A DNA stretch of 64,000 nt, from the NCBI RefSeq assembly GCF_011317445.1, contig NZ_JAAAPL010000001.1, forward strand, positions 2,127,001-2,191,000, in the 5' to 3' direction. Made by a program: the position numbers and the translations under genes. The stretch comes from Chelativorans multitrophicus. Its GTDB lineage: Bacteria; Pseudomonadota; Alphaproteobacteria; Rhizobiales; Rhizobiaceae. Below, piece by piece: positions 1 to 64,000 of the stretch (the stretch's first letter is position 1; every line of letters begins with the position of its first letter). The notes beneath the pieces were generated by a model that saw only the letters and a list, made by a program, of their open reading frames with translations, made no database searches and had not been told where the DNA came from.

Positions 1-227
1 GCCGCATCATCTATGCCTATCATATGGGCTTCAGGGGACAGGCTCTGTCTGCTTCATTGGCGACGGTCGAGTTTGCTCCGGCGGGGGGTGGGCGCACGCG
101 CATGACCTTTACCGAGCAGATAGCATTCCTCGGAGAGGCCAATGCGCGCCAGCGAATCGCTGGCACCGAACAAGGTTTCGACAGGCTGATTGAGGCAATT
201 GCGAAGGACCTCACGGAGGTCCACTGA
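1..227 (+). CDS. SRPBCC (AHSA1-like) domain protein, C-terminal part
   Basis: The reading frame is already open at the left edge (codons in phase from base 3) and ends at TGA 225-227, so about 74 C-terminal residues are visible and the start lies outside the window. The stretch SLATVEF, then G-rich turn, then RMTFTEQ and a final amphipathic helix ending AIAKDLTEVH follows the last strands and long C-terminal helix of the SRPBCC/AHSA1 family. Members bind small hydrophobic ligands and often sit next to ArsR regulators. The ligand cannot be inferred here. The methionine at 24 is internal to the fold and not a credible start. Confidence 0.6.
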   Translation, partial: RIIYAYHMGFRGQALSASLATVEFAPAGGGRTRMTFTEQIAFLGEANARQRIAGTEQGFDRLIEAIAKDLTEVH

Positions 228-275
228 CCGGGCTGGCGGATCCGGCCGTTCGCCGGCTGATCCACCGGGAAGGGT

Positions 276-917
276 TTACCTCGTCTGCGCCGTGAGGATT
301 TTCAGCGCGAAAGCCGAGAACACACCGGCGAAAAGGTAATCCACCACGCGGGTGATCGTGGGACTTTTGCGCAGCAGCCCGGCGAATTTGTCCGCCGCAA
401 TCACCATCGGTGCGGTAATCGGTAGCGATAACGGAATGAAAAGCACGCCGAGGAAGAACAGTTTGCCGGGCGCGTGCGGATCGCTGGGCGTGACGAATTG
501 CGGCAGGAAGGTCATGAAGAAGAGGATTATCTTCGGATTGAGCAGGTTGATGCCGAGCCCGGTGGCCCAGTTCTTGAACAGCGAGGCCTTATTGCTTGCC
601 TTTGCGTCCGGATTGAAGGCCGAGCCATGGCGGATCGCCTGCCAGGCAAGCCAGACCAGGTAACCCGCGCCGAAGATCTTCAAGATCCAGAATGCCGTGG
701 GCGAAGCCACGAGCAGTGCGGATAAGCCAAGCGCAACCAGTATGGTGTGGATCACGATCCCTGTCATGGCACCGAACATGCAGGCGAAGCCCGCCGCCCT
801 GCCCTGCGAGAGCGCACGGCCGACAAAAAGCGTCATATCGGGACCAGGCGTGATCGCCAGCACAATAACCGCTATCGCAAATTGCAGGATTATTGCGGTA
901 TCCGGAATGAAATTCAT
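276..917 (-). CDS. LysE/RhtB-family amino-acid exporter
   Basis: A 213-residue inner-membrane protein, the usual LysE/RhtB length, with about six hydrophobic segments. The family signature near the N terminus is present: a first helix followed by ITPGPDM (about residues 23-29), then a glycine-rich second helix. Family members export amino acids or their derivatives by proton antiport; the substrate is unknown. The ATG at 917 is preceded by AAGAGG at suitable spacing. It lies downstream of nagA on the same strand, separated by about 50 bases, so it may be co-transcribed, but nothing ties it functionally to amino-sugar recycling. Confidence 0.85.
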   Translation of the reverse strand: MNFIPDTAIILQFAIAVIVLAITPGPDMTLFVGRALSQGRAAGFACMFGAMTGIVIHTILVALGLSALLVASPTAFWILKIFGAGYLVWLAWQAIRHGSAFNPDAKASNKASLFKNWATGLGINLLNPKIILFFMTFLPQFVTPSDPHAPGKLFFLGVLFIPLSLPITAPMVIAADKFAGLLRKSPTITRVVDYLFAGVFSAFALKILTAQTR

Positions 918-969
918 GAATGCCTCTTACTGGTGAGCGGCGCAATTTAGCGCCACTCTTCACTCTGGC

Positions 970-2151
970 CTAGGCCCATGCCGCCATTCTGCCGAAGCGC
1001 GCCTTGCCCGCCATCCATACCTGCTGCACGCGCAGATCCTCCGAAAGGTGGATGCAATCAGCCCGGCGGCCCAGCTTCAAATATCCGCGCTCACTGCCGA
1101 TCCCGAGATAGGTGGCGGGATAGGCGCAGGCCATCCTGAGCGACTCTTCCACCGAGAGCTCCAGCATCTGCACGCCAAAACGCACGCCCGTCGCCATATC
1201 AAGGTCGGATCCCGCCAATGTTCCGTCTTCGAGCACCAGCTTCGAGCAGACCTCGCCCGGCTCACGCCGCACCGTACGGCCGTTCAACTCGAAACTCTCG
1301 GCCTCGCTTCCGACGAGCGCCATCGCGTCGGTTACGTGGAAAAGCTTGGCCGGCCCGCGTTTGGCACGCAGTGCAAGACGAAGTGCCGCCGGGTCGACAT
1401 GATGCCCATCGGCAATGATGCCGCCCCAGACGTCACCGGCATCAAGGGCAGCACCCACCAGCCCCGGCGCGCGGTGCGACAGCGCGCTCATCGCGTTATA
1501 TAGATGCGTAATTCCCCGCGCGCCCGCATTGAACAGGCGCAGCGCATCCTCGCTCGTGCAATCCGTATGGCCGAGGCTCACGATAATGCCGGCCTTGGCA
1601 AGCCGCTCCACCTGCCACGGCGTCACCTGCTCTGCGGCAAGGGTAACGTGAAGCACCGGCATGGCGCCCGCCGCGCGGCACAAGAGATCGAGATCTTCAT
1701 CGTCCATCGGCCGCATGAGATCGGCCAGATGCGCGCCGCGCCGGGCTGGCGCCAGATGTGGACCCTCTAGATGGATACCGAGCACGCCCTCGTCTGCCTT
1801 GGCGGCTTCGGTTGCGGCCTCGACAGCCCTGCGCGTTACCTCACGCGTATCGGTGACAAGAGTGGGCAGCAGTGCCGTCGTGCCGTATTGCCGATGCGCC
1901 CGCGCTATAACGAAGAAGGTTTCAGGCGTCGGATCATTGTTGAGAAGACGCCCGCCGCCGCCATTCACCTGCACGTCGATGAAGCCTGGCGCCAGAATTC
2001 CGCCGTCGAGCCGCGTCACGTCCTGTCTGCCGGCGAGTTCCGCTTCAGGCACGATATCCCTAACGCGACCAGCCACCACGACGAGAGCGTGCCGGTCGAT
2101 GAAGCGCTCACCATCAAACAGGCGCGCCCCGGCGAGGATGGTTATGTCCAT
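970..2151 (-). CDS. nagA: N-acetylglucosamine-6-phosphate deacetylase
   Basis: The 393-residue amidohydrolase deacetylates GlcNAc-6-phosphate to glucosamine-6-phosphate in the cytoplasm. Visible landmarks match the NagA active site: metal-ligand Glu129 in HLEGPH, His195 in GHTDC, His216 in HLYNAM, DGHHV at 248-252, and the catalytic-type Asp275 in VTDAM. The start ATG overlaps the stop of the upstream SIS gene by one base (TGATG), so the two are translationally coupled. With murQ and the SIS isomerase it forms a pathway from MurNAc-6-P through GlcNAc-6-P and GlcN-6-P to fructose-6-P. Confidence 0.95.
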   Translation of the reverse strand: MDITILAGARLFDGERFIDRHALVVVAGRVRDIVPEAELAGRQDVTRLDGGILAPGFIDVQVNGGGGRLLNNDPTPETFFVIARAHRQYGTTALLPTLVTDTREVTRRAVEAATEAAKADEGVLGIHLEGPHLAPARRGAHLADLMRPMDDEDLDLLCRAAGAMPVLHVTLAAEQVTPWQVERLAKAGIIVSLGHTDCTSEDALRLFNAGARGITHLYNAMSALSHRAPGLVGAALDAGDVWGGIIADGHHVDPAALRLALRAKRGPAKLFHVTDAMALVGSEAESFELNGRTVRREPGEVCSKLVLEDGTLAGSDLDMATGVRFGVQMLELSVEESLRMACAYPATYLGIGSERGYLKLGRRADCIHLSEDLRVQQVWMAGKARFGRMAAWA

Positions 2152-3179
2152 CAGATCGTCTCCGTCACCTTCTTAAGCTTGTCTGGCGTATCGGGGTTGA
2201 ATCCGCGCTCGCGCGCAAGCCGCTCCACCAGCCGGTAATAGGCGGCAAGTGCCGCCAGCGGGTCTAATTGGCCATAACCTGTTGACGGCACGGCAATCGT
2301 ATCTTGCCCGGTCGGCCGCGAGGAGAAGGCGACGATGCAGGCGCCCATGCCGCGCAGCGTTTCCATGACTGCCATGCTCGAAGAAAGCGCCTCATCCTCC
2401 GGCGCAAAGGCGAGAATGGGGAACCCTTCCTCCACGAGTTGCATCGGGCCGTGCATAAGTTCGGCGAGGGAAAATGCCTCGGCGTGAAGCTTTGCCGTCT
2501 CCTTGGCCTTAAGCGCCGCTTCAAGGGCGATGGCAAAGCCCGGCCCGCGCCCGCCGGTGAACAGCGATTGTGCTTTTAGCAGCAGCGGCATGGCCCGTTC
2601 GTAATCTGCCTGGCAGGCGGCCTTGAGCGCCTCCGGCAGCCTTGCAAGCCCCGCCGCAAGCGCCTCGCTGCCCGATGCGGCCTGGGTCACCGCTGCGAGC
2701 GCTGCCGCCGAGGCGATAAAGCTTTTCGTGGCCGCCACGCTCTTTTCCTCGCCGGCATGGATGGGAAGCACGATATCGGCGGCACGTGCAAGCGGACTCT
2801 CGGCCACATTGACCACGGCCACGGTCAGGGCACCGCCGCGCTTGGCTTCATCCTGCACGGCGATGATGTCAGGACTGGCCCCAGACTGCGAAACGGTAAT
2901 GTGCAGCCCGCCCGGCACGCGCAGGGAAGCATGATAAACCGAGGCGACGGACGGCCCGATGGACGCTACCGGGATGCCGCAGGAGATCTCGAAGAGATAT
3001 TTGAAGAAGCTGACGGCATGGTCGGACGAACCGCGGGCCGCGACTGTGACCACCGCCGGGCGCCGCTCCGCAACGAGCCGGCCGATCTCGCGGAATGTCC
3101 TGCCTTCACGTTGAAGAAGCCTGTGAACGGCTTCCGGTGCTTCGCCCGTTTCCCGGAACATCCGCGATCGCTCACTCAC
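2151..3179 (-). CDS. SIS-domain aminosugar-phosphate isomerase/deaminase (NagB-II type)
   Basis: The 342-residue cytoplasmic protein has two SIS domains and resembles the isomerase half of GlmS without the glutaminase domain. First-domain landmarks are AARGSSDHA (about 47-55) and SQSGASPD. Between murQ and nagA the natural role is deamination/isomerisation of glucosamine-6-phosphate to fructose-6-phosphate, as for NagB-II proteins; AgaS-like activity on galactosamine-6-phosphate is the alternative. GTG at 3179 was chosen because GGAG lies about eight bases upstream; the ATG six codons later lacks a clear ribosome site. It sits 19 bases after murQ and overlaps nagA by one base. Confidence 0.85.
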   Translation of the reverse strand: MSERSRMFRETGEAPEAVHRLLQREGRTFREIGRLVAERRPAVVTVAARGSSDHAVSFFKYLFEISCGIPVASIGPSVASVYHASLRVPGGLHITVSQSGASPDIIAVQDEAKRGGALTVAVVNVAESPLARAADIVLPIHAGEEKSVAATKSFIASAAALAAVTQAASGSEALAAGLARLPEALKAACQADYERAMPLLLKAQSLFTGGRGPGFAIALEAALKAKETAKLHAEAFSLAELMHGPMQLVEEGFPILAFAPEDEALSSSMAVMETLRGMGACIVAFSSRPTGQDTIAVPSTGYGQLDPLAALAAYYRLVERLARERGFNPDTPDKLKKVTETI

Positions 3180-3198
3180 CGTTTGGTCTCCGTTTACA

Positions 3199-4092
3199 TC
3201 AGACCGTCTTTATTCCAAGCACCGCATGAAGATCACCGCCATGCCGCTCCAAAGCCGCCTCCGCCGCGCTCGGCTCCATGCCCTTCAGGACCAGCACCGC
3301 CGGCTTTAAGCGATAGCCCGTTTTCTCCAGTGCCGCGACAGCCTCTTCTCTGCTGCATCCCGAAATCTCGACAAGTATGGTCGCGGCCCTGCGATGGAGC
3401 TTGTCGTTTGCTGCCTTCATATCCACCATCTGGCCGCGGAAGACTTTACCGAGCCGCGCCATAAGAGCCGTGGAAAGCAGGTTGAGGGCTATCTTCTGGC
3501 TCGTTCCCGCGGCAAGGCGCGTGGAGCCCGCAACCGCCTCCGGGCCGGTGTCGAGCAGAATGCCAATCTCCGCTCTCCCAAGCAGCGGCGCGCCGGGATT
3601 ATTGGCAAGCCCTATGGTAAGCGCGCCGCATTTGCGCGCCGCTTCAACGGCCGCCAATGTGTACGGTGTCGTCCCGCTCGCCGCGAGCGCGAGAATAACA
3701 TCGTCATGCCCGCAGCCGGCATTCTCTATGGCGCGCACCGCCGCGTGTATGTCGTCTTCGGCCGCCTCGGCCACACCCGCAAGGCCAAGACCGCCCGCAA
3801 GCAACAACACCAGGCGCTCATCCGGCCAACTGAATGTAGGCCCAAGTTCCAGCGCATCAAGCACCGCCAGCCTGCCCGAGGTGCCAGCGCCCACATAGAA
3901 CAATCGCCCCGCGGATCCACGAAGCCGCTTCACCATCGCTGCAAGTGCGCTCTCCAACGCGGGAAGAGCGTCGGATACGGCGGAGAAGGCATTTTTCTGC
4001 CCATCCAGCATCATGCGCAGCAGCTCGCCGTCCGGCGCAAGCTCAAGATCTCGGTATCTGTCACCCGTGCTTTCCGTGTGCAGGCTCACCAT
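3199..4092 (-). CDS. murQ: N-acetylmuramic acid 6-phosphate etherase
   Basis: MurQ cleaves the lactyl ether of MurNAc-6-phosphate, giving GlcNAc-6-phosphate and D-lactate, in cell-wall recycling. The protein (297 residues from the chosen start) shows the SIS-fold signature GAGTSGRLAVLDA followed by the MurQ-specific ELGPTF, then AASGTTPY, and GSTRLAAGTSQK, ending in a UBA-like helical tail. The ATG at 4092 is preferred over an ATG 11 codons upstream because GGAG lies ten bases before it and the family starts near MVSLHTE. It is first in the murQ-SIS-nagA operon and divergent from anmK, which makes its substrate. Confidence 0.95.
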   Translation of the reverse strand: MVSLHTESTGDRYRDLELAPDGELLRMMLDGQKNAFSAVSDALPALESALAAMVKRLRGSAGRLFYVGAGTSGRLAVLDALELGPTFSWPDERLVLLLAGGLGLAGVAEAAEDDIHAAVRAIENAGCGHDDVILALAASGTTPYTLAAVEAARKCGALTIGLANNPGAPLLGRAEIGILLDTGPEAVAGSTRLAAGTSQKIALNLLSTALMARLGKVFRGQMVDMKAANDKLHRRAATILVEISGCSREEAVAALEKTGYRLKPAVLVLKGMEPSAAEAALERHGGDLHAVLGIKTV

Positions 4093-4327
4093 TTTTCCGC
4101 TCCAATAGGAACAATGCGATACCAATGTATCATCGGAAGATCCTGGTCAAATAAACGCCAGCCTGGGCCGTTTGGACTGCGTTTCAGCGCCCTTTTTGAT
4201 CAAGTATGTGTGACCTGGCCATGTGCAACCATGCACGGTCGTCCCAACACCGTCATGAAGCGGCTTGAGGTCTCCTTCCGTCGTGTGCATGCTGCATGGA
4301 CCGCGCTGACGAGAGAAAGATTATATT

Positions 4328-5461
4328 ATGGAGCCTGCCTGGGCGATCGGCTTGATGACCGGAACCGTGCTTGATGGGAATATCGACATCGCCATGATCC
4401 GCACCGACGGAGAAAAGGTGGATGCGTTCGGGCCATATAAGCTGGCGCCTTACCCGCCCGAATTGCCGATCCTGCTTGGCCGCGCGCTCGAAGAGGCCGC
4501 CAAATGGCGTTTTCAGGGTCAAGAGCCCGCCATTTTCCGTGAAGCAGAAGCGGCCCTCACCCAGGCACAGGCTTTGGCCGTTTGCGACTTTCTGCGCGAG
4601 AACGGGCTTTCGCCTGGCGATATCAAGGCGATTGGCTTTCACGGGCAGACGGTGCTTCACATCGCCCCAAAAGATGGCCGGCGCGGCCACACGCGCCAGC
4701 TCGGCGATGGGCCGCTGATGGCCAAGATCGTCGGCGCGGATGTGGTCTATGACTTCCGCACCGCAGATGTTGAGGCAGGCGGACAAGGCGCGCCCCTGGT
4801 GCCGATCTATCATCGAGCGCTTCTCGACAGGATCGGCGGCGGCTGCGAGACCGCAATGCTCAATCTGGGTGGCGTCGGCAATATAAGTTGGTTCGACGGC
4901 GATCAAATGGTCGCGTTCGACACCGGTCCGGCCAACGCTCCGATCAATGACTGGGTCAAACGCCATGGCCGGGGTAATTTCGACACGGACGGGCGCATCG
5001 CACTTTCCGGAACCGTGGATGAAGCTCGGCTCTCGCGCCTGCTCGACCACCCGTATCTTAATGCACCTTATCCAAAGTCGCTCGACCGCAACTCCTTCAC
5101 CGCGGACATGGCGGAGGGTTTAAGTCTTGAGAACGGCGCGGCGACGCTGACGGCCTTCAGCGCGGCCGCGGTCGGGCGGGCGCTCGACCTTCTGCCTGAA
5201 CGCCCCAACCGGCTTCTGGTGTGCGGAGGCGGGCGCAAGAACCCGGCGCTGATGGCGCAGCTTCGCCGCCGTGCGAATGTCCAGGCCATGGATGTGGACC
5301 AGTTTGGAATGCGAGGGGATGCCATCGAAGCCGAATGCTTCGCTTTTCTCGCGGTGCGAAGCATACGCGGGTTGCCGATCAGCTTTCCGCAAACCACAGG
5401 CGTATCGAAGCCGATGAGCGGCGGCAGGCTCGCGCCCGCCTCAGCCAGGAATGCAGCCTGA
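4328..5461 (+). CDS. anmK: Anhydro-N-acetylmuramic acid kinase
   Basis: AnmK hydrolyses the 1,6-anhydro bond of anhydroMurNAc and phosphorylates it to MurNAc-6-phosphate, the MurQ substrate. The 377-residue length fits. The N terminus has the ATP-binding [10 protein letters not shown] variant of the usual GLMSGTSLDG, followed by [27 protein letters not shown], and the C-terminal [11 protein letters not shown]. The last is the family's second phosphate-binding loop. The gene is divergent from murQ across about 235 bases that presumably carry both promoters. No MurP-type transporter is present, so the pathway seems dedicated to internal recycling. Confidence 0.95.
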
Positions 5462-5613
5462 AGTTTATTGCAAAGCCCCGCACCATCTGGACGAACCGTC
5501 TCTTCATCCCTTAAAGAGGACCCTTCAGGGCTGCGGATTTCCCGGTGACAATCGGCCGCGAGGGGTGCCCGGCAGAATAACGAAACAGGCGACAACGTTT
5601 CAGGGAGCGAAAA

Positions 5614-6564
5614 ATGCGAACAATTCTTCTGCTAGCTGCGGCGGGCCTTGCCCTCTCTACGGCAGCCCATGCTCAGACCGTGAAAGTCTCGGTCACGGCA
5701 ATCGTCGAGCATCCCGCTCTAGACGCTGTGCGGGACGGGGTGCGCGACGGGCTGAAGGAAGCTGGATATGAGGGTGAGAACCTTGAATTCACCTATGAAT
5801 CGGCGCAAGGCAATGCCGCGACCGCTGCCCAGATCGCCCGTGAATTCGTTGGCAACAATCCGGATGTGATCGTTCCGATTTCCACGCCGTCGGCCCAGGC
5901 TGTTGCGGCTTCTACGCGCGATATTCCGGTCGTCTTTTCCGCGGTTACCGATCCGGTTGCCGCCGGCTTGGTGAAAACGAACGAAGAGCCGGGCGCCAAT
6001 GTGACCGGCGTCTCGGACCTCTCGCCGATCGCGGATCACGTCGCGCTCATCAAGGAGCTGGTCCCGGACGTGAAGGCCATCGCCTTCGTCTACAATCCCG
6101 GCGAAGCAAACTCCGTCGTGCTTCTCAACCTCTTCAAGGAAGCCGCCGAGGCAGAAGGACTTTCCGTCGTGGAAGCGCCCGCCAACAAGTCGGCTGATGT
6201 GCAGGGCGCAGCCCGCAGCGCGGTCGGCAAAGTCCAGGCGTTCTACGTGCCTACGGACAACACGATCGTCTCAGCCCTGGAGTCCCTTATCGGTGTTGCC
6301 GAGGAAAACGATATTCCGCTGATTTCCGGCGATACGGATTCGGTTGAACGCGGCACCCTCGCCTCCGTTGGCTTCAACTATTATGAAGTCGGCAAGGAGA
6401 CCGCCGAGGTGGTGGTTCGCATTCTGAAGGGCGAAGAACCAGGCGCCATCCCCGTCACCTTCGCCTCGGGCACCGACCTCGTGGTCAACCGCAAGGCGGC
6501 TGAGGGCATGGGCGTCGAGCTTCCCCAGGCTGTGATCGACCGCGCCTCCAAGGTCATCGAATAG
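5614..6564 (+). CDS. ABC transporter substrate-binding protein, TrpX/YtrX-like family
   Basis: A 316-residue periplasmic protein with a clear signal peptide ending AAHAQ (about residue 21). The body is the two-lobed type I fold of the ABC_sub_bind family: KVSVTAIVEHPALDAVRDG, then PVVFSAVTDPVAAGLV and TGVSDLSP, typical of proteins annotated as tryptophan/tyrosine-like ABC binding proteins. It captures the ligand for the permease and ATPase that follow. The ligand is not determined by sequence; peptides, amino acids and other small metabolites have been proposed for relatives. A GGGAGCG site precedes the ATG. A terminator-like hairpin lies directly after the stop. Confidence 0.85.
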   Translation: MRTILLLAAAGLALSTAAHAQTVKVSVTAIVEHPALDAVRDGVRDGLKEAGYEGENLEFTYESAQGNAATAAQIAREFVGNNPDVIVPISTPSAQAVAASTRDIPVVFSAVTDPVAAGLVKTNEEPGANVTGVSDLSPIADHVALIKELVPDVKAIAFVYNPGEANSVVLLNLFKEAAEAEGLSVVEAPANKSADVQGAARSAVGKVQAFYVPTDNTIVSALESLIGVAEENDIPLISGDTDSVERGTLASVGFNYYEVGKETAEVVVRILKGEEPGAIPVTFASGTDLVVNRKAAEGMGVELPQAVIDRASKVIE

Positions 6565-6571
6565 CGATTAG

Positions 6572-6604
6572 GCGGCCCTGCCTCCTCAATGCAGGGCCGC
6601 TTTC
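6572..6604 (+). terminator. Intra-operon terminator or attenuating hairpin
   Basis: A ten-base perfect stem, GCGGCCCTGC (6572-6581) with GCAGGGCCGC (6591-6600), nine-base loop, followed by TTTCT. It lies eight bases after the binding-protein stop and before the permease gene. It should end many transcripts, leaving more binding protein than membrane components, or protect the upstream mRNA 3' end. Confidence 0.75.
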
Positions 6605-6681
6605 TGCGTATTTTAGGCTTTTCTTTCATTTTTTACTTGCGCTCACGGGTGCTTCGCGCCACCGGAAAGTGCACGTGCTGA

Positions 6682-7590
6682 TTGTTTTTAGGGTCGTTTA
6701 TCTTGATGTCTGCCATCGCGTTCTGGGGGGCCGTCGAACTTGGCCTCGTCTATGGCTTTGTCGCCCTCGGCGTTTTTCTCGCCTTTCGCATCCTTGATTT
6801 TCCCGATCTCACGGTGGACGGGTCCTTTCCCCTTGGGGCGGCAGTTGCAGCAGTCGCCATCACCGCTGGGTGGAACCCATGGCTTGCCTGCCTGGTCGCG
6901 GCGCTTGGCGGTGCCGCCTGCGGGCTGGTGACCGCATTCCTCAACGTCCGTTTTGGCATTCTCAATCTGCTGGCCTCCATCCTCACCATGATCGCGCTTT
7001 TCTCGGTGAATCTTCGCATTATGGGGCGGCCGAACATGGCGGTGCTCAATCAGGACACCGTCGTCACATCCTTCTATGACCTTGGTCTGGCGGACCATCT
7101 TGTCCGTCCGCTCCTGCTTGCCATCCTGATCCTGATAACATTGCTTCTGCTCGCGCGTTTCCTCGGCAGCGATTTTGGGCTGGCTATGCGGGCGGCTGGC
7201 GCCAATGCGCGCATGGCACGCGCCAACGGCGTGGATGTGGGCGGGCAGATCTATGTGGGGATGGCATTGTCGAACGCGCTAACGGGCCTGGGAGGCGCGC
7301 TCTTCGCGCAGGTTTCCGGCTTCGCGGATGTGACTTCGGGCGTTGGCACTATTGTGGTTGGCCTTGCTTCGGTGATCGTTGGTGAAACCCTGCTCCGCAG
7401 CCGTTCGATGCTGATCGCCCTTTTTTCCTGCGTCCTCGGCTCGGTCATTTATCGTGTGGCGGTGCAACTCGCCCTGTCGGCGGACCTCCTTTATCTCAAT
7501 CCGTCAGACCTCAATCTCGTAACTGCGGTGCTCGTTGCGCTGGCGCTGATCCTGCCCAAGCTTCGGGCCGGAAAAGGGGCTGTGCGATGA
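6682..7590 (+). CDS. ABC transporter permease (branched/TrpY-like)
   Basis: The inner-membrane permease partner of the preceding binding protein, about 302 residues with eight or nine hydrophobic segments. The landmarks LVYGFVALGVFLAFRILDFPDLTVDGSFPLGAA and AMRAAGANARMARANGVD belong to the BPD_transp_2 (LivH-like) permease group, in the subfamily paired with ABC_sub_bind proteins. TTG at 6682 is the longest start; ATG at 6706 is a good alternative and neither has a strong ribosome site. The ATPase start overlaps its stop by four bases (ATGA), showing tight coupling. Confidence 0.85.
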   Translation: MFLGSFILMSAIAFWGAVELGLVYGFVALGVFLAFRILDFPDLTVDGSFPLGAAVAAVAITAGWNPWLACLVAALGGAACGLVTAFLNVRFGILNLLASILTMIALFSVNLRIMGRPNMAVLNQDTVVTSFYDLGLADHLVRPLLLAILILITLLLLARFLGSDFGLAMRAAGANARMARANGVDVGGQIYVGMALSNALTGLGGALFAQVSGFADVTSGVGTIVVGLASVIVGETLLRSRSMLIALFSCVLGSVIYRVAVQLALSADLLYLNPSDLNLVTAVLVALALILPKLRAGKGAVR

Positions 7591-8384
7591 TATCGGTCAA
7601 GGATCTGCACGTCACCTTCAATCCCGGCACGCCGCTGGAGCGGCGCGCGCTCTCCGGTATCGATCTCACTCTGAACGAGGGCGAGTTCGCGACTGTTATC
7701 GGCTCCAACGGCGCCGGCAAATCGACGCTCCTTGCAGCTATTGCCGGTGATGTGGTGCCCAGGGCCGGCCGTATCGAGATCGGCGGCCGCGATGTCACCA
7801 GGGAGGCGCCTGCAAAGCGGGCGCGCCGGGTTGCCCGCGTGTTCCAGGACCCGCTAGCCGGCTCCTGCGCGGATCTTTCGATCGAGGGAAATCTCGCACT
7901 TGCGGCGATGCGTGGCGGCAAGCGCGGCCTTCGTTCCGCGTTGACGGCTGAGCGGCGCAATGAGCTGCGCGAGAGGGTGGCTGAGCTGGGCCTCAATCTG
8001 GAAAACCGCATGGCAGACCGCATGGGGCTTCTGTCAGGCGGACAGCGGCAGGCGGTCTCGCTCGTAATGGCCACCTTGGCGAAGGCAGAGGTGTTGCTGC
8101 TCGACGAGCATACGGCGGCCTTGGACCCCGGAATGGCCGAGTTCGTGGCCGAAATCACGCAGCGCCTGGTGACAGCCCATCACCTGACGACGCTGATGGT
8201 CACGCATTCCATGCGTCAGGCACTCGATCTCGGCACGCGCACGATCATGCTGCATGAGGGCCGGATCGTTCTGGATATCGTTGGCGAGCGCCGCAAGAAT
8301 ATGACTGTTGACGGTCTTGTCGAGATGTTCCGCAGGGTGCGTGGAGGCGCGGAGCTCGACGACGATTCGCTCCGCATTGGATGA
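7587..8384 (+). CDS. ABC transporter ATP-binding protein
   Basis: A 265-residue cytoplasmic ATPase. It has Walker A GSNGAGKST (about 39-47), Q-loop VFQDP, signature LSGGQRQAVS, Walker B VLLLDEHTA and the switch histidine in MVTHS. The DEHTAALDPG form of Walker B is characteristic of the ATPases in this TrpX-like importer family. It begins inside the permease gene (ATGA overlap) and ends the three-gene importer operon, converging on the GNAT gene about 20 bases away. Confidence 0.92.
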   Translation: MISVKDLHVTFNPGTPLERRALSGIDLTLNEGEFATVIGSNGAGKSTLLAAIAGDVVPRAGRIEIGGRDVTREAPAKRARRVARVFQDPLAGSCADLSIEGNLALAAMRGGKRGLRSALTAERRNELRERVAELGLNLENRMADRMGLLSGGQRQAVSLVMATLAKAEVLLLDEHTAALDPGMAEFVAEITQRLVTAHHLTTLMVTHSMRQALDLGTRTIMLHEGRIVLDIVGERRKNMTVDGLVEMFRRVRGGAELDDDSLRIG

Positions 8385-8403
8385 TCGAGCTTCGGCTTGA
8401 AAT

Positions 8404-9519
8404 TCAGTCGAACCGGCTGCCGATCAGCCGGCTCCAATGCTCGCCCGCAATGCCGTTCAGAAAGGCCTTTCCGTCCTGAAGGGCGGTGAGGACCTGCGGG
8501 TCCCGCGTGTAAACGACGGTTGAGGCAAGATGCGTAAAGGCGACACGGCGGCCGAGCATGGCTTCAAGAAGGGCTGGCTGTGTACGCCCTCGTAAGCCCG
8601 CCAGCCCCATGTCCGCCGCATGAGCGAACATCGCGTCGACCACCGCACCTGCCTGGCCCGGCAAAGCGAGCACTTGCAATACGCGGCCGATCCGGCCCGG
8701 CGCCGCATGATAGAAAAAGGCGCCGATCGCCTTGCCGGTTTTCGCGTCCACCCTGCAGAAGGCGGCAGGCCCATATTCCTCCTTGCGCTCGGCATCGCGC
8801 AGGATCGCATCCAACTGGCCCGGCGCCCAGTCCGGCCGGAGAGAAAATTGAGCGGTAAATGCCGGAACCAGGGCGGCAAATTCATCGCGGCCGATTTCCG
8901 ACACGCTCAATGCGCCAGCGCGCCTCCAGCTTCGCGGTATCCCCGACCAGCGTAGCGCATCCGGTGCCATGCGCTTGCTCAACCGGTTGTCCAACCCGGC
9001 GGCCAGGCCGGAGAGGAGCCGCGCGGCGCCGATCTTGCCGGAGATCAGCTCCCTCGCGAAGGAGAGCGGCTGGATTACGCGGATCCAGTCGAGACTGTAG
9101 GAAGGAAGCTGTATCCCCCGCAGCCTCATCCACATATTGGCCGAAACCTCGCTCGCCGTCTCACTGAAGGAAATATCCTGCGGTCCAGCAAGATATGCCT
9201 TGAGGAGCCGTGCCCCGGCCATCGGATCGCTTTCCCGGTCCTCCACCATCAGCGAGCCACAGATGGCGGCGCGCAGCGGCTTATCATCGAGAACCATGGG
9301 CAAGGGTGTTACGCCGACGAAACCCGAGATGCTGCCATCATCCCTGAGATGCACGAGAGGATTGATCTCCGGGTCTCGGCCTGGCAAGTCGAGATAAAGC
9401 CGCTCCAGGTAGGCCGTAAGCGACGCCGGAGGGGGCCGCCCGGCGTTACGGAAAATGCGCTGGAAAAGACCGGCTACAGCCGGGATATCCGCCTTCTCCA
9501 GAGGGCGGATAGCCGTCAT
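8404..9519 (-). CDS. GNAT-like acyltransferase-family protein (copy 1)
   Basis: A 371-residue cytoplasmic protein opening with a GNAT-like IRPLEKADIPAVAGLFQRIF segment. The remainder is longer than a single GNAT domain (about 150 residues), suggesting two GNAT lobes as in Fem-like or mycothiol-synthase-like enzymes. It is homologous to the protein at 11843-13027. Both share the opening motif, a D(I/F)xFS(E/D)(T/N)AS segment in the middle, and the ending GLA(G/S)E.WS.L. The start overlaps the methyltransferase stop by four bases. Substrate unknown. Because the second copy lies inside the polysaccharide locus, acylation of a sugar or lipid precursor is a reasonable guess. Confidence 0.6.
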   Translation of the reverse strand: MTAIRPLEKADIPAVAGLFQRIFRNAGRPPPASLTAYLERLYLDLPGRDPEINPLVHLRDDGSISGFVGVTPLPMVLDDKPLRAAICGSLMVEDRESDPMAGARLLKAYLAGPQDISFSETASEVSANMWMRLRGIQLPSYSLDWIRVIQPLSFARELISGKIGAARLLSGLAAGLDNRLSKRMAPDALRWSGIPRSWRRAGALSVSEIGRDEFAALVPAFTAQFSLRPDWAPGQLDAILRDAERKEEYGPAAFCRVDAKTGKAIGAFFYHAAPGRIGRVLQVLALPGQAGAVVDAMFAHAADMGLAGLRGRTQPALLEAMLGRRVAFTHLASTVVYTRDPQVLTALQDGKAFLNGIAGEHWSRLIGSRFD

Positions 9520-10220
9520 GGCTCCTGCTTCCTGCGCGCAATCGCAACGCGCGGCTTACCCGCCTGGTCGGAAGCAAAGCGCGGTTCCTCATACATCCCG
9601 GCGCGCTTCAAGAGGATCGCGACCTGGCGCTCCTGCCCTTCGCCGAATTCGAAGGCGAGCCATCCTCCGCGCTTGAGGAACGTAGGTGCCTCACGCACCA
9701 GACGCTGATGGATCGAGAGACCGTAGGGGCCGCCGTCGAACGCTTCCCTCGGCTCGTTCTCAAGCAGGTGGGCGCGGTCGGTCTCCAGCCTCGAGGTCGA
9801 GATATAGGGTGGATTGCTCACGACGAAGTCCACCCGCCCTTCCAGCCCCTCGTCTGCCAAGCCGGAAAAGAGGTCGCCCTGCACGACCTTTACGCGATCG
9901 AGGAGGCCGAGCCGTTCTGCATTGCGCCGCGCCAGGGAAACGGTGCTTTCGGTGAGGTCGGAAGCCCATAGGCGTGCAGCAGGAACAGCAGCCGCAATGC
10001 CGAGGGCAAGATTGCCGGAGCCGCAGCACATGTCGATCACGATCGGCGAACCGGCCATGCCCTTCAACAAATCGACGGCGCTCCGGCCCAGAAGCTCCGT
10101 TTCCTCCCTCGGCACCAATACATCCGGCGCCAGTTCCAGCTCGATGCCCATGAAACGGGCGGTTTTCGGGTGCGGCGCGCCGGCCTGGATATCCGCATCG
10201 GTTCTGGTTGGTTTTGCCAT
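9516..10220 (-). CDS. PrmC/HemK-like class I methyltransferase
   Basis: A 234-residue SAM-dependent methyltransferase. It shows the PrmC-type lead-in PDVLVPREETELLG, SAM motif I VIDMCCGSGNLALG, and catalytic SNPPYIS, the NPPY signature of enzymes that methylate glutamine or adenine amides. PrmC proteins are nearer 280-300 residues and carry an N-terminal helical domain that recognises release factors. Here that domain is largely absent, so release-factor methylation is uncertain. A GGGGAGG site precedes the ATG, and the gene overlaps the downstream GNAT gene by four bases. Confidence 0.75.
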   Translation of the reverse strand: MAKPTRTDADIQAGAPHPKTARFMGIELELAPDVLVPREETELLGRSAVDLLKGMAGSPIVIDMCCGSGNLALGIAAAVPAARLWASDLTESTVSLARRNAERLGLLDRVKVVQGDLFSGLADEGLEGRVDFVVSNPPYISTSRLETDRAHLLENEPREAFDGGPYGLSIHQRLVREAPTFLKRGGWLAFEFGEGQERQVAILLKRAGMYEEPRFASDQAGKPRVAIARRKQEP

Positions 10221-10493
10221 GCGGCGCTCGCCTCCCCGGAATGGTGAAAGTGGATATAGATCACAGAGGTAAATGGAGCTTGAAACTCCTAGCGTGTCGG
10301 CCCGGAAGCGGTTTCAGAGAGCACAATTGTAGAGTCGATAACCTACAGCCTCTCGTCCGTCCGAAAAGCGCACGCGCTGTAGCAGCAACGGAGGCCGTAT
10401 TAACTCTGCCGCCATTAGAGCCGGGTATCAAAACCATGAAATAGAGTATATGAGAGGCAAAGGCTCCAGTTTTGCCGTTCTCAGGCCAAGAGA

Positions 10494-11846
10494 ATGGGAG
10501 CGGAACAGGCTGGTACCTGCGCGCGGGGTGGGATGTTCGGTTTCAGGCAGATCACAGGCGATTTCAAATCCGCCTTTGAAAAGCTCGTTGCTTATGCGGC
10601 ATCGGGTGGAAGCCTCGTCATCAGCGCTGCCGCGCAGCTCATCACCTTTGCTGTTCTTGCCAGATCGCTGGGCGTTCACGAGTTCAGCCTCTTCGTAGCC
10701 ATCACCGCGATATGCAGCGTTGCGCTGCATCTGTGCGGTCTAGGCGCCATGGAAAGTCTCGTCCGCCGGGTAGCCCGCGACCCGTCCGCCTACCCCGTGA
10801 TGTTGGGCCACAACCTCATCCTGACGGCGATCACGGGCGTCGTCCTGGTTGCGGCTGGTGTTGTCGGCCTTCCATTTCTGTTCAAGCTATCGGACGACCC
10901 GGCCCTGAACGCGCTCCTGATTGGCGCTATGCTGGCCACCAATATCGTCCTCGTTCGCCTGATCGTCCTGGCGGAGCAGACTTTCATAGGGCGGAGCGAG
11001 TTTGGCACCGCGAACAAGATTGTCGTGGGCTTCGCTCTCGCAAGGACCATCGCCGCCGTGCTGGCCTGCTTTGCCTTCGGCGTGTCGACCACGGCGGAGT
11101 GGGCGATTTGGCAATTCGTCTGCCATGTCCTGGTTGCCCTCCTCTGTTTCCGGGTACTCCTTCGTCTTGGCAGTCCTGAATTCCGGATTGTCCAGGCAGA
11201 GATTAAGAACGGCATCTATTTCTGTGTCCCGTTCATCCTTCGCGCCGCACGGCAGAATGTGGATCTCATGGTCCTGAGCTTCGTCTCCACGCCCGAGATC
11301 GTCTCGAGCTACAGCGTCGCGCGCCGCATGATGGAAAGCAGCTATCTCTCCGTCGAAGCGCTCAACCGCCTGATCTATCCAGGCTCCGCGAAAGCCAGCG
11401 CCGAAGGGCTGCACCAAATCATGGAACGCGTGATGAAAGTGCTACTCGCCGCGACTGTGATATCGGTTGCGGCGGCGGTCACCGTGTTCATCATCGCACC
11501 GCTCCTGCCCTACCTGTTTGGCCACGACTACGTCTCCCTCGTTTCCTTTGTGCGCCAGCTCATCTGGGTCGTGATCTTGCTGGCGATCTGGTCGGTCGCC
11601 GTCGAGGCGCTCGGCGCGGCCGGAAACCACGCCTACCGCGGAACGGTAATGTCACTCGGCAGCCTCTTCGGCTGCGCGATCACCGCATGGGCCACCTGGT
11701 ATGCCCCCCCGGAAGGCACGATTATTTCGTTCTACGTCATCGAATTCGCGATGATCGTCGCGTCCTGGCTGGTGCTGCTGCATGCCGTCCGAAAGAGCAG
11801 GATCGGTTCCGCCGGAACGCACGTTCTGAAGGGGGCACGGTCGTGA
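10494..11846 (+). CDS. Polysaccharide flippase (Wzx/MATE-like)
   Basis: A 450-residue integral membrane protein with about twelve to fourteen hydrophobic segments, opening with SGGSLVISAAAQLITFAVLARSLGVHEFS. That helix pair and G-V-x-E-F-S turn are typical of lipopolysaccharide/O-antigen flippases. It probably moves undecaprenyl-linked repeat units across the inner membrane for the polymerase at 14726. ATG at 10494 is the longest start; ATG at 10533 (MFGFRQI) is also plausible. It is first in the plus-strand polysaccharide operon, and its stop overlaps the next gene's GTG start. Confidence 0.82.
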   Translation: MGAEQAGTCARGGMFGFRQITGDFKSAFEKLVAYAASGGSLVISAAAQLITFAVLARSLGVHEFSLFVAITAICSVALHLCGLGAMESLVRRVARDPSAYPVMLGHNLILTAITGVVLVAAGVVGLPFLFKLSDDPALNALLIGAMLATNIVLVRLIVLAEQTFIGRSEFGTANKIVVGFALARTIAAVLACFAFGVSTTAEWAIWQFVCHVLVALLCFRVLLRLGSPEFRIVQAEIKNGIYFCVPFILRAARQNVDLMVLSFVSTPEIVSSYSVARRMMESSYLSVEALNRLIYPGSAKASAEGLHQIMERVMKVLLAATVISVAAAVTVFIIAPLLPYLFGHDYVSLVSFVRQLIWVVILLAIWSVAVEALGAAGNHAYRGTVMSLGSLFGCAITAWATWYAPPEGTIISFYVIEFAMIVASWLVLLHAVRKSRIGSAGTHVLKGARS

Positions 11847-13027
11847 ACGCGATGGAGATTCCCAAAAGCGACCATGCCGCGAGTACCGCCTCACCCCCGC
11901 TGGATTGCCCGAAGCCGGTTGCCGTCGCGGCCGGGCGGAAAGGGCGCGTCCGCCCAATGGAGCGAAGCGATATCCCCGCAGTCGGCAGGCTTTTCAACTG
12001 CATCTTCAGGAAGGAGAAGAGGGAGGGCAGTCCGGAACTCCATGGTTATCTGGACGCTGCATTCTTCTCCAGCCCGCTTTATGCGCCGGAATACGGCAGC
12101 ATCCTTCATGAGAATGCGGAAGGCGACATCGACAGCGCTGTCCTGTCGATCCCCATGCAGTTTTGGGTCGGCGAGAGGAAGCTTGTCGCACGGCTTCTTT
12201 GCGCCTTCATGGCGAATGGAAAATCCGGCGCGATGGGGGCTGCGCACCTGGCGCGCGTATTGCGCGCTAAGCGGCAGGACTTCACATTTTCCGACAATGC
12301 TTCGCCTGTGAGCGCCGATCATTGGGAAGCCGGAGGCGGCCACACCCTGCCAATTCAAAGCTTGGAATGGCGGCGCGCATTCCGCCCCTTCGCGAGCGCG
12401 CTCGAACGGCTCTTCGCTGCCGTTCCGGCGGCAAAACGCCTTCCGCTGAGGCCGCTCGCGCGGCCATTGGACTGGCTTGCGCGGCGGCTCGTCCACTCCT
12501 TCAAGCCCGCCGCCGAAACGGGCTACCGCATAGAGCCGGCGAGCTTCGAGGAATTTCGGCGGCAGGCAGAAAATCTGCTGAGGCGCTTTTCAGTCCGGCC
12601 CGTCTGGTCGGCTGAGGAATTCTCCTGGCTGATTGGGCTTGCGGGAAAGAATGCCGCCTGCGGCACCTTGAATTGCCGCCGGATTGTGAACAAGGAGGGG
12701 GAGATCATCGGGCTGATGCTCTATTTCGGCCAGCCGAACCGCATCGCCCGAATCCTCAATGTAATCTGTCAGGAAGGAAGCGAGCGGGACGTCATCGATC
12801 AAATGCTCGCCTTCCTCGACGCGGAAGGGTATTGCGAGGCAAGGGGCATGGCCCAACCCTTCTTCATGCGGGCGATGATGCGCCAGCGGCAGCTCACCTT
12901 CAAGCATTCCGGCTATTTTTGCTTCGCAAGCCGCCACCCTGAAATTGTGGAAGCCGCCCTTCACGATGACATCTATATCGGCGGGCTGGCATCGGAACGG
13001 TGGAGCAATCTGGTTGCCGGCCTTTAA
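11843..13027 (+). CDS. GNAT-like acyltransferase-family protein (copy 2)
   Basis: The protein has 394 residues from the GTG at 11843. That GTG overlaps the flippase stop (GTGA) and has AGGGGG about ten bases upstream; the frame is open earlier, but that part lies inside the flippase gene. A disordered lead of about 40 residues precedes VRPMERSDIPAVGRLFNCIF, homologous to copy 1. Shared landmarks are DFTFSDNASPVS and the ending GLASERWSNL. The segment between them is divergent. Position between flippase and chain-length protein suggests modification of the repeat unit, perhaps N- or O-acylation. This is inference. Confidence 0.6.
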   Translation: MNAMEIPKSDHAASTASPPLDCPKPVAVAAGRKGRVRPMERSDIPAVGRLFNCIFRKEKREGSPELHGYLDAAFFSSPLYAPEYGSILHENAEGDIDSAVLSIPMQFWVGERKLVARLLCAFMANGKSGAMGAAHLARVLRAKRQDFTFSDNASPVSADHWEAGGGHTLPIQSLEWRRAFRPFASALERLFAAVPAAKRLPLRPLARPLDWLARRLVHSFKPAAETGYRIEPASFEEFRRQAENLLRRFSVRPVWSAEEFSWLIGLAGKNAACGTLNCRRIVNKEGEIIGLMLYFGQPNRIARILNVICQEGSERDVIDQMLAFLDAEGYCEARGMAQPFFMRAMMRQRQLTFKHSGYFCFASRHPEIVEAALHDDIYIGGLASERWSNLVAGL

Positions 13028-13161
13028 GGACAAAGCATGAAGCGGCGCGGTTTGCCTCAAGAATGACTTAAGATGTAATAAACAATACCGGGATAAAGTG
13101 CCTTAGGGACTTCACTCAAAGTTGCAGCTCCAGATCAAGCAAGGTTTTGCGCAGGTATGGC

Positions 13162-14709
13162 ATGTATGAAGTAGCAAAACCCCCTCGCGGATCGAAGAAG
13201 CCCGGTGGTGCTCCGGCCGCGAAGCCGGCCGCCCGCGGCTCGCTTCTCAACATGCTCCCCAGCGCCGCGCCTGCCATAGAGCCAGCTGAGCCGCCAGTCA
13301 CCCCGCGGCTTCCTGCCAACGAAGCGCGCATTTCCGACTATCTGGAACGCTTTCGCCGCCTCACGCCGGACGATGTGCTCTCATGGCTCGACCGAGGGAA
13401 ATACCTCATTGCCCTGATGGTGCTGCTCGGAGTGGGCCTCGCCCTTGGCTATGCTATCACTGCCACGCCGCGATACACCGTCTACACCGATATCGTGGTC
13501 GACCCGTCCAACCTGCAGGTGGTCGATGACGATGTTTTCGCCAACACGCCGCAGCGCGACACCCAGCTGCTTGAGGTGGAAAGCAAGCTGAGGGTCCTTA
13601 CCTCGCGCAACGTGCTGGAGCGCGTCATCGACGAGCTGAACCTGACGGAAGACCCCGAATTTGTGAAACCGGGCTGGTTTGATCCGATCAAAGAGCTCAT
13701 CTCCGGTCCTCCCGAGGAAGAAGATCTGAAGCTTAGCGTTTTGCGAGCCCTTTCCGAACGTGTTGAAGCGCGCCGCGAAGAGCGTTCCTATGTCGTGGTG
13801 CTCAGCGTCTGGACGGATGACGCCCTCAAGTCGGTCGAAATCTCCAATGCCATCGTGGATGCTTTCGAGACGGAGCTGTTCGAATCCGCCTCACGGAGCG
13901 CTGGCCGCGTTGCCTCCAGCATCAGCCAGCGCCTGGACGAGTTGCGGGCCAGTGTCACGGAAGCGGAGGCGCGCGCGGAAGAATTCAAGCGCGAGAACGA
14001 TCTCCAATCGAGCGGTGACGACCTGGTGAGCGCACGCCGTTCCGGCGAGCTGGACACCCAGGTTTTGGCAGCCCAACAGCGCCAGATCCAGCTCGACACA
14101 CGTTATCGCGAACTCCAGCGGGCTCTGGACGAACGAAGCTCCGCCACCCTGCCCGGCTTCCAATCGGAAACCCTGACGACGCTGCGGGCCCAGTACAACG
14201 ATCTTCAGCAGCAGTTGCAGGCTCTTTCACTCACCTATCTGGACCGGCATCCGCGCCTGCAAGCGATCAGAACCGAAATAGCCTCTGTGGAACGTGCCAT
14301 TGCCGCGGAAGCCCAACGCATCCTCAATGCTGCCAAATCGGAAGCCGACCAGGCGAACATGGTCCTGACTGAACTGCGCCAGAAAGCGCAGGAAGAAGAA
14401 AACACCGTTTTCCAGGACAACAGCGCTCTGGTGACGCTTCGTGAACTGGAACGTGATGCACGCGCGAAGGCCGCGCTTTACGAGACATTCCTTTCGCGCA
14501 GCCAGCAGATCACCGAAAGACAGCAGATCGACACCAGCAATATCCGCGTGATCTCGCGCGCCGTGCCACCGACCTCGCGAAGCTGGCCGCCGCGCACCAT
14601 GATCCTCCTCGCTGCGGGCGCCCTGGCTGGACTCTTCATCGGCCTAGGCTTGGCGCTGGCGCTCGGGCTTCTAAGACATCTGCGCCAGCCGCACCGGTAC
14701 GCCACATGA
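13162..14709 (+). CDS. Wzz/GumC-type polysaccharide chain-length and export protein
   Basis: About 515 residues, with a disordered cytoplasmic N terminus rich in Pro/Ala/Lys. A first transmembrane helix (around LIALMVLLGVGLALGYAI) is followed by a long periplasmic coiled-coil region, then a PPTSRSWPPRTMI lead into the second transmembrane helix. This is the Wzz-GumC architecture without the C-terminal tyrosine-kinase domain of Wzc/ExoP. It sets chain length or bridges to the outer-membrane channel. ATG 13162 is preferred (CAGG six bases before it); TTG 13147 is the longer choice. No partner kinase or Wza-like channel gene is in the window. Confidence 0.85.
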   Translation: MYEVAKPPRGSKKPGGAPAAKPAARGSLLNMLPSAAPAIEPAEPPVTPRLPANEARISDYLERFRRLTPDDVLSWLDRGKYLIALMVLLGVGLALGYAITATPRYTVYTDIVVDPSNLQVVDDDVFANTPQRDTQLLEVESKLRVLTSRNVLERVIDELNLTEDPEFVKPGWFDPIKELISGPPEEEDLKLSVLRALSERVEARREERSYVVVLSVWTDDALKSVEISNAIVDAFETELFESASRSAGRVASSISQRLDELRASVTEAEARAEEFKRENDLQSSGDDLVSARRSGELDTQVLAAQQRQIQLDTRYRELQRALDERSSATLPGFQSETLTTLRAQYNDLQQQLQALSLTYLDRHPRLQAIRTEIASVERAIAAEAQRILNAAKSEADQANMVLTELRQKAQEEENTVFQDNSALVTLRELERDARAKAALYETFLSRSQQITERQQIDTSNIRVISRAVPPTSRSWPPRTMILLAAGALAGLFIGLGLALALGLLRHLRQPHRYAT

Positions 14710-14725
14710 GGCAGGAGCCTGTTCG

Positions 14726-16048
14726 ATGCAGACGGCGCAGCTGACAGCCGTCGATCTGCCGGAAGGAGCGCTTCACACCGCCACGCGAACGGTGCTGTTC
14801 ATGGCGCTGTTCCTGTTCTTCTGGATATCCCTGAACCCGTTTGTCGATCTGACCGGCGCGGCCGTGCTCGACCCGTCCGCGGGAAACTCGAACCGGCTCA
14901 ATCAGATCGTCTCCCTTGGATTATCCGGCCTGATCCTGCTTTTCGGGCTGCTTCATGCACTTCGGAACGAAATCTTCCAGCCGCGCCTCCTTCTCATTCC
15001 GCTTTTCACGTGGTTCCTGTTCGTCTCGGTCCTGTCTAACGAGCCGATGCTGGGAATAAAGGGCGTTGTTCTGGCGATCATCGTGACGATGAACGCCAGC
15101 ATCTATCTCCTTCTTCCTGTTTCGGAGCGGCATTTCGCTAAGATGCTCGCTTTTGGAACGCTGGCGGCACTGGTGCTTTCCTATTACGGCGTCGTTTTTA
15201 AACCGCTCGTGTCCATTCACCAGGCCGCCGAACTGCGGGAGCCGATGAATGCCGGGCTTTGGCGTGGGCATTTCCCGCATAAGAACAGCGCCGCGGCAGC
15301 CATGGTGATCGCCACCTTCTTCGGCCTTTTCGTCATGGCCGCCTGGTCCCGTTTGCTCGGCGCGATCATCGTCATATTGGCGGTATTCTTCCTTTTGCAC
15401 ACGGGAGGGAAGACATCCAGCGCCATGCTTCCGGCCATCCTGATCGTGGCATGGGTGTTCGAACGCTTCCGTTTCCTGCGCGCGCCCATCGCGATAGGGG
15501 GCGTTGCTCTCTTCAATTTGCTGGCTGTTGGTTCGGCCGTGATCAGGCCAGTTGGCGAATTTCTCACGAATCTCGGCATTGACGCGACGTTTACGAACCG
15601 CGCCGATATCTGGCGCTTTGCATTCGAGGCGATTGCGGAGAGCCCTATCGCAGGCTACGGCTTCAAGGGGTTCTGGCAGACGGAAGAACTGGTATATAGC
15701 GGCGGGTCGATCGAGACATGGGCGGTTGCGGCCGCCAACGGGCACAATTCCTTTCTCGATATCACGTTGACGACGGGAATACCGGGACTGGCGCTGACGC
15801 TGATCTGGGTGCTTATTCTTCCCCTTCGCGATATTTCTCGCGTAAGGCCGGAAGAGCAGCACTCTCCGCTGATGCGGCTTTATACCCGCGTTTGGCTGTA
15901 CACTCTTTTCAATGCCGGCCTCGAAAGCCTGTTCTTTGAAGGTGGCAATATGCTCTGGTTCACCTTCATGCTGGCACTTTACGGATTCCGGCTCCAGGCT
16001 TCGGCCTCTACCCGGATTATCCATTCTCGGGCACCAGGGGGAACATAG
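14726..16048 (+). CDS. O-antigen ligase / Wzy-type polymerase family protein
   Basis: A 440-residue protein with ten to twelve predicted membrane helices and a large periplasmic loop. That loop contains LWRGHFPHKNSAA and later GYGFKGFW and AANGHNSFLDI. The conserved HKN and GHNSFLD histidine regions are hallmarks of the Wzy_C/WaaL-type polymerases and ligases. It probably polymerises the flipped repeat units in the periplasm. AGGAGC lies before the ATG. It follows the GumC-like gene by 16 bases and precedes the deacetylase by two, so all are one operon. Confidence 0.85.
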   Translation: MQTAQLTAVDLPEGALHTATRTVLFMALFLFFWISLNPFVDLTGAAVLDPSAGNSNRLNQIVSLGLSGLILLFGLLHALRNEIFQPRLLLIPLFTWFLFVSVLSNEPMLGIKGVVLAIIVTMNASIYLLLPVSERHFAKMLAFGTLAALVLSYYGVVFKPLVSIHQAAELREPMNAGLWRGHFPHKNSAAAAMVIATFFGLFVMAAWSRLLGAIIVILAVFFLLHTGGKTSSAMLPAILIVAWVFERFRFLRAPIAIGGVALFNLLAVGSAVIRPVGEFLTNLGIDATFTNRADIWRFAFEAIAESPIAGYGFKGFWQTEELVYSGGSIETWAVAAANGHNSFLDITLTTGIPGLALTLIWVLILPLRDISRVRPEEQHSPLMRLYTRVWLYTLFNAGLESLFFEGGNMLWFTFMLALYGFRLQASASTRIIHSRAPGGT

Positions 16049-16050
16049 AA

Positions 16051-16824
16051 ATGATGGGGGGGCTCGGAAAAGACACGGGCGAACTGATCGATCGCGCCGT
16101 CAATCGCCTTCTTTGGAAGATGGGAAGCCGGCGCCGAGAGGTGGTCACGGACACGCCACTCGTCACTTTCACCTTCGATGATGTTCCTGACACTGCCCTT
16201 TCGAATGGCGCGGGCATTCTGGAGCGACATGACGCCCGCGGCACATTCTACATTGCCGGCGGCCTCGGCTCCCAGGTGGAGGCGGATCGCACATTGATCT
16301 CACGCGAGGGCTGCCGCGAACTTTCTTTGCGCGGACATGAAATCGGCTGCCATACATTCGCCCACCGCAAGCTCCGCAATCTCGGCGGCGCTCTTCGGGC
16401 GGATTTGACGAGGAACGAGGCCTATCTTCGGGAGGCTGGCGTTGAGCAGCCGATCCGCAACTTTGCCTATCCGTTCAATGCCGCGTGGCCTCCCGCAAGA
16501 CGGGCGCTCCACGCCCGCTATGCGACCTGCAGAGGCGCAGGCGAGGCCATCAATCGCGGCAGCACCGATCATCTGATGCTGAAGGGAGTGGAAATCCGTC
16601 AGCCCGAGACCCATGCGCGCTCACTGACCCGCTGGATTGACGATGTGGCTGCGGAACCGGGATGGCTGGTCTTCTTCACGCACGATATCGCTGAAGTCCC
16701 GACACCTTTCGGCTGCACGCCGGGAACCTTTGAGCACCTGGTTTCCTATGCCGTGGCAAAAGGGTGCCGGATCGTAACGGTCGGTGAGGCCGTTTCGCTG
16801 CTGGGCTGGGAGAATAAGCGGTGA
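16051..16824 (+). CDS. Polysaccharide deacetylase (CE4/NodB-like)
   Basis: A 257-residue protein with the NodB-homology motifs TFTFDD (catalytic Asp and metal Asp, about residues 39-44), HTFAH (metal His pair), FAYPFN and FFTHD. Enzymes of this family remove N- or O-acetyl groups from polysaccharides or intermediates. No signal peptide is visible, so it may act on cytoplasmic lipid-linked precursors. An exposed amino group made here could be the acceptor for the GNAT-like proteins. Its stop overlaps the next gene's GTG start by four bases. Confidence 0.85.
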   Translation: MMGGLGKDTGELIDRAVNRLLWKMGSRRREVVTDTPLVTFTFDDVPDTALSNGAGILERHDARGTFYIAGGLGSQVEADRTLISREGCRELSLRGHEIGCHTFAHRKLRNLGGALRADLTRNEAYLREAGVEQPIRNFAYPFNAAWPPARRALHARYATCRGAGEAINRGSTDHLMLKGVEIRQPETHARSLTRWIDDVAAEPGWLVFFTHDIAEVPTPFGCTPGTFEHLVSYAVAKGCRIVTVGEAVSLLGWENKR

Positions 16825-18101
16825 CACGATCGGTCATCCGGGCTGGCGCGCCGCGCCTCCTGGCCATCAACAACTATTTCTATCGCCGCGGCGGAGCCGA
16901 AGCGGTGTTCTTCGACCACATGGCGCTCTTTGCCGAAATAGGCTGGGATGTCGTTCCTTTCGCGATGAAGCACGAACGGAACGAACCGTCCGAATGGTCC
17001 GACTATTTTGTCTCCGAGATCGAGTACGGCAATCAGCACGGCGTGCTTACAAAAGCTCTGGACGCGGCCAAGGTTATCTATTCCTTCGAGGCGCAGCGTA
17101 AGCTTTCGCAACTTATCGCCGCCGCACCGCCGACAATCGCCCATGCCCATAACGTCTATCACCACCTCTCGCCCGCCATTTTCTCGACGCTGAAGAACGC
17201 CGGCATCCCAGTCGTCATGACGGCGCACGACCTCAAGCTTGCCTGCCCGGCCTACAAGATGCTGCGGCAAGGAATGATCTGCGAACAGTGCAAGGGCGGG
17301 CGTATATACAACGTCGCCCTGAACCGCTGCGTAAAGGACTCCGCTGCCGTCAGCGGCGTCGTTTTTATCGAAACACTGGTGCACAGGTTTCTCGGCCTCT
17401 ACAGAGACAAGATCGACCGCATTGTGGTGCCCAGCCGCTTCTATCGCGAAAAGCTCATCGAATGGGGGTGGCCGGGGGAAAAGCTCGTCTACATTCCCAA
17501 TTTCGTCGACGTTTCGCAGATAAAAACCGGCTGGACCGAGCGGGACTATTTTGTCTATGCGGGCCGCCTCGCGCCTGAAAAGGGCATTGCAACGCTGATC
17601 CGCGCGGCGGCATTGGCCGGGCAAAAACTCCTCATCGCCGGCACCGGTCCCGAGGAAAAAGCGCTGCGCGATCTCGCTCTGGCGAGCGGCGCTGATGTCA
17701 CCTTTGCGGGCTATGTGTCCGGTGAGAAACTTCATAGATTGATTGGCGAGTCGAAGGCGCTGGTTCTGCCCTCCGAATGGTATGAGAATGCCCCGATCAG
17801 CATTCTGGAAGCCTATGCGCTCGGACGGCCGGTGATCGGCTCCGCCATCGGCGGAATACCTGAAATGATCAGGGAAGGAGAGACTGGCCGCACCGCGAAG
17901 GCCGGCTCGCCGGAGGACCTTGCGCGTGCGCTCACGGATTTGGCATCGCTCTCCACGGCAGAGCGCGCGGCCATGGGAATGCGGGGCCGGGATTGGATTT
18001 CCGGCGAATTCTCCGCGGAAGCCTACCGGCAGCGCACGCTTGATCTCTATGCCACGCTTGTCGGCTCGGATTTTGGCGCGGCGAGGCCCTATGGGACCTA
18101 G
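16821..18101 (+). CDS. Glycosyltransferase family 4 (cysteine-containing subgroup)
   Basis: A 426-residue GT-B glycosyltransferase. The N-terminal half holds YFYRRGGAEAVFFDH and HAHNVYHHLSP, then a four-cysteine insert (LACPAYKM, CEQCKGGR, RCVKDS) typical of one subgroup of polysaccharide GT4 enzymes and perhaps metal-binding. The C-terminal Rossmann domain shows YAGRLAPEKG and the nucleotide-binding ENAPISILEAYA motif. It transfers a sugar from a nucleotide donor onto the growing lipid-linked unit; donor and linkage are unknown. The start is GTG inside the deacetylase stop (GTGA overlap). Confidence 0.88.
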   Translation: MTRSVIRAGAPRLLAINNYFYRRGGAEAVFFDHMALFAEIGWDVVPFAMKHERNEPSEWSDYFVSEIEYGNQHGVLTKALDAAKVIYSFEAQRKLSQLIAAAPPTIAHAHNVYHHLSPAIFSTLKNAGIPVVMTAHDLKLACPAYKMLRQGMICEQCKGGRIYNVALNRCVKDSAAVSGVVFIETLVHRFLGLYRDKIDRIVVPSRFYREKLIEWGWPGEKLVYIPNFVDVSQIKTGWTERDYFVYAGRLAPEKGIATLIRAAALAGQKLLIAGTGPEEKALRDLALASGADVTFAGYVSGEKLHRLIGESKALVLPSEWYENAPISILEAYALGRPVIGSAIGGIPEMIREGETGRTAKAGSPEDLARALTDLASLSTAERAAMGMRGRDWISGEFSAEAYRQRTLDLYATLVGSDFGAARPYGT

Positions 18102-18131
18102 CTCAAACGTGTTGCGGTTTAAGGAACATCT

Positions 18132-19400
18132 TTGTTGAAGACGATGGGAAACCCTCCGCAGCCATCACTCAGGGAAGACGCAGTGGCGGGCAATGAGAAG
18201 CCGGCCGACCGGAAGAAGTTTGTCCCAGGACCATCTGGCCACTCCGGTGGCGGTGGCGATCCACGTCCTTCATCCCAATCCACCGGGCGCGTCACGATGC
18301 TTGGCCTGCGCGGCATACCCAATGTGCAAGGCGGGGTCGAACGCCATGTGGAGATACTCGGCCAGGAACTGACGCGGCTTGGCTGGGAAGTTACCGTCAT
18401 CGGGCGCCGTGAATATCTGAAGGAGAAAAAGCCGGTGGTCTGGGACGGCATTAGGGTAGTGCCCCTCTGGTCGCCCAGGCGAGTGGCGTTTGAAGCCGCG
18501 GTTCATACATTCCTCGGTGTCCTTTATTCGGCGTTTCGCCGTCCTGACATCTTGCATATCCACGCAATCGGCCCCTCGCTGATGGTGCCGCTGGCCCGGC
18601 TTTTGGGCCTGAAGGTGGTCGTAACCCACCATGGCTTCGACTACGACAGGCAGAAATGGGGGGCCTTTGCAAAAAGAATGCTGAGGCTCGGCGAGGCATT
18701 CGGCATGAAGTTCGCCAACCGGCGGATAGCAGTTGCCGCCGGCGTCGCACATACGATGCAGCTTCAGTATGACGTTCCCGTCAGCTTTATACCCAATGGC
18801 GTGGCGATTCACGCCTCGGAGGGTGGAACCGAAGCGCTCGAGCATTTCGGATTGACGAGACGGAACTATATTCTGACGGTGGCCCGGCTGGTTCCCGAGA
18901 AGCGGCAGACGGACCTGATCGAAGCCTTTGCAAGGCTCAAGCCGAATACGTGCAAGCTGGTGATCGTCGGCGGCAGTGATTTCGCAACACCTTATTCCAA
19001 AGAGGTCGAGAAGAGAGCGCGCCAAGTTCCCGGTGTTGTCATGACCGGTTTCCAGAGCGGGGGCAACCTGGCCGCTCTGTTTTCGAATGCAGCTCTCTTC
19101 ATCCTCCCGTCGAGCCACGAAGGCATGCCGATCGCGCTTCTCGAAGCGCTTGGCTATGGGCTGCCGGTTCTTGCAAGCGACATTCCCGCCAATCTCGAAG
19201 TGGGTCTTCCTCCCGAAGACTACTTCCCCTTGGGCAATATCGATGCCCTGGCGGCAGCGATCGAACGCAAGCTCGCCGAGCTCTACCTCCCGGAGGAAGG
19301 ACGCCAGCGTGCGCGGCGCATCGAAGAGCAATATGGCTGGTCCTCCATTGCGGAGCGGACCGCGGTCGTTTATCGCTCGCTGTTTCCCCATCAACAATAA
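18132..19400 (+). CDS. Glycosyltransferase family 4 with DUF1972-like N-terminal domain
   Basis: A 422-residue glycosyltransferase with a variable lead of about 50 residues before TMLGLRGIPNVQGGVERHVE, the opening seen in RgpA-like rhamnosyl/glucosyl transferases. Later motifs are THHGFDYDRQKW, TVARLVPEKRQ and SSHEGMPIALLEALGYG, the donor-binding E-x7-E region. TTG at 18132 was chosen because AAGGA sits six bases upstream; the first ATG is at 18144. It probably adds one residue of the repeat unit. Confidence 0.86.
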   Translation: MLKTMGNPPQPSLREDAVAGNEKPADRKKFVPGPSGHSGGGGDPRPSSQSTGRVTMLGLRGIPNVQGGVERHVEILGQELTRLGWEVTVIGRREYLKEKKPVVWDGIRVVPLWSPRRVAFEAAVHTFLGVLYSAFRRPDILHIHAIGPSLMVPLARLLGLKVVVTHHGFDYDRQKWGAFAKRMLRLGEAFGMKFANRRIAVAAGVAHTMQLQYDVPVSFIPNGVAIHASEGGTEALEHFGLTRRNYILTVARLVPEKRQTDLIEAFARLKPNTCKLVIVGGSDFATPYSKEVEKRARQVPGVVMTGFQSGGNLAALFSNAALFILPSSHEGMPIALLEALGYGLPVLASDIPANLEVGLPPEDYFPLGNIDALAAAIERKLAELYLPEEGRQRARRIEEQYGWSSIAERTAVVYRSLFPHQQ

Positions 19401-19409
19401 CGAGAATAG

Positions 19410-19832
19410 ATGCGCCTTACGGACGAAACACAGACTTTATCGGGAAGCGCCAGGGCACCGCGTCCGGCGCAAAGACTGCTCGATTGGGCTCGGATGGCAG
19501 CGCCATTCCTGATTTTGGCAGTCATCCTCTATTCCACATTGTCACCTCTGGATATGCGGCCGCGCACGGGATTTCCGCCCCATTTCGAGCACTTCCTGGC
19601 CTTTGCCCTGCTTGGCGGCCTCTATGCCATTGCTTTCCCGAGGCGCATCCTTCTCATCCTGTTCGCCATTGTGCTGGCCGCCGCCGGGCTTGAGCTTCTA
19701 CAACTGACGCTGACGGACCGTCATGCTCGCTTCGCCGATTTTGCCATAAAGCTCATGGGTGGAATCGTGGGCGGAACTGGCGTCTGGTTTGTGCTGCGCC
19801 TTTTTGCCCGATTCCGACTTGCTGGGAGATAG
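19410..19832 (+). CDS. VanZ-like membrane protein
   Basis: A 140-residue protein with four hydrophobic segments, a SPLDMRP turn after the first, and the conserved polar HFEHFLAFALLGG in the second. The following G-L-E-L-L-Q-L region and RHARFADFAIKLMGG turn are typical VanZ-like features. Such proteins occur in many exopolysaccharide loci; their activity there is not established. It sits between two glycosyltransferase genes, two bases before the next start, and belongs to the same operon. Confidence 0.75.
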   Translation: MRLTDETQTLSGSARAPRPAQRLLDWARMAAPFLILAVILYSTLSPLDMRPRTGFPPHFEHFLAFALLGGLYAIAFPRRILLILFAIVLAAAGLELLQLTLTDRHARFADFAIKLMGGIVGGTGVWFVLRLFARFRLAGR

Positions 19833-19834
19833 GC

Positions 19835-20830
19835 TTGTCGGTCAGCATCATCATCAAGACGCTCAACGAGGAAAAGCGCATCGCATCCACCATTGAGCAC
19901 GCCCTGGCTGGCCTGCCGGGTGGCCTGGGTGAGGTGATTGTTGCCGACAGTGGCTCCACTGATCGGACAGCCGAGATCGTCTCGCACTATCCGGTGACCA
20001 TGGTGCAGATCATCGATCCCGCAAAGCCCAGCTGCGGCCTAGGCGGCCAGCTTGGCTTCCAATATGCGCGATACGATCTGATCTGCCTTCTCGATGGCGA
20101 CATGGATCTCGAACCCAGCTTCCTTCCGGACGCGATCAATTACCTGCAAAACCATACCGACGTGGCGGGAGTGACCGGTCATGTCCAGGAGATGAACCTT
20201 TCGAACCTGGAATTCTCCCGCCGCGTAACGCGCAACGCGCCGGAAAACCGCGTCGGCGAAATCGACCGAATGAACGGCGGCGGGCTTTACCGCCGCGCGG
20301 CTATTGAGAGTATCGGCTACCTGACCGACCGGAATCTGCATGGCTATGAGGAATTCGATCTCGGCATCCGCCTGCGCAATGCCGGATGGCGGCTCGTCCG
20401 CCTCGACAGGCGCTTCGTGCAGCATTACGGCCATGTCGAAAATTCCTATCGGCTGCTCGTCAGGCGCTGGAAGAGCAAATATCTGTTCGGCATTGGCGAA
20501 TTGCTGCGTGCGGCAATGGGCAAGCCCCACTTCCTTTGCCTCCTGAAGGAGCTGCCTGAGCTGCGCCTCTGGGGGCTCGTGCTGGCATGGATGGTCTTTG
20601 CGCTGGCGCTTCTGGTCGTTCTACCGAATAAGCTTCTGGCGCTCGGCATCGTGCTTGCGACGTTCGCCTTTGCCGTGGCGGTCATGTCTCTGCGCAAAGG
20701 CGGCTTGGCAATGGGACTTTACGTCGTGGTGGCCTGGTTTTTCCACGCGGCGGCGCTACCCGTCGGGTTTCTCCGCTCACGTGTCGATCCGAAGGCATGG
20801 GTTGAAAGCCGAAAGCTGAACGAAGGTTGA
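19835..20830 (+). CDS. Membrane-associated glycosyltransferase family 2
   Basis: A 331-residue GT-A enzyme. SVSIIIKTLNEEKRI opens the fold, ADSGSTDRTAEI binds the nucleotide, and LLDGDMDLE supplies the metal-binding D-x-D. HGYEEFDLGIRLRNAGW is the acceptor-side motif, and three C-terminal hydrophobic helices anchor it to the membrane. It starts with TTG at 19835, three bases after the VanZ stop, and ends the plus-strand operon. It converges on the NadE-like gene about 23 bases away. Confidence 0.88.
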   Translation: MSVSIIIKTLNEEKRIASTIEHALAGLPGGLGEVIVADSGSTDRTAEIVSHYPVTMVQIIDPAKPSCGLGGQLGFQYARYDLICLLDGDMDLEPSFLPDAINYLQNHTDVAGVTGHVQEMNLSNLEFSRRVTRNAPENRVGEIDRMNGGGLYRRAAIESIGYLTDRNLHGYEEFDLGIRLRNAGWRLVRLDRRFVQHYGHVENSYRLLVRRWKSKYLFGIGELLRAAMGKPHFLCLLKELPELRLWGLVLAWMVFALALLVVLPNKLLALGIVLATFAFAVAVMSLRKGGLAMGLYVVVAWFFHAAALPVGFLRSRVDPKAWVESRKLNEG

Positions 20831-20853
20831 GCGGCCTCCCCTAGCGTAGCTTT

Positions 20854-21846
20854 TCAGGCGCCGACCTCTGACACCTTATCGACGAGCAGCGGCGGGAGGT
20901 GAAGATAGCGCGTCGCCTTGCGCTTCGCGGCGACATCAGCCCATACACTCTGCAACTGCTCTTCGGTGAGTGAGGCCGCCGCGGCAACGGCGCTCGCCGG
21001 AAGGCCATGGTTGAGGCCGTAGAGGCAGAGGTCCATCCGGTCATAGGGCAGCGAGAAGTAGAATTCCTCCTGCGTCTGGGCGAGCGAATAGGTGTCGGTC
21101 GTCGGCGGGCGGCGGCAGATCACCTCCGGCACGCCGAGATATTCGGCAAGCTGGTAGACCTGTGACTTATAAAGATGTGCGATGGGCTTCACATCGGCAG
21201 CACCATCGCCGTTCTTAACGAAGAAGCCCTGATCGTATTCCAGCCGGTTCGGCGTGCCGAGCACGGCGAAGTTCAGCCGGTCGGCGTGGTAATACTCGAT
21301 CTGCTTGCGCGTGCGCTGCTTCATATTGGTGGCGGCGACAATGCCGAGATAGACCTCCGGCGTCATCCGATGCCTGCTCTGGTTCCCCTCTGGGTCCTGC
21401 ACCACAAGCCAGGAGATGTTGTAGGCCGCACCTTCAAGCGCGTTGGAGATGACGATCTTGGACGCCCAGCCGGGACCGTAGTCCGGCACGAGCTTGCGGA
21501 TGAAGCCGTCGCGCCGCTCATAGCAACCAATCGCTCTGAGCGCAGGACCAATATCTTCCACGATGCCTTCAATCCCGAAGGTGTTCGTGAGCAGCCGGCC
21601 GAGCTCAAGGCTCTCGGGATCGGAATCATTCTCGGGCATGAACAGGCAGCAGACATTCTTCGCGCCGACTGCTCTGACTGCGAGCGCGGTGGAAACGCTG
21701 GAATCGATGCCGCCGGAGACGCCCAGCACCAGCCCACGCTTGCGCAGCGAGCGGAGCTGCTCGCGGAGAGCGGCCACGATCCGTTCCACCTCGGCGGCGG
21801 GATCTATGGCGAGAGTGGCGACGGAAAAAGGCGCAGTGGAGTTCAT
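20854..21846 (-). CDS. NadE-like ATP pyrophosphatase (NAD synthase family)
   Basis: A 330-residue cytoplasmic enzyme with the PP-loop SGGIDSS (44-50) and NadE-like FVKNGDGAADVKPIAHLYKSQV. It lacks a glutaminase domain, so it would use free ammonia or ammonia from a partner. The C-terminal part (PTTDTYSLAQTQEEFYFSLPYDRMDL) differs from the WPGQTDE-type segment of canonical ammonia-dependent NadE, marking a separate clade. It is last in an operon after asnB, an acyl carrier protein and an acyl ligase. That context suggests it adenylates and amidates a specialised substrate rather than deamido-NAD, though true NAD synthase activity is not excluded. Confidence 0.75.
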   Translation of the reverse strand: MNSTAPFSVATLAIDPAAEVERIVAALREQLRSLRKRGLVLGVSGGIDSSVSTALAVRAVGAKNVCCLFMPENDSDPESLELGRLLTNTFGIEGIVEDIGPALRAIGCYERRDGFIRKLVPDYGPGWASKIVISNALEGAAYNISWLVVQDPEGNQSRHRMTPEVYLGIVAATNMKQRTRKQIEYYHADRLNFAVLGTPNRLEYDQGFFVKNGDGAADVKPIAHLYKSQVYQLAEYLGVPEVICRRPPTTDTYSLAQTQEEFYFSLPYDRMDLCLYGLNHGLPASAVAAAASLTEEQLQSVWADVAAKRKATRYLHLPPLLVDKVSEVGA

Positions 21847-23387
21847 TCGGCTGGCTCTATGGTTTCGGCGGCGAGCCTGCGGCTCACCTTGCCCGTGTCG
21901 GTCTTCGGCAGTTCAGTGACGAATTTCACGATCTTGGGTACCATGAAATCCTCCAGATGCTGCGAGCAGTGGCGGATAACCTCGCGCTCGGTCAGCGCGG
22001 GATCCCTGGAGACGACCATGGCGGCGATGGCCTGCCCGAGCACCGGGTCGACAACCCCCGCCACGACGGCCTCTGCAATGGAAGGATGGGTGTGAAGCAC
22101 CGCTTCCACTTCCTTGGGCGCGACCTTCTCGCCGCGCGTTTTGATGATGTCGTCCTTGCGCCCGACGAAGTAGAGAAAGCCATCGGCATCCATGCGGAAG
22201 AGATCGCCCGTGTAGAGCACCTTTTCCCACGGATTAAGGCCGGGGCGCAGCATCTTCACCGTCGCCTTGTCGTTGCGCCAATAGCCCTTCATGACATGCG
22301 GGCCCCGGATGACGAGTTCGCCCACCTCGCCGGGCGGGACCGGCTTACCGTCATCATCCACCACAAAGGCTTCCGTATTGGGGATGGCGATGCCGACCGA
22401 ATCGGGCCGCCGATCAAGCTCTTCCGGCGGCAGGTAGGTGCAGCGCTTGCACTCGGTGAGCCCGTACATGGAATAAAGCTCGATGCCAGGGCACAGCTCG
22501 CGCAGCCTGGCGATATGTGGCGGCGGAAGCGCGGCGGCGGTGTTGGTGATGTAGCGCAGCGTGGGCAGGAAGCCGGGCTCCAGATCGCGCATCTGCAGGA
22601 TCATCGCCGCCATGGTCGGCACAAGCGGAAAGCCGGTTACGTTTTCCTTCCGCATCAGATCGAAGATGGCATGCGGGAAGGCGAAGGATTTTTCCAGCAC
22701 CAGCGTGGCGCCCATCTTGACCGACATCAGGAGCTGATAAAGCCCATAGTCGAAAGCGAGCGGCAACACGTTGAGGATGATGTCATCGGGCCTGTTGCGC
22801 AGATAGGTGGTGATGGATGTGGCCGCAGCTTCGATATTGCGATGCGTCATCATCACACCCTTGGGCCGGCCGGTGGAGCCCGATGTGTAGATGAGCATGG
22901 CGAGATCGACATCGATGCCGCGATGGGCGACCGGCGCCGGCTCGGCCTCAAGGCACTGCGTAAAAGATACCGTACCGTCCGGTACGGTACCGCCCCGGCC
23001 TTCTGTGGAGATCAGAAGAAGCGGCTGGCCGTGAAGCGCGCGCGCCTCGGCCGCGACCGGCATTAGCTTGGCCTGCGTGAGGATTGCGGCAGCCTCGCAG
23101 TTGCCGATGATGTAGGCGAGCTTTTCCGCCTTTGTGGAGGCGTTGATGGGGCTGAAGGTGGCGCCGGCCTTGAGGACAGCGAAGATGGAGACCGCCGCCT
23201 CCCACGCATTGTCCATGAAGATGAGCACGCGGTCGTTGCGCCGCACGCCGTTAGCCGCGAGCGCCGCTGCAAGGCGGTCCGTCAGCGCGTCGAACTCGCC
23301 ATAGCTGAGCCGCGTGGACCCGCTCACGAGAGCGGTCTTTTCCCCGTAGCGCGAGGCGCTGCCCCGCAGGAATTCTTCGACACGCAT
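21843..23387 (-). CDS. AMP-forming acyl-CoA/acyl-ACP ligase
   Basis: A 514-residue adenylate-forming enzyme. It has the P-loop TSGSTGRPKG (168-177), YSMYGLTEC (A5-type), YTGDLFRMDADGF, and the hinge/catalytic region KTRGEKVAPKEVE followed by a C-terminal domain with TDTGKVSR (catalytic Lys). It activates a carboxylic acid as the adenylate and transfers it to a thiol. With an acyl carrier protein gene about 20 bases upstream, that thiol is probably phosphopantetheine on the ACP. It overlaps the NadE-like gene by four bases. The acid is unknown. Confidence 0.87.
   Translation of the reverse strand: MRVEEFLRGSASRYGEKTALVSGSTRLSYGEFDALTDRLAAALAANGVRRNDRVLIFMDNAWEAAVSIFAVLKAGATFSPINASTKAEKLAYIIGNCEAAAILTQAKLMPVAAEARALHGQPLLLISTEGRGGTVPDGTVSFTQCLEAEPAPVAHRGIDVDLAMLIYTSGSTGRPKGVMMTHRNIEAAATSITTYLRNRPDDIILNVLPLAFDYGLYQLLMSVKMGATLVLEKSFAFPHAIFDLMRKENVTGFPLVPTMAAMILQMRDLEPGFLPTLRYITNTAAALPPPHIARLRELCPGIELYSMYGLTECKRCTYLPPEELDRRPDSVGIAIPNTEAFVVDDDGKPVPPGEVGELVIRGPHVMKGYWRNDKATVKMLRPGLNPWEKVLYTGDLFRMDADGFLYFVGRKDDIIKTRGEKVAPKEVEAVLHTHPSIAEAVVAGVVDPVLGQAIAAMVVSRDPALTEREVIRHCSQHLEDFMVPKIVKFVTELPKTDTGKVSRRLAAETIEPAE
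22968..22989. repeat. 22-base near-perfect palindrome inside the acyl ligase gene
   Basis: TACCGTACCG and CGGTACGGTA flank a two-base TC spacer, giving ten-base arms. It encodes part of residues 131-141 (RGGTVPDGTVS), in a surface region upstream of the P-loop. It may be an inserted short palindrome or a protein-level turn duplication. Confidence 0.7.
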
Positions 23388-23407
23388 CCCGGCCTCCAGC
23401 CTTCCGC

Positions 23408-23677
23408 TCAGGCGTTAAGCGATTCCTTGCCAGTCTTCGTGCTGACGAAGGCTGTGATACGGTCAAGGGAATCGAGATTGGCGGGAACGATCTCGGCGTC
23501 CGCCATAGTCACGCCGAAGCGCTCCTCGATAAAAGCGACCAATTCCAGCACCCCGGTAGAATCGATGACATCGTTCTCGATGAGAGATGCGTCATCATCG
23601 ATCTGGGCGGAGGTGTCTCCGAACAGGAAATTCTCGACGATGAAGGCCCTGACCTGATCCTTGATGCTGCCTGCCAT
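23408..23677 (-). CDS. Acyl carrier protein
   Basis: An 89-residue acidic four-helix carrier protein. ENDVIDSTGVLELVAFIEE contains the phosphopantetheine-accepting Ser40 in DSTGVLEL, a variant of the common DSL motif. ATG 23677 has GGAG seven bases upstream and is chosen over a TTG four codons earlier. It lies between asnB (13 bases upstream) and the acyl ligase, so it most likely carries the acid activated by that ligase. It is not linked to fatty-acid synthesis genes. Confidence 0.92.
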   Translation of the reverse strand: MAGSIKDQVRAFIVENFLFGDTSAQIDDDASLIENDVIDSTGVLELVAFIEERFGVTMADAEIVPANLDSLDRITAFVSTKTGKESLNA

Positions 23678-23689
23678 TCCAATCTCCAA

Positions 23690-25630
23690 TTATGCCGCCT
23701 CGACGGCGCGAATGCGTGAACCGGTGAAGGTCTCCAGCCATAGCTGGGACGAAAGGATGCCGACAAAAGCGGCATTGTCGCGAAAGCCGGAAAGCGGCTG
23801 CTGACGGCTCTTGGCGAAGAGTTTGGACACGGATGCCGGGTTGAAAAGTCCGCAGTCGGCAAGTTTTTCCGCACTCATCGCCTCGCGGACATAGTCCTTC
23901 TCGCCCGCTCCGCGGAATGAGGCGCTGTCGGGCGCACGGTATGGCTGCTTGGTGCGGCGCAGGATCGATTCCGGGAGGAGGCCCTTGGTCGCCTCGCGCA
24001 GAATGTGCTTTTCGACCAGGCCCTTCAGCTTCATCTCCGGCGGCAGGGTGGTGGCGAACTCAACCAGCCGGTGATCGAGGAAGGGGAAGCGCCCTTCGAT
24101 GCCGTGTGCCATGGCCATGCGGTCGCCCTGGCTGGAAAGGATGTAGCCGGGGAGCAGGAAGCGGGACTCCAGATATTGCGCCTGATGCAGCGGATGCCAG
24201 CGGGGAAACTCCTGCGGCAGGCGTGAGGCAAGCTCCTCCGCCGCATCGTAACCGGCCAATGTCTCGCGCAGCTGGGCGGAGAAGAAGAGCTTGGCCGCAC
24301 CCGTCGCGCGCATGCGGGGCTTGTGCGAGAAGAGCGGATCATCGAGCGAATCCGCGCCCGCACCGAAAAAGGCGGCGAGATATTCGGCCGATTGCTGCTT
24401 GAGCCCGGGCAGATAAGGGTAGAGCTTGCGGAAGAGATGCGGACGCATGCGCGAGCCGGGCTGGCGCGCGCAGAAGCGGCGCACCCGCGCCTCCTTGAAG
24501 ATGTCGTAGCCGGCGAAGACCTCGTCGGCCCCCTCGCCCGTGAGCACCACTTTCAGGCCCCTTTCGCGCACCAGCGCCGAAAGCTTGAAGAGCGGGGCGG
24601 GCGCGGTGCGCAGGATCGGCCTTTCGGTAAAACGGATCACATCGGGGAAAACCGCGGCGATGTCACCGTCGCCGCAATTGACGGAGGCATGCATTGTGCC
24701 AAGTGCTGCCGCCACCTCGTTTTGGAAGGCACTCTCATCGTGCTCGGCGCTTTCGAACGCAACGGAGAAGGTGCGCAGGATCTCCGGCGTCATGCCGGCC
24801 GCCAGCGCCGAGATCACGGAGGAGTCGAGGCCGCCCGAAAGATAGGAGCCAACCGGCACGTCGGCGCGCATGCGCAGCCGTGTCGCGTCGGTGAGCAGTG
24901 CCCGCAGCTCTTCCGCCACGGCGCGCTCATCCGTGTGGCGGCTGGGCGCGCCATGTTCCGGGAAAGAAAGCGACCAGTAGGGCCGGATCGCCTGGCGCCC
25001 TTCCTCGACGAGCATCATGTGCCCGGGCTCAAGCTCGTGAATGTTCTTGAAGGCGGTGCGGGGAGCTATGGGCGCCCAGAGCGTGAACATCTGGTCGAGC
25101 GCGAACGGATCCATCTCCGCCTCGACACCCGGCACCTGCAGGAGCGTTTTGACTTCCGAAGCGAAGAAGAGCCGGTCGCCCACGCTCGTATAGAAGAGCG
25201 GACGCACGCCCATGCGGTCGCGTGCAAGAAACATGCGGCGGCGTGGCGCATCCCAGATGGCGAAAGCGAAATCGCCGTTCAGGTCGGCAAGGCAGTCCGG
25301 TCCCTTCTCGTCATAGAGATGGAGGATGACTTCCGTGTCGCTCGCAGTGCGGAAGGTGCGGCCGCGGGCGATCAGCGCCTCGCGCAATTCCACGTAATTG
25401 AAGATCTCGCCGTTGAAGGCGATGGTGAGCCTGCCGCCATCAAGAGACATAGGCTGCTGGCCGTCGGCAAGACCGACGATGGAAAGGCGCGTATGGCAAA
25501 GGCCCGCACCATCGAGTACGGCGGTGCCGCGCTCGTCCGGCCCGCGATGGGCGATGGCCGAGGCCATCCGCCGCAAAAGCGGTTCCGCCTCAGAAACGCC
25601 CGCGCCGAAATATCCGCCGAACCCGCACAA
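23690..25630 (-). CDS. asnB: Asparagine synthase-type glutamine amidotransferase
   Basis: The 646-residue protein has an N-terminal glutaminase domain beginning MCGFGG with the Cys2 nucleophile, and NGEIFNY plus SDTE motifs. A C-terminal synthetase domain carries the ATP pyrophosphatase loop SGGLDSS (265-271), and GEGADEVFAGY follows. Housekeeping AsnB makes asparagine. Homologues in polysaccharide and exosortase-associated loci are thought to amidate other carboxylates. Leading an operon with an ACP, a ligase and a NadE-like enzyme, it is more likely to supply nitrogen for a modified acyl or sugar group. Asparagine synthesis cannot be ruled out. Confidence 0.88.
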   Translation of the reverse strand: MCGFGGYFGAGVSEAEPLLRRMASAIAHRGPDERGTAVLDGAGLCHTRLSIVGLADGQQPMSLDGGRLTIAFNGEIFNYVELREALIARGRTFRTASDTEVILHLYDEKGPDCLADLNGDFAFAIWDAPRRRMFLARDRMGVRPLFYTSVGDRLFFASEVKTLLQVPGVEAEMDPFALDQMFTLWAPIAPRTAFKNIHELEPGHMMLVEEGRQAIRPYWSLSFPEHGAPSRHTDERAVAEELRALLTDATRLRMRADVPVGSYLSGGLDSSVISALAAGMTPEILRTFSVAFESAEHDESAFQNEVAAALGTMHASVNCGDGDIAAVFPDVIRFTERPILRTAPAPLFKLSALVRERGLKVVLTGEGADEVFAGYDIFKEARVRRFCARQPGSRMRPHLFRKLYPYLPGLKQQSAEYLAAFFGAGADSLDDPLFSHKPRMRATGAAKLFFSAQLRETLAGYDAAEELASRLPQEFPRWHPLHQAQYLESRFLLPGYILSSQGDRMAMAHGIEGRFPFLDHRLVEFATTLPPEMKLKGLVEKHILREATKGLLPESILRRTKQPYRAPDSASFRGAGEKDYVREAMSAEKLADCGLFNPASVSKLFAKSRQQPLSGFRDNAAFVGILSSQLWLETFTGSRIRAVEAA

Positions 25631-25878
25631 ACTCCAAATGCCCCCATTCTGCTACCGGGCCGAGGACGCACGAGCCTCGACCGGGGCTGCCAACTGGCAA
25701 CTCCCATAGCATGCATTCAAAGAATGTGCCGTAAAGAAAAACTTGGAAAGTTTGTTAATGCGAGCCGGGGGCTGATCACGAGATCTCCGGCGGCAATAGG
25801 CGCCGGAGTTGGGCTCGGGGACAGTGGAAGCGGGCGAGCTTAGGGTCCGCTCGCCCGCTCAGTCGACCACAAATTGGG

Positions 25879-26988
25879 CTATACAGCGGCCTCCTTGAGC
25901 ACGCCGCGGCGGATCTGGTCTTCTTCGATGGATTCGAAAAGGGCGCGGAAGTTGCCTTCTCCGAAGCCCTCGTCACCCTTCCTCTGGATGAACTCGAAGA
26001 AGATCGGGCCGATAACGGTTTTGGAGAATATCTGCAGCAGGATCTTCGTCATGCCGCCATTCACCACGCCTTCGCCATCGATCAGAATGCCGTATTTCTT
26101 CATGCGCTCGATCGGCTCCGAATGACCGGCCACGCGCTGGAACGATCTCTCGTAATAGACATCCGGGGGGCCGGGCATGAATTTCAGCCCATTATCGGCC
26201 AGCCGATCGGTGGCATCGTAGATGTGTTCCGTTCCCACCGCGATATGCTGGATGCCCTCGCCCTTGTACTTCTTCAAATATTCGACGATCTGGCTTGTCT
26301 CGTCCTTGGATTCGTTCAGCGGAATACGGATCTTGCCGCAGGGGCTGGTGATAGCGCGGCTTACAAGGCCGGTAATGCGACCGTCGATATCGAAATAGTG
26401 GATTTGCTTGAACCCGAACAGATCCCGGTAGAAGGCCCACCACTTGTCCATATTGCCGCGATAGACATTGTGGGTCAGGTGGTCGAGATAGTAGAAGCCG
26501 ACGCCTTCCGGCTTCGGGTTGCGCTCGCCCAGCCACTCGAACTCGTCCTCATAGGCGGAGCCCTTAGCGCCATACCGCTCGATGAAATAGAGAAGCGATC
26601 CGCCAATGCCGACGATGGCCGGCACATCCAGCACCTTGTCTTTGCCTTCATAGGGCTGAGCGCCCTTTGAAACGGCGTGGTCAAAAGCGTGCCTGGCATC
26701 CACCACGCGCCATGCCATGGAGGACGCACAAGGCCCATGCTCTTCCACGAAGCGAGAAGCGTGGGAGCCGGGCTCTGCATTTACGATATAGTTGATATCG
26801 CCCTGCCGCCAAACGGTGACATTCTTGGTCCGGTGCTTGGCGACCGCGACAAAGCCCATACGACCGAACAACTCAGCGAGCTTTTCCGGCTCCGGATGGG
26901 CAAATTCCACAAACTCGAAACCGTCAGTACCAGCCGGATTTTCCGGGCTGATGGTGGCGGGCGGCGCATCATGTGGAAAGGGTCCCAT
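25879..26988 (-). CDS. hppD: 4-hydroxyphenylpyruvate dioxygenase
   Basis: The 369-residue non-haem iron enzyme converts 4-hydroxyphenylpyruvate to homogentisate in tyrosine breakdown. Two vicinal-oxygen-chelate domains are visible. Iron-ligand regions are LDHLTHNVYRG (first His), GIQHIAVGTEHIY (second His) and the C-terminal glutamate in FFEFIQRKGDEGFGEGNF. The ending FGEGNFRALFESIE is diagnostic. The gene is divergent from an Lrp/AsnC regulator across about 120 bases, the usual arrangement in rhizobia. Confidence 0.97.
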   Translation of the reverse strand: MGPFPHDAPPATISPENPAGTDGFEFVEFAHPEPEKLAELFGRMGFVAVAKHRTKNVTVWRQGDINYIVNAEPGSHASRFVEEHGPCASSMAWRVVDARHAFDHAVSKGAQPYEGKDKVLDVPAIVGIGGSLLYFIERYGAKGSAYEDEFEWLGERNPKPEGVGFYYLDHLTHNVYRGNMDKWWAFYRDLFGFKQIHYFDIDGRITGLVSRAITSPCGKIRIPLNESKDETSQIVEYLKKYKGEGIQHIAVGTEHIYDATDRLADNGLKFMPGPPDVYYERSFQRVAGHSEPIERMKKYGILIDGEGVVNGGMTKILLQIFSKTVIGPIFFEFIQRKGDEGFGEGNFRALFESIEEDQIRRGVLKEAAV

Positions 26989-27108
26989 AATTTCCTCCTG
27001 TTAGAGCCTTCATTTGTCGGGACTATACCAAATCCGGCATGCAGTGGGCTTGCATTCATCAAGCAAAAAGGCTCTATTTTGCACGGTACACGCGAGGTAT
27101 ATCGACAT

Positions 27109-27579
27109 ATGGCACAATCCGTGCAGATTGATGACACAGACCGCAAGATCCTGTCTCTCCTTCAGGAGGACGCCCGCCTCACCAACAACGACCTTTCGGA
27201 GCGGGTGAATCTATCCGCGTCCCAATGTTCACGGCGCCGGCAGAAGCTTGAGGAAGAGGGAGTGATAAAGGCCTATAGGGCGATCCTCGATCGGGACCGC
27301 CTCGGCCATTCTCTCGTGAACATCATCTCTGTCACGCTGGCCACACACAATCGAGACAATGCCCGCCGTTTTGCAGAGCTGGTTTCTCGGCTTCCGGAAG
27401 TCCAGGACGCATATGCGCTGACGGGAGAGATGGACTATATCCTGAAGGTGGTAACACCTGACCTGAAATCACTGTCCGACTTCGTCAACGAAGTTCTGTT
27501 GCCGCATGAATCGGTGCAGCATGTGAAGACGGCTATCGTTTTGCAGGCATTGAAGGAGCATAGCGGAATTCCAATCTGA
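27109..27579 (+). CDS. Lrp/AsnC-family transcriptional regulator
   Basis: The protein has 156 residues from ATG 27109. The opening DDTDRKILSLLQEDARLTNNDLSERVNLS is the winged helix-turn-helix, with CSRRRQKLEEEGVI as recognition helix. A RAM effector-binding domain follows, with the YALTGEMDYILKV motif. The frame is open upstream, but that part overlaps hppD and is not homologous to the family. By position it most likely controls hppD and the following hydrolase in response to tyrosine or an intermediate. Confidence 0.9.
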   Translation: MAQSVQIDDTDRKILSLLQEDARLTNNDLSERVNLSASQCSRRRQKLEEEGVIKAYRAILDRDRLGHSLVNIISVTLATHNRDNARRFAELVSRLPEVQDAYALTGEMDYILKVVTPDLKSLSDFVNEVLLPHESVQHVKTAIVLQALKEHSGIPI

Positions 27580-27772
27580 CCGGGCATTGCGGCGAGCCCG
27601 GCGCGGCCCGGCTAAATGAGAGGAGTCGTCGGAGACTGCCAGCGTTTGATAGTTACAAAAATGACAGTTACGGATGAAACAAACCTTTGATCCACATGCA
27701 GGGACGTTCTGAGCCTCGCGCCGGAAGATGTTCGGGCGCCAAAAGGGAACAAGGACGGCTGAAAGGAGACAC

Positions 27773-28789
27773 ATGAAGCTCGCCACACTCAGAAATGGCT
27801 CTCGCGACGGAAGGCTGGTGGTCGTCTCCCGCGATCTGACGCGCTATACTGACGCCTCATTCCTCGCCCCTACCTTGCAAGCTGCGCTTGACGACTGGGA
27901 GCGATTTTCGCCTCATCTGGCGGCGCTGGCGGAATCGCTGGAGCATGGGGCGGTGCCCTCAGAACGTTTCCACGAGCATGAAGCGCTTTCGCCGCTGCCG
28001 CGCGCCTACCAATGGGCGGATGGGTCGGCCTATGTGAACCATGTCGAACTCGTGCGGAAAGCACGCAACGCGGTGATGCCGGAGAGCTTCTGGACTGACC
28101 CGCTCATCTACCAGGGCGGCTCTGATTCCTTCATTGCCCCGCGCGACCCGATCGCCATGGCTGACGAAGCCTGGGGTATCGACCTGGAAGCCGAGATTGC
28201 TGTCGTAGTGGACGACGTGCCGATGGGAGCAAGCCTGGAGCAGGCTCGCGCGGCGATCAGGCTCGTGATGCTCGTCAATGATGTATCACTGCGCGGGCTG
28301 ATCCCAGCCGAGCTGGCCAAGGGCTTCGGTTTCTTCCAATCGAAGCCGTCATCGGCCTTCTCGCCCGTCGCCGTTACACCCGACGAGCTGGGCGAAGCCT
28401 GGGACGGCGGCAAGATCCACTTACCCCTTCTGGTCGACCTTAACGGCGAGCGGTTTGGCCAGGCCAATGCCGGAATAGACATGACCTTTGATTTCCCGAC
28501 GCTCATCGCTCACGCGGCGAAGACCCGGCCGCTTTGCGCAGGCTCGATCATCGGCTCCGGCACCGTATCCAATAAGCTCGACGGCGGCCACGGCAAGCCT
28601 GTCAGCGAAGGGGGAGCGGGCTACTCCTGTATCGCGGAGCTTCGCATGGTCGAGACGATCACGAGCGGCAAGCCCACAACACCATTCCTGCGGTTCGGCG
28701 ATGTTGTTCGCATCGAGATGCGCGATGTAGGCGGCCGGTCGATCTTTGGAGCCATCGAACAGACGGTTACCAAACATCAGCCTGGCTGA
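27773..28789 (+). CDS. Fumarylacetoacetase-type FAH-family hydrolase
   Basis: The 338-residue cytoplasmic enzyme belongs to the FAH family, in the bacterial group with an N-terminal lead (MKLATLRNGSRDGRLVVVS) and HEALSPLPRAYQWADGS. Metal-binding acidic motifs include DLEAEIAVVVDD, and SFWTDPLIYQGGSD is typical of bacterial fumarylacetoacetate hydrolases. It would split fumarylacetoacetate into fumarate and acetoacetate, the last tyrosine step. AAGGAG precedes the ATG at 27773. hmgA and maleylacetoacetate isomerase genes, often adjacent, are not here. Confidence 0.85.
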   Translation: MKLATLRNGSRDGRLVVVSRDLTRYTDASFLAPTLQAALDDWERFSPHLAALAESLEHGAVPSERFHEHEALSPLPRAYQWADGSAYVNHVELVRKARNAVMPESFWTDPLIYQGGSDSFIAPRDPIAMADEAWGIDLEAEIAVVVDDVPMGASLEQARAAIRLVMLVNDVSLRGLIPAELAKGFGFFQSKPSSAFSPVAVTPDELGEAWDGGKIHLPLLVDLNGERFGQANAGIDMTFDFPTLIAHAAKTRPLCAGSIIGSGTVSNKLDGGHGKPVSEGGAGYSCIAELRMVETITSGKPTTPFLRFGDVVRIEMRDVGGRSIFGAIEQTVTKHQPG

Positions 28790-29074
28790 GGCCATTCCTC
28801 GCCGATAGCGAAGCAGCGCACGGGCACCAGCTGGCAGCCCGCGCGCTTTGTCCGCTAGCCGGACCAGATAACATGTCGCAGAAGTCGCACTGACGGATGC
28901 GTTCGTCGCCAGCTAATTGTCAGATCACCTCTTCGTGCGCTTTGAGGGCCGGTGTGCAATAAGAGCGGACGGTACGGTCGCGCGGTGGCCCGCCGCGGCC
29001 TGGCCTTTAGCTGATCGTGGTAAGGGATTGAGCTGCCCCGGTTCTCGCGACTGAATGGCTATGTGGTGTGGGAA

Positions 29075-29686
29075 ATGAGTCTTCTAAGGGATCTGACAAT
29101 TGGCGCTTTGGTCTCCAGACTTATAGCCATGCTCCTGCTCGCGGCCCTTCTGGGGGGGCTGATGGCATTGCTTGCTTGGCTTTCCGGAGATCGGCGTCCG
29201 CAATTTGAAGGTCGGTTGACGCTGAACCCCTTCGCCCATCTGGCCGTTGGCGGAACGCTCGTCGCGGCGGTGTTTGGCATGGGTTGGATAAGGCCGATGC
29301 GTTTCAACACTGCTACGAATCGCCTGGGTGCGGTCGGAACCATGCTGACGCCCGTCGCTGCCCTGATCTTGGTGGCGCTCACGATTCCGCTCGTGGATTC
29401 GCTGCGCTCCCTTGCCGTTTCCGTCCTGCCGCGCACGACTGGATATGCGGTAATCTACGCCCTGTCGCAATATCAGCAGATCGCCCTAGGCTCGTGCCTT
29501 CTCAACCTGGTTCCAATTCCCGGCCTTGCTTGCGGCGCCATATGGACCGTGCTCTGGCCAAACAGGGAAAGACGCATCGCCCTCTTCGAGCCGGTCGCCC
29601 TCGGCGTGTTGGCGGCCGGCATCGTTGCCGGCCTCATCAGCAGTCCTGCCCGATTGCTGATGCCTTACCTTTCTGGACTAGCCTGA
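29075..29686 (+). CDS. M50 (site-2 protease)-like membrane protein lacking the metal site
   Basis: About 203 residues with five or six hydrophobic segments. The order GRLTLNPFAHLAVGGTLVAAVFGMGWIRPMRFN, then VGTMLTPVAALI, then NLVPIPGLACGAIW follows the bacterial M50B site-2 protease layout. However, there is no HExxH in the first helix and the usual NLIPIPPLDG aspartate motif reads PIPGLACG, so it should be catalytically inactive. ATG 29075 was preferred; GTG 29063 is the longer option. It converges on the quinoprotein operon. Role unknown. Confidence 0.65.
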   Translation: MSLLRDLTIGALVSRLIAMLLLAALLGGLMALLAWLSGDRRPQFEGRLTLNPFAHLAVGGTLVAAVFGMGWIRPMRFNTATNRLGAVGTMLTPVAALILVALTIPLVDSLRSLAVSVLPRTTGYAVIYALSQYQQIALGSCLLNLVPIPGLACGAIWTVLWPNRERRIALFEPVALGVLAAGIVAGLISSPARLLMPYLSGLA

Positions 29687-29700
29687 GAAAACGTCGGCTT

Positions 29701-30528
29701 CTATTCGCCCGCCCGACCCGAATAGCCGTGCTTCTCGATAAGTCCGGCAATCGTCCCGTCACGCACGATGGCATCGATCGCCTCGTCGATCTGGGCGCGC
29801 AGGAAACTGTTCCGCGAGGAAACCAGCGCTCCCACACGCGTTTCCGAGGACGGGACCGGAGCGCTGTCGATGACCCGCAAGACCTTGGCATCCGGGCGCG
29901 AAGCAAGAATGCGGGCCAGAGCCGGCTGCCAGAGGATCATGCCGGCAATGGACCCATCGAGGACCCTCGTCGTCATCAGGTCGAAATCGGCGTAGGGAAG
30001 CCGCACCCATCTTTCATTTTCGGGCTGCTGCTGGGCCCAGGTGATGTAGTTCATTTCGCCCATGCTGGCCATGGCTGTGCCGAGCTTGCGGGATTTTGGA
30101 ATGTCGCCGAGACGCTGCCAATCGGGATCGGCGACGGCCAGGACGAAGGGGAAAGTCGCATAGGGTCTGGTAATAGCGAAGGCGTCGGAAACCGGTGAGT
30201 TGGGAGAAACTGAGACCCCCATGAACACGTCGCACGTGTTCGTCATGGCCAGGGTCACTTCATCCAGCAACGCATCGCCGTTGAGCGGAAAGCCTCCGAA
30301 ACCCTCGATCGCTTCAACCCGCAGGAACAGAGCGTCACCGATCGCCCGAGCTACGTCCTGATCGAAAGCAAGTCCAAGACTAGTCCGATCGAAGCAGACA
30401 TTTATGCTGTCGCCGGATAGGCGGCTCGTATTGTTGAACTCTTCAGGAGGAATGCTCGAATTTTGCGCCAGCGCCGGAAGCGCGCACGCGACGAGAAGAA
30501 AAACCGCTGAGAGGAACTGTCGCATCAT
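29701..30528 (-). CDS. Quinoprotein dehydrogenase-associated periplasmic binding protein (MoxJ/XoxJ-like)
   Basis: A 275-residue secreted protein with a signal peptide ending ALPALAQ (about residue 22). The mature part follows the type II periplasmic binding fold of the quinoprotein-associated family: INVCFDRTSLGLAFDQDVARAIGDAL, and the NTCDVFMGV motif with two cysteines that could form a disulphide. XoxJ/MoxJ proteins help assemble or activate PQQ alcohol dehydrogenases. It is the last gene of the six-gene PQQ operon, behind a terminator-like hairpin after the dehydrogenase. Confidence 0.8.
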   Translation of the reverse strand: MMRQFLSAVFLLVACALPALAQNSSIPPEEFNNTSRLSGDSINVCFDRTSLGLAFDQDVARAIGDALFLRVEAIEGFGGFPLNGDALLDEVTLAMTNTCDVFMGVSVSPNSPVSDAFAITRPYATFPFVLAVADPDWQRLGDIPKSRKLGTAMASMGEMNYITWAQQQPENERWVRLPYADFDLMTTRVLDGSIAGMILWQPALARILASRPDAKVLRVIDSAPVPSSETRVGALVSSRNSFLRAQIDEAIDAIVRDGTIAGLIEKHGYSGRAGE

Positions 30529-30541
30529 ATTACCTAAAGTC

Positions 30542-30565
30542 GAAAGGGGCCTTGCGGCCCCTTTC
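30542..30565 (-). terminator. Hairpin after the PQQ dehydrogenase gene
   Basis: GAAAGGGGCC (30542-30551) pairs perfectly with GGCCCCTTTC (30556-30565) around a four-base loop. It lies 16 bases beyond the dehydrogenase stop and 13 before the binding-protein start. It probably ends or stabilises most dehydrogenase transcripts, giving less of the last gene. Confidence 0.65.
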
Positions 30566-30581
30566 TCGCGTCTATTCCGAT

Positions 30582-32333
30582 TTACTTGCTGGGCAGCTTG
30601 AACACGAAGATGGAGTTGCCCGAGCCTGTCGGCAGCGGAATCTCCGGGAATGCCGAAGAAATCGAGCTGGCGGAGTTCGAGTAGCCGGTGGGCACCACCA
30701 GGTACTGCTCGCCATCGACTGCATAGGTGGCAGGATAGCCGCCGATCGGAGCATTGAGGCGCTGCGACCAGACCACCTCGCCCGTTTCCTGGTCCCAGGC
30801 CTTCACATCGCGCGCTGCGTCACCACCGAAGACAAGACCACCGGCCGTCGCCAGCACGGAGCTGGTCGGGGTCGGGCGCGAACGGTAGTCCCACTTGGTC
30901 TTGCCGGACGTCGGAGTGACCGCGATTGCCTGAACAAGGCCGGCCTCGGTGACGCCTTCGGGCAGGACACGCGGACCAAACTTCATCGCGCCCACCGCGT
31001 TGCCGGCAGTGAACTCGGTCTGGGTCGGAGCCACGGTATTGCAGGCTTCCGTCAAGGGCACATAATAAGCTTGGGTCAGCGGACTATAGGAACCTGCCTG
31101 CCACAGCTTACCACCCGATACCGAGGCGCAGACAAGATGCTCCTCGCCGACTGCCTTCGCAACCAGGTCCTCATTGATATGCACGGTGCCATCCGGATCG
31201 ATCCCGGTGACCACGTTCTGATGGACCGTCTCCTTGTGCCAGAGATACTTGCCGGTCTCCCGGTCAAGCCCGAAGGCGATGCCGTTCTTGCCTGCGACGG
31301 TCACGAGCATCTTCTTGACTTCGCCATCGACTTCCTGGTCGACGAGGATGCGTTCGAACGGGCTGTCGAGATCCCAGTTGTCGCGCGGCAGGTGCTGGTA
31401 GTACCACTTGAGCTTACCGGTATCGATGTCGAGCGCGATCGTTGAGTTGGTGTAGAGCACCGACCCGTCGCCCGAGCCGCGAATCAGCTCGGAATAGGGA
31501 CCGGGCATTCCGATGCCCCAGAAGGTAGTGCGGGTCTCGGGATCATAGGAGCCGATGGTCCAGGGCGTGCCGCCCCAGCGGTTTTCCGGCGGAACCTCAC
31601 CCCAGCTCGCCTGCTGTTCAGGATTGTCGGGGTCATTGATCGTGTTGAAGCGCCAGAGCTCCTCGCCCGTCTCGAAATCATGGGCCAGGATATAGCAGCC
31701 GCCCGCGGTGCCGGCGATGGAGCAGCCCGAAATGGCGCTGATGATTTTATTGTCAACGACGATCGGGCCGACCGTGTAGCTGTAGCCCTTGTTGTAGTCG
31801 AGAACCTGCTTTTCCCAGACGACCTTGCCGTCGAGTGCGTTGAGCACGACGATCTTGGCATCGACGGTGGTCAGGACCACCTTGTCCTGATAGAGCGCGA
31901 TGGACGCCTTCTGACGGCGTGCCTGGTTGAGCTGGTAACTCCAGCTTGCCGGCAGTTCAGGCAACTCATGGATATAGGTCCAGATGCGGTCGCCGGTCTT
32001 GGCGTCGAGCGCCTCGACGATATTGTTGTTGGTCTGCAGGAAAAGGATGCCGTCATGGATGAGGGGAGCCGTTTCCTGAATGCCCGCCTCGGCCATGGGC
32101 CAAGCCCATGCCAGCTCCAGATCGTCAACCGTATCCTTGTTGATGAGGTCGAGCTTGCTGTAACCCTGGTTGTTGTAGGCGCCACGGAAGGAAAGCCAGT
32201 CTTCTGCCGGCGGATTGGCGAGCATCTCGTCCGTGACGGGCGAATATTCACGCGTGTTCTGGGCAAGGGCGGGCGCTGAGATCACCGCGAACGCGGCTGT
32301 CGCCATCAGGAGCGACTTTATAAGAGTTTTCAC
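30582..32333 (-). CDS. PQQ-dependent methanol/ethanol-type alcohol dehydrogenase
   Basis: The 583-residue periplasmic quinoprotein has a signal peptide ending SAPALAQ (about 25) and an eight-bladed propeller with repeated tryptophan-docking segments (ALDAKTGDRIWTY, VLNALDGKVVWEK). It oxidises primary alcohols and passes electrons to a cytochrome, probably the one encoded 41 bases upstream. The active-site segment LPRDNWDLDSP places catalytic Asp321 with a second Asp at 323, the D-x-D pattern tied to lanthanide-dependent XoxF/ExaF/PedH enzymes. No vicinal Cys-Cys pair is visible, unlike MxaF. GTG 32333 was chosen because GGAGG stands just upstream; the frame extends further into the cytochrome gene. 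Confidence 0.9.
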   Translation of the reverse strand: MKTLIKSLLMATAAFAVISAPALAQNTREYSPVTDEMLANPPAEDWLSFRGAYNNQGYSKLDLINKDTVDDLELAWAWPMAEAGIQETAPLIHDGILFLQTNNNIVEALDAKTGDRIWTYIHELPELPASWSYQLNQARRQKASIALYQDKVVLTTVDAKIVVLNALDGKVVWEKQVLDYNKGYSYTVGPIVVDNKIISAISGCSIAGTAGGCYILAHDFETGEELWRFNTINDPDNPEQQASWGEVPPENRWGGTPWTIGSYDPETRTTFWGIGMPGPYSELIRGSGDGSVLYTNSTIALDIDTGKLKWYYQHLPRDNWDLDSPFERILVDQEVDGEVKKMLVTVAGKNGIAFGLDRETGKYLWHKETVHQNVVTGIDPDGTVHINEDLVAKAVGEEHLVCASVSGGKLWQAGSYSPLTQAYYVPLTEACNTVAPTQTEFTAGNAVGAMKFGPRVLPEGVTEAGLVQAIAVTPTSGKTKWDYRSRPTPTSSVLATAGGLVFGGDAARDVKAWDQETGEVVWSQRLNAPIGGYPATYAVDGEQYLVVPTGYSNSASSISSAFPEIPLPTGSGNSIFVFKLPSK

Positions 32334-32374
32334 GGATACCTCCGAAGTGAACAGTGCTTGTCGGCGGATGAAGC

Positions 32375-32980
32375 TTATTGCGGGCTGGCTTGCGGCAATT
32401 GCTTGCCCCAAGTGTATGCCTGTGGAACGGCCGGTTTCGCCTGTTGGGCAGCCGCCGGCGGCGAGCCACCGGGCAATTGCTTGCCCCACGTATAGGCCTG
32501 CGGGACTGGAGTGCTGTCCGCAGCCGCAGTTTCTGGGGTGTCCGCCCCGGCATCCTGCGCAGCAGCGGCGCCCGCCGCCGTCTCCGCCGCCAGGGAGATT
32601 TTATAGAGCCCCTCGCCCGCTGCCATCGGCACGTCGCCGGGCTGAGCGCCGTTGAAGCTCATGATATATGCAATGATGTTGATGTAGGTTTCTTCGCCAA
32701 GGGCACCCGGAGCGTCAGGCGGCATGGCGACGGAGATGAAGTCGTAAAGGCCGCCAGCCGTCTCCCAGTTCTGCATGACATCCGTCCCCACGAGGGCCGG
32801 CGCTTCGGTACCCTCCAACCGCGCACCGTGACAGCGGGCGCAATTGGTGTTGTAAGCGGACTGGCCGGCCGCCGCCTGTTCGGCGGTGAACCCGGCTGCT
32901 GCCGCGCTGCCCGCCGCAATTGAAACCGCGACGAGGCCAAAGCTTGAGGCTAGTATAAGTCTCCGCAATCTTAGAGGCAC
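32375..32980 (-). CDS. Periplasmic cytochrome c with duplicated C-terminal WGKQLP tail
   Basis: A 201-residue class I cytochrome. A signal peptide ends near SAAAAG (30), the haem site is C47-A-R-C50-H51, and the probable sixth ligand is Met86 in VAMPP. It is the likely electron acceptor of the adjacent PQQ dehydrogenase. The C-terminal 75 residues are an Ala/Pro-rich tail carrying VPQAYTWGKQLP twice (159-170 and 185-196). Start is GTG with GGGAGGG five bases upstream. Confidence 0.88.
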   Translation of the reverse strand: MPLRLRRLILASSFGLVAVSIAAGSAAAAGFTAEQAAAGQSAYNTNCARCHGARLEGTEAPALVGTDVMQNWETAGGLYDFISVAMPPDAPGALGEETYINIIAYIMSFNGAQPGDVPMAAGEGLYKISLAAETAAGAAAAQDAGADTPETAAADSTPVPQAYTWGKQLPGGSPPAAAQQAKPAVPQAYTWGKQLPQASPQ

Positions 32981-33033
32981 AAAGACCCTCCCCGTTGATC
33001 GACAGTTGCACTCGGCGTCTCGCAGTCAACTCA

Positions 33034-33894
33034 TCAGGTCGTTAGAGCAAGACCGCAGGTGAAATTCTTCGCCGCGAGCTGCTCAGACGTAACCCGAAAA
33101 TTGTATACAAGTCCATACTCAGAACCGATATTTTTGACCTTATAGTCTAATTTTTTCAGAGCAGCCCTAACGGCACGGTAAAGAGTCTGGTCCCCTTTCC
33201 AGAGCCCCAATGCCATGCGGAAGCGCTCGAAACTTTCCGGCGGGAGCCAAAATACCTGATATTTCCCGTTGTCGATGCCGGTTGCCGAAGCCGCGAACCG
33301 TTCAGTAATGGCGCCGTCGATCTCGCCACGATCAAGAAGTGCCCGCAGTTCCGTCGGCGAACTCACCAGCCGTGCCTTCACATCGTTTTCCCGTAGCCAC
33401 CGGGAAAGAGCCAAGCGATCAAGGCCGGAGGTGCCTGGCCAAACGGCCCAAGAGCTGCCGCGCGCGGGCAACGATCCGTCAAGGGATATTCCAACCCATC
33501 CGGTCTCGGCAAGAGTGGGCAGCGTCTGCAGGAAACCTTGCGTTTGGACAGTATCCGCCACGCCTCCGGCAATGATGTTGCACTGGCCGCGTGTTAGGCG
33601 CCAATTACGTGGATTGAAGTCCCGTCCGATGGACGGCATGACATTGACGACGAGCCTGACGCCGATCTCTTGGGCGATCAGGCCCGCGAGTTCGACATCA
33701 AAACCGGGGCTGTCCTCGTCCGCTTGAACAAGGGGCGGATAGCTTTCGGGCACGCAGAGCTTGAGCACGCCATTCTCCTGCACCTCGGCAAGAGAGTTGT
33801 CTGGAGGCAGGAAGCTGAGTGCGATGAGAAGCACCGCGATCAGCCCGATATTGGCTGCCGGCCGCAGCCACGGATGGCGTGGCCTGCGGCTCAT
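33034..33894 (-). CDS. Family 3 periplasmic solute-binding protein of the PQQ operon
   Basis: A 286-residue protein with an N-terminal hydrophobic signal/anchor segment, then ENGVLKLCVPESYPPLVQADEDSPGFDVELAGLIAQEIG. That matches the SBP_bac_3 fold and its ligand-binding front. A second region, GQCNIIAGGVADTVQ, corresponds to the hinge. It is a distant counterpart of the MoxJ-like protein at 29701-30528. The start overlaps the ABC permease stop by four bases, so the two are coupled. Role could be ligand sensing or dehydrogenase assembly rather than import, since the ABC partner is of the export-type ABC-2 class. Confidence 0.75.
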   Translation of the reverse strand: MSRRPRHPWLRPAANIGLIAVLLIALSFLPPDNSLAEVQENGVLKLCVPESYPPLVQADEDSPGFDVELAGLIAQEIGVRLVVNVMPSIGRDFNPRNWRLTRGQCNIIAGGVADTVQTQGFLQTLPTLAETGWVGISLDGSLPARGSSWAVWPGTSGLDRLALSRWLRENDVKARLVSSPTELRALLDRGEIDGAITERFAASATGIDNGKYQVFWLPPESFERFRMALGLWKGDQTLYRAVRAALKKLDYKVKNIGSEYGLVYNFRVTSEQLAAKNFTCGLALTT

Positions 33895-34703
33895 GTGCGG
33901 TTGAAGTCGATGAGGGCGATCACAAAGAAGATGACCGCCATGCCCAGAACTATGGCCGGTCCCAGCACCGTGGGAAACTGATTGAAATCGATGAGAATGC
34001 CGCGCAGCGCATCAACGGCATAGGTCATGGGGTTGGCCCGGGTGAGGAACACCAGCCACTCCGGATAGCTCGTGACTGCTTGGGTACGGGTCAAAGACGG
34101 ATCGAGCGGGAAGATCGAGGACGATGCGAAGTAAAGCGGCAGGATCAGCGTGTTTGAAAAGACGCCAAATCCCTCAAAGCTGCGCACCCGCGCTGCAAGG
34201 ATTATGCCGAAGGAGGTGAGGCCAAAGGCGAGCAGGAACATGAAGCCGAGCGCCGCGGCCATTTCCCCGAAGCTGAGCGTGACATCCGCGAACCTCGCCA
34301 GCAGGAGAACAAGGCCGCCATGGGTGGTCGCCACCGTTGCTCCTCCCAAAACCTTGCCGAGAAGGATCAATGAACGCGGCATTGGCGATACGAGGACTTC
34401 GCGCAGAAATCCGAATTCTCTGTCCCAAATCATCGATACTGCGAACTGGATGGATGTATACATGATGTTGAGAACGATAACGGCAGGAAACAGGAACTGC
34501 AGGTAGGTGTAGGGAACCACATAGGCCACCTGTCCATATACCTCGCCGCGGAAATATGGATTGAGCCCAACGCCGAGAATCAGAAGCCAGATAATCGGGC
34601 GGCTCACTCCACCGATCATCTGGCCCCTGTCACGCGTTGCGCGCGTGATCTCGCGCAGCCAAACCCCGTAGACGCCCCTGACAGCGCCAATCGCCTCGTT
34701 CAT
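33891..34703 (-). CDS. ABC-2 type permease of the PQQ alcohol-oxidation system (PedC-like)
   Basis: A 270-residue inner-membrane protein with six hydrophobic segments, typical ABC-2 permease size. RPIIWLLILGVGLNPYF follows the first helix, and SMIWDREFGFLREVLVSPMPRS is the characteristic cytoplasmic coupling loop. In PQQ-alcohol clusters of pseudomonads the equivalent subunit is called PedC. The transported molecule is not known. The gene overlaps both its neighbours by four bases. Confidence 0.85.
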   Translation of the reverse strand: MNEAIGAVRGVYGVWLREITRATRDRGQMIGGVSRPIIWLLILGVGLNPYFRGEVYGQVAYVVPYTYLQFLFPAVIVLNIMYTSIQFAVSMIWDREFGFLREVLVSPMPRSLILLGKVLGGATVATTHGGLVLLLARFADVTLSFGEMAAALGFMFLLAFGLTSFGIILAARVRSFEGFGVFSNTLILPLYFASSSIFPLDPSLTRTQAVTSYPEWLVFLTRANPMTYAVDALRGILIDFNQFPTVLGPAIVLGMAVIFFVIALIDFNRT

Positions 34704-35671
34704 CGCCGGCCTCCGCGCCGCCCTTCGGCCATCTGCGCCTCCCTCTCCCCGTCGGTCCTGTCGCGCAGATCCCGCCCGGTGAGCGAGAGAAACACGCTTT
34801 CGAGGGTCGGTTCGCGGTAGCGGATCTCCGTCAGCTTGTCCTTGAATGGCTCGGTCTGGAGATAATCAGCCTCGATCGATTCGGCTGGCGCAACAATGCT
34901 TCTCGCGCCAAGCGGCCGGGCCTCCGGAAATTGGGCGAGGATGGCCTTGCGGGCTTCCGCATGGGTTACATCGGCCTGCACCCAGCGGCGGCCATGTTCC
35001 GCCTTCAGCGCCTCGGGGCTGCCTTGGGCGATGATTTTACCGCGGTCGATGATGCAGACGACATCCGCATCCTCGACCTCCTCGATATAATGGGTGGTGG
35101 TCAGGATCGTAATTTTGCGCTCGGTGCGCAGTTGATCGAGATATTCCCAGATTTGTTGTCGCGTCTGTGCGTCGAGGCCGACGGTCGGCTCATCGAGGAA
35201 AAGAATTCTCGGTTCGTGCATGAGTGCTCGGGCAATCTCCAGACGCCGGCGCATGCCGCCCGAGAAGGTGCGAACGATCTCGTCTTGCCAATCCTGCAGC
35301 CCGACGAGCTCCAGCACCCGCTCTATGTGAAAGCGGCGCCGTTTCGGCGCCAATCCATGCACCAGCCCATGAAAATTGAGATTCTCGCGCGCGGTCAAAC
35401 GGTCGTCGAGGCTGGAAGTCTGGAAGACCACGCCTATTGAGCGCCGTGCAAGCCGCGGAGCACGCACAACATCATGCCCCGCCACCAGAACGCGTCCGTC
35501 CTGGGGCGCACGGAGCGTGCACAGGATGTTCATCAGAGTGGTCTTTCCCGCCCCGTTTGGACCGAGCAAGGCAAAGCTGCTGCCCTCCTCGATCTCAAGG
35601 CTCACTCCGTCCAACGCCACCGTACCACCGTAGCTGGCTCGGACATTTTCAACGCTTACGATGTTTGCCAT
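34700..35671 (-). CDS. ABC transporter ATPase of the PQQ alcohol-oxidation system
   Basis: The protein has 323 residues from ATG 35671. Walker A GPNGAGKTT, Q-loop VFQTSSLD, signature FSGGMRRRLEIA, Walker B ILFLDEPTVGLD and switch TTTHY place it in the DrrA/CcmA-like export ATPase group. ESVFLSLTGRDLRD near the C terminus is the DrrA-type extension. A TTG at 35704 would add eleven residues that lack family support. It starts the six-gene operon; the upstream 1.1 kb has no intact gene and should hold the promoter. Confidence 0.88.
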   Translation of the reverse strand: MANIVSVENVRASYGGTVALDGVSLEIEEGSSFALLGPNGAGKTTLMNILCTLRAPQDGRVLVAGHDVVRAPRLARRSIGVVFQTSSLDDRLTARENLNFHGLVHGLAPKRRRFHIERVLELVGLQDWQDEIVRTFSGGMRRRLEIARALMHEPRILFLDEPTVGLDAQTRQQIWEYLDQLRTERKITILTTTHYIEEVEDADVVCIIDRGKIIAQGSPEALKAEHGRRWVQADVTHAEARKAILAQFPEARPLGARSIVAPAESIEADYLQTEPFKDKLTEIRYREPTLESVFLSLTGRDLRDRTDGEREAQMAEGRRGGRR

Positions 35672-36138
35672 TCCCGATGAGGACTGATTGAGAACGATGG
35701 CCAAGCCGATCCGAACATGGCCTGGGAATCCCGCTGAGTTTGAGTTTTACTCGGAGGAGCGATTTTCAGCAACGCGTGTGCTCATCGGTCCCCAGCGGCG
35801 GCGATAAGGCCACGCTTGGCCTCGCATGTCGAGCATGAAGATCGAAGAGGACCGGCCGGCCGCCATTGGCACACTTCGGGCACAGAAATCGGCGGCGGCC
35901 GCGAATCCGGCTCCGACTCGTGGAAGGCTTACATGCGCCGGGCGACGAATACGGTGAATTACTCCACCGCTCTGCCGCTCGCCCAGGGCGTGTCCTTCGA
36001 CATCGCCTAGCACATGAAGATAGAGCTCACCGAGGGAGCGGACATCCGGCGCGCTTCCGCTTCGCCCGGAATCGGAATTTGCAAAATCCTGCTATTCTCG
36101 CCAACGCAGCGGCTGTGCAACGGGGGGTCCGCCGGCGG
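35672..36138. other. Non-coding or decayed stretch upstream of the PQQ operon
   Basis: No open frame here looks like a real gene on either strand. A short plus-strand frame (35932-36010) ending near [11 protein letters not shown] faintly recalls the C terminus of an enoyl-CoA hydratase, but it is too short to assign. The promoter of the minus-strand ABC/PQQ operon should lie in the first 200 bases. Confidence 0.5.
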
Positions 36139-36528
36139 TTATCCTTGGAATGGGCGAGCCGAGACTTTGACACGCCGAACCGTGTCGCGGAAGCGGCTAA
36201 AGCGCCATCGAGCGAAACGAGACGCACCACATCGCGCTCGATGAAACACCGGAGCTGAAGAAGTCGACTGCGGGAATTTTGCTGCGAGAATGGCAGACTA
36301 TGCGCTGGATGAAATCAGGAGCATCCATTCGCCAAGCAGCTCCTGTTCGACGCCTTCATGGGTGGCCTCGGTCCGGACGACGAGGTCCTTATCCCGAAGC
36401 CCTACTCCGATGTGTTCGGGGATTGCTATAGCGTGCCGCTGCTGATCCCCTGCAATGCGGAGGTGACTTTTGCGTCACCGCCGATCAGCCTGAAAGCAAT
36501 CACGCCGAAGATGACGCGCGTCAGTTGA
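36139..36528 (+). pseudogene. Decayed class I aminotransferase (aspartate aminotransferase type)
   Basis: Three pieces in different frames line up in order with the N-terminal half of an aspartate aminotransferase: LGMGEP then DFDTPNRVAEAAKA (expected GEPDFDTP), ALDETPELKK (expected DGTPELKKAI), and KQLLFDAFMGGLGPDDEVLIPKPY (expected [25 protein letters not shown]). The last piece runs from 36334 in one frame to TGA 36526-36528 and includes KAITPKMTR, matching the AITPRTK segment. There are at least two frameshifts and the C-terminal half, with the PLP lysine, is missing. Confidence 0.75.
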
Positions 36529-36786
36529 AGGGTCTCTGGGCTCCTGCCAGCCGCCAGCCCTTAGAACCACGCCCGCGAGACTGTGACCAGTTCGCCGCGG
36601 ATCGCCTTAAGCGCAACTCGGCCTCGAACTATGCTGAAAACAGCCTGCGTGTCCGCACCCCGGATCGCCCTTCTCATCGGGCGATCCATCTTATGCCCCG
36701 CCTCAGAAACCGGCACCCCATTCAGTGCGAGGATCAGGTGCCTCCCCCTAAGCGCCTATCGAACTATTCGCTGCCTATTCAGACGA

Positions 36787-37188
36787 TCAATTCGGCGTCG
36801 GTGACATGCTCAGAGTAGTGCCGTCGGCCTTCGTGGCCCGGACGAACGCACCGCCTCGCCGTCCGTCCCTCAAAGGACTAAGCACTACGGTCACTTCCTC
36901 ACCCGGCATAAAACTCTCGTTGTGAAAGCCTTGGCGAACCAACGTGTTCACGCTGGAGCCTTCAATAGCGAAATCCACCGCTTGGCCCTCACGCTGCACT
37001 GTCATTACGAGCCAGCTATGCGGGTTTACGAATTCCCACGACTTCACGACGCCTTTGAGTTCAACTGGGTTTGCCTGGTCGAACATGGCGAACGAATGAT
37101 GCGCATTTACGGACGATGCGGCTAGAGCAACCGTTCCCGCTAGAGATGCAGATATTGCCAGGGACCGCCACCGAACAAGAACGCTCAT
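36787..37188 (-). CDS. DUF6152-family secreted protein
   Basis: A 133-residue protein with a signal peptide ending SSVNAHHSFAMFD; the HHSFA motif straight after cleavage is the family hallmark and could bind metal. Then follow VELKGVVKSWEFVNPHSWL and a C-terminal GEEVTVVLSPLRDGRRGGAFV region, suggesting a small beta-barrel (OB-like) fold. The family has no known function but often occurs with DUF6644 membrane proteins, two of which are at 51.2-52.2 kb. AGGAGGAG precedes the ATG. The spacer upstream is strongly AT-rich. Confidence 0.8.
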   Translation of the reverse strand: MSVLVRWRSLAISASLAGTVALAASSVNAHHSFAMFDQANPVELKGVVKSWEFVNPHSWLVMTVQREGQAVDFAIEGSSVNTLVRQGFHNESFMPGEEVTVVLSPLRDGRRGGAFVRATKADGTTLSMSPTPN

Positions 37189-37302
37189 AACTCCTCCTCA
37201 AAACAGTTTGTAATTGTTGATAGATTCTATGCTGATAACTATATTTACCAAAATAAGATGTCAACATAGTTAGACATGAATAAATTTGTATAACGATATC
37301 TG

Positions 37303-37326
37303 TCTATCAATATATCTATCAATATA
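37303..37326. repeat. Perfect 12-base tandem repeat upstream of the DUF6152 gene
   Basis: TCTATCAATATA occurs twice head to tail, 115 bases upstream of the DUF6152 start, inside an AT-rich tract (about 37200-37350). It could be a pair of regulator-binding sites or simply low-complexity sequence. Confidence 0.6.
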
Positions 37327-37599
37327 CTTGTTACTATTTCGAAATTCCTATTTTCGTTTCATTACATTTCATTGCATTGCGGCAGGGTGGCGCCGATCGC
37401 TTGTGGTCGTCGAAAGCAACGCGGGCTATGTGACTGTTAAATGGACCACATCAAGGTAGGTGCAAGCAAGTCCAGCCCATTAAGCCGAACGCGCCTATTC
37501 ACGGCGACCGCTATGGGGCAAACCTGCTTCATCGTCACATGACGCGCTTTCCCAAAGAGTGGCGCCTGGTTCTGAGACAGCGGCATAAGGAGATCGCCC

Positions 37600-37893
37600 G
37601 ATGAAAAGGACGATCCAGCATCAGACACGCCGACCTTTTCGGCCGAGGCCAAAACCAAGACTGCGCTTGAGGTGATCCGCGGCGAACGGACGATTTCGAA
37701 AACTGGCGGCGAGCATTAGCTCAACCTGAACCAAATCACGCAATGGAAGCGACCGGCCGTCAAGAAGTTGGCTTTTTTCAACGAAAAGGGCTCTGATGCG
37801 CAGGCCAACCAGGCAAGCCGAGTGACAAAGCTGCACGCAAGATTGGCCAGCTAGTTCGAGCGCGATTTTTTGGCCAAAGGCCTCGATTGCTGA
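37600..37893 (+). pseudogene. IS3-family transposase OrfA remnant
   Basis: From 37633 to TGA 37891-37893 one frame reads FSAEAKTKTALEVIRGERTIS, NLNQITQWKRPAV, FNEKGSDAQANQAS, TKLHARL and FERDFLAKGLD, matching IS3-family OrfA (helix-turn-helix then leucine-zipper region ending VERDFLAKA). Two in-frame stops interrupt it, and the first codons (from about 37600, MKRT) are in another frame. Downstream to about 38060, scraps such as DPGRERLSL recall the start of OrfB, but no usable OrfB remains. No inverted ends were recognised. Confidence 0.8.
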
Positions 37894-38068
37894 GCCTGGA
37901 TCAGAGGAGAATGATAATCGATCCCGGCCGCGAAAGGCTTTCGCTGGGCGGCCGAACCCGCTTAGCGACAGGCAGCACGCCCAAGCTGTAATGAGCAGAC
38001 GGACGATGTGTCGACGCTCCCCGCACGCGCTAACAAATGCAACCTCAAGGAGCGACAGCCTTACAGGC

Positions 38069-38620
38069 TTATGGATTAGCCGGACCAATCAATTCGTCGA
38101 AGTCTACACTTGGCAATTCGCGACGGTAAGTCGCGTGGCAGGACTCGCATTGAACCTCGAGGTCCTCGATCAAGATCCGCTGCTTTTCCCTGTCGGTTGT
38201 CATACTTGCTTCAAAAGCGGTCTCGGCCGCAGCCGTCGCCATGGCATAGAAGCCGTCCCAGTCTTCCCAAATCAACGGAAGTGAGTGTGAAGCCCTCGCG
38301 GGATCCGTCGCTTCAATTTCTGGCGTCCAAACGTCGGGCTCGCCGCGATAAAGATGAGGAAACGTCAAAAGCATAGTCGAAATCGCATCAAGCCGGCCAC
38401 GCACTTCGCGGTCGCTGTATTCAAAGTATCCGTCAAAGGTATCATGTAGGATATCGTTATTGTTTCCGATGGTTGTCATGAGAAGGCGCCGAGCGGAAAC
38501 CGCATCCTCAGGGCTGGTGAGTGCCGTCATTTGCAACTTCGATACAGTAGCTTGCGATACGGCGGAGCCAATAGCCAAAGCGAGCACTGCCCCACATACA
38601 ATCGCTAGATTCAGTTTCAT
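38069..38620 (-). CDS. Cytochrome c' (class II c-type cytochrome)
   Basis: A 183-residue protein with a signal peptide (MKLNLAIVCGAVLALAIGSAVSQ) and a helical body. A haem-binding CESCH near residues 158-162 is followed by ATYR, the C-terminal CxxCHxxYR arrangement of cytochrome c'. These four-helix cytochromes bind NO or CO and may act in nitrosative stress or electron transfer. It is slightly longer than typical (about 150) because of an extended middle with WTPEIEATDPARAS. It is isolated, between an IS remnant and a 750-base spacer. Confidence 0.87.
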   Translation of the reverse strand: MKLNLAIVCGAVLALAIGSAVSQATVSKLQMTALTSPEDAVSARRLLMTTIGNNNDILHDTFDGYFEYSDREVRGRLDAISTMLLTFPHLYRGEPDVWTPEIEATDPARASHSLPLIWEDWDGFYAMATAAAETAFEASMTTDREKQRILIEDLEVQCESCHATYRRELPSVDFDELIGPANP

Positions 38621-39373
38621 CGTATATGTTTCCTAAGAGGCCGCTACATCGGTCAAGTTGCGCGAGAGTTATCGTGGTCAGTGAAGAGGCTTACTGATGC
38701 AAAGTTCCAAACATAATTAGCGATAGATCTTGCATGCAGTTATATTCGATCCGCCCCAATTCGCATCGAACGAAATACAATCGGTTTTGCCCTATAGAAC
38801 AAAACTAATACTGCGATGTGAAGTGAAAAATTATTTAGAGTTGTATAGCGTTTTTTTCAAAATATTTTGCACCACGGACTGCCCCTGATCGTCGCGCTTT
38901 CGGAAGTACCAGCCGAGAAAGGTGATCGGGAATGGGAGTGATTTCGGGAGCGCCGTGTCGGATGGTTCAAACCATCACTCACTGAATTTGATCACGGCGA
39001 TAGCAACATCACGAGTTTGGATTTTTAAGCGTTGCGTAATGGGGCACTTATGTGATCGGCCTCGCGGCCAGCCATTTTGATTGTTAGTGCAATAGTGAAA
39101 GCGGCACCAGCGATGATAGGCCGCTGCCTGTCGCTTGTGTACCAGCGTGGTCCTTCTTCATGGTCACAACCATACTTCAAGGCGAACCGGGTGCCCTTGG
39201 ATGGTTTTGAATAGTCATGGGGCCGATTGGCCTGTTACGACCGCAGCGAAGCTGAACGAAATCAGCAATGCGTTGGCGGCTGCGGAAACCGACAAGATAG
39301 CTGATCGCCACCCCTTTCCAGGACACATTCAAAACTGGATTAAGAGTGGTTACCGGCTTTGCCTGAGTCTACA
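38621..39373. other. Long spacer without a recognisable gene
   Basis: About 750 bases, AT-rich near the cytochrome c' end. Short plus-strand frames (for example 39135-39458, which runs into the antisense of the next gene) show no family features. Nothing else was recognised. Confidence 0.5.
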
Positions 39374-40237
39374 TCAGCCTGGCTCATCCACGATCATATT
39401 TTCGATGTGCCCAAGCCCCTCGATTTCCACTCGTACTGTTTGCCCGGTCTTCAGATAAGTCGGTGGACGCATATATTGCCCGGCACCTGTAGGACTGCCG
39501 GTCGCCAGTATGTCACCCGGTTCGAGCGTGAAAGCAGTGGAGAGTTCCGCGATCATTTCACCAAACGTATAGAGCAGGTCATCGGTATTGCCGTCTTGCC
39601 GCAGCTCGCCATCCACCCAGGTCCGTATCCGCAGGCTGCTCGGATCGACTTCGTCGAAGGTTGTCAGCCACGGGCCGATCGGACCGTGCGTGTCAAAAGA
39701 TTTGCCCAGCGTGGCCGTGGGTGAGCGGCGTTGCCAGTCGCGAACACTGAAATCATTGCAGACCAAGAACCCGGCAATAATTTTTTCCGCGTCTGACGTC
39801 CTCGCATGACGTATCCGCTTGCCGATCACGAGAGCCAATTCTCCCTCATAATCGAGTTCCGATGAGACGCGCGGCATATGGACGGGGTCATAGGGGCCAT
39901 TAATCGCGGTGACCTGCTTGTTAAACCAGACCTGATGTTCGGGGATAGCAACACCCTTCGCGCGGAACTCATCGGCGCTGGATTTGAAACTCAGGCCAAG
40001 CCCGAGGAATTTTCGCGGCCTTGTAATCGGCGCATTCAGTTGAACCTCGTTAAGGGCAAGCCGATTGGCGCGACCTGCGGCCAAGCGGACTGCTTCCAGA
40101 GTTTCAGCCCCACCTTCCAGAATGGCCACCATATCGTTCGGCAGACGCGGATTGCCGCTTAGCAGGTCGACAACTTCCCCGCGCTCGACCAGCCCGATAC
40201 GCCTTACACCGCCGTGGGTGAACAAAGCCAACTTCAT
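39374..40237 (-). CDS. FAH-family hydrolase/decarboxylase next to a TRAP transporter
   Basis: A 287-residue cytoplasmic protein with the FAH fold. Landmarks are LDYEGELALVIGKRIRHA (metal-binding E-x-E), VCNDFSVRDWQRRS, KSFDTHGPIGPW and GDILATGSPTGAGQYMRPP. Relatives include 2-keto-3-deoxy-acid hydratases, acylpyruvases and 5-oxopent-3-ene-tricarboxylate decarboxylases; the reaction cannot be chosen from sequence. It lies 175 bases after dctM on the same strand and probably breaks down the acid imported by that transporter. Confidence 0.85.
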   Translation of the reverse strand: MKLALFTHGGVRRIGLVERGEVVDLLSGNPRLPNDMVAILEGGAETLEAVRLAAGRANRLALNEVQLNAPITRPRKFLGLGLSFKSSADEFRAKGVAIPEHQVWFNKQVTAINGPYDPVHMPRVSSELDYEGELALVIGKRIRHARTSDAEKIIAGFLVCNDFSVRDWQRRSPTATLGKSFDTHGPIGPWLTTFDEVDPSSLRIRTWVDGELRQDGNTDDLLYTFGEMIAELSTAFTLEPGDILATGSPTGAGQYMRPPTYLKTGQTVRVEIEGLGHIENMIVDEPG

Positions 40238-40412
40238 CAGTCGCTCCTAGTTATCGCGCTTTGCTGCTTGTACGCCGCGGTTGGAATCCACCACCTGTGC
40301 CGGAGGTTCAAGATGCCGGGACTTCGGCCGTCACCCCCGCTAGCGAGGGCTGGTGGCTTGCCGTCCGGAGCGATCAAGTAGAGAACCCAATTCGAATGCT
40401 TCTTTCCCTTTG

Positions 40413-41684
40413 CTACCTTAACAGAACAGTCGTTAGCTGAGGAAACAGGATCAAAAGACCGACCACGCCAATCGTGATGATCGCAAATGGTGCGGCTCCC
40501 CAATATACGTCCTCGACCTTCAGTTCTTTCTGCTCCGAAGTGGCTTTAACGACGAAGGCGGCCATGCCGAAAGGTGGTGTCAGAAGACCGACTTCGACGC
40601 TCATGACGGTTATTATTCCCAGCCAGATCGGGTCCACGTTCATGGACTGAAAGATAGGATACATCAGCGGAACCACGAGAAGAATGATGGACGCGGAGTC
40701 AATAAGAGTACCGAGCAGAAGGATTATGGTCACGTAGATGACCAGCGTTCCGACGACACCCAGGCCGAGGTCGGAGAAGAGACCTACAAGAGCTGCAGGA
40801 ACGCCCGTGAGAGCCAGCATACGGGTATAAATACTGGCACCAATCACCAGCAGCAGAATAGATGCGGTGACCTGGCCGGTTTCGGTCAGCAGACGCCAGT
40901 AGGTTTTCGGGTTTCTAACCTTGAAAAGCGCGAACAGAAGTGCGCCGAATGCACCCATCGCGCCGGCCTCGTTCGCTGTGAAAATGCCACCATAAAGGCC
41001 ACCGAAGATTAGAAATACGAGGACAGTGATGGGTCCGATCTTGAGGATGATCTCGCGCCAGGTCATGGCAGGCCCGCAGGGACGATCCGCATCCGTGCCC
41101 CCATAGATGGCCGGCCGGAAGCGCGCCTCTAGCACAATGAACAGCACATAGGCGGCAGCAAGCAACAACCCTGGAATTACTGCGGCGAGAAAGAGTGACC
41201 CTATCGAGGTGAACGTCATCACGCCGAAAAGGATCAGTAACAGACTGGGCGGAATGAGCGGGCCCAGAAGGGATGCCGCTGCGACCACGCCTGCAGATCG
41301 CCGGAGCGAATAGCCGTATCGCTGCATCTCCGGAATCGCGAGTTTGGAAAAGATTGCAGCCGCCGCGATACCCACACCGATGGTAGCCGCAAAAATCGCG
41401 TTCGCACCGACTGAACCGATGGCGAGGCCGCCCGGAAGACGCCTAGTGGCATGGGCGGCGACATCAAATGTAGAGCGTCCCATTCCGGCGAGAACAACCA
41501 GCAATCCCATGAACACGAAGACCGGGACCGTTGCAAAGGTGTAGCTCGATATTGAATCCGTCGCGGCGATCACCAGCGAGTTAGCGGCAACGTCGAAACT
41601 GCCGCGAACGAGAAAAACGCCGAAAAAGGAAACCAGAATAAAGGCTACAGGCACATGCAAGCCAGCGTAGACCAATAATATCAA
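40413..41684 (-). CDS. dctM: TRAP transporter large membrane subunit
   Basis: About 423 residues, twelve hydrophobic segments. PLIPPSLLLILFGVMTFTSIGSLFLAAVIPG and NEAGAMGAFGALLFA are core DctM motifs; LLGTLIDSASIILLVVPLMYPIF and VEVGLLTPPFGMAAFVV complete the family pattern. It is the sodium-driven channel subunit for the DctP-captured acid. The annotated TTG at 41684 truncates the first helix. Homology continues upstream as SGFEIGLSSVGLL, where no ATG, GTG or TTG exists in frame, so the real start may be a rare codon such as ATA 41708. Confidence 0.92.
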   Translation of the reverse strand: MILLVYAGLHVPVAFILVSFFGVFLVRGSFDVAANSLVIAATDSISSYTFATVPVFVFMGLLVVLAGMGRSTFDVAAHATRRLPGGLAIGSVGANAIFAATIGVGIAAAAIFSKLAIPEMQRYGYSLRRSAGVVAAASLLGPLIPPSLLLILFGVMTFTSIGSLFLAAVIPGLLLAAAYVLFIVLEARFRPAIYGGTDADRPCGPAMTWREIILKIGPITVLVFLIFGGLYGGIFTANEAGAMGAFGALLFALFKVRNPKTYWRLLTETGQVTASILLLVIGASIYTRMLALTGVPAALVGLFSDLGLGVVGTLVIYVTIILLLGTLIDSASIILLVVPLMYPIFQSMNVDPIWLGIITVMSVEVGLLTPPFGMAAFVVKATSEQKELKVEDVYWGAAPFAIITIGVVGLLILFPQLTTVLLR

Positions 41685-41719
41685 TAACCCAACAGAGGAT
41701 AGACCTATTTCAAAACCGC

Positions 41720-42268
41720 TTACGACTTTCCCCGCCGCACTGCGCGTGCATTCTCAAGCAACGAAAAGAGGAACTGGAGCACCACAACGCCGGCCCCGAT
41801 CAATACAACGAGCCGGGTCGGCCACTTTGGGAATGAAAAGACGCCGGGAACACCCACCATCGTATTAGTGGCGAAATCGCGGACCAGAACCGGCCAAACG
41901 GCCCAGAAGAGCACACCGAACGCAAAGCAGCCCATCGCAGCAAAAATCAAGTTCAGGTAGGGCACAATCCACGAACACCGCCTGAGCAGGATCCGCTCGA
42001 GCAGGTCGGATCGAGCGATACTGTTCTGACGCAAGGCATAACCGACCTGAAGGAACAAGATCGCCACGATGGATAGTTCTACCATCTCGTTCGTGCCATC
42101 GATCGGACTGTTGAACAGCAGTCGGCCGAGGACATCGCCAACCATCAAGGCGATCATTGCGATAATAAGAATCGTACCAATCGCGTTGAGAAACGAAACC
42201 AACCCGCCGAAGCCGCTTTCGAGAGCTTCTCGAACGCGGCTCAAGCTCGGGGCCGAAACACCCCTCAT
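41720..42268 (-). CDS. dctQ: TRAP transporter small membrane subunit
   Basis: The protein has 182 residues from ATG 42268, with four hydrophobic segments. The DctQ signature region VGDVLGRLLFNSPIDGTNEMVELSIVAILFLQVGYALRQN is clear. It stabilises the DctM subunit and helps dock DctP. The ATG overlaps the dctP stop (ATGA), supporting this start over one eight codons upstream. Confidence 0.9.
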   Translation of the reverse strand: MRGVSAPSLSRVREALESGFGGLVSFLNAIGTILIIAMIALMVGDVLGRLLFNSPIDGTNEMVELSIVAILFLQVGYALRQNSIARSDLLERILLRRCSWIVPYLNLIFAAMGCFAFGVLFWAVWPVLVRDFATNTMVGVPGVFSFPKWPTRLVVLIGAGVVVLQFLFSLLENARAVRRGKS

Positions 42269-43353
42269 TGGTCGAAGCCAACCTGGTCCCAATTCACCAG
42301 AACCTTATCGTTATTGGCGCGCTGATAGTCCATGAACGAGCCGAGTACATCCCTGGCCGCAAGTCCGCGTTCCTCGAGCGGCGCAGCCCAATTTGCGGCC
42401 AAATCTTCCAGCTTGGTGGCCCACTTCACGCGTTCGGCTTCAGGGAATTCGACAATTTTGCCGCCACCCGCTACATACTTCTTCTCCGCAGCATCGACCG
42501 CCGTGTCCATCACCTCGAGGTATCGCTGCTGGAACTTGTCCGCGGATTTTTTCATGGCGGTTTTGACCTCCTCCGGGAGGGTATCCCAGCGCGATTGGCT
42601 GACAACCAGGCCACCTTGGAACATTGAGCCAAACTCGACCTTCATCGCGTAAGGTGCAACTTCTTGGAGGTTGATGCTTGCGCCGCCGAGGAATGGGACG
42701 ATCGTAGATGTGAAAACGCCTGTCTGGAGATCGTTGTAGGCCGTGCCGAATGAGGTGATGACGCCAACCGCGCCGGTTCCGTCGAGCCAGTTGGTGTTGA
42801 TGCCGGCAACACCGACTTTTTGGCCATTAAGGGCGTCGACAGTTTCGATCGGTTCCTTGGACATCAGCACGTAGTTGTCGATCGCAAAGCCGGTCAGATA
42901 AACTAGGCCGTGCTGGGCCCATTCCTCTTGCAGCGCGGGCATTGACTTGATCATGCTGTCGACCGCCAGGGTAGCGACGCGAAGATCTGTCGTCGTGAAA
43001 GGAGTTACATAGCCGACATTGGTCAGGGGCAGACGGTTGGGTTCGAAGATTGCGCCCAGTTCGGCGACATCGGCGATTCCGTCGCGGGTTACGTCGAGAA
43101 TTGCCGGCAAGCCTGCCAAAGATCCGGCGGCGGCAACATTCCACTCCACACGATGTTCGCTACCCATCGCTTCAAGTTCGGCGTTCACACCAGGCAGGAA
43201 CGTGTTGATGATGGTGGCAGTCGACGGAATTACCGGAGGGAATCCCGAGGCGAATGTGAGGGTAAACGTTTCTGCGTGACTGCTCGTGGAGAGCGCCATC
43301 AATGCAGTAGCGGCAAGAAAGGCCACTCGACTGCTCAGCTTGCTCTTTTTCAT
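42265..43353 (-). CDS. dctP: TRAP transporter periplasmic solute-binding protein
   Basis: The protein has 362 residues from ATG 43353, which has AGGGAGGA upstream. The signal peptide ends STSSHAE (about 28). The mature protein shows TFASGFPPVIPSTATIINTFLPGV, DVTRDGIADVAELGAIFEP, and the DctP-type EPIETVDALNGQKVGV, where the ligand-binding Arg/Asn region lies. The usual conserved arginine that grips a carboxylate cannot be confirmed by eye. Its close FAH neighbour suggests an organic acid as ligand. Confidence 0.9.
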   Translation of the reverse strand: MKKSKLSSRVAFLAATALMALSTSSHAETFTLTFASGFPPVIPSTATIINTFLPGVNAELEAMGSEHRVEWNVAAAGSLAGLPAILDVTRDGIADVAELGAIFEPNRLPLTNVGYVTPFTTTDLRVATLAVDSMIKSMPALQEEWAQHGLVYLTGFAIDNYVLMSKEPIETVDALNGQKVGVAGINTNWLDGTGAVGVITSFGTAYNDLQTGVFTSTIVPFLGGASINLQEVAPYAMKVEFGSMFQGGLVVSQSRWDTLPEEVKTAMKKSADKFQQRYLEVMDTAVDAAEKKYVAGGGKIVEFPEAERVKWATKLEDLAANWAAPLEERGLAARDVLGSFMDYQRANNDKVLVNWDQVGFDQ

Positions 43354-43474
43354 ATGCTTTTCCTCCCTAGCGGTTTTTTCTTGAGTTCCGATGTCGTGAA
43401 CAGCCGCGCGATCCATCGAAAGCTTGCAGCTTGCCGATGAATACGCTGGCTGGCCCACTGTTCCCTGGATTGCG

Positions 43475-43777
43475 TTACTTGCCTGGCCCTTCAACCAGAA
43501 TCAAATTGCTCTGACCCTTGGTTGCTAGCATTCTAAATGGGACGGCTCGCTGGTATTCTTCGGAGTAATAGAACTCAAGGGCCTCATCCATAGATCTATA
43601 TTCATGAATAACGAAGCGATTGAATTCCGATACTCCCTCGATAAGCTTGAATTTTCCCCCGCGCACCAAGGTCGTGCGGTTGGGATATTTTTGCAAGGCA
43701 AGTTCAGTTAGTCGATGGTACTCCTGCATCGGCTCTTCATCAACGACATTGGCCCTTCCTATCCAATAAACGGGCAT
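43475..43777 (-). CDS. DUF1330-family protein
   Basis: A 100-residue ferredoxin-like (dimeric alpha/beta barrel) protein. MPVYWIGRANVVDEEPMQEY, VRGGKFKLIEG and YYSEEYQRAVPFR follow the DUF1330 pattern (second strand RGG, later helix SEEYQ). Function is unknown for the family. It lies 121 bases upstream of dctP on the same strand and could be part of that operon. Confidence 0.82.
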   Translation of the reverse strand: MPVYWIGRANVVDEEPMQEYHRLTELALQKYPNRTTLVRGGKFKLIEGVSEFNRFVIHEYRSMDEALEFYYSEEYQRAVPFRMLATKGQSNLILVEGPGK

Positions 43778-43819
43778 GTTCTCTCGCTTTCTTTACCTTG
43801 TGAGTTGGAGCCTTTTCGA

Positions 43820-43842
43820 ACCGGCGGCAGTTGGCCGCCGGT
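43820..43842. terminator. GC-rich hairpin between esterase and DUF1330 genes
   Basis: ACCGGCGGC (43820-43828) pairs with GCCGCCGGT (43834-43842), five-base loop. It lies 22 bases downstream of the minus-strand esterase stop. There is no clear T-run on either side, so it is a weak or Rho-assisted terminator, or an mRNA-stabilising stem. Confidence 0.5.
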
Positions 43843-43864
43843 CCATACGTTGTTCAATGATTGG

Positions 43865-45844
43865 CTAGTCGCCTAAGTATCTGAGCGAACCATCGGGGTT
43901 ACGCTGCCACTGCTGGAGGAAGTCCCACATTAGATCGGTCTGACCTGGCGCTTGCCCGTGAGGCATATCCAGCACCCATACGAAGCTGAGGAGGTTGAGC
44001 CCGTCGTCAGTCGAATAAGCGTAGTTCTGGAACCGGCCCTCGGGGAACCGCTCATCGACAGCCTCCTGGATGAGATCCGCACCGGGCACTAGGATCTGGT
44101 AGGGTTCGCCATTGCGGCTATCGTAAAGCTCGGTTCTGTCTTCGGTCTTGATGCCGTTAAATGCCTTCATCTCATCGATCGCATTACGCAACACCCCTTG
44201 CGCGGGGATCATTCCATCCATCGAAGAGCCACCGTCCGACGATCCGTAGACGATCATCATTGGAATGCGCAAGCCTTTATCGGATTGTTCGGCTGCCGCG
44301 GCAACAACCGCTTCGGGCATCGGTCCAATACCGCTCGTTGGCGCGACCGCAGCAAACAAATCCGGACGGGTAATGCTCATCATATAGGTCAGAGCGCTGC
44401 CGAACGAGAAGCCATGCATATAGACGCGGCTCCTGTCTATACCGTAGTCCGCCGCGACCTGCTCAATAACGGCAGCGACATACTGGGCGTCGGGCCCGTT
44501 AGGGTCTTCAACCGTCCAGCGGTTGCCCTGCCCCTGCAAATAAACGGTAACAAAACCCTCTTTTTCCCCAAGCTCATGGAAATTAGTCTGACTTATGAAC
44601 TGCCAGGCCGGAAAGCGGGCGCCGTGGGCAGACAGAAGGAGCGGAAGTCCTTCACCCGATTCCACGTTCGAGGGAACGTGGACATAATAGGTGTAGGTCA
44701 GGTCGCCGATATCAATTGATTTAACGTCGAATGCCTGTTCGACCTCGGCCTTCGGCATGAGGACGCCCAATTCGCCATTGGCCGATGTGGGCCAACGCGC
44801 CGTACGAGAGAAGAGGTTATCCCATATCGCGGAGGCGATTTCGCTGTTATAGGTCGCATCAGCGCCAACCACCGTGGTCAGCAGCTGACTGGCCGGGTTT
44901 TCGGGATCCGCATAAACCGTGGTCTCAAGCCCCCCCAAAGTGGTGCTTTCGCCGGCCTCAGCTACATTGTTTGCCGCCTTCCAATATTCCTCTTGGGACG
45001 CTTCACGTTCCGTCGGTTCTCCGGAGGTAAAGAGCCAAGCGGCAACCGGCACTTCATCCTTTGTCTGCTTCCAGACCGCAGCGGGGTTCTTGCCGCCACG
45101 CTGATTGAGCAGGTAGCCTTGGGCCGATTGATCACCGTATTGGTATGCGTGGCCATAGGCGGCTCCATCGAGAGTAGCGACGGACGCATAGATGCCCGGA
45201 TAATTCATGACGAACGCCTGGGCCACCGTGCCGCCAGCACCCGCCCCGGTCAGATAGTGGAAAGGCTGCCAGGTAGGAACGGTGGGCGGGCCGCCTCTGC
45301 CGCCGCGTTGCGCCTGTCCAGCTCCACCGCGTTGCGCCTGTTCAGCCCTGCCGCCACCCTGCGCTTGTCCAGCTCCGCCGCCGCCCTGCCCGGCTCGGCC
45401 GCCCTGGGCTTGTCCACCTTCCGCGGCAGGCAGTGGAAGGTTTAGTGCCGCATGCTGAGAGACCGCATACAGATAGTCGTCCTCGCCAGCTGCGTTCAGC
45501 CCCCATTTATGCTCATCGCCCATGGCTGCGGGAAAGACGACAGCAAAGCCGTTTTCGTCCGCCAGATCGGTCCAGCCAGACTGCTCAGCGAATTCTTCCA
45601 CAGATTGGCCGTTGTCATGAAGCGCGTAAACAACAGGATTGAAGCCATCGTCATCGATATTATCAGGTACGTAGTAGTAGTAGACGCGCTCTCGGCCGCC
45701 TACCGTAACGGACTTCGTTTCGAGGCTCTGCGCGTATGCCACTCCGGACCCTAGGAAGGTCGTCGTAATAAGCGCTGCAGCTAAAGCGGCCCGTCTCGGT
45801 TGATCGAAGTAGAAATCCTTAATTATATTCACGTTTTTCAACAT
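43865..45844 (-). CDS. Secreted two-domain alpha/beta-hydrolase (PHB-depolymerase/feruloyl-esterase-like)
   Basis: The protein has 659 residues from ATG 45844 (GGAGAAG seven bases upstream); the earlier frame is not supported. A signal peptide ends SGVAYAQ (about 39). Two LpqC/PHB-depolymerase-type hydrolase domains follow, joined through a Gly/Gln/Ala/Arg linker (139-187). The second domain keeps a nucleophile elbow GFSFG (Ser480), a plausible Asp537 in GSSDGGS, and His629 in DMPHG. In the first, the elbow reads GAGAGG (200-205) with no serine, so that lobe should be inactive and may bind substrate. Likely periplasmic or extracellular ester cleavage. Confidence 0.8.
   Translation of the reverse strand: MLKNVNIIKDFYFDQPRRAALAAALITTTFLGSGVAYAQSLETKSVTVGGRERVYYYYVPDNIDDDGFNPVVYALHDNGQSVEEFAEQSGWTDLADENGFAVVFPAAMGDEHKWGLNAAGEDDYLYAVSQHAALNLPLPAAEGGQAQGGRAGQGGGGAGQAQGGGRAEQAQRGGAGQAQRGGRGGPPTVPTWQPFHYLTGAGAGGTVAQAFVMNYPGIYASVATLDGAAYGHAYQYGDQSAQGYLLNQRGGKNPAAVWKQTKDEVPVAAWLFTSGEPTEREASQEEYWKAANNVAEAGESTTLGGLETTVYADPENPASQLLTTVVGADATYNSEIASAIWDNLFSRTARWPTSANGELGVLMPKAEVEQAFDVKSIDIGDLTYTYYVHVPSNVESGEGLPLLLSAHGARFPAWQFISQTNFHELGEKEGFVTVYLQGQGNRWTVEDPNGPDAQYVAAVIEQVAADYGIDRSRVYMHGFSFGSALTYMMSITRPDLFAAVAPTSGIGPMPEAVVAAAAEQSDKGLRIPMMIVYGSSDGGSSMDGMIPAQGVLRNAIDEMKAFNGIKTEDRTELYDSRNGEPYQILVPGADLIQEAVDERFPEGRFQNYAYSTDDGLNLLSFVWVLDMPHGQAPGQTDLMWDFLQQWQRNPDGSLRYLGD
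45284..45430 (-). repeat. Gly/Gln/Ala-rich repeat encoding the esterase linker
   Basis: Imperfect units reading GQAQ/GGR-like (for example GGQAQGGRAGQ, GGAGQAQRGG) span about 49 codons. The DNA is a C/G-rich short repeat in which units such as CTGCGC and GCCGCC recur. It falls inside the first hydrolase lobe, before its degenerate elbow, and is a flexible low-complexity insert prone to length change. Confidence 0.75.
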
Positions 45845-45941
45845 CCGGTTCTTCTCCATCCGATGAGTGAAGGGTGCGCATCCATCTGGATGCGCCCCCA
45901 TTTCATGCGATGAGGTAATCAGTGCTTTTTTGGAGCGGGTA

Positions 45942-46940
45942 TTAGTGTTGGGCTCCCCCTCCACAAAAGGCTCCGCTTCCGTCGAGAGCGGCCGCACAGT
46001 TCCACACGGCCGATCGGGTTTTGCCCTTCCACGTGATGAATTTGTCATGCCGCACGACATCGAGGATTTCGACCGTCTCTGGAGCGGTGTTTCCGACGGC
46101 CCGGGCAGTAACGACGTTGAGGTCCTCATCGGCCAATACCGGGCCGCTAATCTCGACGTCATCGAATGCGCCTTCGGTCAGCTTGCTGACTGGCGTCGGG
46201 GCACTTGCTTCCGTGACCCAGTTCTCTCCGGGTTGAGCCTCCGGGAAGTCCCGGCCGGCGCCACCGTCACCTTGCAGCGTGACCACTTCCCATTCGGGGC
46301 GGTGGTAGTAGGTTTTCTCCGTCGTCCACGGCTCGGTGAAGAGCACCGGGTCGGTCACGCTGATTTCAACCTTCAGCGTGCCTGGCTCAGGGGACCAGAA
46401 CCGCTCTTCGACCTCCATGGTCGGGCTCTGCTTACCGCCGCCGGGAAGATCCTGGCCTTCCATAAGACAGCAGGTGTGAACCTTTAGAACATTGCCCTCC
46501 CAGTGTCCGATCGAATGCCCCATCGGGCTGGGCAGGGGGTGTTCGGGATGATCACGGCCGTCGGTATAAATCCGCCGGACAAGGCCCATTTCGTTGGTAA
46601 TGAAGACCGCATATGGATTGATATGAAACTTCAGCGGCCGCAGCGCGATCATCATGCCGGGCAGCGATCGGAAACCGCCGCCTGCCGGCTTGAACACGGT
46701 CCGCATATATTCCTCATTGAACGGCGCATGCTGTTTCACGCCGGGCGGAATCGCATCGTTCCAGATGATATCGCCGCCACGCTCCCAAAGGCCGTTCCAG
46801 TCCGGCAGTTCCGAATAGTCGACAAGCCGCGGACCGCCTTCCGGATAGTTCACGACCTGGGCCGATGCGGGCACGGACATTGCCCCGGCCAGAAATCCGA
46901 TAACGACAGCCGATAGCCGCCAATTTCCAATAAATTTCAT
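45942..46940 (-). CDS. Secreted protein of unknown function, tandem copy A
   Basis: 332 residues; ATG 46940 follows GGGGAGG and opens a signal peptide ending VPASAQ (about 28). Visible landmarks are LPDWNGLWERGGD, HAPFNEEY, HINPYAVFI, RRIYTDGRDHPEHPLPSPMGHSIGHWEG, a vicinal Cys pair in HTCCLMEG, YYHRPEWE, and two C-terminal cysteines (WNCAAAL, AFCGGG). The many histidines and paired cysteines suggest a metal-binding or disulphide-stabilised beta-rich periplasmic protein. I recognise the type from other proteobacterial catabolic clusters but know no function. It is a duplicate of the gene at 47361. Confidence 0.75.
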   Translation of the reverse strand: MKFIGNWRLSAVVIGFLAGAMSVPASAQVVNYPEGGPRLVDYSELPDWNGLWERGGDIIWNDAIPPGVKQHAPFNEEYMRTVFKPAGGGFRSLPGMMIALRPLKFHINPYAVFITNEMGLVRRIYTDGRDHPEHPLPSPMGHSIGHWEGNVLKVHTCCLMEGQDLPGGGKQSPTMEVEERFWSPEPGTLKVEISVTDPVLFTEPWTTEKTYYHRPEWEVVTLQGDGGAGRDFPEAQPGENWVTEASAPTPVSKLTEGAFDDVEISGPVLADEDLNVVTARAVGNTAPETVEILDVVRHDKFITWKGKTRSAVWNCAAALDGSGAFCGGGAQH

Positions 46941-47360
46941 CGGGTATCCTCCCCTTTCATCCGTAACCGTTCTCATTTTTATGCCAGCGACATGCTGAGC
47001 GCCGTGTCACCAGCCTTGTCGGCGCAGGCGCATTCGCCCCATCGCAGTCCATGAACACTCAAGGACAACCAGCCTCCCAAACTCCTCCCAGTTTACTGCG
47101 CGGGCTATACTTGGACACTTCATGTCTAGTCCTACTATATAATAAAAGTCAACGACAACCCTGATCCATTATATCAAAATCAAATTCTATTTTCGTCGGG
47201 TTATTTGTAAGATTTTCTTATTTTTACTTTCTATTTCAAAAGATTTCCATTCTTTGCAAGTCTTAATCTCCGAGAACTTAGCCGCGGAACAGGCAGGTGC
47301 ATCCCGTCATCAGGGACGCACCTCGACAGCGTGATAAGTTCGCTGCCGTAAGTTGGCTGC
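46941..47360. other. AT-rich spacer between the tandem unknown genes
   Basis: About 420 bases, with 47100-47260 strikingly AT-rich (for example a TACTATATAATAAAA stretch). It has no gene. It probably holds the promoter for copy A and the esterase. Confidence 0.55.
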
Positions 47361-48410
47361 CTAGCCTCCCGCGCTGCAGAACGCGCCGGTACCGTCGAGA
47401 GCAGAAGCGCATTCCCAGGTGTTTGAGCGTGTCTTGCCCTTCCACCTGATTGCGTTATTGGAGCGTACAACGTCTAGGATTTCGATGGCTTCTGCCGCGG
47501 TGTTACCGACCGCGCGGGCAGTAACGGCGTTAAGCTCCTCATCCTTCAATGCCGGCCCGGTAATCTCAACCTTGTCGAACGCGCTTTCGGCCAATTCGCT
47601 GAGCGGGGTTGGCGTCGCCGCCTGCTTGATCCAGTTGTCGCCAGGAGCGGCATCGGGGAAATCCCGGCCGGCGCCATCGTCTCCTTGCAGCTCTACGACT
47701 TCCCAATCGGGGCGATGGTAGTAGGTCTTTACTGTTGTCCAGGGGGCGGTAAAAGCCTCAGGATCGACAACGGTGATCTCCACCTTGAGGGTCCCGGGTT
47801 CCGGAGACCAAAACTTTTCCGTGACATGCATGGCGCCGCTATGGGTTCCGCCGCCGGGTAGCCTTGCGCCTTCCATCGTGCAGCAGGTATCGACATAAAG
47901 TACGCCGTCCTTCCAATGGCCGACCGAGTGGCCCATCGGGCTCGGCAACGGGTGTTCGGGATGATCCCGACCGTCAGTATAGATACGGCGAACGTTCCCG
48001 CCTTCCGACGTAATCAAGGTCGCATAGGGATTGATGTGGAATTCAAGTGGACGCAAAGCGACCATGAAGCCCGGCATGGAGCCGTAGAGGCCTGGGCCGC
48101 CGTTTCGTTGACGTCCTCTCCCCTCCAAGGCACGCCGCTCCGCCATCGCGCGCTCTTCAAGTAGCGCCGCCATGTATTCCTCGTTGAATGGCGCATGCTG
48201 CTGCTCTCCTGGAGGAACCGCATCGTTCCAGACGATATCGCCGCCACGCTCCCAGAGACCGTTCCAGTCCGGCAGTTCCGAATAGTCGACCAGCCGCGGA
48301 CCGCCTTCCGGATAGTTCACGACCTGGGCCAATGCGGGCAGGGACATCGCCCCCGCCAGAACTCCAATAATGACGGCCAATCGCCGCCAATCTTTTGTAA
48401 CCCAAATCAT
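47361..48410 (-). CDS. Secreted protein of unknown function, tandem copy B
   Basis: 349 residues, ATG preceded by AGGAGGA, signal peptide ending LPALAQ (about 29). It matches copy A over its whole length, including VVNYPEGGPRLVDYSELPDW, the DHPEHPLPSPMGHS run, the vicinal CC (DTCCTMEG) and the terminal cysteines. The main difference is a charged insert of about 20 residues (LEERAMAERRALEGRG) after the NEEY motif. Function unknown. Two closely similar secreted copies suggest either dosage or two related substrates. Confidence 0.75.
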   Translation of the reverse strand: MIWVTKDWRRLAVIIGVLAGAMSLPALAQVVNYPEGGPRLVDYSELPDWNGLWERGGDIVWNDAVPPGEQQHAPFNEEYMAALLEERAMAERRALEGRGRQRNGGPGLYGSMPGFMVALRPLEFHINPYATLITSEGGNVRRIYTDGRDHPEHPLPSPMGHSVGHWKDGVLYVDTCCTMEGARLPGGGTHSGAMHVTEKFWSPEPGTLKVEITVVDPEAFTAPWTTVKTYYHRPDWEVVELQGDDGAGRDFPDAAPGDNWIKQAATPTPLSELAESAFDKVEITGPALKDEELNAVTARAVGNTAAEAIEILDVVRSNNAIRWKGKTRSNTWECASALDGTGAFCSAGG

Positions 48411-48993
48411 TCGGGAATCCTCCTCTGCTATGTCCGGTTTGTACTTTGTTGAATTTCAGCGGCATGCTAACCGCGGCATGGGTCAGCCTTGGCGGCTCCA
48501 AAGTAGAAGCGGCCGGCCGGCGCCCCCCGAGGGACCGGCGCCCATTGGCGACGACTTCGCCCTGGGAATTGACGCATTGCTGTCACTTTGAAGGTCCAGG
48601 GAGTTCGACCGGATTCTCCCGATCGAATATTGCAAAGAAACGATTGACACCTGCAGTCGACGCAAGCAGCGCGACTGCCTCCCCACAAACAACGCGGTCG
48701 AAAGGGGTGACCGAACGGACGCAACCGGCTCATAAGCCCCTCCTGTACGACCTACGCATGGAGTACTTTGTGCCGGGCTACTCTTCCATCCATTTACTGT
48801 CAATATTCGGCGCATATCTATATATTACTAAATACTATTTGATATATTTCGTGGTATAACTTTGTGGCTTGCCATTTTCGAAATGTGTCGAATTGTTTCA
48901 CTACTCTTTACGCGCACAGCAGACCGCGGGCAGGCCCGACGCTTCTCTTTGTCAGTTTCATGACATATACTCGCCCAAGCGGGAGGAGCCGCA
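48411..48993. other. Divergent spacer between tandem copy B and the two-component genes
   Basis: About 580 bases without a convincing gene. The first 370 are GC-rich with short frames only; 48790-48860 is AT-rich and includes GTGGTATA (about 48850), which also occurs in the palindrome at 55968. Promoters for both directions should lie here. Confidence 0.5.
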
Positions 48994-49800
48994 ATGGACA
49001 CGAATGATCGAGGAAGGAGCTATAGGATGAGCCAAAGCGCTGTCCTAGATCGAGAATTTGCACATCCAGGCGAACGGGCTTTAGGGAAGAGGCTTCTAAT
49101 TGTCGATGACGATGACGACATCAGGACTCTGGTCGCAGAGCAACTTGCTGAGGCGGGTTTTAGAGTTGAGCTCGCTGCAGATGGCGTCGAAATGTTCGAT
49201 CACCTCTCAAAAAAGTCGATCGACCTGATTATTCTGGACGTAAATCTGCCAGGCGAAGACGGCCTGTCCCTCTGCCGGCGCCATGGGCAGAAGAGCAACA
49301 TACCAGTTATCATGCTGACGGCACGGGGTGCGCTGATCGATCGTGTTATCGGGCTTGAGGTTGGCGCGGACGACTATCTCGCCAAGCCTTTCGAACCCCG
49401 TGAGTTGCTCGCCCGCATCCGATGCGTCCTGCGCCGAGCCGGCGCGGCTGTTGAGCCGGTGGACGCCCGGCGAGCAAAACGTGCCAGGTTCCGTGGCTGG
49501 ACCCTGGATTTCGAAAATCGCTGCCTTGTCGATCGGGCCGGCCGTGTCGTAGTCCTTTCGGGAAACGAGTTCAGCCTGCTAAAATACTTCGTTGAAAACG
49601 CCAATGAAGTGCTGACACGCGAGCAACTCCTCACTTTGTCGACACCAGCGACTGCAAATGACTACAACGCGCAGCGCCTTGCAGACCTGCAGATCTGTCG
49701 CCTGCGGCAGAAACTACACCCCGACACGGACGAGGCTCCACTGATCGCAACGGTCAGGAACAGAGGCTACGTCCTCGCTGCGGCCGTGGAGTTCGAATGA
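48994..49800 (+). CDS. OmpR/PhoB-family response regulator
   Basis: A 268-residue DNA-binding regulator. The receiver domain has the acidic pocket VDDDDD, the phosphoacceptor Asp in LIILDVNLPGEDG, T in MLTARG and K in YLAKPF. The C-terminal winged helix reads LSGNEFSLLKYFVENANEVLTREQLL. Two starts are equally furnished: ATG 48994 with GGGAGGAG, and ATG 49027 with AAGGAG. It overlaps the kinase gene by four bases. By position it may control the surrounding genes. Confidence 0.92.
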   Translation: MDTNDRGRSYRMSQSAVLDREFAHPGERALGKRLLIVDDDDDIRTLVAEQLAEAGFRVELAADGVEMFDHLSKKSIDLIILDVNLPGEDGLSLCRRHGQKSNIPVIMLTARGALIDRVIGLEVGADDYLAKPFEPRELLARIRCVLRRAGAAVEPVDARRAKRARFRGWTLDFENRCLVDRAGRVVVLSGNEFSLLKYFVENANEVLTREQLLTLSTPATANDYNAQRLADLQICRLRQKLHPDTDEAPLIATVRNRGYVLAAAVEFE

Positions 49801-51262
49801 GTCCAAAACAGTATGTACGGTCCCTCGGCGGCCAGGTGTTTCTTGTCCTTCTGATTGGGGTCGCCCTGTCCGCCTGCCTTGCCTTGGGGCTGGCCAATAT
49901 CCGGCGACTGGCCGACCTCGATCGCATCCATATTGATCGCGTGGCCGAGCGCGTCATGGATTATGTCATACTCCTTGACCGCGCTCCGGCGCATGTGCGT
50001 GAAGAGATACGTCTGAAAGGGTTCCCCGGCCTCCATCCCCCACGCGGGACTGAAGTGACAACCGGAGTGGATTCAGCGCTTTCAACGGAGACAAGCGAGC
50101 GTCTCGGTCGGCCAGTACGCGCTTTCAATGCCAATCCGCCTTCGTGCTTACCCTATGCACCCTCCAGACTCTTCCACACGAACACGAAGTGCTGGATGGT
50201 TTACACCACGCTTAAAGACGGCTCCACGTTGAAGCTTGCAACTTTTAGCCCACGCCCGGACACGTTTGCAATGTCGCCGCCGGACGCGGTCTTTCTCTCG
50301 ATTCTCGGAGTAGGAGTGATCGTTCTGACATTCTTCGTTTCGCGCATGGTTTCCGCTCCGCTCCAGCAACTCTCCACAGCAGCGCGCGTGCTCGCCGAAG
50401 ATCTGGACAGTCCGCCGGTTACCGAACAGGGGCCGACGGAGGTCAGGCAAGCCATCCGTGCGTTCAACACGATGCAGGAGCGGTTGCGCGATAACGTTGA
50501 GGAAAAAACTCGTATCCTGGCGTCAATCACGCACGATCTTCAGACGCCGATGACGCGGCTGCGCCTGAGATTGGAGAAGGTGACCGATAGCGCCTGCGCA
50601 GTCGCCTGATAGATGATTTGAGGTCCATGCAGCGCCTGGTGCGCCAGGGCCTCGAGTACCATCGGGGCAGTGAGGTCGAAGAGCCCATGGTTGTCCTGAG
50701 GCTCGATTCATTGCTAGAGAGCGTTATCGACGATGCTTCCGAGGGAGGCGCAGATGTCAAATTTATCGAGCGCGCCAATTGCGATGTCGAGGCCCGCCCC
50801 GAGGCGCTGAGGCGGTGCTTTTCCAACCTTATCGACAACGCGTTGAAGTATGGCGGTCAAGCCGAAGTCTACGTCCGCCAGGAGGACGATCGGGTGCACG
50901 TCCACATTCGCGATCGCGGCCCCGGAATTCCCGACGACAAGATCGAAGCCGTCTTCCAGCCTTTCTGCCGGCTAGATGAGAATGTATCAGGAGGCGTTGG
51001 GCTGGGATTGACCATCGCCAGAAACATGGCGCAGCTCAACAATGGTGATCTGCAGATTTCAAACGGCGCCGGCGGAGGACTCGATGTTGTCGTCACGCTC
51101 AAAAGGAGTACACCAAGCGATTTGGGGATCGTGACTTCTTCGATGCCCGTTCACAAGGAACCTGCAGCACAGCCGTCGCGGCAGGCAGGCCGGCCGAAAA
51201 CATCCGCGGCCTACAGGGGTCCGAAATTGTCAGTCGTCGTAAACGCGATCCAGCGCCCGTAG
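49797..51262 (+). pseudogene. Sensor histidine kinase interrupted by a one-base frameshift
   Basis: The first part (49797-50609) encodes a membrane helix, a periplasmic sensor, a second helix (about VFLSILGVGVIVLTFFVS), a HAMP segment and the phosphoacceptor H-box SITHDLQTPMTRLRLRLE, then stops at TGA 50607. The other frame resumes exactly where needed: from 50594, LRSRLIDDLRSMQRLVRQGLEYHRG continues the dimerisation helix into an intact ATPase domain (NLIDNALKYGG, RDRGPGIPDD, GVGLGLTIARN). One missing base near 50592-50594 explains it. Restored, the protein would have about 488 residues. It may be a true mutation or a sequencing error. Confidence 0.85.
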
Positions 51263-51723
51263 GTCACGACGCCGATCCAAAAGGTGAGTGACAATCCGGC
51301 CGCAATCCTGGCCGATGCCGGCGTGGACCTGTTGATGTCCCAGCTGTCGATGCCTGGCTCGATCAGCATATGAAACACGAGCATATTCGCCCCTGCTAGA
51401 GCCAGAAGGAGCAACTTGATCTGAAAGGCGAAATTTAACGCATACGACGCCGCGTCCGAGATGAACATGAGCAGGCCCGTGATCACGGCGACGATGAAGA
51501 AGCCCCACGTCCAAGGCAGGATTTCCTGGGTGAGGTCCGTCACACGGTGCGTCTTCCAGCTAACATCCAGAAGTCGCAAATCGACGATGGAAATGGAACC
51601 GACCACCAAAGCGATTGCGATAACGTGTACAGTTTCAATTGCGGGAAACGCCCATGCCGATCCGGCTATGAATTGGGCCAGAAGAGTGTTCTGAAGCCAC
51701 TGAGCGATACCTTCAAAGGCCAT
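51211..51723 (-). CDS. DUF6644-like four-helix membrane protein (1)
   Basis: A 170-residue membrane protein with four helices: SAWAFPAIETVHVIAIALVVGSISIVDLRLL, WGFFIVAVITGLLMFIS, FQIKLLLLALAGANMLVFH and a last AGLSLTFWIGVVTYGRWIAF. Buried His in ETVHV and FHM could be haem or metal ligands, resembling cytochrome-b-like small membrane proteins. DUF6644 members go with DUF6152 proteins. The 3' end overlaps the kinase tail by 52 bases in antisense. Confidence 0.72.
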   Translation of the reverse strand: MAFEGIAQWLQNTLLAQFIAGSAWAFPAIETVHVIAIALVVGSISIVDLRLLDVSWKTHRVTDLTQEILPWTWGFFIVAVITGLLMFISDAASYALNFAFQIKLLLLALAGANMLVFHMLIEPGIDSWDINRSTPASARIAAGLSLTFWIGVVTYGRWIAFTTTDNFGPL

Positions 51724-51750
51724 TGGGAATTCTCACTTTTGAATACCGAA

Positions 51751-52242
51751 TTAATGGGTGGAATAATAGGCTATCAGACGTCCGCAACTGGCGATCGCCA
51801 CCCATAGTCCAAGGTTGATAACCGCAAGGAACTGCAGCGAAGCTGAAAGCGTTATCTGTCCATCCGGTGACGATACGATACCGTTGAGACGCTTCTGCAG
51901 AAGAAGCGTTGCTCCCACTGCTGCTACGAGCAGGGCCATTTTGAGCCCGAAAACGGGGTTTATCAGCGATCTTTCTGGCTCAGCTATGATCAGAAGCATT
52001 CCGCTTGCGACCATGAGAACGAGCGCACCCCAAAGAACGGGTGAGAAGCGCTTGACGACGGCTTCGATGTCAACCTGCCCAAAAACGACGCCGAGGGCGC
52101 GCGCACTCAGAACCGCTGCCGAGGTCAAGACCAACGCAAGACTGAGAATGTGAATGACTTGAATTAGGGGCACGGCCCAAGATACAGCAATCAACAGGTC
52201 GTTGAGCGCTGTTCCTGAGATCCAGTTGGAAACGGATAGCAT
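51751..52242 (-). CDS. DUF6644-like four-helix membrane protein (2)
   Basis: A 163-residue protein with the same layout as its neighbour. PLIQVIHILSLALVLTSAAVLSARAL contains the matching buried histidine, followed by VLWGALVLMVASGMLLIIAEPERS, FGLKMALLVAAVGATLLLQ and a final NLGLWVAIASCGRLIAYY. It is upstream of the first copy by 27 bases, so the two form one operon and may pair as a heterodimer. Function unknown. Confidence 0.7.
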   Translation of the reverse strand: MLSVSNWISGTALNDLLIAVSWAVPLIQVIHILSLALVLTSAAVLSARALGVVFGQVDIEAVVKRFSPVLWGALVLMVASGMLLIIAEPERSLINPVFGLKMALLVAAVGATLLLQKRLNGIVSSPDGQITLSASLQFLAVINLGLWVAIASCGRLIAYYSTH

Positions 52243-53360
52243 ACGGCCTCCTTAGGTTGCAGTTCCGGGTCCATGCACGCAACCGCACTGGGCTTGCTGA
52301 AACCAAATCTCCCTTCCTATGACGCTGGTGTAGGCGCCTAAGACTCATCACAGTAAGGATTTCCCCATAAATACACTGGCCAAGTAGGATCGCAAACAAC
52401 ATATATTTTCGGCAGTTTTAATCTAAACAAACATTTGAAATTTTTTGAAATATATTCAAGGCTACTGGCGAATTTCTAGACGGCGTGCCAAAGTACGTTC
52501 GAGTGGCCAAGCCGCTTACGCGCGGTGCCGTGGCGAGTTCCTGTTCCATGACCCGGTCCCGTCATAGATGCTCAACATTCGGAGACGGTAACCGAGCGGA
52601 GGCTGCACAATACCAAGTACTTCTCCCTGGTCGGGTAGGGCAGAGGAATGCGCTATCTTGGCGAAGCCGACCGACTGAGTGGCATTTACAATGGGAGCTT
52701 GATGACGGCCCCGATTAGAGAGCCGGGGCAATTCACACCAAGCTGGCCCTGCATGATACGAGCTTCTCAAAAATCACCGTCCTGCAGGCGATGACCTTAC
52801 TTTAAAATACCATGACCGGACCTCCTCGGCACCGGCGCCAGGCGACCAGCGGAACAGAGGTTTTTGCCGGTCCAGCCGTTTCAATAGGCCGCTCTGAGCG
52901 GATTGAAATAGAACGCCTGCAGCGGTCAGGCCCGAAGGAGCTTCTCAGGCAGAATTGACTTTAGAATATTAGACAGGATCAGTGCTGCAGTGCCACGACC
53001 GCGATCCCGCGAATGCCCGGAGCGGATCATTCTGTGCAACCCGCACTTCAATGCACGTTGCTTAACAGTTCAACAGTCCGATGATCACTACTGCGCATGC
53101 GCCACCTTCAGAATCTATATGCGGGCGGTGGTCGAGACAGTCGGCTGGCGGTTGGCAAGTCCGCCAGCCCAAGTCTCCTAGGTTCACGCTCCCTCTGCCA
53201 AGACAGCATTGCAATCTTGGCTGTAGCACGCCCTCCCCGGCTACCGGCAAGACCAAAAGTTTGCCTTCAAGGCAACGATCAGGAATGCTCCATTCTTCCC
53301 AAAATATCCGTAACCCTGGAAGAAACGCGCATGCCGTTAACGCATCCGAGAATGGGGCTG
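52243..53360. other. 1.1 kb spacer with no recognisable gene
   Basis: Only short open frames are present, none with family features on either strand. The first 200 bases are AT-rich near 52380-52470 and should hold the promoter of the minus-strand DUF6644 pair. I could not match the rest to a decayed transposase or enzyme. Confidence 0.5.
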
Positions 53361-54725
53361 TCAGGCGGCGGCATCAGATATTGCAGGCTGCCCCTTCGGA
53401 TCCGCCCTCGATAGCCTTGCGAAAATCAACAAAGATACGCACGCAAGAAGCGGTGCAACGGCGCTTACCTGGAACAGTTGGCTCGGTGCCATACCCTGCG
53501 ACACCAGTGCACCCCCAATCAACGGACCAAGAAGAGAACCCAGCCGGCCAATAACTTGCGACCAGCCGACCCCCGTACCGCGGATTGAAGTCGGATAGTA
53601 GTTCGTGATGAAGGCGTTCAACGACAACTGGACTCCGATAATGAAGAAGCCGCTCAGGAAGATTGTGATCATGATCGGCCAAAACGCTGTTCCAGCATAC
53701 CCAATAGAGAACACGGCAGCGGCTCCGATAAAGTAGGCGGCGATCAGGATCGATACCGGCCGAGCCACCTTGCGGTCGATGAGCTGTGTGCAAAAGACAC
53801 TACCGATAATGCCAGCCAGGTTGAAAATTATCGTTCCCATAACTGCATGCTGAAGGGGAAGGCCTGCCTGGCGCAGAAGCAGCGGTATCCAGTTGATGAA
53901 GAGATAGACCAGCAGAAGACTCATGAAGAAGGCGAGGCAAAGGAAAATGCTGCCTATCGCCAGTCCATCTTTGAACAAGGCGGAAATCTGCCCTCGTCCC
54001 GGCCGGCTTTCTTCAAGAACAAAAACATCATTGTCCTTGAAAGAGCCGCTAGGACAGATCAGCTTGAGAATCGAAGCAACCGCCGCACCTTTGCCTCCGG
54101 CCAGGATCAAGAATTTGATCGATTCCGGCACTGAGAAAAATATGAAAGGCAGCAGCAGCAGCGGAAGAATCCCTCCGGCGATGAAAACGGCCGGCCAGCC
54201 AAAGTGTGAGATCAATGGCACGCTGATCAATCCACCAACGACGGCGCCAAGCCCGAAACCTGCCCAGGTGATCGCGACGAGTGTCGCCCTTTTTCTTGCC
54301 GGCGCATACTCAGAAACCAACGACGTCACATTGGGAACAGTGCCGCCGAGCCCGATTCCGCACAGAAACCGCAGCACAGTGAATGTTTCAATGGAAGTCG
54401 CGTATGCCGACGCAAAGTTCAGGATCCCAAACAGCGCGACGCATCCGGCCAGCGTGTATTTGCGTCCAATTTTGTCAGCCAAATAGCCAAACGCGAACGC
54501 GCCCACCATGCTGCCAAGCAACAGCGCGGCAAACACTGGACCAAATGAACCCGGTGCCATATTCCACTCGGCCACGATGCTCGGCGCCACATATGCTACG
54601 GCTTGGGTATCAAAGCCGTCGCACATCATGATCAACGTGGCTAATATGAAAATTCTGTACTGGAACCGACTAATATTGTTGTCATTGATGACTGCAGCGG
54701 CATCTATGCGTGCGGCTTCGAGCAC
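53361..54725 (-). CDS. MFS transporter, aromatic acid:H+ symporter (AAHS) type
   Basis: A 454-residue protein with twelve hydrophobic segments. MMCDGFDTQAVAYVAPSI in the first helix carries the D-G-(F/Y)-D motif of AAHS carriers, LADKIGRKYTLAG is the loop 2-3 motif, and ITNYYPTSIRGTGVGW the loop 10-11 motif. Such proteins import benzoate-type aromatic acids with protons. GTG at 54725 has GGAGG eight bases upstream. It sits near a porin and a secreted hydrolase, fitting uptake of an aromatic acid made outside the cytoplasm. Confidence 0.88.
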   Translation of the reverse strand: MLEAARIDAAAVINDNNISRFQYRIFILATLIMMCDGFDTQAVAYVAPSIVAEWNMAPGSFGPVFAALLLGSMVGAFAFGYLADKIGRKYTLAGCVALFGILNFASAYATSIETFTVLRFLCGIGLGGTVPNVTSLVSEYAPARKRATLVAITWAGFGLGAVVGGLISVPLISHFGWPAVFIAGGILPLLLLPFIFFSVPESIKFLILAGGKGAAVASILKLICPSGSFKDNDVFVLEESRPGRGQISALFKDGLAIGSIFLCLAFFMSLLLVYLFINWIPLLLRQAGLPLQHAVMGTIIFNLAGIIGSVFCTQLIDRKVARPVSILIAAYFIGAAAVFSIGYAGTAFWPIMITIFLSGFFIIGVQLSLNAFITNYYPTSIRGTGVGWSQVIGRLGSLLGPLIGGALVSQGMAPSQLFQVSAVAPLLACVSLLIFARLSRADPKGQPAISDAAA

Positions 54726-55105
54726 AACTATATCCTCCGTGATGGCTCCAGCGAGAGCTGGAGCAGGACGTTTGCTTTTTTAAAGATGTAACGCCGGCAC
54801 GGACGGCTTGCGTCTACACACCAGCGCTGCATCCAAAATCCCGCTGCGAAGCGGCAATTGGCCTGGATTCAGGTGAAGGATGCGATGCATCTAAAGGGCT
54901 TAGACGTCCAAGAACTACGGGCGGGTCCAACTAGTGTCCGACCTCGATCTCGGCAAAGGCTCCGGCCTGCCTTCCAACAAGCACCAGGTTGGAAATCGCC
55001 AGAAGAGACATCCCCCAATCTTCACCTGTCTACCCAGTCATCAGACTGCTCGCTCAGGTATGGTTTTCAAGCGCAATCACGCTCTGCCAATGCAAACTCG
55101 CCAAG
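54726..55105. other. Spacer upstream of the MFS transporter gene
   Basis: 380 bases without a supported gene; short plus-strand frames show no homology. It presumably contains the transporter promoter. Confidence 0.5.
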
Positions 55106-55873
55106 TTAATACCACTTGGCGAGGCGTACCTCGATTTCTGCGCCTGACTGATCCACCAAGCTCTTGAATTGATCTACGTCGTTACCCCGGTAATGATACG
55201 GGTAGACCACTTTCGGCTTGAACTCGATCACCGCATCCGCTGCCTGCTCAACGCTCATGGTGAATGGCAGGTTCATCGGCACAAAAGCCAGGTCGATGTC
55301 CTGAAGGCCCCGCATCTCGGGGGTATCTTCCGTATCACCAGCTATGTAGATTCGCACTCCAGAAAGCGAGAGCACATACCCGTTGTCCCGCCCCTGCGGG
55401 TGATACCGCAGCCGCTCTTGCGTAGTATTGTATGCGGGAACAGCTTCGATCCCGATGCCAGCCACCTCTGTTCTTTCACCATTGGCCATCTGCGCGGCCA
55501 TGCCCTGAAGAGCTTCTGGTAAAAGCTCAAAGACCGCCGGATTGGCAATGATCTTTGTCCCGTTGCTCGCAAGCGCATTAAGCAAGTCAACGTTGAAGTG
55601 ATCGGGGTGCTCGTGCGTGATGAGGATGAGATCCGGGGCTGAAAAGGCCTGGTAGGCAGATGCCTCGCCGACCGGGTCGACGTAGATTGTCATGTCGCCT
55701 GCCTCCAGGACGATGGAAGCATGTCCCACAGGATGGACAGTGATCTCCCCACCGTCGGCAGGAATGGTGTCGCTTCCTTGTGCCTTGGCTGACGCAATAT
55801 GCGGTCCTATGCAACCGGCTATCCCCAACCCCATGGCCCCAGCCGTCAACACCCAGCGTCTCGTATATTTCAT
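55106..55873 (-). CDS. Exported metallo-beta-lactamase-fold hydrolase (UlaG-like)
   Basis: The 255-residue protein begins MKYTRRWVLTAGAMGLGIAGC, a possible twin-arginine and/or lipoprotein signal (Cys21). The body is the MBL fold of the UlaG/RomA-like group: GHASIVLEAGDMTIYVDPV, the metal-binding HEHPDH (87-92), IAGDTEDTPEM and the terminal PYHY histidine region. It should bind one or two metal ions and hydrolyse an ester, lactone or phosphodiester in the periplasm. Substrate unknown. Confidence 0.85.
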   Translation of the reverse strand: MKYTRRWVLTAGAMGLGIAGCIGPHIASAKAQGSDTIPADGGEITVHPVGHASIVLEAGDMTIYVDPVGEASAYQAFSAPDLILITHEHPDHFNVDLLNALASNGTKIIANPAVFELLPEALQGMAAQMANGERTEVAGIGIEAVPAYNTTQERLRYHPQGRDNGYVLSLSGVRIYIAGDTEDTPEMRGLQDIDLAFVPMNLPFTMSVEQAADAVIEFKPKVVYPYHYRGNDVDQFKSLVDQSGAEIEVRLAKWY

Positions 55874-56597
55874 GAACGCACCCGCAACTTATCCAGATTA
55901 ATATTGTTTAACTCGCCTATCATGCAAATAGTCTTTTCGTCAATGCTGCGCTCCTGAATACATTTTGTGGTATATACCATACAATTTCGTAATCTGTAGT
56001 AATATTTCGCAAAATGTCTTCGTGTGTTTGGGCTTAAGACATGCCGGATTTCATGCGCCCTCGCAGCGCGGCCGATTCCAACCGCTTTTCAGTTGGATCC
56101 GATTTCCATTCCACCGACACAGTAGAAGAATGAAACTGATACAATGCGCCAGATTACGAAATGCATCTCAAAAAGCTGCAACTAGTATAAATATTATAAT
56201 TATTGACTTATTCTTGACATTCATTACCTCCTTCAAACTGCGTTTCGCTTATCTTAAATAGAGCGATACGCCATTTGGCACACCATGTCCGAGTGGTAAT
56301 CAGAAACCTGACGTGGTTCACCGCTGGCCATTCGTGTGAAGTTACAAGGGGGGACATCCATGCAAGCTAATGCACCAGAAACTGCATAAGTTGTCGTCGC
56401 CCGTGTTTAACGGGAGCGAGAATATTCGCGCCGGTTGAGGCGCCCCTTCTTCCGGAAGGGCGCTAGGCGCGGCTTGGCGTTCTGAAAGCCCAGAACGCTG
56501 CATCCGGATAGCTATTTGGAGGACCCGGTTGCTAATCAGGCAGTCCAGACTGCCAGGGAATGAATACGAACATTTAGGACTACCAAAGGAGGGGGAT
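55874..56597. other. Divergent spacer upstream of the porin gene
   Basis: 720 bases, AT-rich between about 55900-56030 and 56170-56260. It carries the palindrome at 55968 and the promoters for the exported hydrolase (minus) and porin (plus). GCGCCCCTTCTTCCGGAAGGGCGC-like symmetry around 56438-56461 gives a hairpin in the porin leader. Confidence 0.55.
55968..55979. promoter_or_regulatory. Palindrome TGGTATATACCA, candidate operator
   Basis: A perfect 12-base palindrome, 95 bases upstream of the exported MBL-hydrolase start. The GGTATATACC core resembles operators of GntR/FadR-type regulators. No such regulator gene is in the window, so the assignment is tentative. Confidence 0.4.
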
Positions 56598-57758
56598 ATG
56601 ACGCGCGCACACTTCTACATAGGCGCCGCAGCAGCGGTGCTTTTAACATCGGCAGCACAGGCTAAAACCGTATCCGCGGAACCGGCCAACTTTGTCCGGA
56701 TCTGCGACGTCTTCGGCACCGGTTTTTACTTCATACCGGGCACTGAAACTTGCCTGAAATACTATGGTTTTGTTCGCTTCGAAACAACCTACGCAGACGA
56801 TACACTATCCGCACGCAGCCGAGCCGAACTCAATTTCGACGCCCGTACGCCGACCGAATATGGCGACCTTCGCTCTGTCATCAGAATCACAGCCAACGAC
56901 GACAGCATTTCGGGACGTAGCATGGGGCTGGACAGGGCCTACATACAGTTTGCAGGATTGACGGCCGGGCTGGTTCCTTCATTTTTTGATTATGTCAGAC
57001 CTTATAATTTTGATAACCCGGCTACGGTTTCCTCGAGACCTCTGAAGTTGATTGGTTATACTTACGAAATCAACAAATATCTCTCCGCGACGCTTTCTCT
57101 TGAAGATGCTACCGCGCGTAGCGCCGGATTGGGCATTGGAGGCGATTACGACGTCCAAACGATCCCGGATGTTGTTGCAAACATCCGCCTGCAGGATGAT
57201 TGGGGAGGCGCCCAGGCCCAAGCCGCAATTCACCAGATCCGCGGAGCAGGTGCACTTGCTCAAGTCGGTACAGACTATGGATGGGCGGTCGGTGCTGGAG
57301 TGGAGATCAAGCTGCCGGTCCTTTCTCCGCGCGATAGGCTGCTCCTCATAGCCACGTATGTGGATGGTGCCGTCGACTATATCAACCAAGGTCGGGGCGG
57401 ACCGCTTTTCGGGCGTGGCGGACTGAATCAAAGAGTTCCTGACGCTGTTGTCAACGCAACCGGTAGCGGATGGGACACCACGACAGGCTGGGGCACCCTA
57501 GCTGGCATCAAGCACAGCTGGTCGCGGTCAATCGAATCAAATCTGACTGCCGGGTATGGTGAGATCGATATCGATATGGGAAATTTGTATGACTATAGCT
57601 ACTTTCAAGTCGCAGCGAACACCATATGGGAGCCAGTCTCGGGTTTCGAGGTTGGACTCGAGGCAAGGTATACAGATTATGATTATGTCCATCCGGTAAC
57701 ATCGCGGTACGATTCCGACGACTGGACCGGAAAGCTTCGCGTTCAACGCTCTTTTTAA
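56598..57758 (+). CDS. Outer-membrane porin, rhizobial type
   Basis: The protein has 386 residues from ATG 56598, preceded by AAGGAGGGGG. The signal peptide ends TSAAQAK (about 21). The start of the mature protein, FVRICDVFGTGFYFIPGTETCLKYYGFVRFE, contains the two-cysteine loop and G-x-x-x-I-P-G-x-x-x-C-L motif of Hyphomicrobiales porins. The body is beta-strand-rich and ends in the terminal aromatic RVQRSF needed for outer-membrane insertion. It would let the small acids handled by nearby transporters reach the periplasm. Confidence 0.92.
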   Translation: MTRAHFYIGAAAAVLLTSAAQAKTVSAEPANFVRICDVFGTGFYFIPGTETCLKYYGFVRFETTYADDTLSARSRAELNFDARTPTEYGDLRSVIRITANDDSISGRSMGLDRAYIQFAGLTAGLVPSFFDYVRPYNFDNPATVSSRPLKLIGYTYEINKYLSATLSLEDATARSAGLGIGGDYDVQTIPDVVANIRLQDDWGGAQAQAAIHQIRGAGALAQVGTDYGWAVGAGVEIKLPVLSPRDRLLLIATYVDGAVDYINQGRGGPLFGRGGLNQRVPDAVVNATGSGWDTTTGWGTLAGIKHSWSRSIESNLTAGYGEIDIDMGNLYDYSYFQVAANTIWEPVSGFEVGLEARYTDYDYVHPVTSRYDSDDWTGKLRVQRSF

Positions 57759-57780
57759 ATAAGCTCTTCTGACCTAACTG

Positions 57781-57817
57781 GGGAAGGCAGCAATGATCGC
57801 GCTGCCTTCCCATTTTT
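57781..57817 (+). terminator. Rho-independent terminator after the porin gene
   Basis: GGGAAGGCAGC (57781-57791) pairs perfectly with GCTGCCTTCCC (57801-57811), nine-base loop, followed by ATTTTT. It lies 22 bases after the porin stop. Confidence 0.88.
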
Positions 57818-57860
57818 CGAGGAATGGATTTTGTTGGGCTCATTCCAGGGGTTCCTTAGT

Positions 57861-58550
57861 TTAGGCTGCGAGTTGTTGAAGAACCGCTCTATTCGCGACC
57901 ACATCCCTAACGCGTCCTTTCCTCATAGCGGCGCAAAGTACTTCCCGTTCTAGTCCATCGTCGCGCGGATTGACGCGCGTGATCGCCCCTAGGCCGAAGC
58001 CCAGCTTGTTGCATTCAATTCTGCGGTCAAGACTTCGATCAACCCCTGCGGACTCAAAACGCCTCTCGGCGGCGGGAAAACGCGCATCTTCCCGCAGATT
58101 TCCTAAGACAGTCATCGGGCTGATTTCAAGTTCATCCAATGTCAAGGGGATGGGCGAGTTCGGCGAAGGCGAGTTCCGGCGACTATGCCGGGAGGCCAAT
58201 CAGGGCCTCATCGCGCAGCTCTACCAACACTGTTCGGTATCACCAGATGCGTTTGTGGCGGCATATTCTAGAGGCACTCTGATTTGCCGTCCGCCCGACG
58301 TCGGGTAGCGAAAAGCTGCGCGCGCCGTTATCTTCGCCTCTCCCTTCAGTCCTTTCCGTAGGTAAAGGCCCAGAACTCGTGCCAGCGTGGTACGCGATGC
58401 ATGGCTGCCGTCGGAGCAAGGACCGGCTACGGCGGCCCGTGAGAGAACGGTTACTGCGGGAGCTTCAACGCAAAACTCCAGGACGTATCTCCACGGCGTG
58501 ATCTTCACAGCCCCGCAGTTCGTCATCCAATCCTGGCACAGCCACTGCAA
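57861..58550 (-). pseudogene. Probable decayed LysR-type regulator
   Basis: Reading one minus-strand frame, the upstream part (58550-58221) has FCVEAPAVTVLSRAA, then SRTTLARVLGLYLRKGLKG, spaced like the LysR helix-turn-helix (FxxVxxxGSxxxAA ... SRxIxxLExxLGxxLFxRxGRG). After in-frame stops TAG 58221-58223 and TGA 58200-58202 it continues PIPLTLDELEISP, ERRFESAGVD, IECNKLGFGLGAI and REVLCAAMRKGRV. These match the LysR effector domain (PLTLDDL..., GI.PREALCEELRRGRL). The total is short for the family, so part is also deleted. Assignment by pattern only. Confidence 0.45.
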
Positions 58551-58747
58551 CAGCAGGCATACGCACCCATCGCTGGGCTCACCGGCTCCGAAAGTCAGCA
58601 GTGGCGGGCTTCGCCATCCACCGCCGCGTCTGCCAGCCGCGGTGATGCTACAAAGCCATTATGCACTAAGATTGACACCAGCCCACCCCGATCGCGACGG
58701 GTCAATGCCGCTTTGCAATTCTGAGTGCATTCATCTACGAATTCCGT

Positions 58748-60286
58748 TCAGATCGACGGCTGTTGCTGTTGCTGTTGCTCGAGAACCCGGGCGTTCCGAC
58801 GAAACTGCCTGATGGTTGAATAGGCGCCCCATATAATCAGCACGGCCGAGATTCCGATGACGACGGCGCTGATGGGGCGCTCGAGGAAGATCAACACATT
58901 GCCGTGTCCCAGGACTATCGCGCGAACAAAATGCTCCTCCATTAACGGGCCAAGCACGAAACCCAGCAGCAACGGCGCCGGCGAGAAGCCCAGGACGCGC
59001 AGGCCATAACCGAGTGCGCCGAAGAGCAGCGCGAGAATGACATCGAATGCACTGTTATTGACCGAGTACACGCCAATGCAGATGAACATCACCACTGCCG
59101 GGTAGAGCCATTTATAGGGGATCTGCAGCAACCGAACCCAAACGCCGACGAGTGGAACATTGAGCAGCAACAGCATGAGGTTTCCAACCCAGAAGCTCAT
59201 GACCAAGCCCCAGAACAAATCTGGATGCTCAGTGAGCAACCGCGGTCCGGGGGTGATTCCGTGCATGATCAAAACCCCCAGAACCAATGCCATGGTGGCG
59301 CTGCCGGGAATACCTAGGGTCATAGTGGGGATGAATGCTGTCTGATCCGCGGCATTGTTGGCTGCCTCCGGCGAAGCAACGCCTTCGACGGCCCCATGAC
59401 CGAAACGTTCGGGGTTACGCGAGACTCGCTTTTCCAGCGCATACGCCAAGAAGGCGGCAACACCGGGCCCGACGCCTGGAAGCGCCCCAAAAAAAGAACC
59501 GACAGCAGCGCCGCGGGCCATCGCCATGCGCCAACGTCGCACGTCGTCTCGGGCCGGAATCAGTGACTTAAGGGTCACCCTTCGCACTTCACCCGTCTTA
59601 ACTCCCCGGAGGCTGGAGATCATTTCGGAGAACCCGAAGATACCCATGGCCAGTGCAATAAGGCTGATTCCATCGCTCAATTCGATCAGACCAAAGGTAT
59701 AGCGTGGAATGCCGGTGTTCAGATCAAGCCCAACGGTGCCAAATAGAAGCCCCATAGCAACCATGGCGAGGGCCTTGACCTGTGAGCCATCGCTTATGAT
59801 GGTGGCGGCCAAAAGCCCCAGAACCATCAGCGAGAAATATTCTGCGGAGCTAAACATTTGGGCCAGTGCAACGATGAGCGGCGAGAACATCATCATTAGC
59901 GCGATGCCGACACTGCCACCAACGAAGCTCGCGATTGTAGTTGTAATGAGCGCCACCCCCGCGCGGCCCTTTCGGGCCATCGGATTGCCGTCAAGGCAGG
60001 TTACTGCACTTGTTGGTGTTCCCGGAACATTCAGCAAGATCGAGGTGATGGATCCGCCATAGGAAGAACCGTAATAAATACCCGCCAGCATGATCAGCGC
60101 CGCAGTTGGGCTTACGTAAAAGGTAATCGGGAACAGAATGGACATGGCGGCCAGTGGACCCACCCCGGGGATCACACCGATGATCATTCCAACAAAAACA
60201 CCTATGAAGCAGTAAAGCAAATTGGCTGGGAGCAGCGCTGTCTCCAGTCCAAGCGCCGCATTTGCAAGAAAGTCTTCATATCCCAT
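58748..60286 (-). CDS. tctA: Tripartite tricarboxylate transporter large membrane subunit
   Basis: The protein has 512 residues from ATG 60286, with about twelve hydrophobic segments. GVIPGVGPLAAMSILFPITF, YYGSSYGGSITSILLNVPGTPTSAVTCLDG and the repeat-half counterpart GALPGVGPGVAAFLAYALEK are the TctA signatures. It is the main channel for a carboxylate captured by a periplasmic partner. The ATG overlaps the tctB stop by one base (TGATG). The C terminus ends in six glutamines encoded by a (CAACAG)3 repeat (58760-58777), an unusual tail. Confidence 0.95.
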   Translation of the reverse strand: MGYEDFLANAALGLETALLPANLLYCFIGVFVGMIIGVIPGVGPLAAMSILFPITFYVSPTAALIMLAGIYYGSSYGGSITSILLNVPGTPTSAVTCLDGNPMARKGRAGVALITTTIASFVGGSVGIALMMMFSPLIVALAQMFSSAEYFSLMVLGLLAATIISDGSQVKALAMVAMGLLFGTVGLDLNTGIPRYTFGLIELSDGISLIALAMGIFGFSEMISSLRGVKTGEVRRVTLKSLIPARDDVRRWRMAMARGAAVGSFFGALPGVGPGVAAFLAYALEKRVSRNPERFGHGAVEGVASPEAANNAADQTAFIPTMTLGIPGSATMALVLGVLIMHGITPGPRLLTEHPDLFWGLVMSFWVGNLMLLLLNVPLVGVWVRLLQIPYKWLYPAVVMFICIGVYSVNNSAFDVILALLFGALGYGLRVLGFSPAPLLLGFVLGPLMEEHFVRAIVLGHGNVLIFLERPISAVVIGISAVLIIWGAYSTIRQFRRNARVLEQQQQQQPSI

Positions 60287-60732
60287 CAGAACGACCACTC
60301 CACCGCGGGTACGGGCAACGAAAGGCCCAATTTGAAGATGGCAAAAGTCAGCGCGCTGAGCACTATGGCCAAGCCGAATTTAGCCCGAATGCTGAGTTTG
60401 TCGTCGCCCGTCGCGACAATCAGCACGAGCGCGAAAACTGAAGGAATTAGGCCGACATGTTCAATAAGAAGCGCAAAAACCAGTCCACCGCCCAACACAG
60501 CCAAAGCGGGCCGCACTTCAATCCTGGGCGTCGATCCGCTTTTCAAAAAGCCCGGTAAAATCGTTGCAATGCCGCAGCCTAAAAGGATCACGCCCGCACC
60601 AAAAGGAAATGCGCCGGGGCCGATGCGCAGCCAGCTTCCCATCGGCAAAGTCAATGCGTAGCCGGTAGCGAACAACCCCACGGCGATGAGAAGCGCGCCA
60701 CTAGCAAACTCGCCATAATCCGATACCTTCAT
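60286..60732 (-). CDS. tctB: Tripartite tricarboxylate transporter small membrane subunit
   Basis: The protein has 148 residues from ATG 60732 (GAGGAAG upstream), with four hydrophobic segments. ASGALLIAVGLFATGYALTLPMGSWLRIGPGAFPFGAGVILLGCG is the TctB pattern, with R-(I/M)-GPG-x-(F/Y)-P in the loop after helix 1. It pairs with TctA. The frame is open 27 codons earlier, but that part has no family match. Confidence 0.92.
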   Translation of the reverse strand: MKVSDYGEFASGALLIAVGLFATGYALTLPMGSWLRIGPGAFPFGAGVILLGCGIATILPGFLKSGSTPRIEVRPALAVLGGGLVFALLIEHVGLIPSVFALVLIVATGDDKLSIRAKFGLAIVLSALTFAIFKLGLSLPVPAVEWSF

Positions 60733-60813
60733 CTTCTCTTCCTCATTTGCTAGGCCGGCATTCGGCGTATCGAGGCCGGAAAGGGACTGGGCTTCCCGGC
60801 CAATCAGCCCCAT

Positions 60814-61296
60814 TCAAGTGACAAGTGATTGCAGCCAGGGACGATTCGCCACGAAACCAAACTTGCCGGCCATCGCGTCAAGGCCATAGGAATGACCTGC
60901 ACGATTGAGCACAAGAAACACAAGCACCGTGGCATAAATCACATGGTAATCAATCAGCAGGTTTTGCGGGCCTTCGATATAGGGAAAATCCATGTGCGCA
61001 AGCCAGTAAACCATCATGAGAAAGGCCCCGACTAACCCGCCCAGCCGGAAAAACAGTCCCAGCAGCAGCGACAGGCCAACCAGCAAGTGGCCGTAGGCGA
61101 CCAGGAAGCTGAATATCGGTGCAACGGCCGGATCAGCAATCCAGCCAAAGATGGGGTTGGACGTGGTGGTGCGAGACACTAGGCCCGCCACACTGAACCC
61201 CGGGTTGAAAACCTGGCGCGATGCCGCGTACAGAAAAACCCAGGCCAACATTAACCGCAGAATTAAGTTAAACGCCGTAATTTGAGCTTGTGTCAT
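60814..61296 (-). CDS. DoxX-family membrane protein
   Basis: The protein has 160 residues from ATG 61296 (GGGGAGGAAAGG upstream), with four hydrophobic segments. LRLMLAWVFLYAASRQVFNPGFSVAGLV at the start and YGHLLVGLSLLLGLFFRLGGLVGAFLMMVYWLAH in the middle are the DoxX pattern. DoxX-like proteins are linked to quinone or thiosulphate oxidation and to redox stress. It lies between tctB and a binding-protein gene and may link electron flow with the nearby cytochrome c. Confidence 0.85.
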   Translation of the reverse strand: MTQAQITAFNLILRLMLAWVFLYAASRQVFNPGFSVAGLVSRTTTSNPIFGWIADPAVAPIFSFLVAYGHLLVGLSLLLGLFFRLGGLVGAFLMMVYWLAHMDFPYIEGPQNLLIDYHVIYATVLVFLVLNRAGHSYGLDAMAGKFGFVANRPWLQSLVT

Positions 61297-61421
61297 ACCC
61301 TTTCCTCCCCTCTCATTTTGCCGCCCCCCGCCAACCCCGCTTCCCAACGCTGCGCCAAAACCACTTATTTGCAACGATAGAGTTCAGCCGCGCCGCCAAT
61401 GCAGCGGCGCGAACACCTCCT

Positions 61422-62417
61422 CTATTGCATCCCCGCTTCCTTGAGGTATTGAAGGTCAACGAACTGGTCGGCAGACGGAAGCGGCTCGCTGAGTAGCCCT
61501 GCACCACCCATTAGTTCGATAATCTTGGACATGCCTTCCATATTGATTTCGGCATGCTTTGGCAGCACACCGATATTTGGCTCGAAATAAAGGCTGTAGA
61601 TCTGGTTTGTAATCTCAGCAGTCGCGCCGGTCATCTCGGCGCCGATCCGAATAATTTCCTCCTTGTTGGCGGGATCGGAGACGAACTTGTAGGCCTCGCC
61701 CATCGCGCGGGCGAAACGAACGAGTTCATCCCGATGACCTTCCGCCCAGTCCTTGTTGGCTGCAATGACGGTGAACTGCAGTACCGGAATAACCTCGCTG
61801 GAGTTCGCGAGAATGTTGAATCCCTTGGCGAGGTATTCATAATCATCCGGTTGAGACAGCGGCGCGGCAGCACAAGCGCCCGTTTCAATGCATTCAGAAC
61901 GCTTTGGCGTTCCGATCAACTCGGTGCTCACATAGTCTCCGGCCTGAAGGCCGTGCTTGGCCAACAATTGCTGCGTCGAAATTGTGATGATATCCTCAGG
62001 CTTCGACAGGGCAACTGCCTTGCCCCGCAAATCGTCGAACGACTTTATTTCGGGGCGAGCCACGAGGCTGTAAATGGTGGTCGCCGGCCCACCCACAACG
62101 GCCACGGCATTCGAGCCGGCCAGAGCGCCCTGTATCAGGTAGGGCGACGCTGTGTAAGAAATGTCGACCTTACCATCGTCAAGCGCATCAATCATGTGAC
62201 TGGTGCCTTGAAACGGAACGAGTTCCAGGATGACTCCTTCCTTGTCGAGCATTCCCTTTTGCTGCGCCACCTCCAATGCGATGGATTGAAACAGCCCCAG
62301 CGATGCCTCAATGACACCGTAGCGCAAAGTCACTTGATCAGCGCCGAGAGCGTGCGGAACTGCCACACTGGTTGCGAGGACTGCGGCTGCAAATAACTTT
62401 CCGAATAAAATCCTCAT
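61422..62417 (-). CDS. NMT1/SsuA-like periplasmic binding protein (copy 1)
   Basis: The protein has 331 residues from ATG 62417 (GGGAGGAAG upstream). The signal peptide ends PHALGAD (about 26). The mature part, TLRYGVIEASLGLFQSIALEVAQQKGMLDKEGVILELVPFQG, is the NMT1/SsuA binding-protein opening, followed by GKVDISYTASPYLIQG and FDDLRGKAVALSKPEDIITI. These proteins usually serve ABC importers, but no ABC genes are near. It is homologous to the partial gene at the right edge, sharing the ending (F)VDLQYL.EAGMQ. Ligand unknown. Confidence 0.87.
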   Translation of the reverse strand: MRILFGKLFAAAVLATSVAVPHALGADQVTLRYGVIEASLGLFQSIALEVAQQKGMLDKEGVILELVPFQGTSHMIDALDDGKVDISYTASPYLIQGALAGSNAVAVVGGPATTIYSLVARPEIKSFDDLRGKAVALSKPEDIITISTQQLLAKHGLQAGDYVSTELIGTPKRSECIETGACAAAPLSQPDDYEYLAKGFNILANSSEVIPVLQFTVIAANKDWAEGHRDELVRFARAMGEAYKFVSDPANKEEIIRIGAEMTGATAEITNQIYSLYFEPNIGVLPKHAEINMEGMSKIIELMGGAGLLSEPLPSADQFVDLQYLKEAGMQ

Positions 62418-62509
62418 TTTACTTCCTCCCAGAAATTCCCTTGTCATTGTCTTATCGACGGCGGCAGCAAGTCGCGGCGACCACGGACAGAACCGCTCAT
62501 CTGGCCCGG

Positions 62510-62911
62510 CTACTTGGCCTTGGACACTTCAACGAGATAGGCCACAACATTGGCGATCTCCTCCTCGGTCTTAAGGCCAGTGAAGAACATCCTAGTGCCA
62601 GGCACGAATGCCTTCGGGCCACTTATGAAGGCACTGATATTTTCGGGATCCCAGACAATTCCTGAATCCTTGAGCGCTTGGCTGTACCGGGGAAAGTCTG
62701 TGGAGGCCGCCGGCCTGCCGACAACACCCAGCAGGTAAGGCCCGGCGCCGTTGCGCATCTTTTCCGCCTCGTGGCACACTTGGCAGTTCTTCTCGAACAC
62801 CGCCTTGCCAGCCACCGCGTCGCCTTCGGCAAACGCCGGGCCACTCGTATAAACCATGGCCACGAGAACGCTGACTAATCGAAAGGTCCGACTGATCTTC
62901 ATGGGGCTCAT
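62510..62911 (-). CDS. Soluble cytochrome c (class I, c2-like)
   Basis: A 133-residue protein with a signal peptide ending GPAFAEG (about 29). The haem site is C43-Q-V-C46-H47; GPYLLGVVGRPAAS and YSQALKDSGIVWDPENISAFISGPKAFVPGTRMFFTG complete the c2 pattern, with the Met in GTRMFF as sixth ligand. It would carry electrons in the periplasm. It sits between two binding-protein genes, implying a dedicated periplasmic oxidation step. ATG 62911 or 62902 are both possible starts. Confidence 0.92.
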   Translation of the reverse strand: MSPMKISRTFRLVSVLVAMVYTSGPAFAEGDAVAGKAVFEKNCQVCHEAEKMRNGAGPYLLGVVGRPAASTDFPRYSQALKDSGIVWDPENISAFISGPKAFVPGTRMFFTGLKTEEEIANVVAYLVEVSKAK

Positions 62912-63024
62912 CTCAACATTGACGCCCTACGACTCCGCGCATTTTTTCAGTGATTGCGCGGCCGCTATTCGGCGAGTCTGCTTTGGAAACTGCAATTTCT
63001 TCCAGGCGGTGCTACAGCGGCCGC

Positions 63025-64000
63025 CTACTGCATTCCTGCGGCTTCAAGGTACTGCGTATCGACGAATTTCTCGGTCGGCCAGACCTCGCTAATGGCATCC
63101 GCGCGGTGCATCAGCTCGATCACCTTGGCAAATCCGCTCAGGCTGATTTCCCCATGCTTGGGAAGAACGCCGTTATAGGGTTCATAGTCGGCGGCATAGA
63201 GTTCCTGAACGATTTCGATAGGCTGGCCAGTCATTTCAACGGCCAATGCAATAACATCGTCCTTGTTTGCGGGATCGGCGATGTATTTATAGGACTCCCC
63301 CATGGCGCGGGCGAACCTAACCATCAACTCCTTATTCTCTTCCGCCCAGGCCCGCCTGGCTGCATATACCGTGTATTGAAGGTCTTGGTAAACTTCGTGC
63401 GACGAACCGACGACATTGTAGCCCTCCTTCGCAAGGCTGATATCGAACGGCTGAGCGAGCATGGCTGCGGCACAGTCGCCGGCCTTGAGGCATTCAGCGC
63501 GATTAACCGAGCCAAGAAGCAACACCGGCTCATAGCCCTTTAGATTGTGCGCGGCAAAGAGGTCATCGGCAGCGAGCGTAATGATATCGGCAGGCAGCGA
63601 GATAGCTATGGGCTTGCCCTCGAGCTGGTCGATGGACGTAATATCCGGCCGCGCAATCATTGCATAAACCGGATTCCGCGGGCCACCGACGATAGCGACC
63701 GCGTCAGAGCCGTCAATAACCTCCGGCACCAGGTCCGTAACGGCAACATAGGTCACGTCGACAGTGCCCGCGTCGAGTTCCTCGACCTGATGATAGCTGC
63801 CGGCCAGCATGTGGACATCAAGAGTGATATCTTCCTTTTCCAGAAATCCGCGCTCGATCGCAACCTTAAAACCCAACGACTGAAACAGAGTGACCGAGCC
63901 CTGGTTGAAGCCGAATTTCAGGGTTGTGGGCTCTGCTTGCGCAGTTGCCGCAAATTGCAGTCCGGCGATTATTGCCGCAGCCGACAGAATTTTTGATCTT
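63025..64000 (-). CDS. NMT1/SsuA-like periplasmic binding protein (copy 2), 5' end outside the window
   Basis: The frame runs open to the right edge, so only the start codon and perhaps a few residues are missing. The visible N terminus, KILSAAAIIAGLQFAATAQAE, is a signal peptide with cleavage near AQA. The mature part TTLKFGFNQGSVTLFQSLGFKVAIERGFLEKEDITLDV parallels copy 1, as do GGPRNPVYAMIARPDI, ECLKAGDCAAAMLAQPFD and the ending FVDTQYLEAAGMQ. The two are ancient duplicates around a cytochrome gene. Ligand unknown. Confidence 0.87.
   Translation of the reverse strand, partial: RSKILSAAAIIAGLQFAATAQAEPTTLKFGFNQGSVTLFQSLGFKVAIERGFLEKEDITLDVHMLAGSYHQVEELDAGTVDVTYVAVTDLVPEVIDGSDAVAIVGGPRNPVYAMIARPDITSIDQLEGKPIAISLPADIITLAADDLFAAHNLKGYEPVLLLGSVNRAECLKAGDCAAAMLAQPFDISLAKEGYNVVGSSHEVYQDLQYTVYAARRAWAEENKELMVRFARAMGESYKYIADPANKDDVIALAVEMTGQPIEIVQELYAADYEPYNGVLPKHGEISLSGFAKVIELMHRADAISEVWPTEKFVDTQYLEAAGMQ

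Follow-up and report, generated by a model that had tools for sequence, protein, structure and literature searches.

A minus-strand operon of four genes in Chelativorans multitrophicus is a conserved cassette that probably assembles an unusual amide on a carrier protein for transfer to a surface polysaccharide. The operon was analysed within a window of 64,000 nucleotides, the term being used here for the whole stretch of DNA. That it is concerned with carrier-protein chemistry and not with housekeeping is very likely, and a dedicated polysaccharide-decoration cassette with carrier-bound amide chemistry is the best explanation, held at a confidence somewhat short of even. The gene annotated as an NAD(+) synthase most likely encodes a polysaccharide-modification enzyme, which bears on the annotation and the metabolic models of the affected genera.

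Organisation of the operon

The earlier note, made from the sequence alone, had described a tight four-gene minus-strand operon, and its coordinates were confirmed (Table 1): asnB and the carrier gene abut, the carrier and ligase genes are separated by 20 bp and the ligase and NadE-like genes overlap by 4 bp. Its enzyme assignments are borne out by Pfam and NCBIfam matches, AsnB being recognised by Asn_synthase (334 bits) and GATase_7 and the ligase by AMP-binding (326 bits) and AMP-binding_C. The carrier protein gave no Pfam match at E <= 0.001; NCBIfam carrier models do match it, the best being NF052616 at 58.7 bits, under the cut-off of 130. The catalytic motifs are intact. The start codon of asnB is TTG, with Cys2 directly after it, and an alternative start for the carrier gene, the ATG at 23677, is the choice of the gene caller. 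A scan of 20600-26000 produced no sigma-70-type promoter match, and terminator-like sites in the same scan numbered 6 against 4.4 expected.

Table 1. Genes of the cassette and of the adjoining polysaccharide locus
Feature	Position	Strand	Remarks
Tandem-GNAT protein	8404-9519	minus	No Pfam match; 4-bp overlap with methyltransferase gene
HemK/PrmC-family methyltransferase paralogue	9516-10220	minus	NPPY; lacks N-terminal part of PrmC
Wzx-like flippase (Polysacc_synt)	10494-11846	plus	Profile match
Second protein related to tandem-GNAT protein 8404-9519	11957-13027	plus	Homology
Wzz/GumC-like chain-length protein	13147-14709	plus	Profile match
O-antigen ligase/Wzy_C-family protein	14726-16048	plus	Profile match
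Polysaccharide deacetylase	16051-16824	plus	Top NCBIfam model HfsH (holdfast), 161 bits, under cut-off 400
Two GT4 glycosyltransferases, VanZ-like protein, GT2 glycosyltransferase	16821-20830	plus	Locus end
NadE-like ATP pyrophosphatase (NF002048/PRK00876)	20854-21846	minus	330 aa; NAD synthetase fold
Adenylating ligase	21843-23387	minus	514 aa; AMP-binding + AMP-binding_C
Acyl/peptidyl carrier protein	23408-23689	minus	DSTG phosphopantetheine site
asnB, AsnB-type glutamine-dependent amidotransferase	23690-25630	minus	646 aa; Cys2 and SGGLDSS loop intact

Conservation of the gene set

Relatives were found in genera including Sinorhizobium, Ensifer, Mesorhizobium, Shinella and Azospirillum, and the named loci referred to below are the best 80 of 403 such relatives, around which flanks of up to 10 kb were fetched. 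The neighbourhood survey that the earlier note had called for revealed that all of these best 80 loci, like 13 of 14 other genomes, have ligase, carrier and asnB genes within the fetched flanks and in the same orientation as the NadE-like gene, and the grouping of the quartet is far beyond chance. In a class-level sample of 369 genomes, in which the NadE-like gene was called at E <= 1e-60, it was present in 18, and the fetched region held the carrier in 17 of these, asnB in 15 and the ligase in 14; one locus (L173) is reduced to the NadE-like gene and the carrier. Membership of the quartet is stable while gene order varies: among 111 loci the orders were BALN (87), TNBLA (5), gBALN (4), BALNT (2), BLAN (2) and BAN (2), with nine singletons. 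The HPPD gene upstream on the operon strand (25879-26988) was considered as a further member and rejected, a homologue occurring in the flanks of one of the best 80 loci and in none of the 14 other genomes. When plasmids were searched with L049, a distant NadE-like protein, the outcome was once more 116 records with identical genus counts and nothing more distant. A literature search aimed at the gene set, with a coverage that lay outside most subscription journals, found no paper describing it. The quartet is present on pSymB (NC_003078.1) of S. meliloti 1021, a model symbiont, which makes a role in surface polysaccharide directly testable.

The earlier note's set of four genes was real but incomplete, as the HemK-type methyltransferase and the tandem-GNAT protein travel with the quartet and the conserved set thus exceeds four genes. 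The HemK-type gene was found near the quartet in 53 of the best 80 loci and 6 of the 14 other genomes, and was not seen in the remaining 27 and 8, respectively; in two distant genomes (L163, L171) it lies inside the operon, between the ligase and NadE-like genes. The class-level sample had it in just two of the 18 genomes, plus one (G593) with no NadE-like gene over the cut-off. Since it was not seen at many quartet loci, methylation is at most optional. Its product exceeds the cut-off of the hemK_fam model TIGR00536 (151.2 against 115.5 bits) and falls under that of PrmC, TIGR03534 (181.9 against 199.1 bits), the latter match beginning at profile position 52 of 253. The NPPY motif is kept in 60 of 60 locus homologues, and 19 sampled HemK-type proteins form one clade (support 100/99) separate from 16 other HemK-family proteins. 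The cassette thereby hints at one more type of methyltransferase within this family. Elsewhere in the genome, at C12:139021, there is a full-length member of the family that is presumably PrmC.

A tandem-GNAT homologue is near the quartet in 75 of the best 80 loci and was seen in just three of the 14 other genomes. Of those 75 homologues, 72 are encoded on the opposite strand and 52 lie no more than 500 bp from the NadE-like gene; the distance in the window is about 11 kb. Foldseek searches with a structure model (pLDDT 88) returned N-myristoyltransferase (E 1.3e-13) and Eis2 (E 2.9e-12) with TM scores of about 0.5-0.58, matches at the level of the fold that place the protein in the GNAT superfamily.

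The NadE-like protein and housekeeping functions

An important consideration is whether genes for an extra NAD synthetase and for a second asparagine synthetase simply adjoin one another here by accident. The NadE-like protein passes the cut-offs of Pfam NAD_synthase (162.9 bits, cut-off 21) and TIGR00552 nadE (142.8 bits, cut-off 63.65), has the PP-loop SGGIDSS and is named nadE, NAD(+) synthase in public records, and because the TIGR00552 cut-off is exceeded and the PP-loop kept its sequence is compatible with NAD synthesis. It falls under the equivalog cut-offs of NF010587 (168 against 255 bits) and NF001979 (102.7 against 250 bits) and exceeds the curated cut-off of NF002048 (527.2 against 313 bits), a family above cut-off in just 15 of 398 genomes sampled across the phylum and tied to the carrier gene, which argues against housekeeping. 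The same is true of an insert at residues 127-165, missing in seven housekeeping rows of the alignment and folded as three strands in the structure model, and of changed motifs: VK[NQ]GDG in 14 of 14 rows where six of seven housekeeping rows have TK[YF]GDG, and PT[TS]DT where the housekeeping rows have PTADL, PSAGL, PTDGL or PSAEL. The earlier note had reasoned that the operon would be mostly housekeeping if the NadE-like protein complemented a nadE mutant and if it and AsnB were the sole ones of their kind in the genome; there are two further clear NAD synthetase genes, at C1:82960 (257 bits) and C1:12565 (85 bits), and another asnB at C1:1587103. Given these paralogues and the rarity of the family, housekeeping was dropped as the leading reading and is very improbable.

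Association with polysaccharide loci

The link to polysaccharide loci proposed in the earlier note was upheld by the adjoining locus at 10494-20830, which is on the plus strand and convergent with the operon and therefore not part of a shared transcription unit. Of the best 80 loci, 43 had one or more homologues of the polysaccharide genes in the window, and Wzx, Wzz, Wzy and deacetylase genes lie close to the quartet in several Rhizobiales loci. In S. meliloti, SMb21506 may be the GumC-like gene at this locus. Jofre and Becker 2009 are cited for SMb21506 in PMC5748678, PMC4182512 and PMC4581636.

Exosortase (XrtA/PEP-CTERM) systems were traced with models for their ligase (TIGR03098), amidotransferase (TIGR03108), deacetylase (TIGR03006), FemAB protein (TIGR03019) and PLP decarboxylase (TIGR03099). 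The earlier note was correct that the genome has no exosortase, PF09721 finding no match in it and matches in four of six other genomes checked; one genome in which the quartet adjoins an XrtA deacetylase (G657) also had no exosortase match. It had further regarded the NadE-like partner as a difference from exosortase-type sets, and this was not supported. Taking its presence as a sign that a locus is free of exosortase was rejected as well: in the class-level sample TIGR03006 was present in 12 of 18 NadE-like genomes compared with 93 of 369 overall (P = 0.00017), and a homologue lay just upstream of the quartet in the fetched region of 8 of the 18. Of those 93 genomes one had both the NadE-like gene and the decarboxylase, 11 the NadE-like gene only, 29 the decarboxylase only and 52 neither (Fisher p = 0.095), and the two genes lie about 40 kb apart on one contig of G683. 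A strict either/or was consequently rejected and the exchange of decarboxylase for NadE-like gene is a tendency only. The best TIGR03099 match in the window genome reached 199.3 bits, under the cut-off of 478.45.

It may be the case that the cassette makes a lipid or a diffusible small molecule, such as an aminoacyl amide set free by a thioesterase, its proximity to polysaccharide genes reflecting shared regulation or chance. In some lineages the quartet comes with genes that encode a thioesterase domain (beside it in L042 and L051, fused to an adenylation domain in L041 and L046), the orders TNBLA and BALNT recur among the 111 loci, 37 of the best 80 loci have none of the window's polysaccharide genes within flanks of up to 10 kb and the carrier's top two models derive from the ornithine-lipid and cispentacin pathways. 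The enrichment of the XrtA deacetylase among NadE-like genomes and the Wzx, Wzz, Wzy and deacetylase genes of the Rhizobiales loci speak against such a product, which is considered unlikely.

Proposed pathway

The idea of a carrier-bound acid and an amide, put forward in the earlier note, is supported, and for the preferred reading, decoration of a polysaccharide, we infer substrates, order of steps and product as follows. An amino acid with a second carboxylate would be adenylated by the ligase and loaded on the carrier, whereupon the NadE-like enzyme would adenylate the free carboxylate of the bound residue and amidate it with ammonia. Where present, the HemK-type enzyme may methylate the amide nitrogen. 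Transfer of the residue to an amine on the polysaccharide exposed by the deacetylase would then fall to the tandem-GNAT protein, or to a FemAB-type protein in some exosortase-type loci. AsnB may make either the amide on the residue or a further one, or else amidate a uronic acid of the polymer.

At the putative NRPS specificity positions, assigned by GrsA numbering, the ligase pocket reads D Y Y P I N M R C K. Its core Asp was aligned with LgrA and is kept in 83 and lost in 12 of 95 aligned ligases, and Arg at position 330 is present in all 95; both are kept in 19 of 19 ligases adjoining decarboxylase TIGR03099 (19 of 20 loci being readable). As Arg330 is common to the decarboxylase-type ligases it does not identify the substrate, and reading the substrate from the pocket, which depended on the GrsA numbering and the LgrA alignment, was abandoned.

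The place of AsnB is where a further explanation has to be weighed, namely that it makes a polymer uronamide in the manner of WbpS while an acyl or aminoacyl substituent is made independently by the ligase, carrier and NadE-like protein, the two nitrogen-transfer enzymes having no substrate in common. According to PMC3684757, Rubrivivax gelatinosus aggregated differently and formed altered colonies when an asnB-like gene of its PEP-CTERM-type cluster was mutated, and the authors likened the gene to the uronamide-making WbpS. Two loci (L047, L173) are without AsnB although carrier and NadE-like gene persist, which also fits separate roles, but in BALN, the most frequent order, asnB is the carrier's neighbour, and this explanation is rather unlikely. 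A more specific form of the carrier-bound amide reading, doubtful as it stands, is that NadE- and HemK-type enzymes were recruited to carrier chemistry to place an N-methyl-(iso)glutaminyl or (iso)asparaginyl group on an amino sugar of the polysaccharide, the PLP decarboxylase removing the same carboxyl at other loci of exosortase type; if true, one ligase/carrier chassis would yield two kinds of substituent.

Comparison with known systems

The NH3-dependent NadE enzymes (PDB 2e18, 3fiu) have the fold, PP-loop and several motifs in common with the NadE-like protein, which differs in its insert, its altered motifs and its constant carrier-gene partner. The HemK-family N5-glutamine methyltransferases PrmC and PrmB likewise share NPPY and the passing of the hemK_fam cut-off with the HemK-type protein, whereas the latter is without the N-terminal part, scores under the PrmC cut-off and has a clade of its own.

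For the XrtA loci, TIGR03098 and TIGR03108 are the top system-specific models for the window ligase (460.9 bits, under the cut-off of 592.35) and AsnB (450.5 bits, under 816.9), the ligase pockets are partly common with those of NadE-type quartets and such quartets in other classes adjoin the deacetylase (8 of 18) or FemAB (L165, L166). The NadE-like gene comes after the ligase, in a position that the PLP decarboxylase occupies in some loci of the exosortase system. The window genome differs in having no exosortase and in its HemK-type and tandem-GNAT partners. The cassette offers a route into the unexplained ligase, carrier and amidotransferase genes of exosortase polysaccharide loci. Modification of the Caulobacter holdfast by HfsH and the GNAT protein HfsK may be analogous, as the window also pairs a deacetylase nearest to HfsH with tandem-GNAT proteins.

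In butirosin biosynthesis (BtrI/BtrJ/BtrK) glutamate is loaded on a carrier through one carboxyl and the other carboxyl is handled by a PLP decarboxylase. This may serve as a model for ligase/carrier/decarboxylase sets, amidation perhaps replacing decarboxylation in the window cassette, with the difference that the product of the butirosin pathway is a small molecule and not a polysaccharide.

Organisation of the quartet

The earlier note had described a four-gene operon beside a polysaccharide locus, and four minus-strand genes were indeed found there, asnB and the carrier gene abutting, the carrier and ligase genes 20 bp apart and the ligase and NadE-like genes overlapping by 4 bp. The polysaccharide locus (10494-20830) is read from the plus strand and converges on this quartet. 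Two further partners, a HemK-family and a tandem-GNAT gene, lie outside the stretch covered by that note. Elsewhere in the window are two adjacent genes (45942-46940 and 47361-48410) whose proteins have alike signal-peptide-like starts and no Pfam match, and about 2.4 kb (35671-38069) with no called gene and no tRNA or Rfam match.

Genes of the quartet and its two further partners in the window
Gene	Coordinates	Strand	Basis and remarks
asnB	23690-25630	-	Gene call; TTG start, Cys2 next
Carrier	23408-23689	-	Gene call; ATG at 23677 is the start favoured by the gene caller
Ligase	21843-23387	-	Gene call
NadE-like	20854-21846	-	Gene call; NCBIfam NF002048
HemK-family	9516-10220		151 bits (cut-off 115.5); lacks the N-terminal part of PrmC
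Tandem-GNAT	8404-9519		No Pfam match

The quartet had been read as something other than housekeeping, and this held: a housekeeping role is made unlikely by other NAD_synthase and asparagine synthase genes on contig C1 of the same genome, namely an NAD_synthase match of 257 bits over nearly the whole profile in a 572-residue frame (C1:82960), another of 85 bits (C1:12565) with two weak matches besides, and a second asparagine synthase (C1:1587103, 311 bits). The NadE-like protein scored 527 bits against NF002048 (cut-off 313), a model exceeded in 15/398 genomes of a sample drawn from the phylum, and failed to reach the cut-offs of two NadE equivalog models, but it also exceeded that of TIGR00552 nadE (142.8 against 63.65), which counts against a non-housekeeping reading.

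Distribution of the cassette

The neighbourhood survey suggested in the earlier note placed ligase, carrier and asnB beside the NadE-like gene, all on its strand, in the fetched flanks of 80/80 named loci (the best 80 of 403 relatives); these are nearly all from Rhizobiales and therefore not independent. All three partners also occurred in 13 of 14 other genomes of the phylum sample, L047 (L-numbers denote fetched loci) being without asnB. A second sample comprised 369 genomes from the class of genome G246, which with G282 was common to both samples, and 18 of these had a NadE-like match (E <= 1e-60). Within the fetched regions all three partners were present in 13/18, the carrier in 17/18, asnB in 15/18 and the ligase in 14/18. 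L163 is without asnB, its contig starting 0.7 kb ahead of the carrier; the ligase is absent from L166 and L167; L177 is a 172-residue fragment with an internal stop; and in L173 the carrier is the sole partner. The carrier is the most constant partner. Gene orders from a simple gene caller (B asnB, A carrier, L ligase, N NadE-like, T thioesterase, g GNAT) were, for 111 loci, BALN 87, TNBLA 5, gBALN 4, BALNT 2, BLAN 2, BAN 2 and nine single types.

In L173 (837-3088 and 9020-10290) the NadE-like gene and carrier lie some 6 kb from genes judged by eye to be NeuB-/NeuC-like (sialic/legionaminic acid). Thioesterase-domain genes accompany the quartet in some lineages (L041:2500-5112, L046:12962-15694, L042:10483-11448, L051:8791-9513), the first two fused to a second adenylation domain, and small glyoxalase/VOC-type genes lie near it in L168 (1864-2274, scanned) and L170 (2722-3138, by eye), both from the class sample. 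The quartet of L132, titled Bacillus subtilis SK6B4, has a NadE-like protein 72% identical to the window's; this record is probably a mislabelled or contaminated assembly.

Conserved features of the enzymes

In the ligase pocket, numbered after GrsA and with the core Asp aligned with LgrA, position 330 was Arg in 95/95 ligases of the first survey and the core Asp was kept in 83/95; the window code is D Y Y P I N M R C K. This pocket suggests an amino acid substrate. A strict pattern found Cys2 after the AsnB start codon in 89/94; of the remaining five, three start MCG or MCA. The modelled NadE-like protein (pLDDT 79.5; below 50 at residues 250-263 and at some ends) adopts the fold of NAD synthetases (2e18, 3fiu), and its insert at 127-165, three strands in the model, is missing from seven housekeeping rows.

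Polysaccharide and exosortase context

Among the same best 80 of 403, fetched flanks held at least one homologue of the window polysaccharide genes in 43/80, at least three in 37/80 and none in 37/80. On pSymB of S. meliloti R14 the order asnB, carrier, ligase, nadE is followed by minCDE and, farther along, by tandem-GNAT (annotated hypothetical), methyltransferase, GNAT, DHDPS-family, GumC, O-antigen ligase and polysaccharide deacetylase genes; gene calls over the fetched stretch of strain 1021 pSymB gave a similar layout. The DHDPS-family aldolase gene (PF00701; L161:36798-37718 in strain 1021, between GNAT and GumC-like genes, and annotated in L160 too) might supply an acid in Sinorhizobium; none was seen in the window polysaccharide locus.

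The XrtA deacetylase TIGR03006 (E <= 1e-70) was found in 12/18 NadE-like genomes against 93/369 overall in the class sample (hypergeometric P = 0.00017), and a homologue of it lay inside the fetched region in 8/18 loci. FemAB TIGR03019 exceeded its cut-off in L165 and L166; L169 carries a gene resembling hydrolase TIGR03101 that stays under that model's cut-off, and its genome gave no TIGR03006 match. No exosortase match was found in the window's own genome; four of six other genomes checked had one, and G657 did not, although the deacetylase adjoins its quartet.

HemK-type and tandem-GNAT partners

HemK-type homologues lay near the quartet in 53/80 named loci (best 80 of 403) and 6/14 other genomes, and in L163 and L171 inside the operon, in the ligase/NadE-like interval. 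In a tree of 35 proteins, 17 of the 60 locus-associated proteins and the two in-operon ones formed one clade (100/99), outside which fell 16 other HemK-family proteins from the same and other genomes; the window genome has a full-length HemK-family gene elsewhere (contig C12, C12:139021). NPPY, the motif through which HemK enzymes contact the glutamine amide, was retained in 60/60. A profile of the clade (E <= 1e-62) matched 3/369 class-sample genomes. Two of these are the in-operon cases; the third, G593, is without a NadE-like gene above cut-off.

The structures nearest to the AlphaFold2 model of the tandem-GNAT protein (pLDDT 88) were N-myristoyltransferase and Eis, both tandem-GNAT enzymes (TM ~0.5-0.58). 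Homologues lay near the quartet in 75/80 named loci (best 80 of 403), no more than 500 bp from the NadE-like gene in 52/75 and on the opposite strand in 72/75, and in 3/14 other genomes. In the window the two genes are about 11 kb apart with the polysaccharide locus between, and a paralogue (11957-13027) lies within that locus.

Proposed pathway and related systems

The quartet is a real, widespread cassette, of which no description was found in the literature searched; its substrate and product are what we infer here. Since no partner of the NadE-like enzyme is as constant as the carrier, a carrier-bound substrate is proposed, on which that enzyme would work. TIGR03099 decarboxylase genes were adjoined by a ligase in 19/20 loci read, with the pocket D Y S A x N M R S K in 16/19. 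A PLP decarboxylase follows the ligase in those loci and the NadE-like gene does so here, an arrangement suggesting that a single free carboxylate can go either of two ways, decarboxylation in the former and the NadE-like route in the quartet. The 93 TIGR03006 genomes comprised 1 with both, 11 with NadE-like only, 29 with decarboxylase only (TIGR03099 at E <= 1e-80) and 52 with neither; with p = 0.095 this swap is therefore a lead, not a result. In G683 both genes are present, about 40 kb apart. The amide made would suit the HemK-type enzyme, the window-locus deacetylase (nearest HfsH) would give the acceptor, and the tandem-GNAT protein would be the transferase.

Among ligase/carrier/amidotransferase modules of the exosortase type, the cassette is a variant to which two recruited enzymes have been added; together these specifically predict an N-methyl amide assembled on a carrier. 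A scheme resembling the one above for acceptor and transferase is suggested for holdfast by the HfsK authors (PMC5362036). For AsnB, a different precedent comes from Rubrivivax gelatinosus, in which aggregation is affected by an asnB-like gene of a PEP-CTERM-type cluster; the authors of that study liken it to the uronamide enzyme WbpS (PMC3684757).
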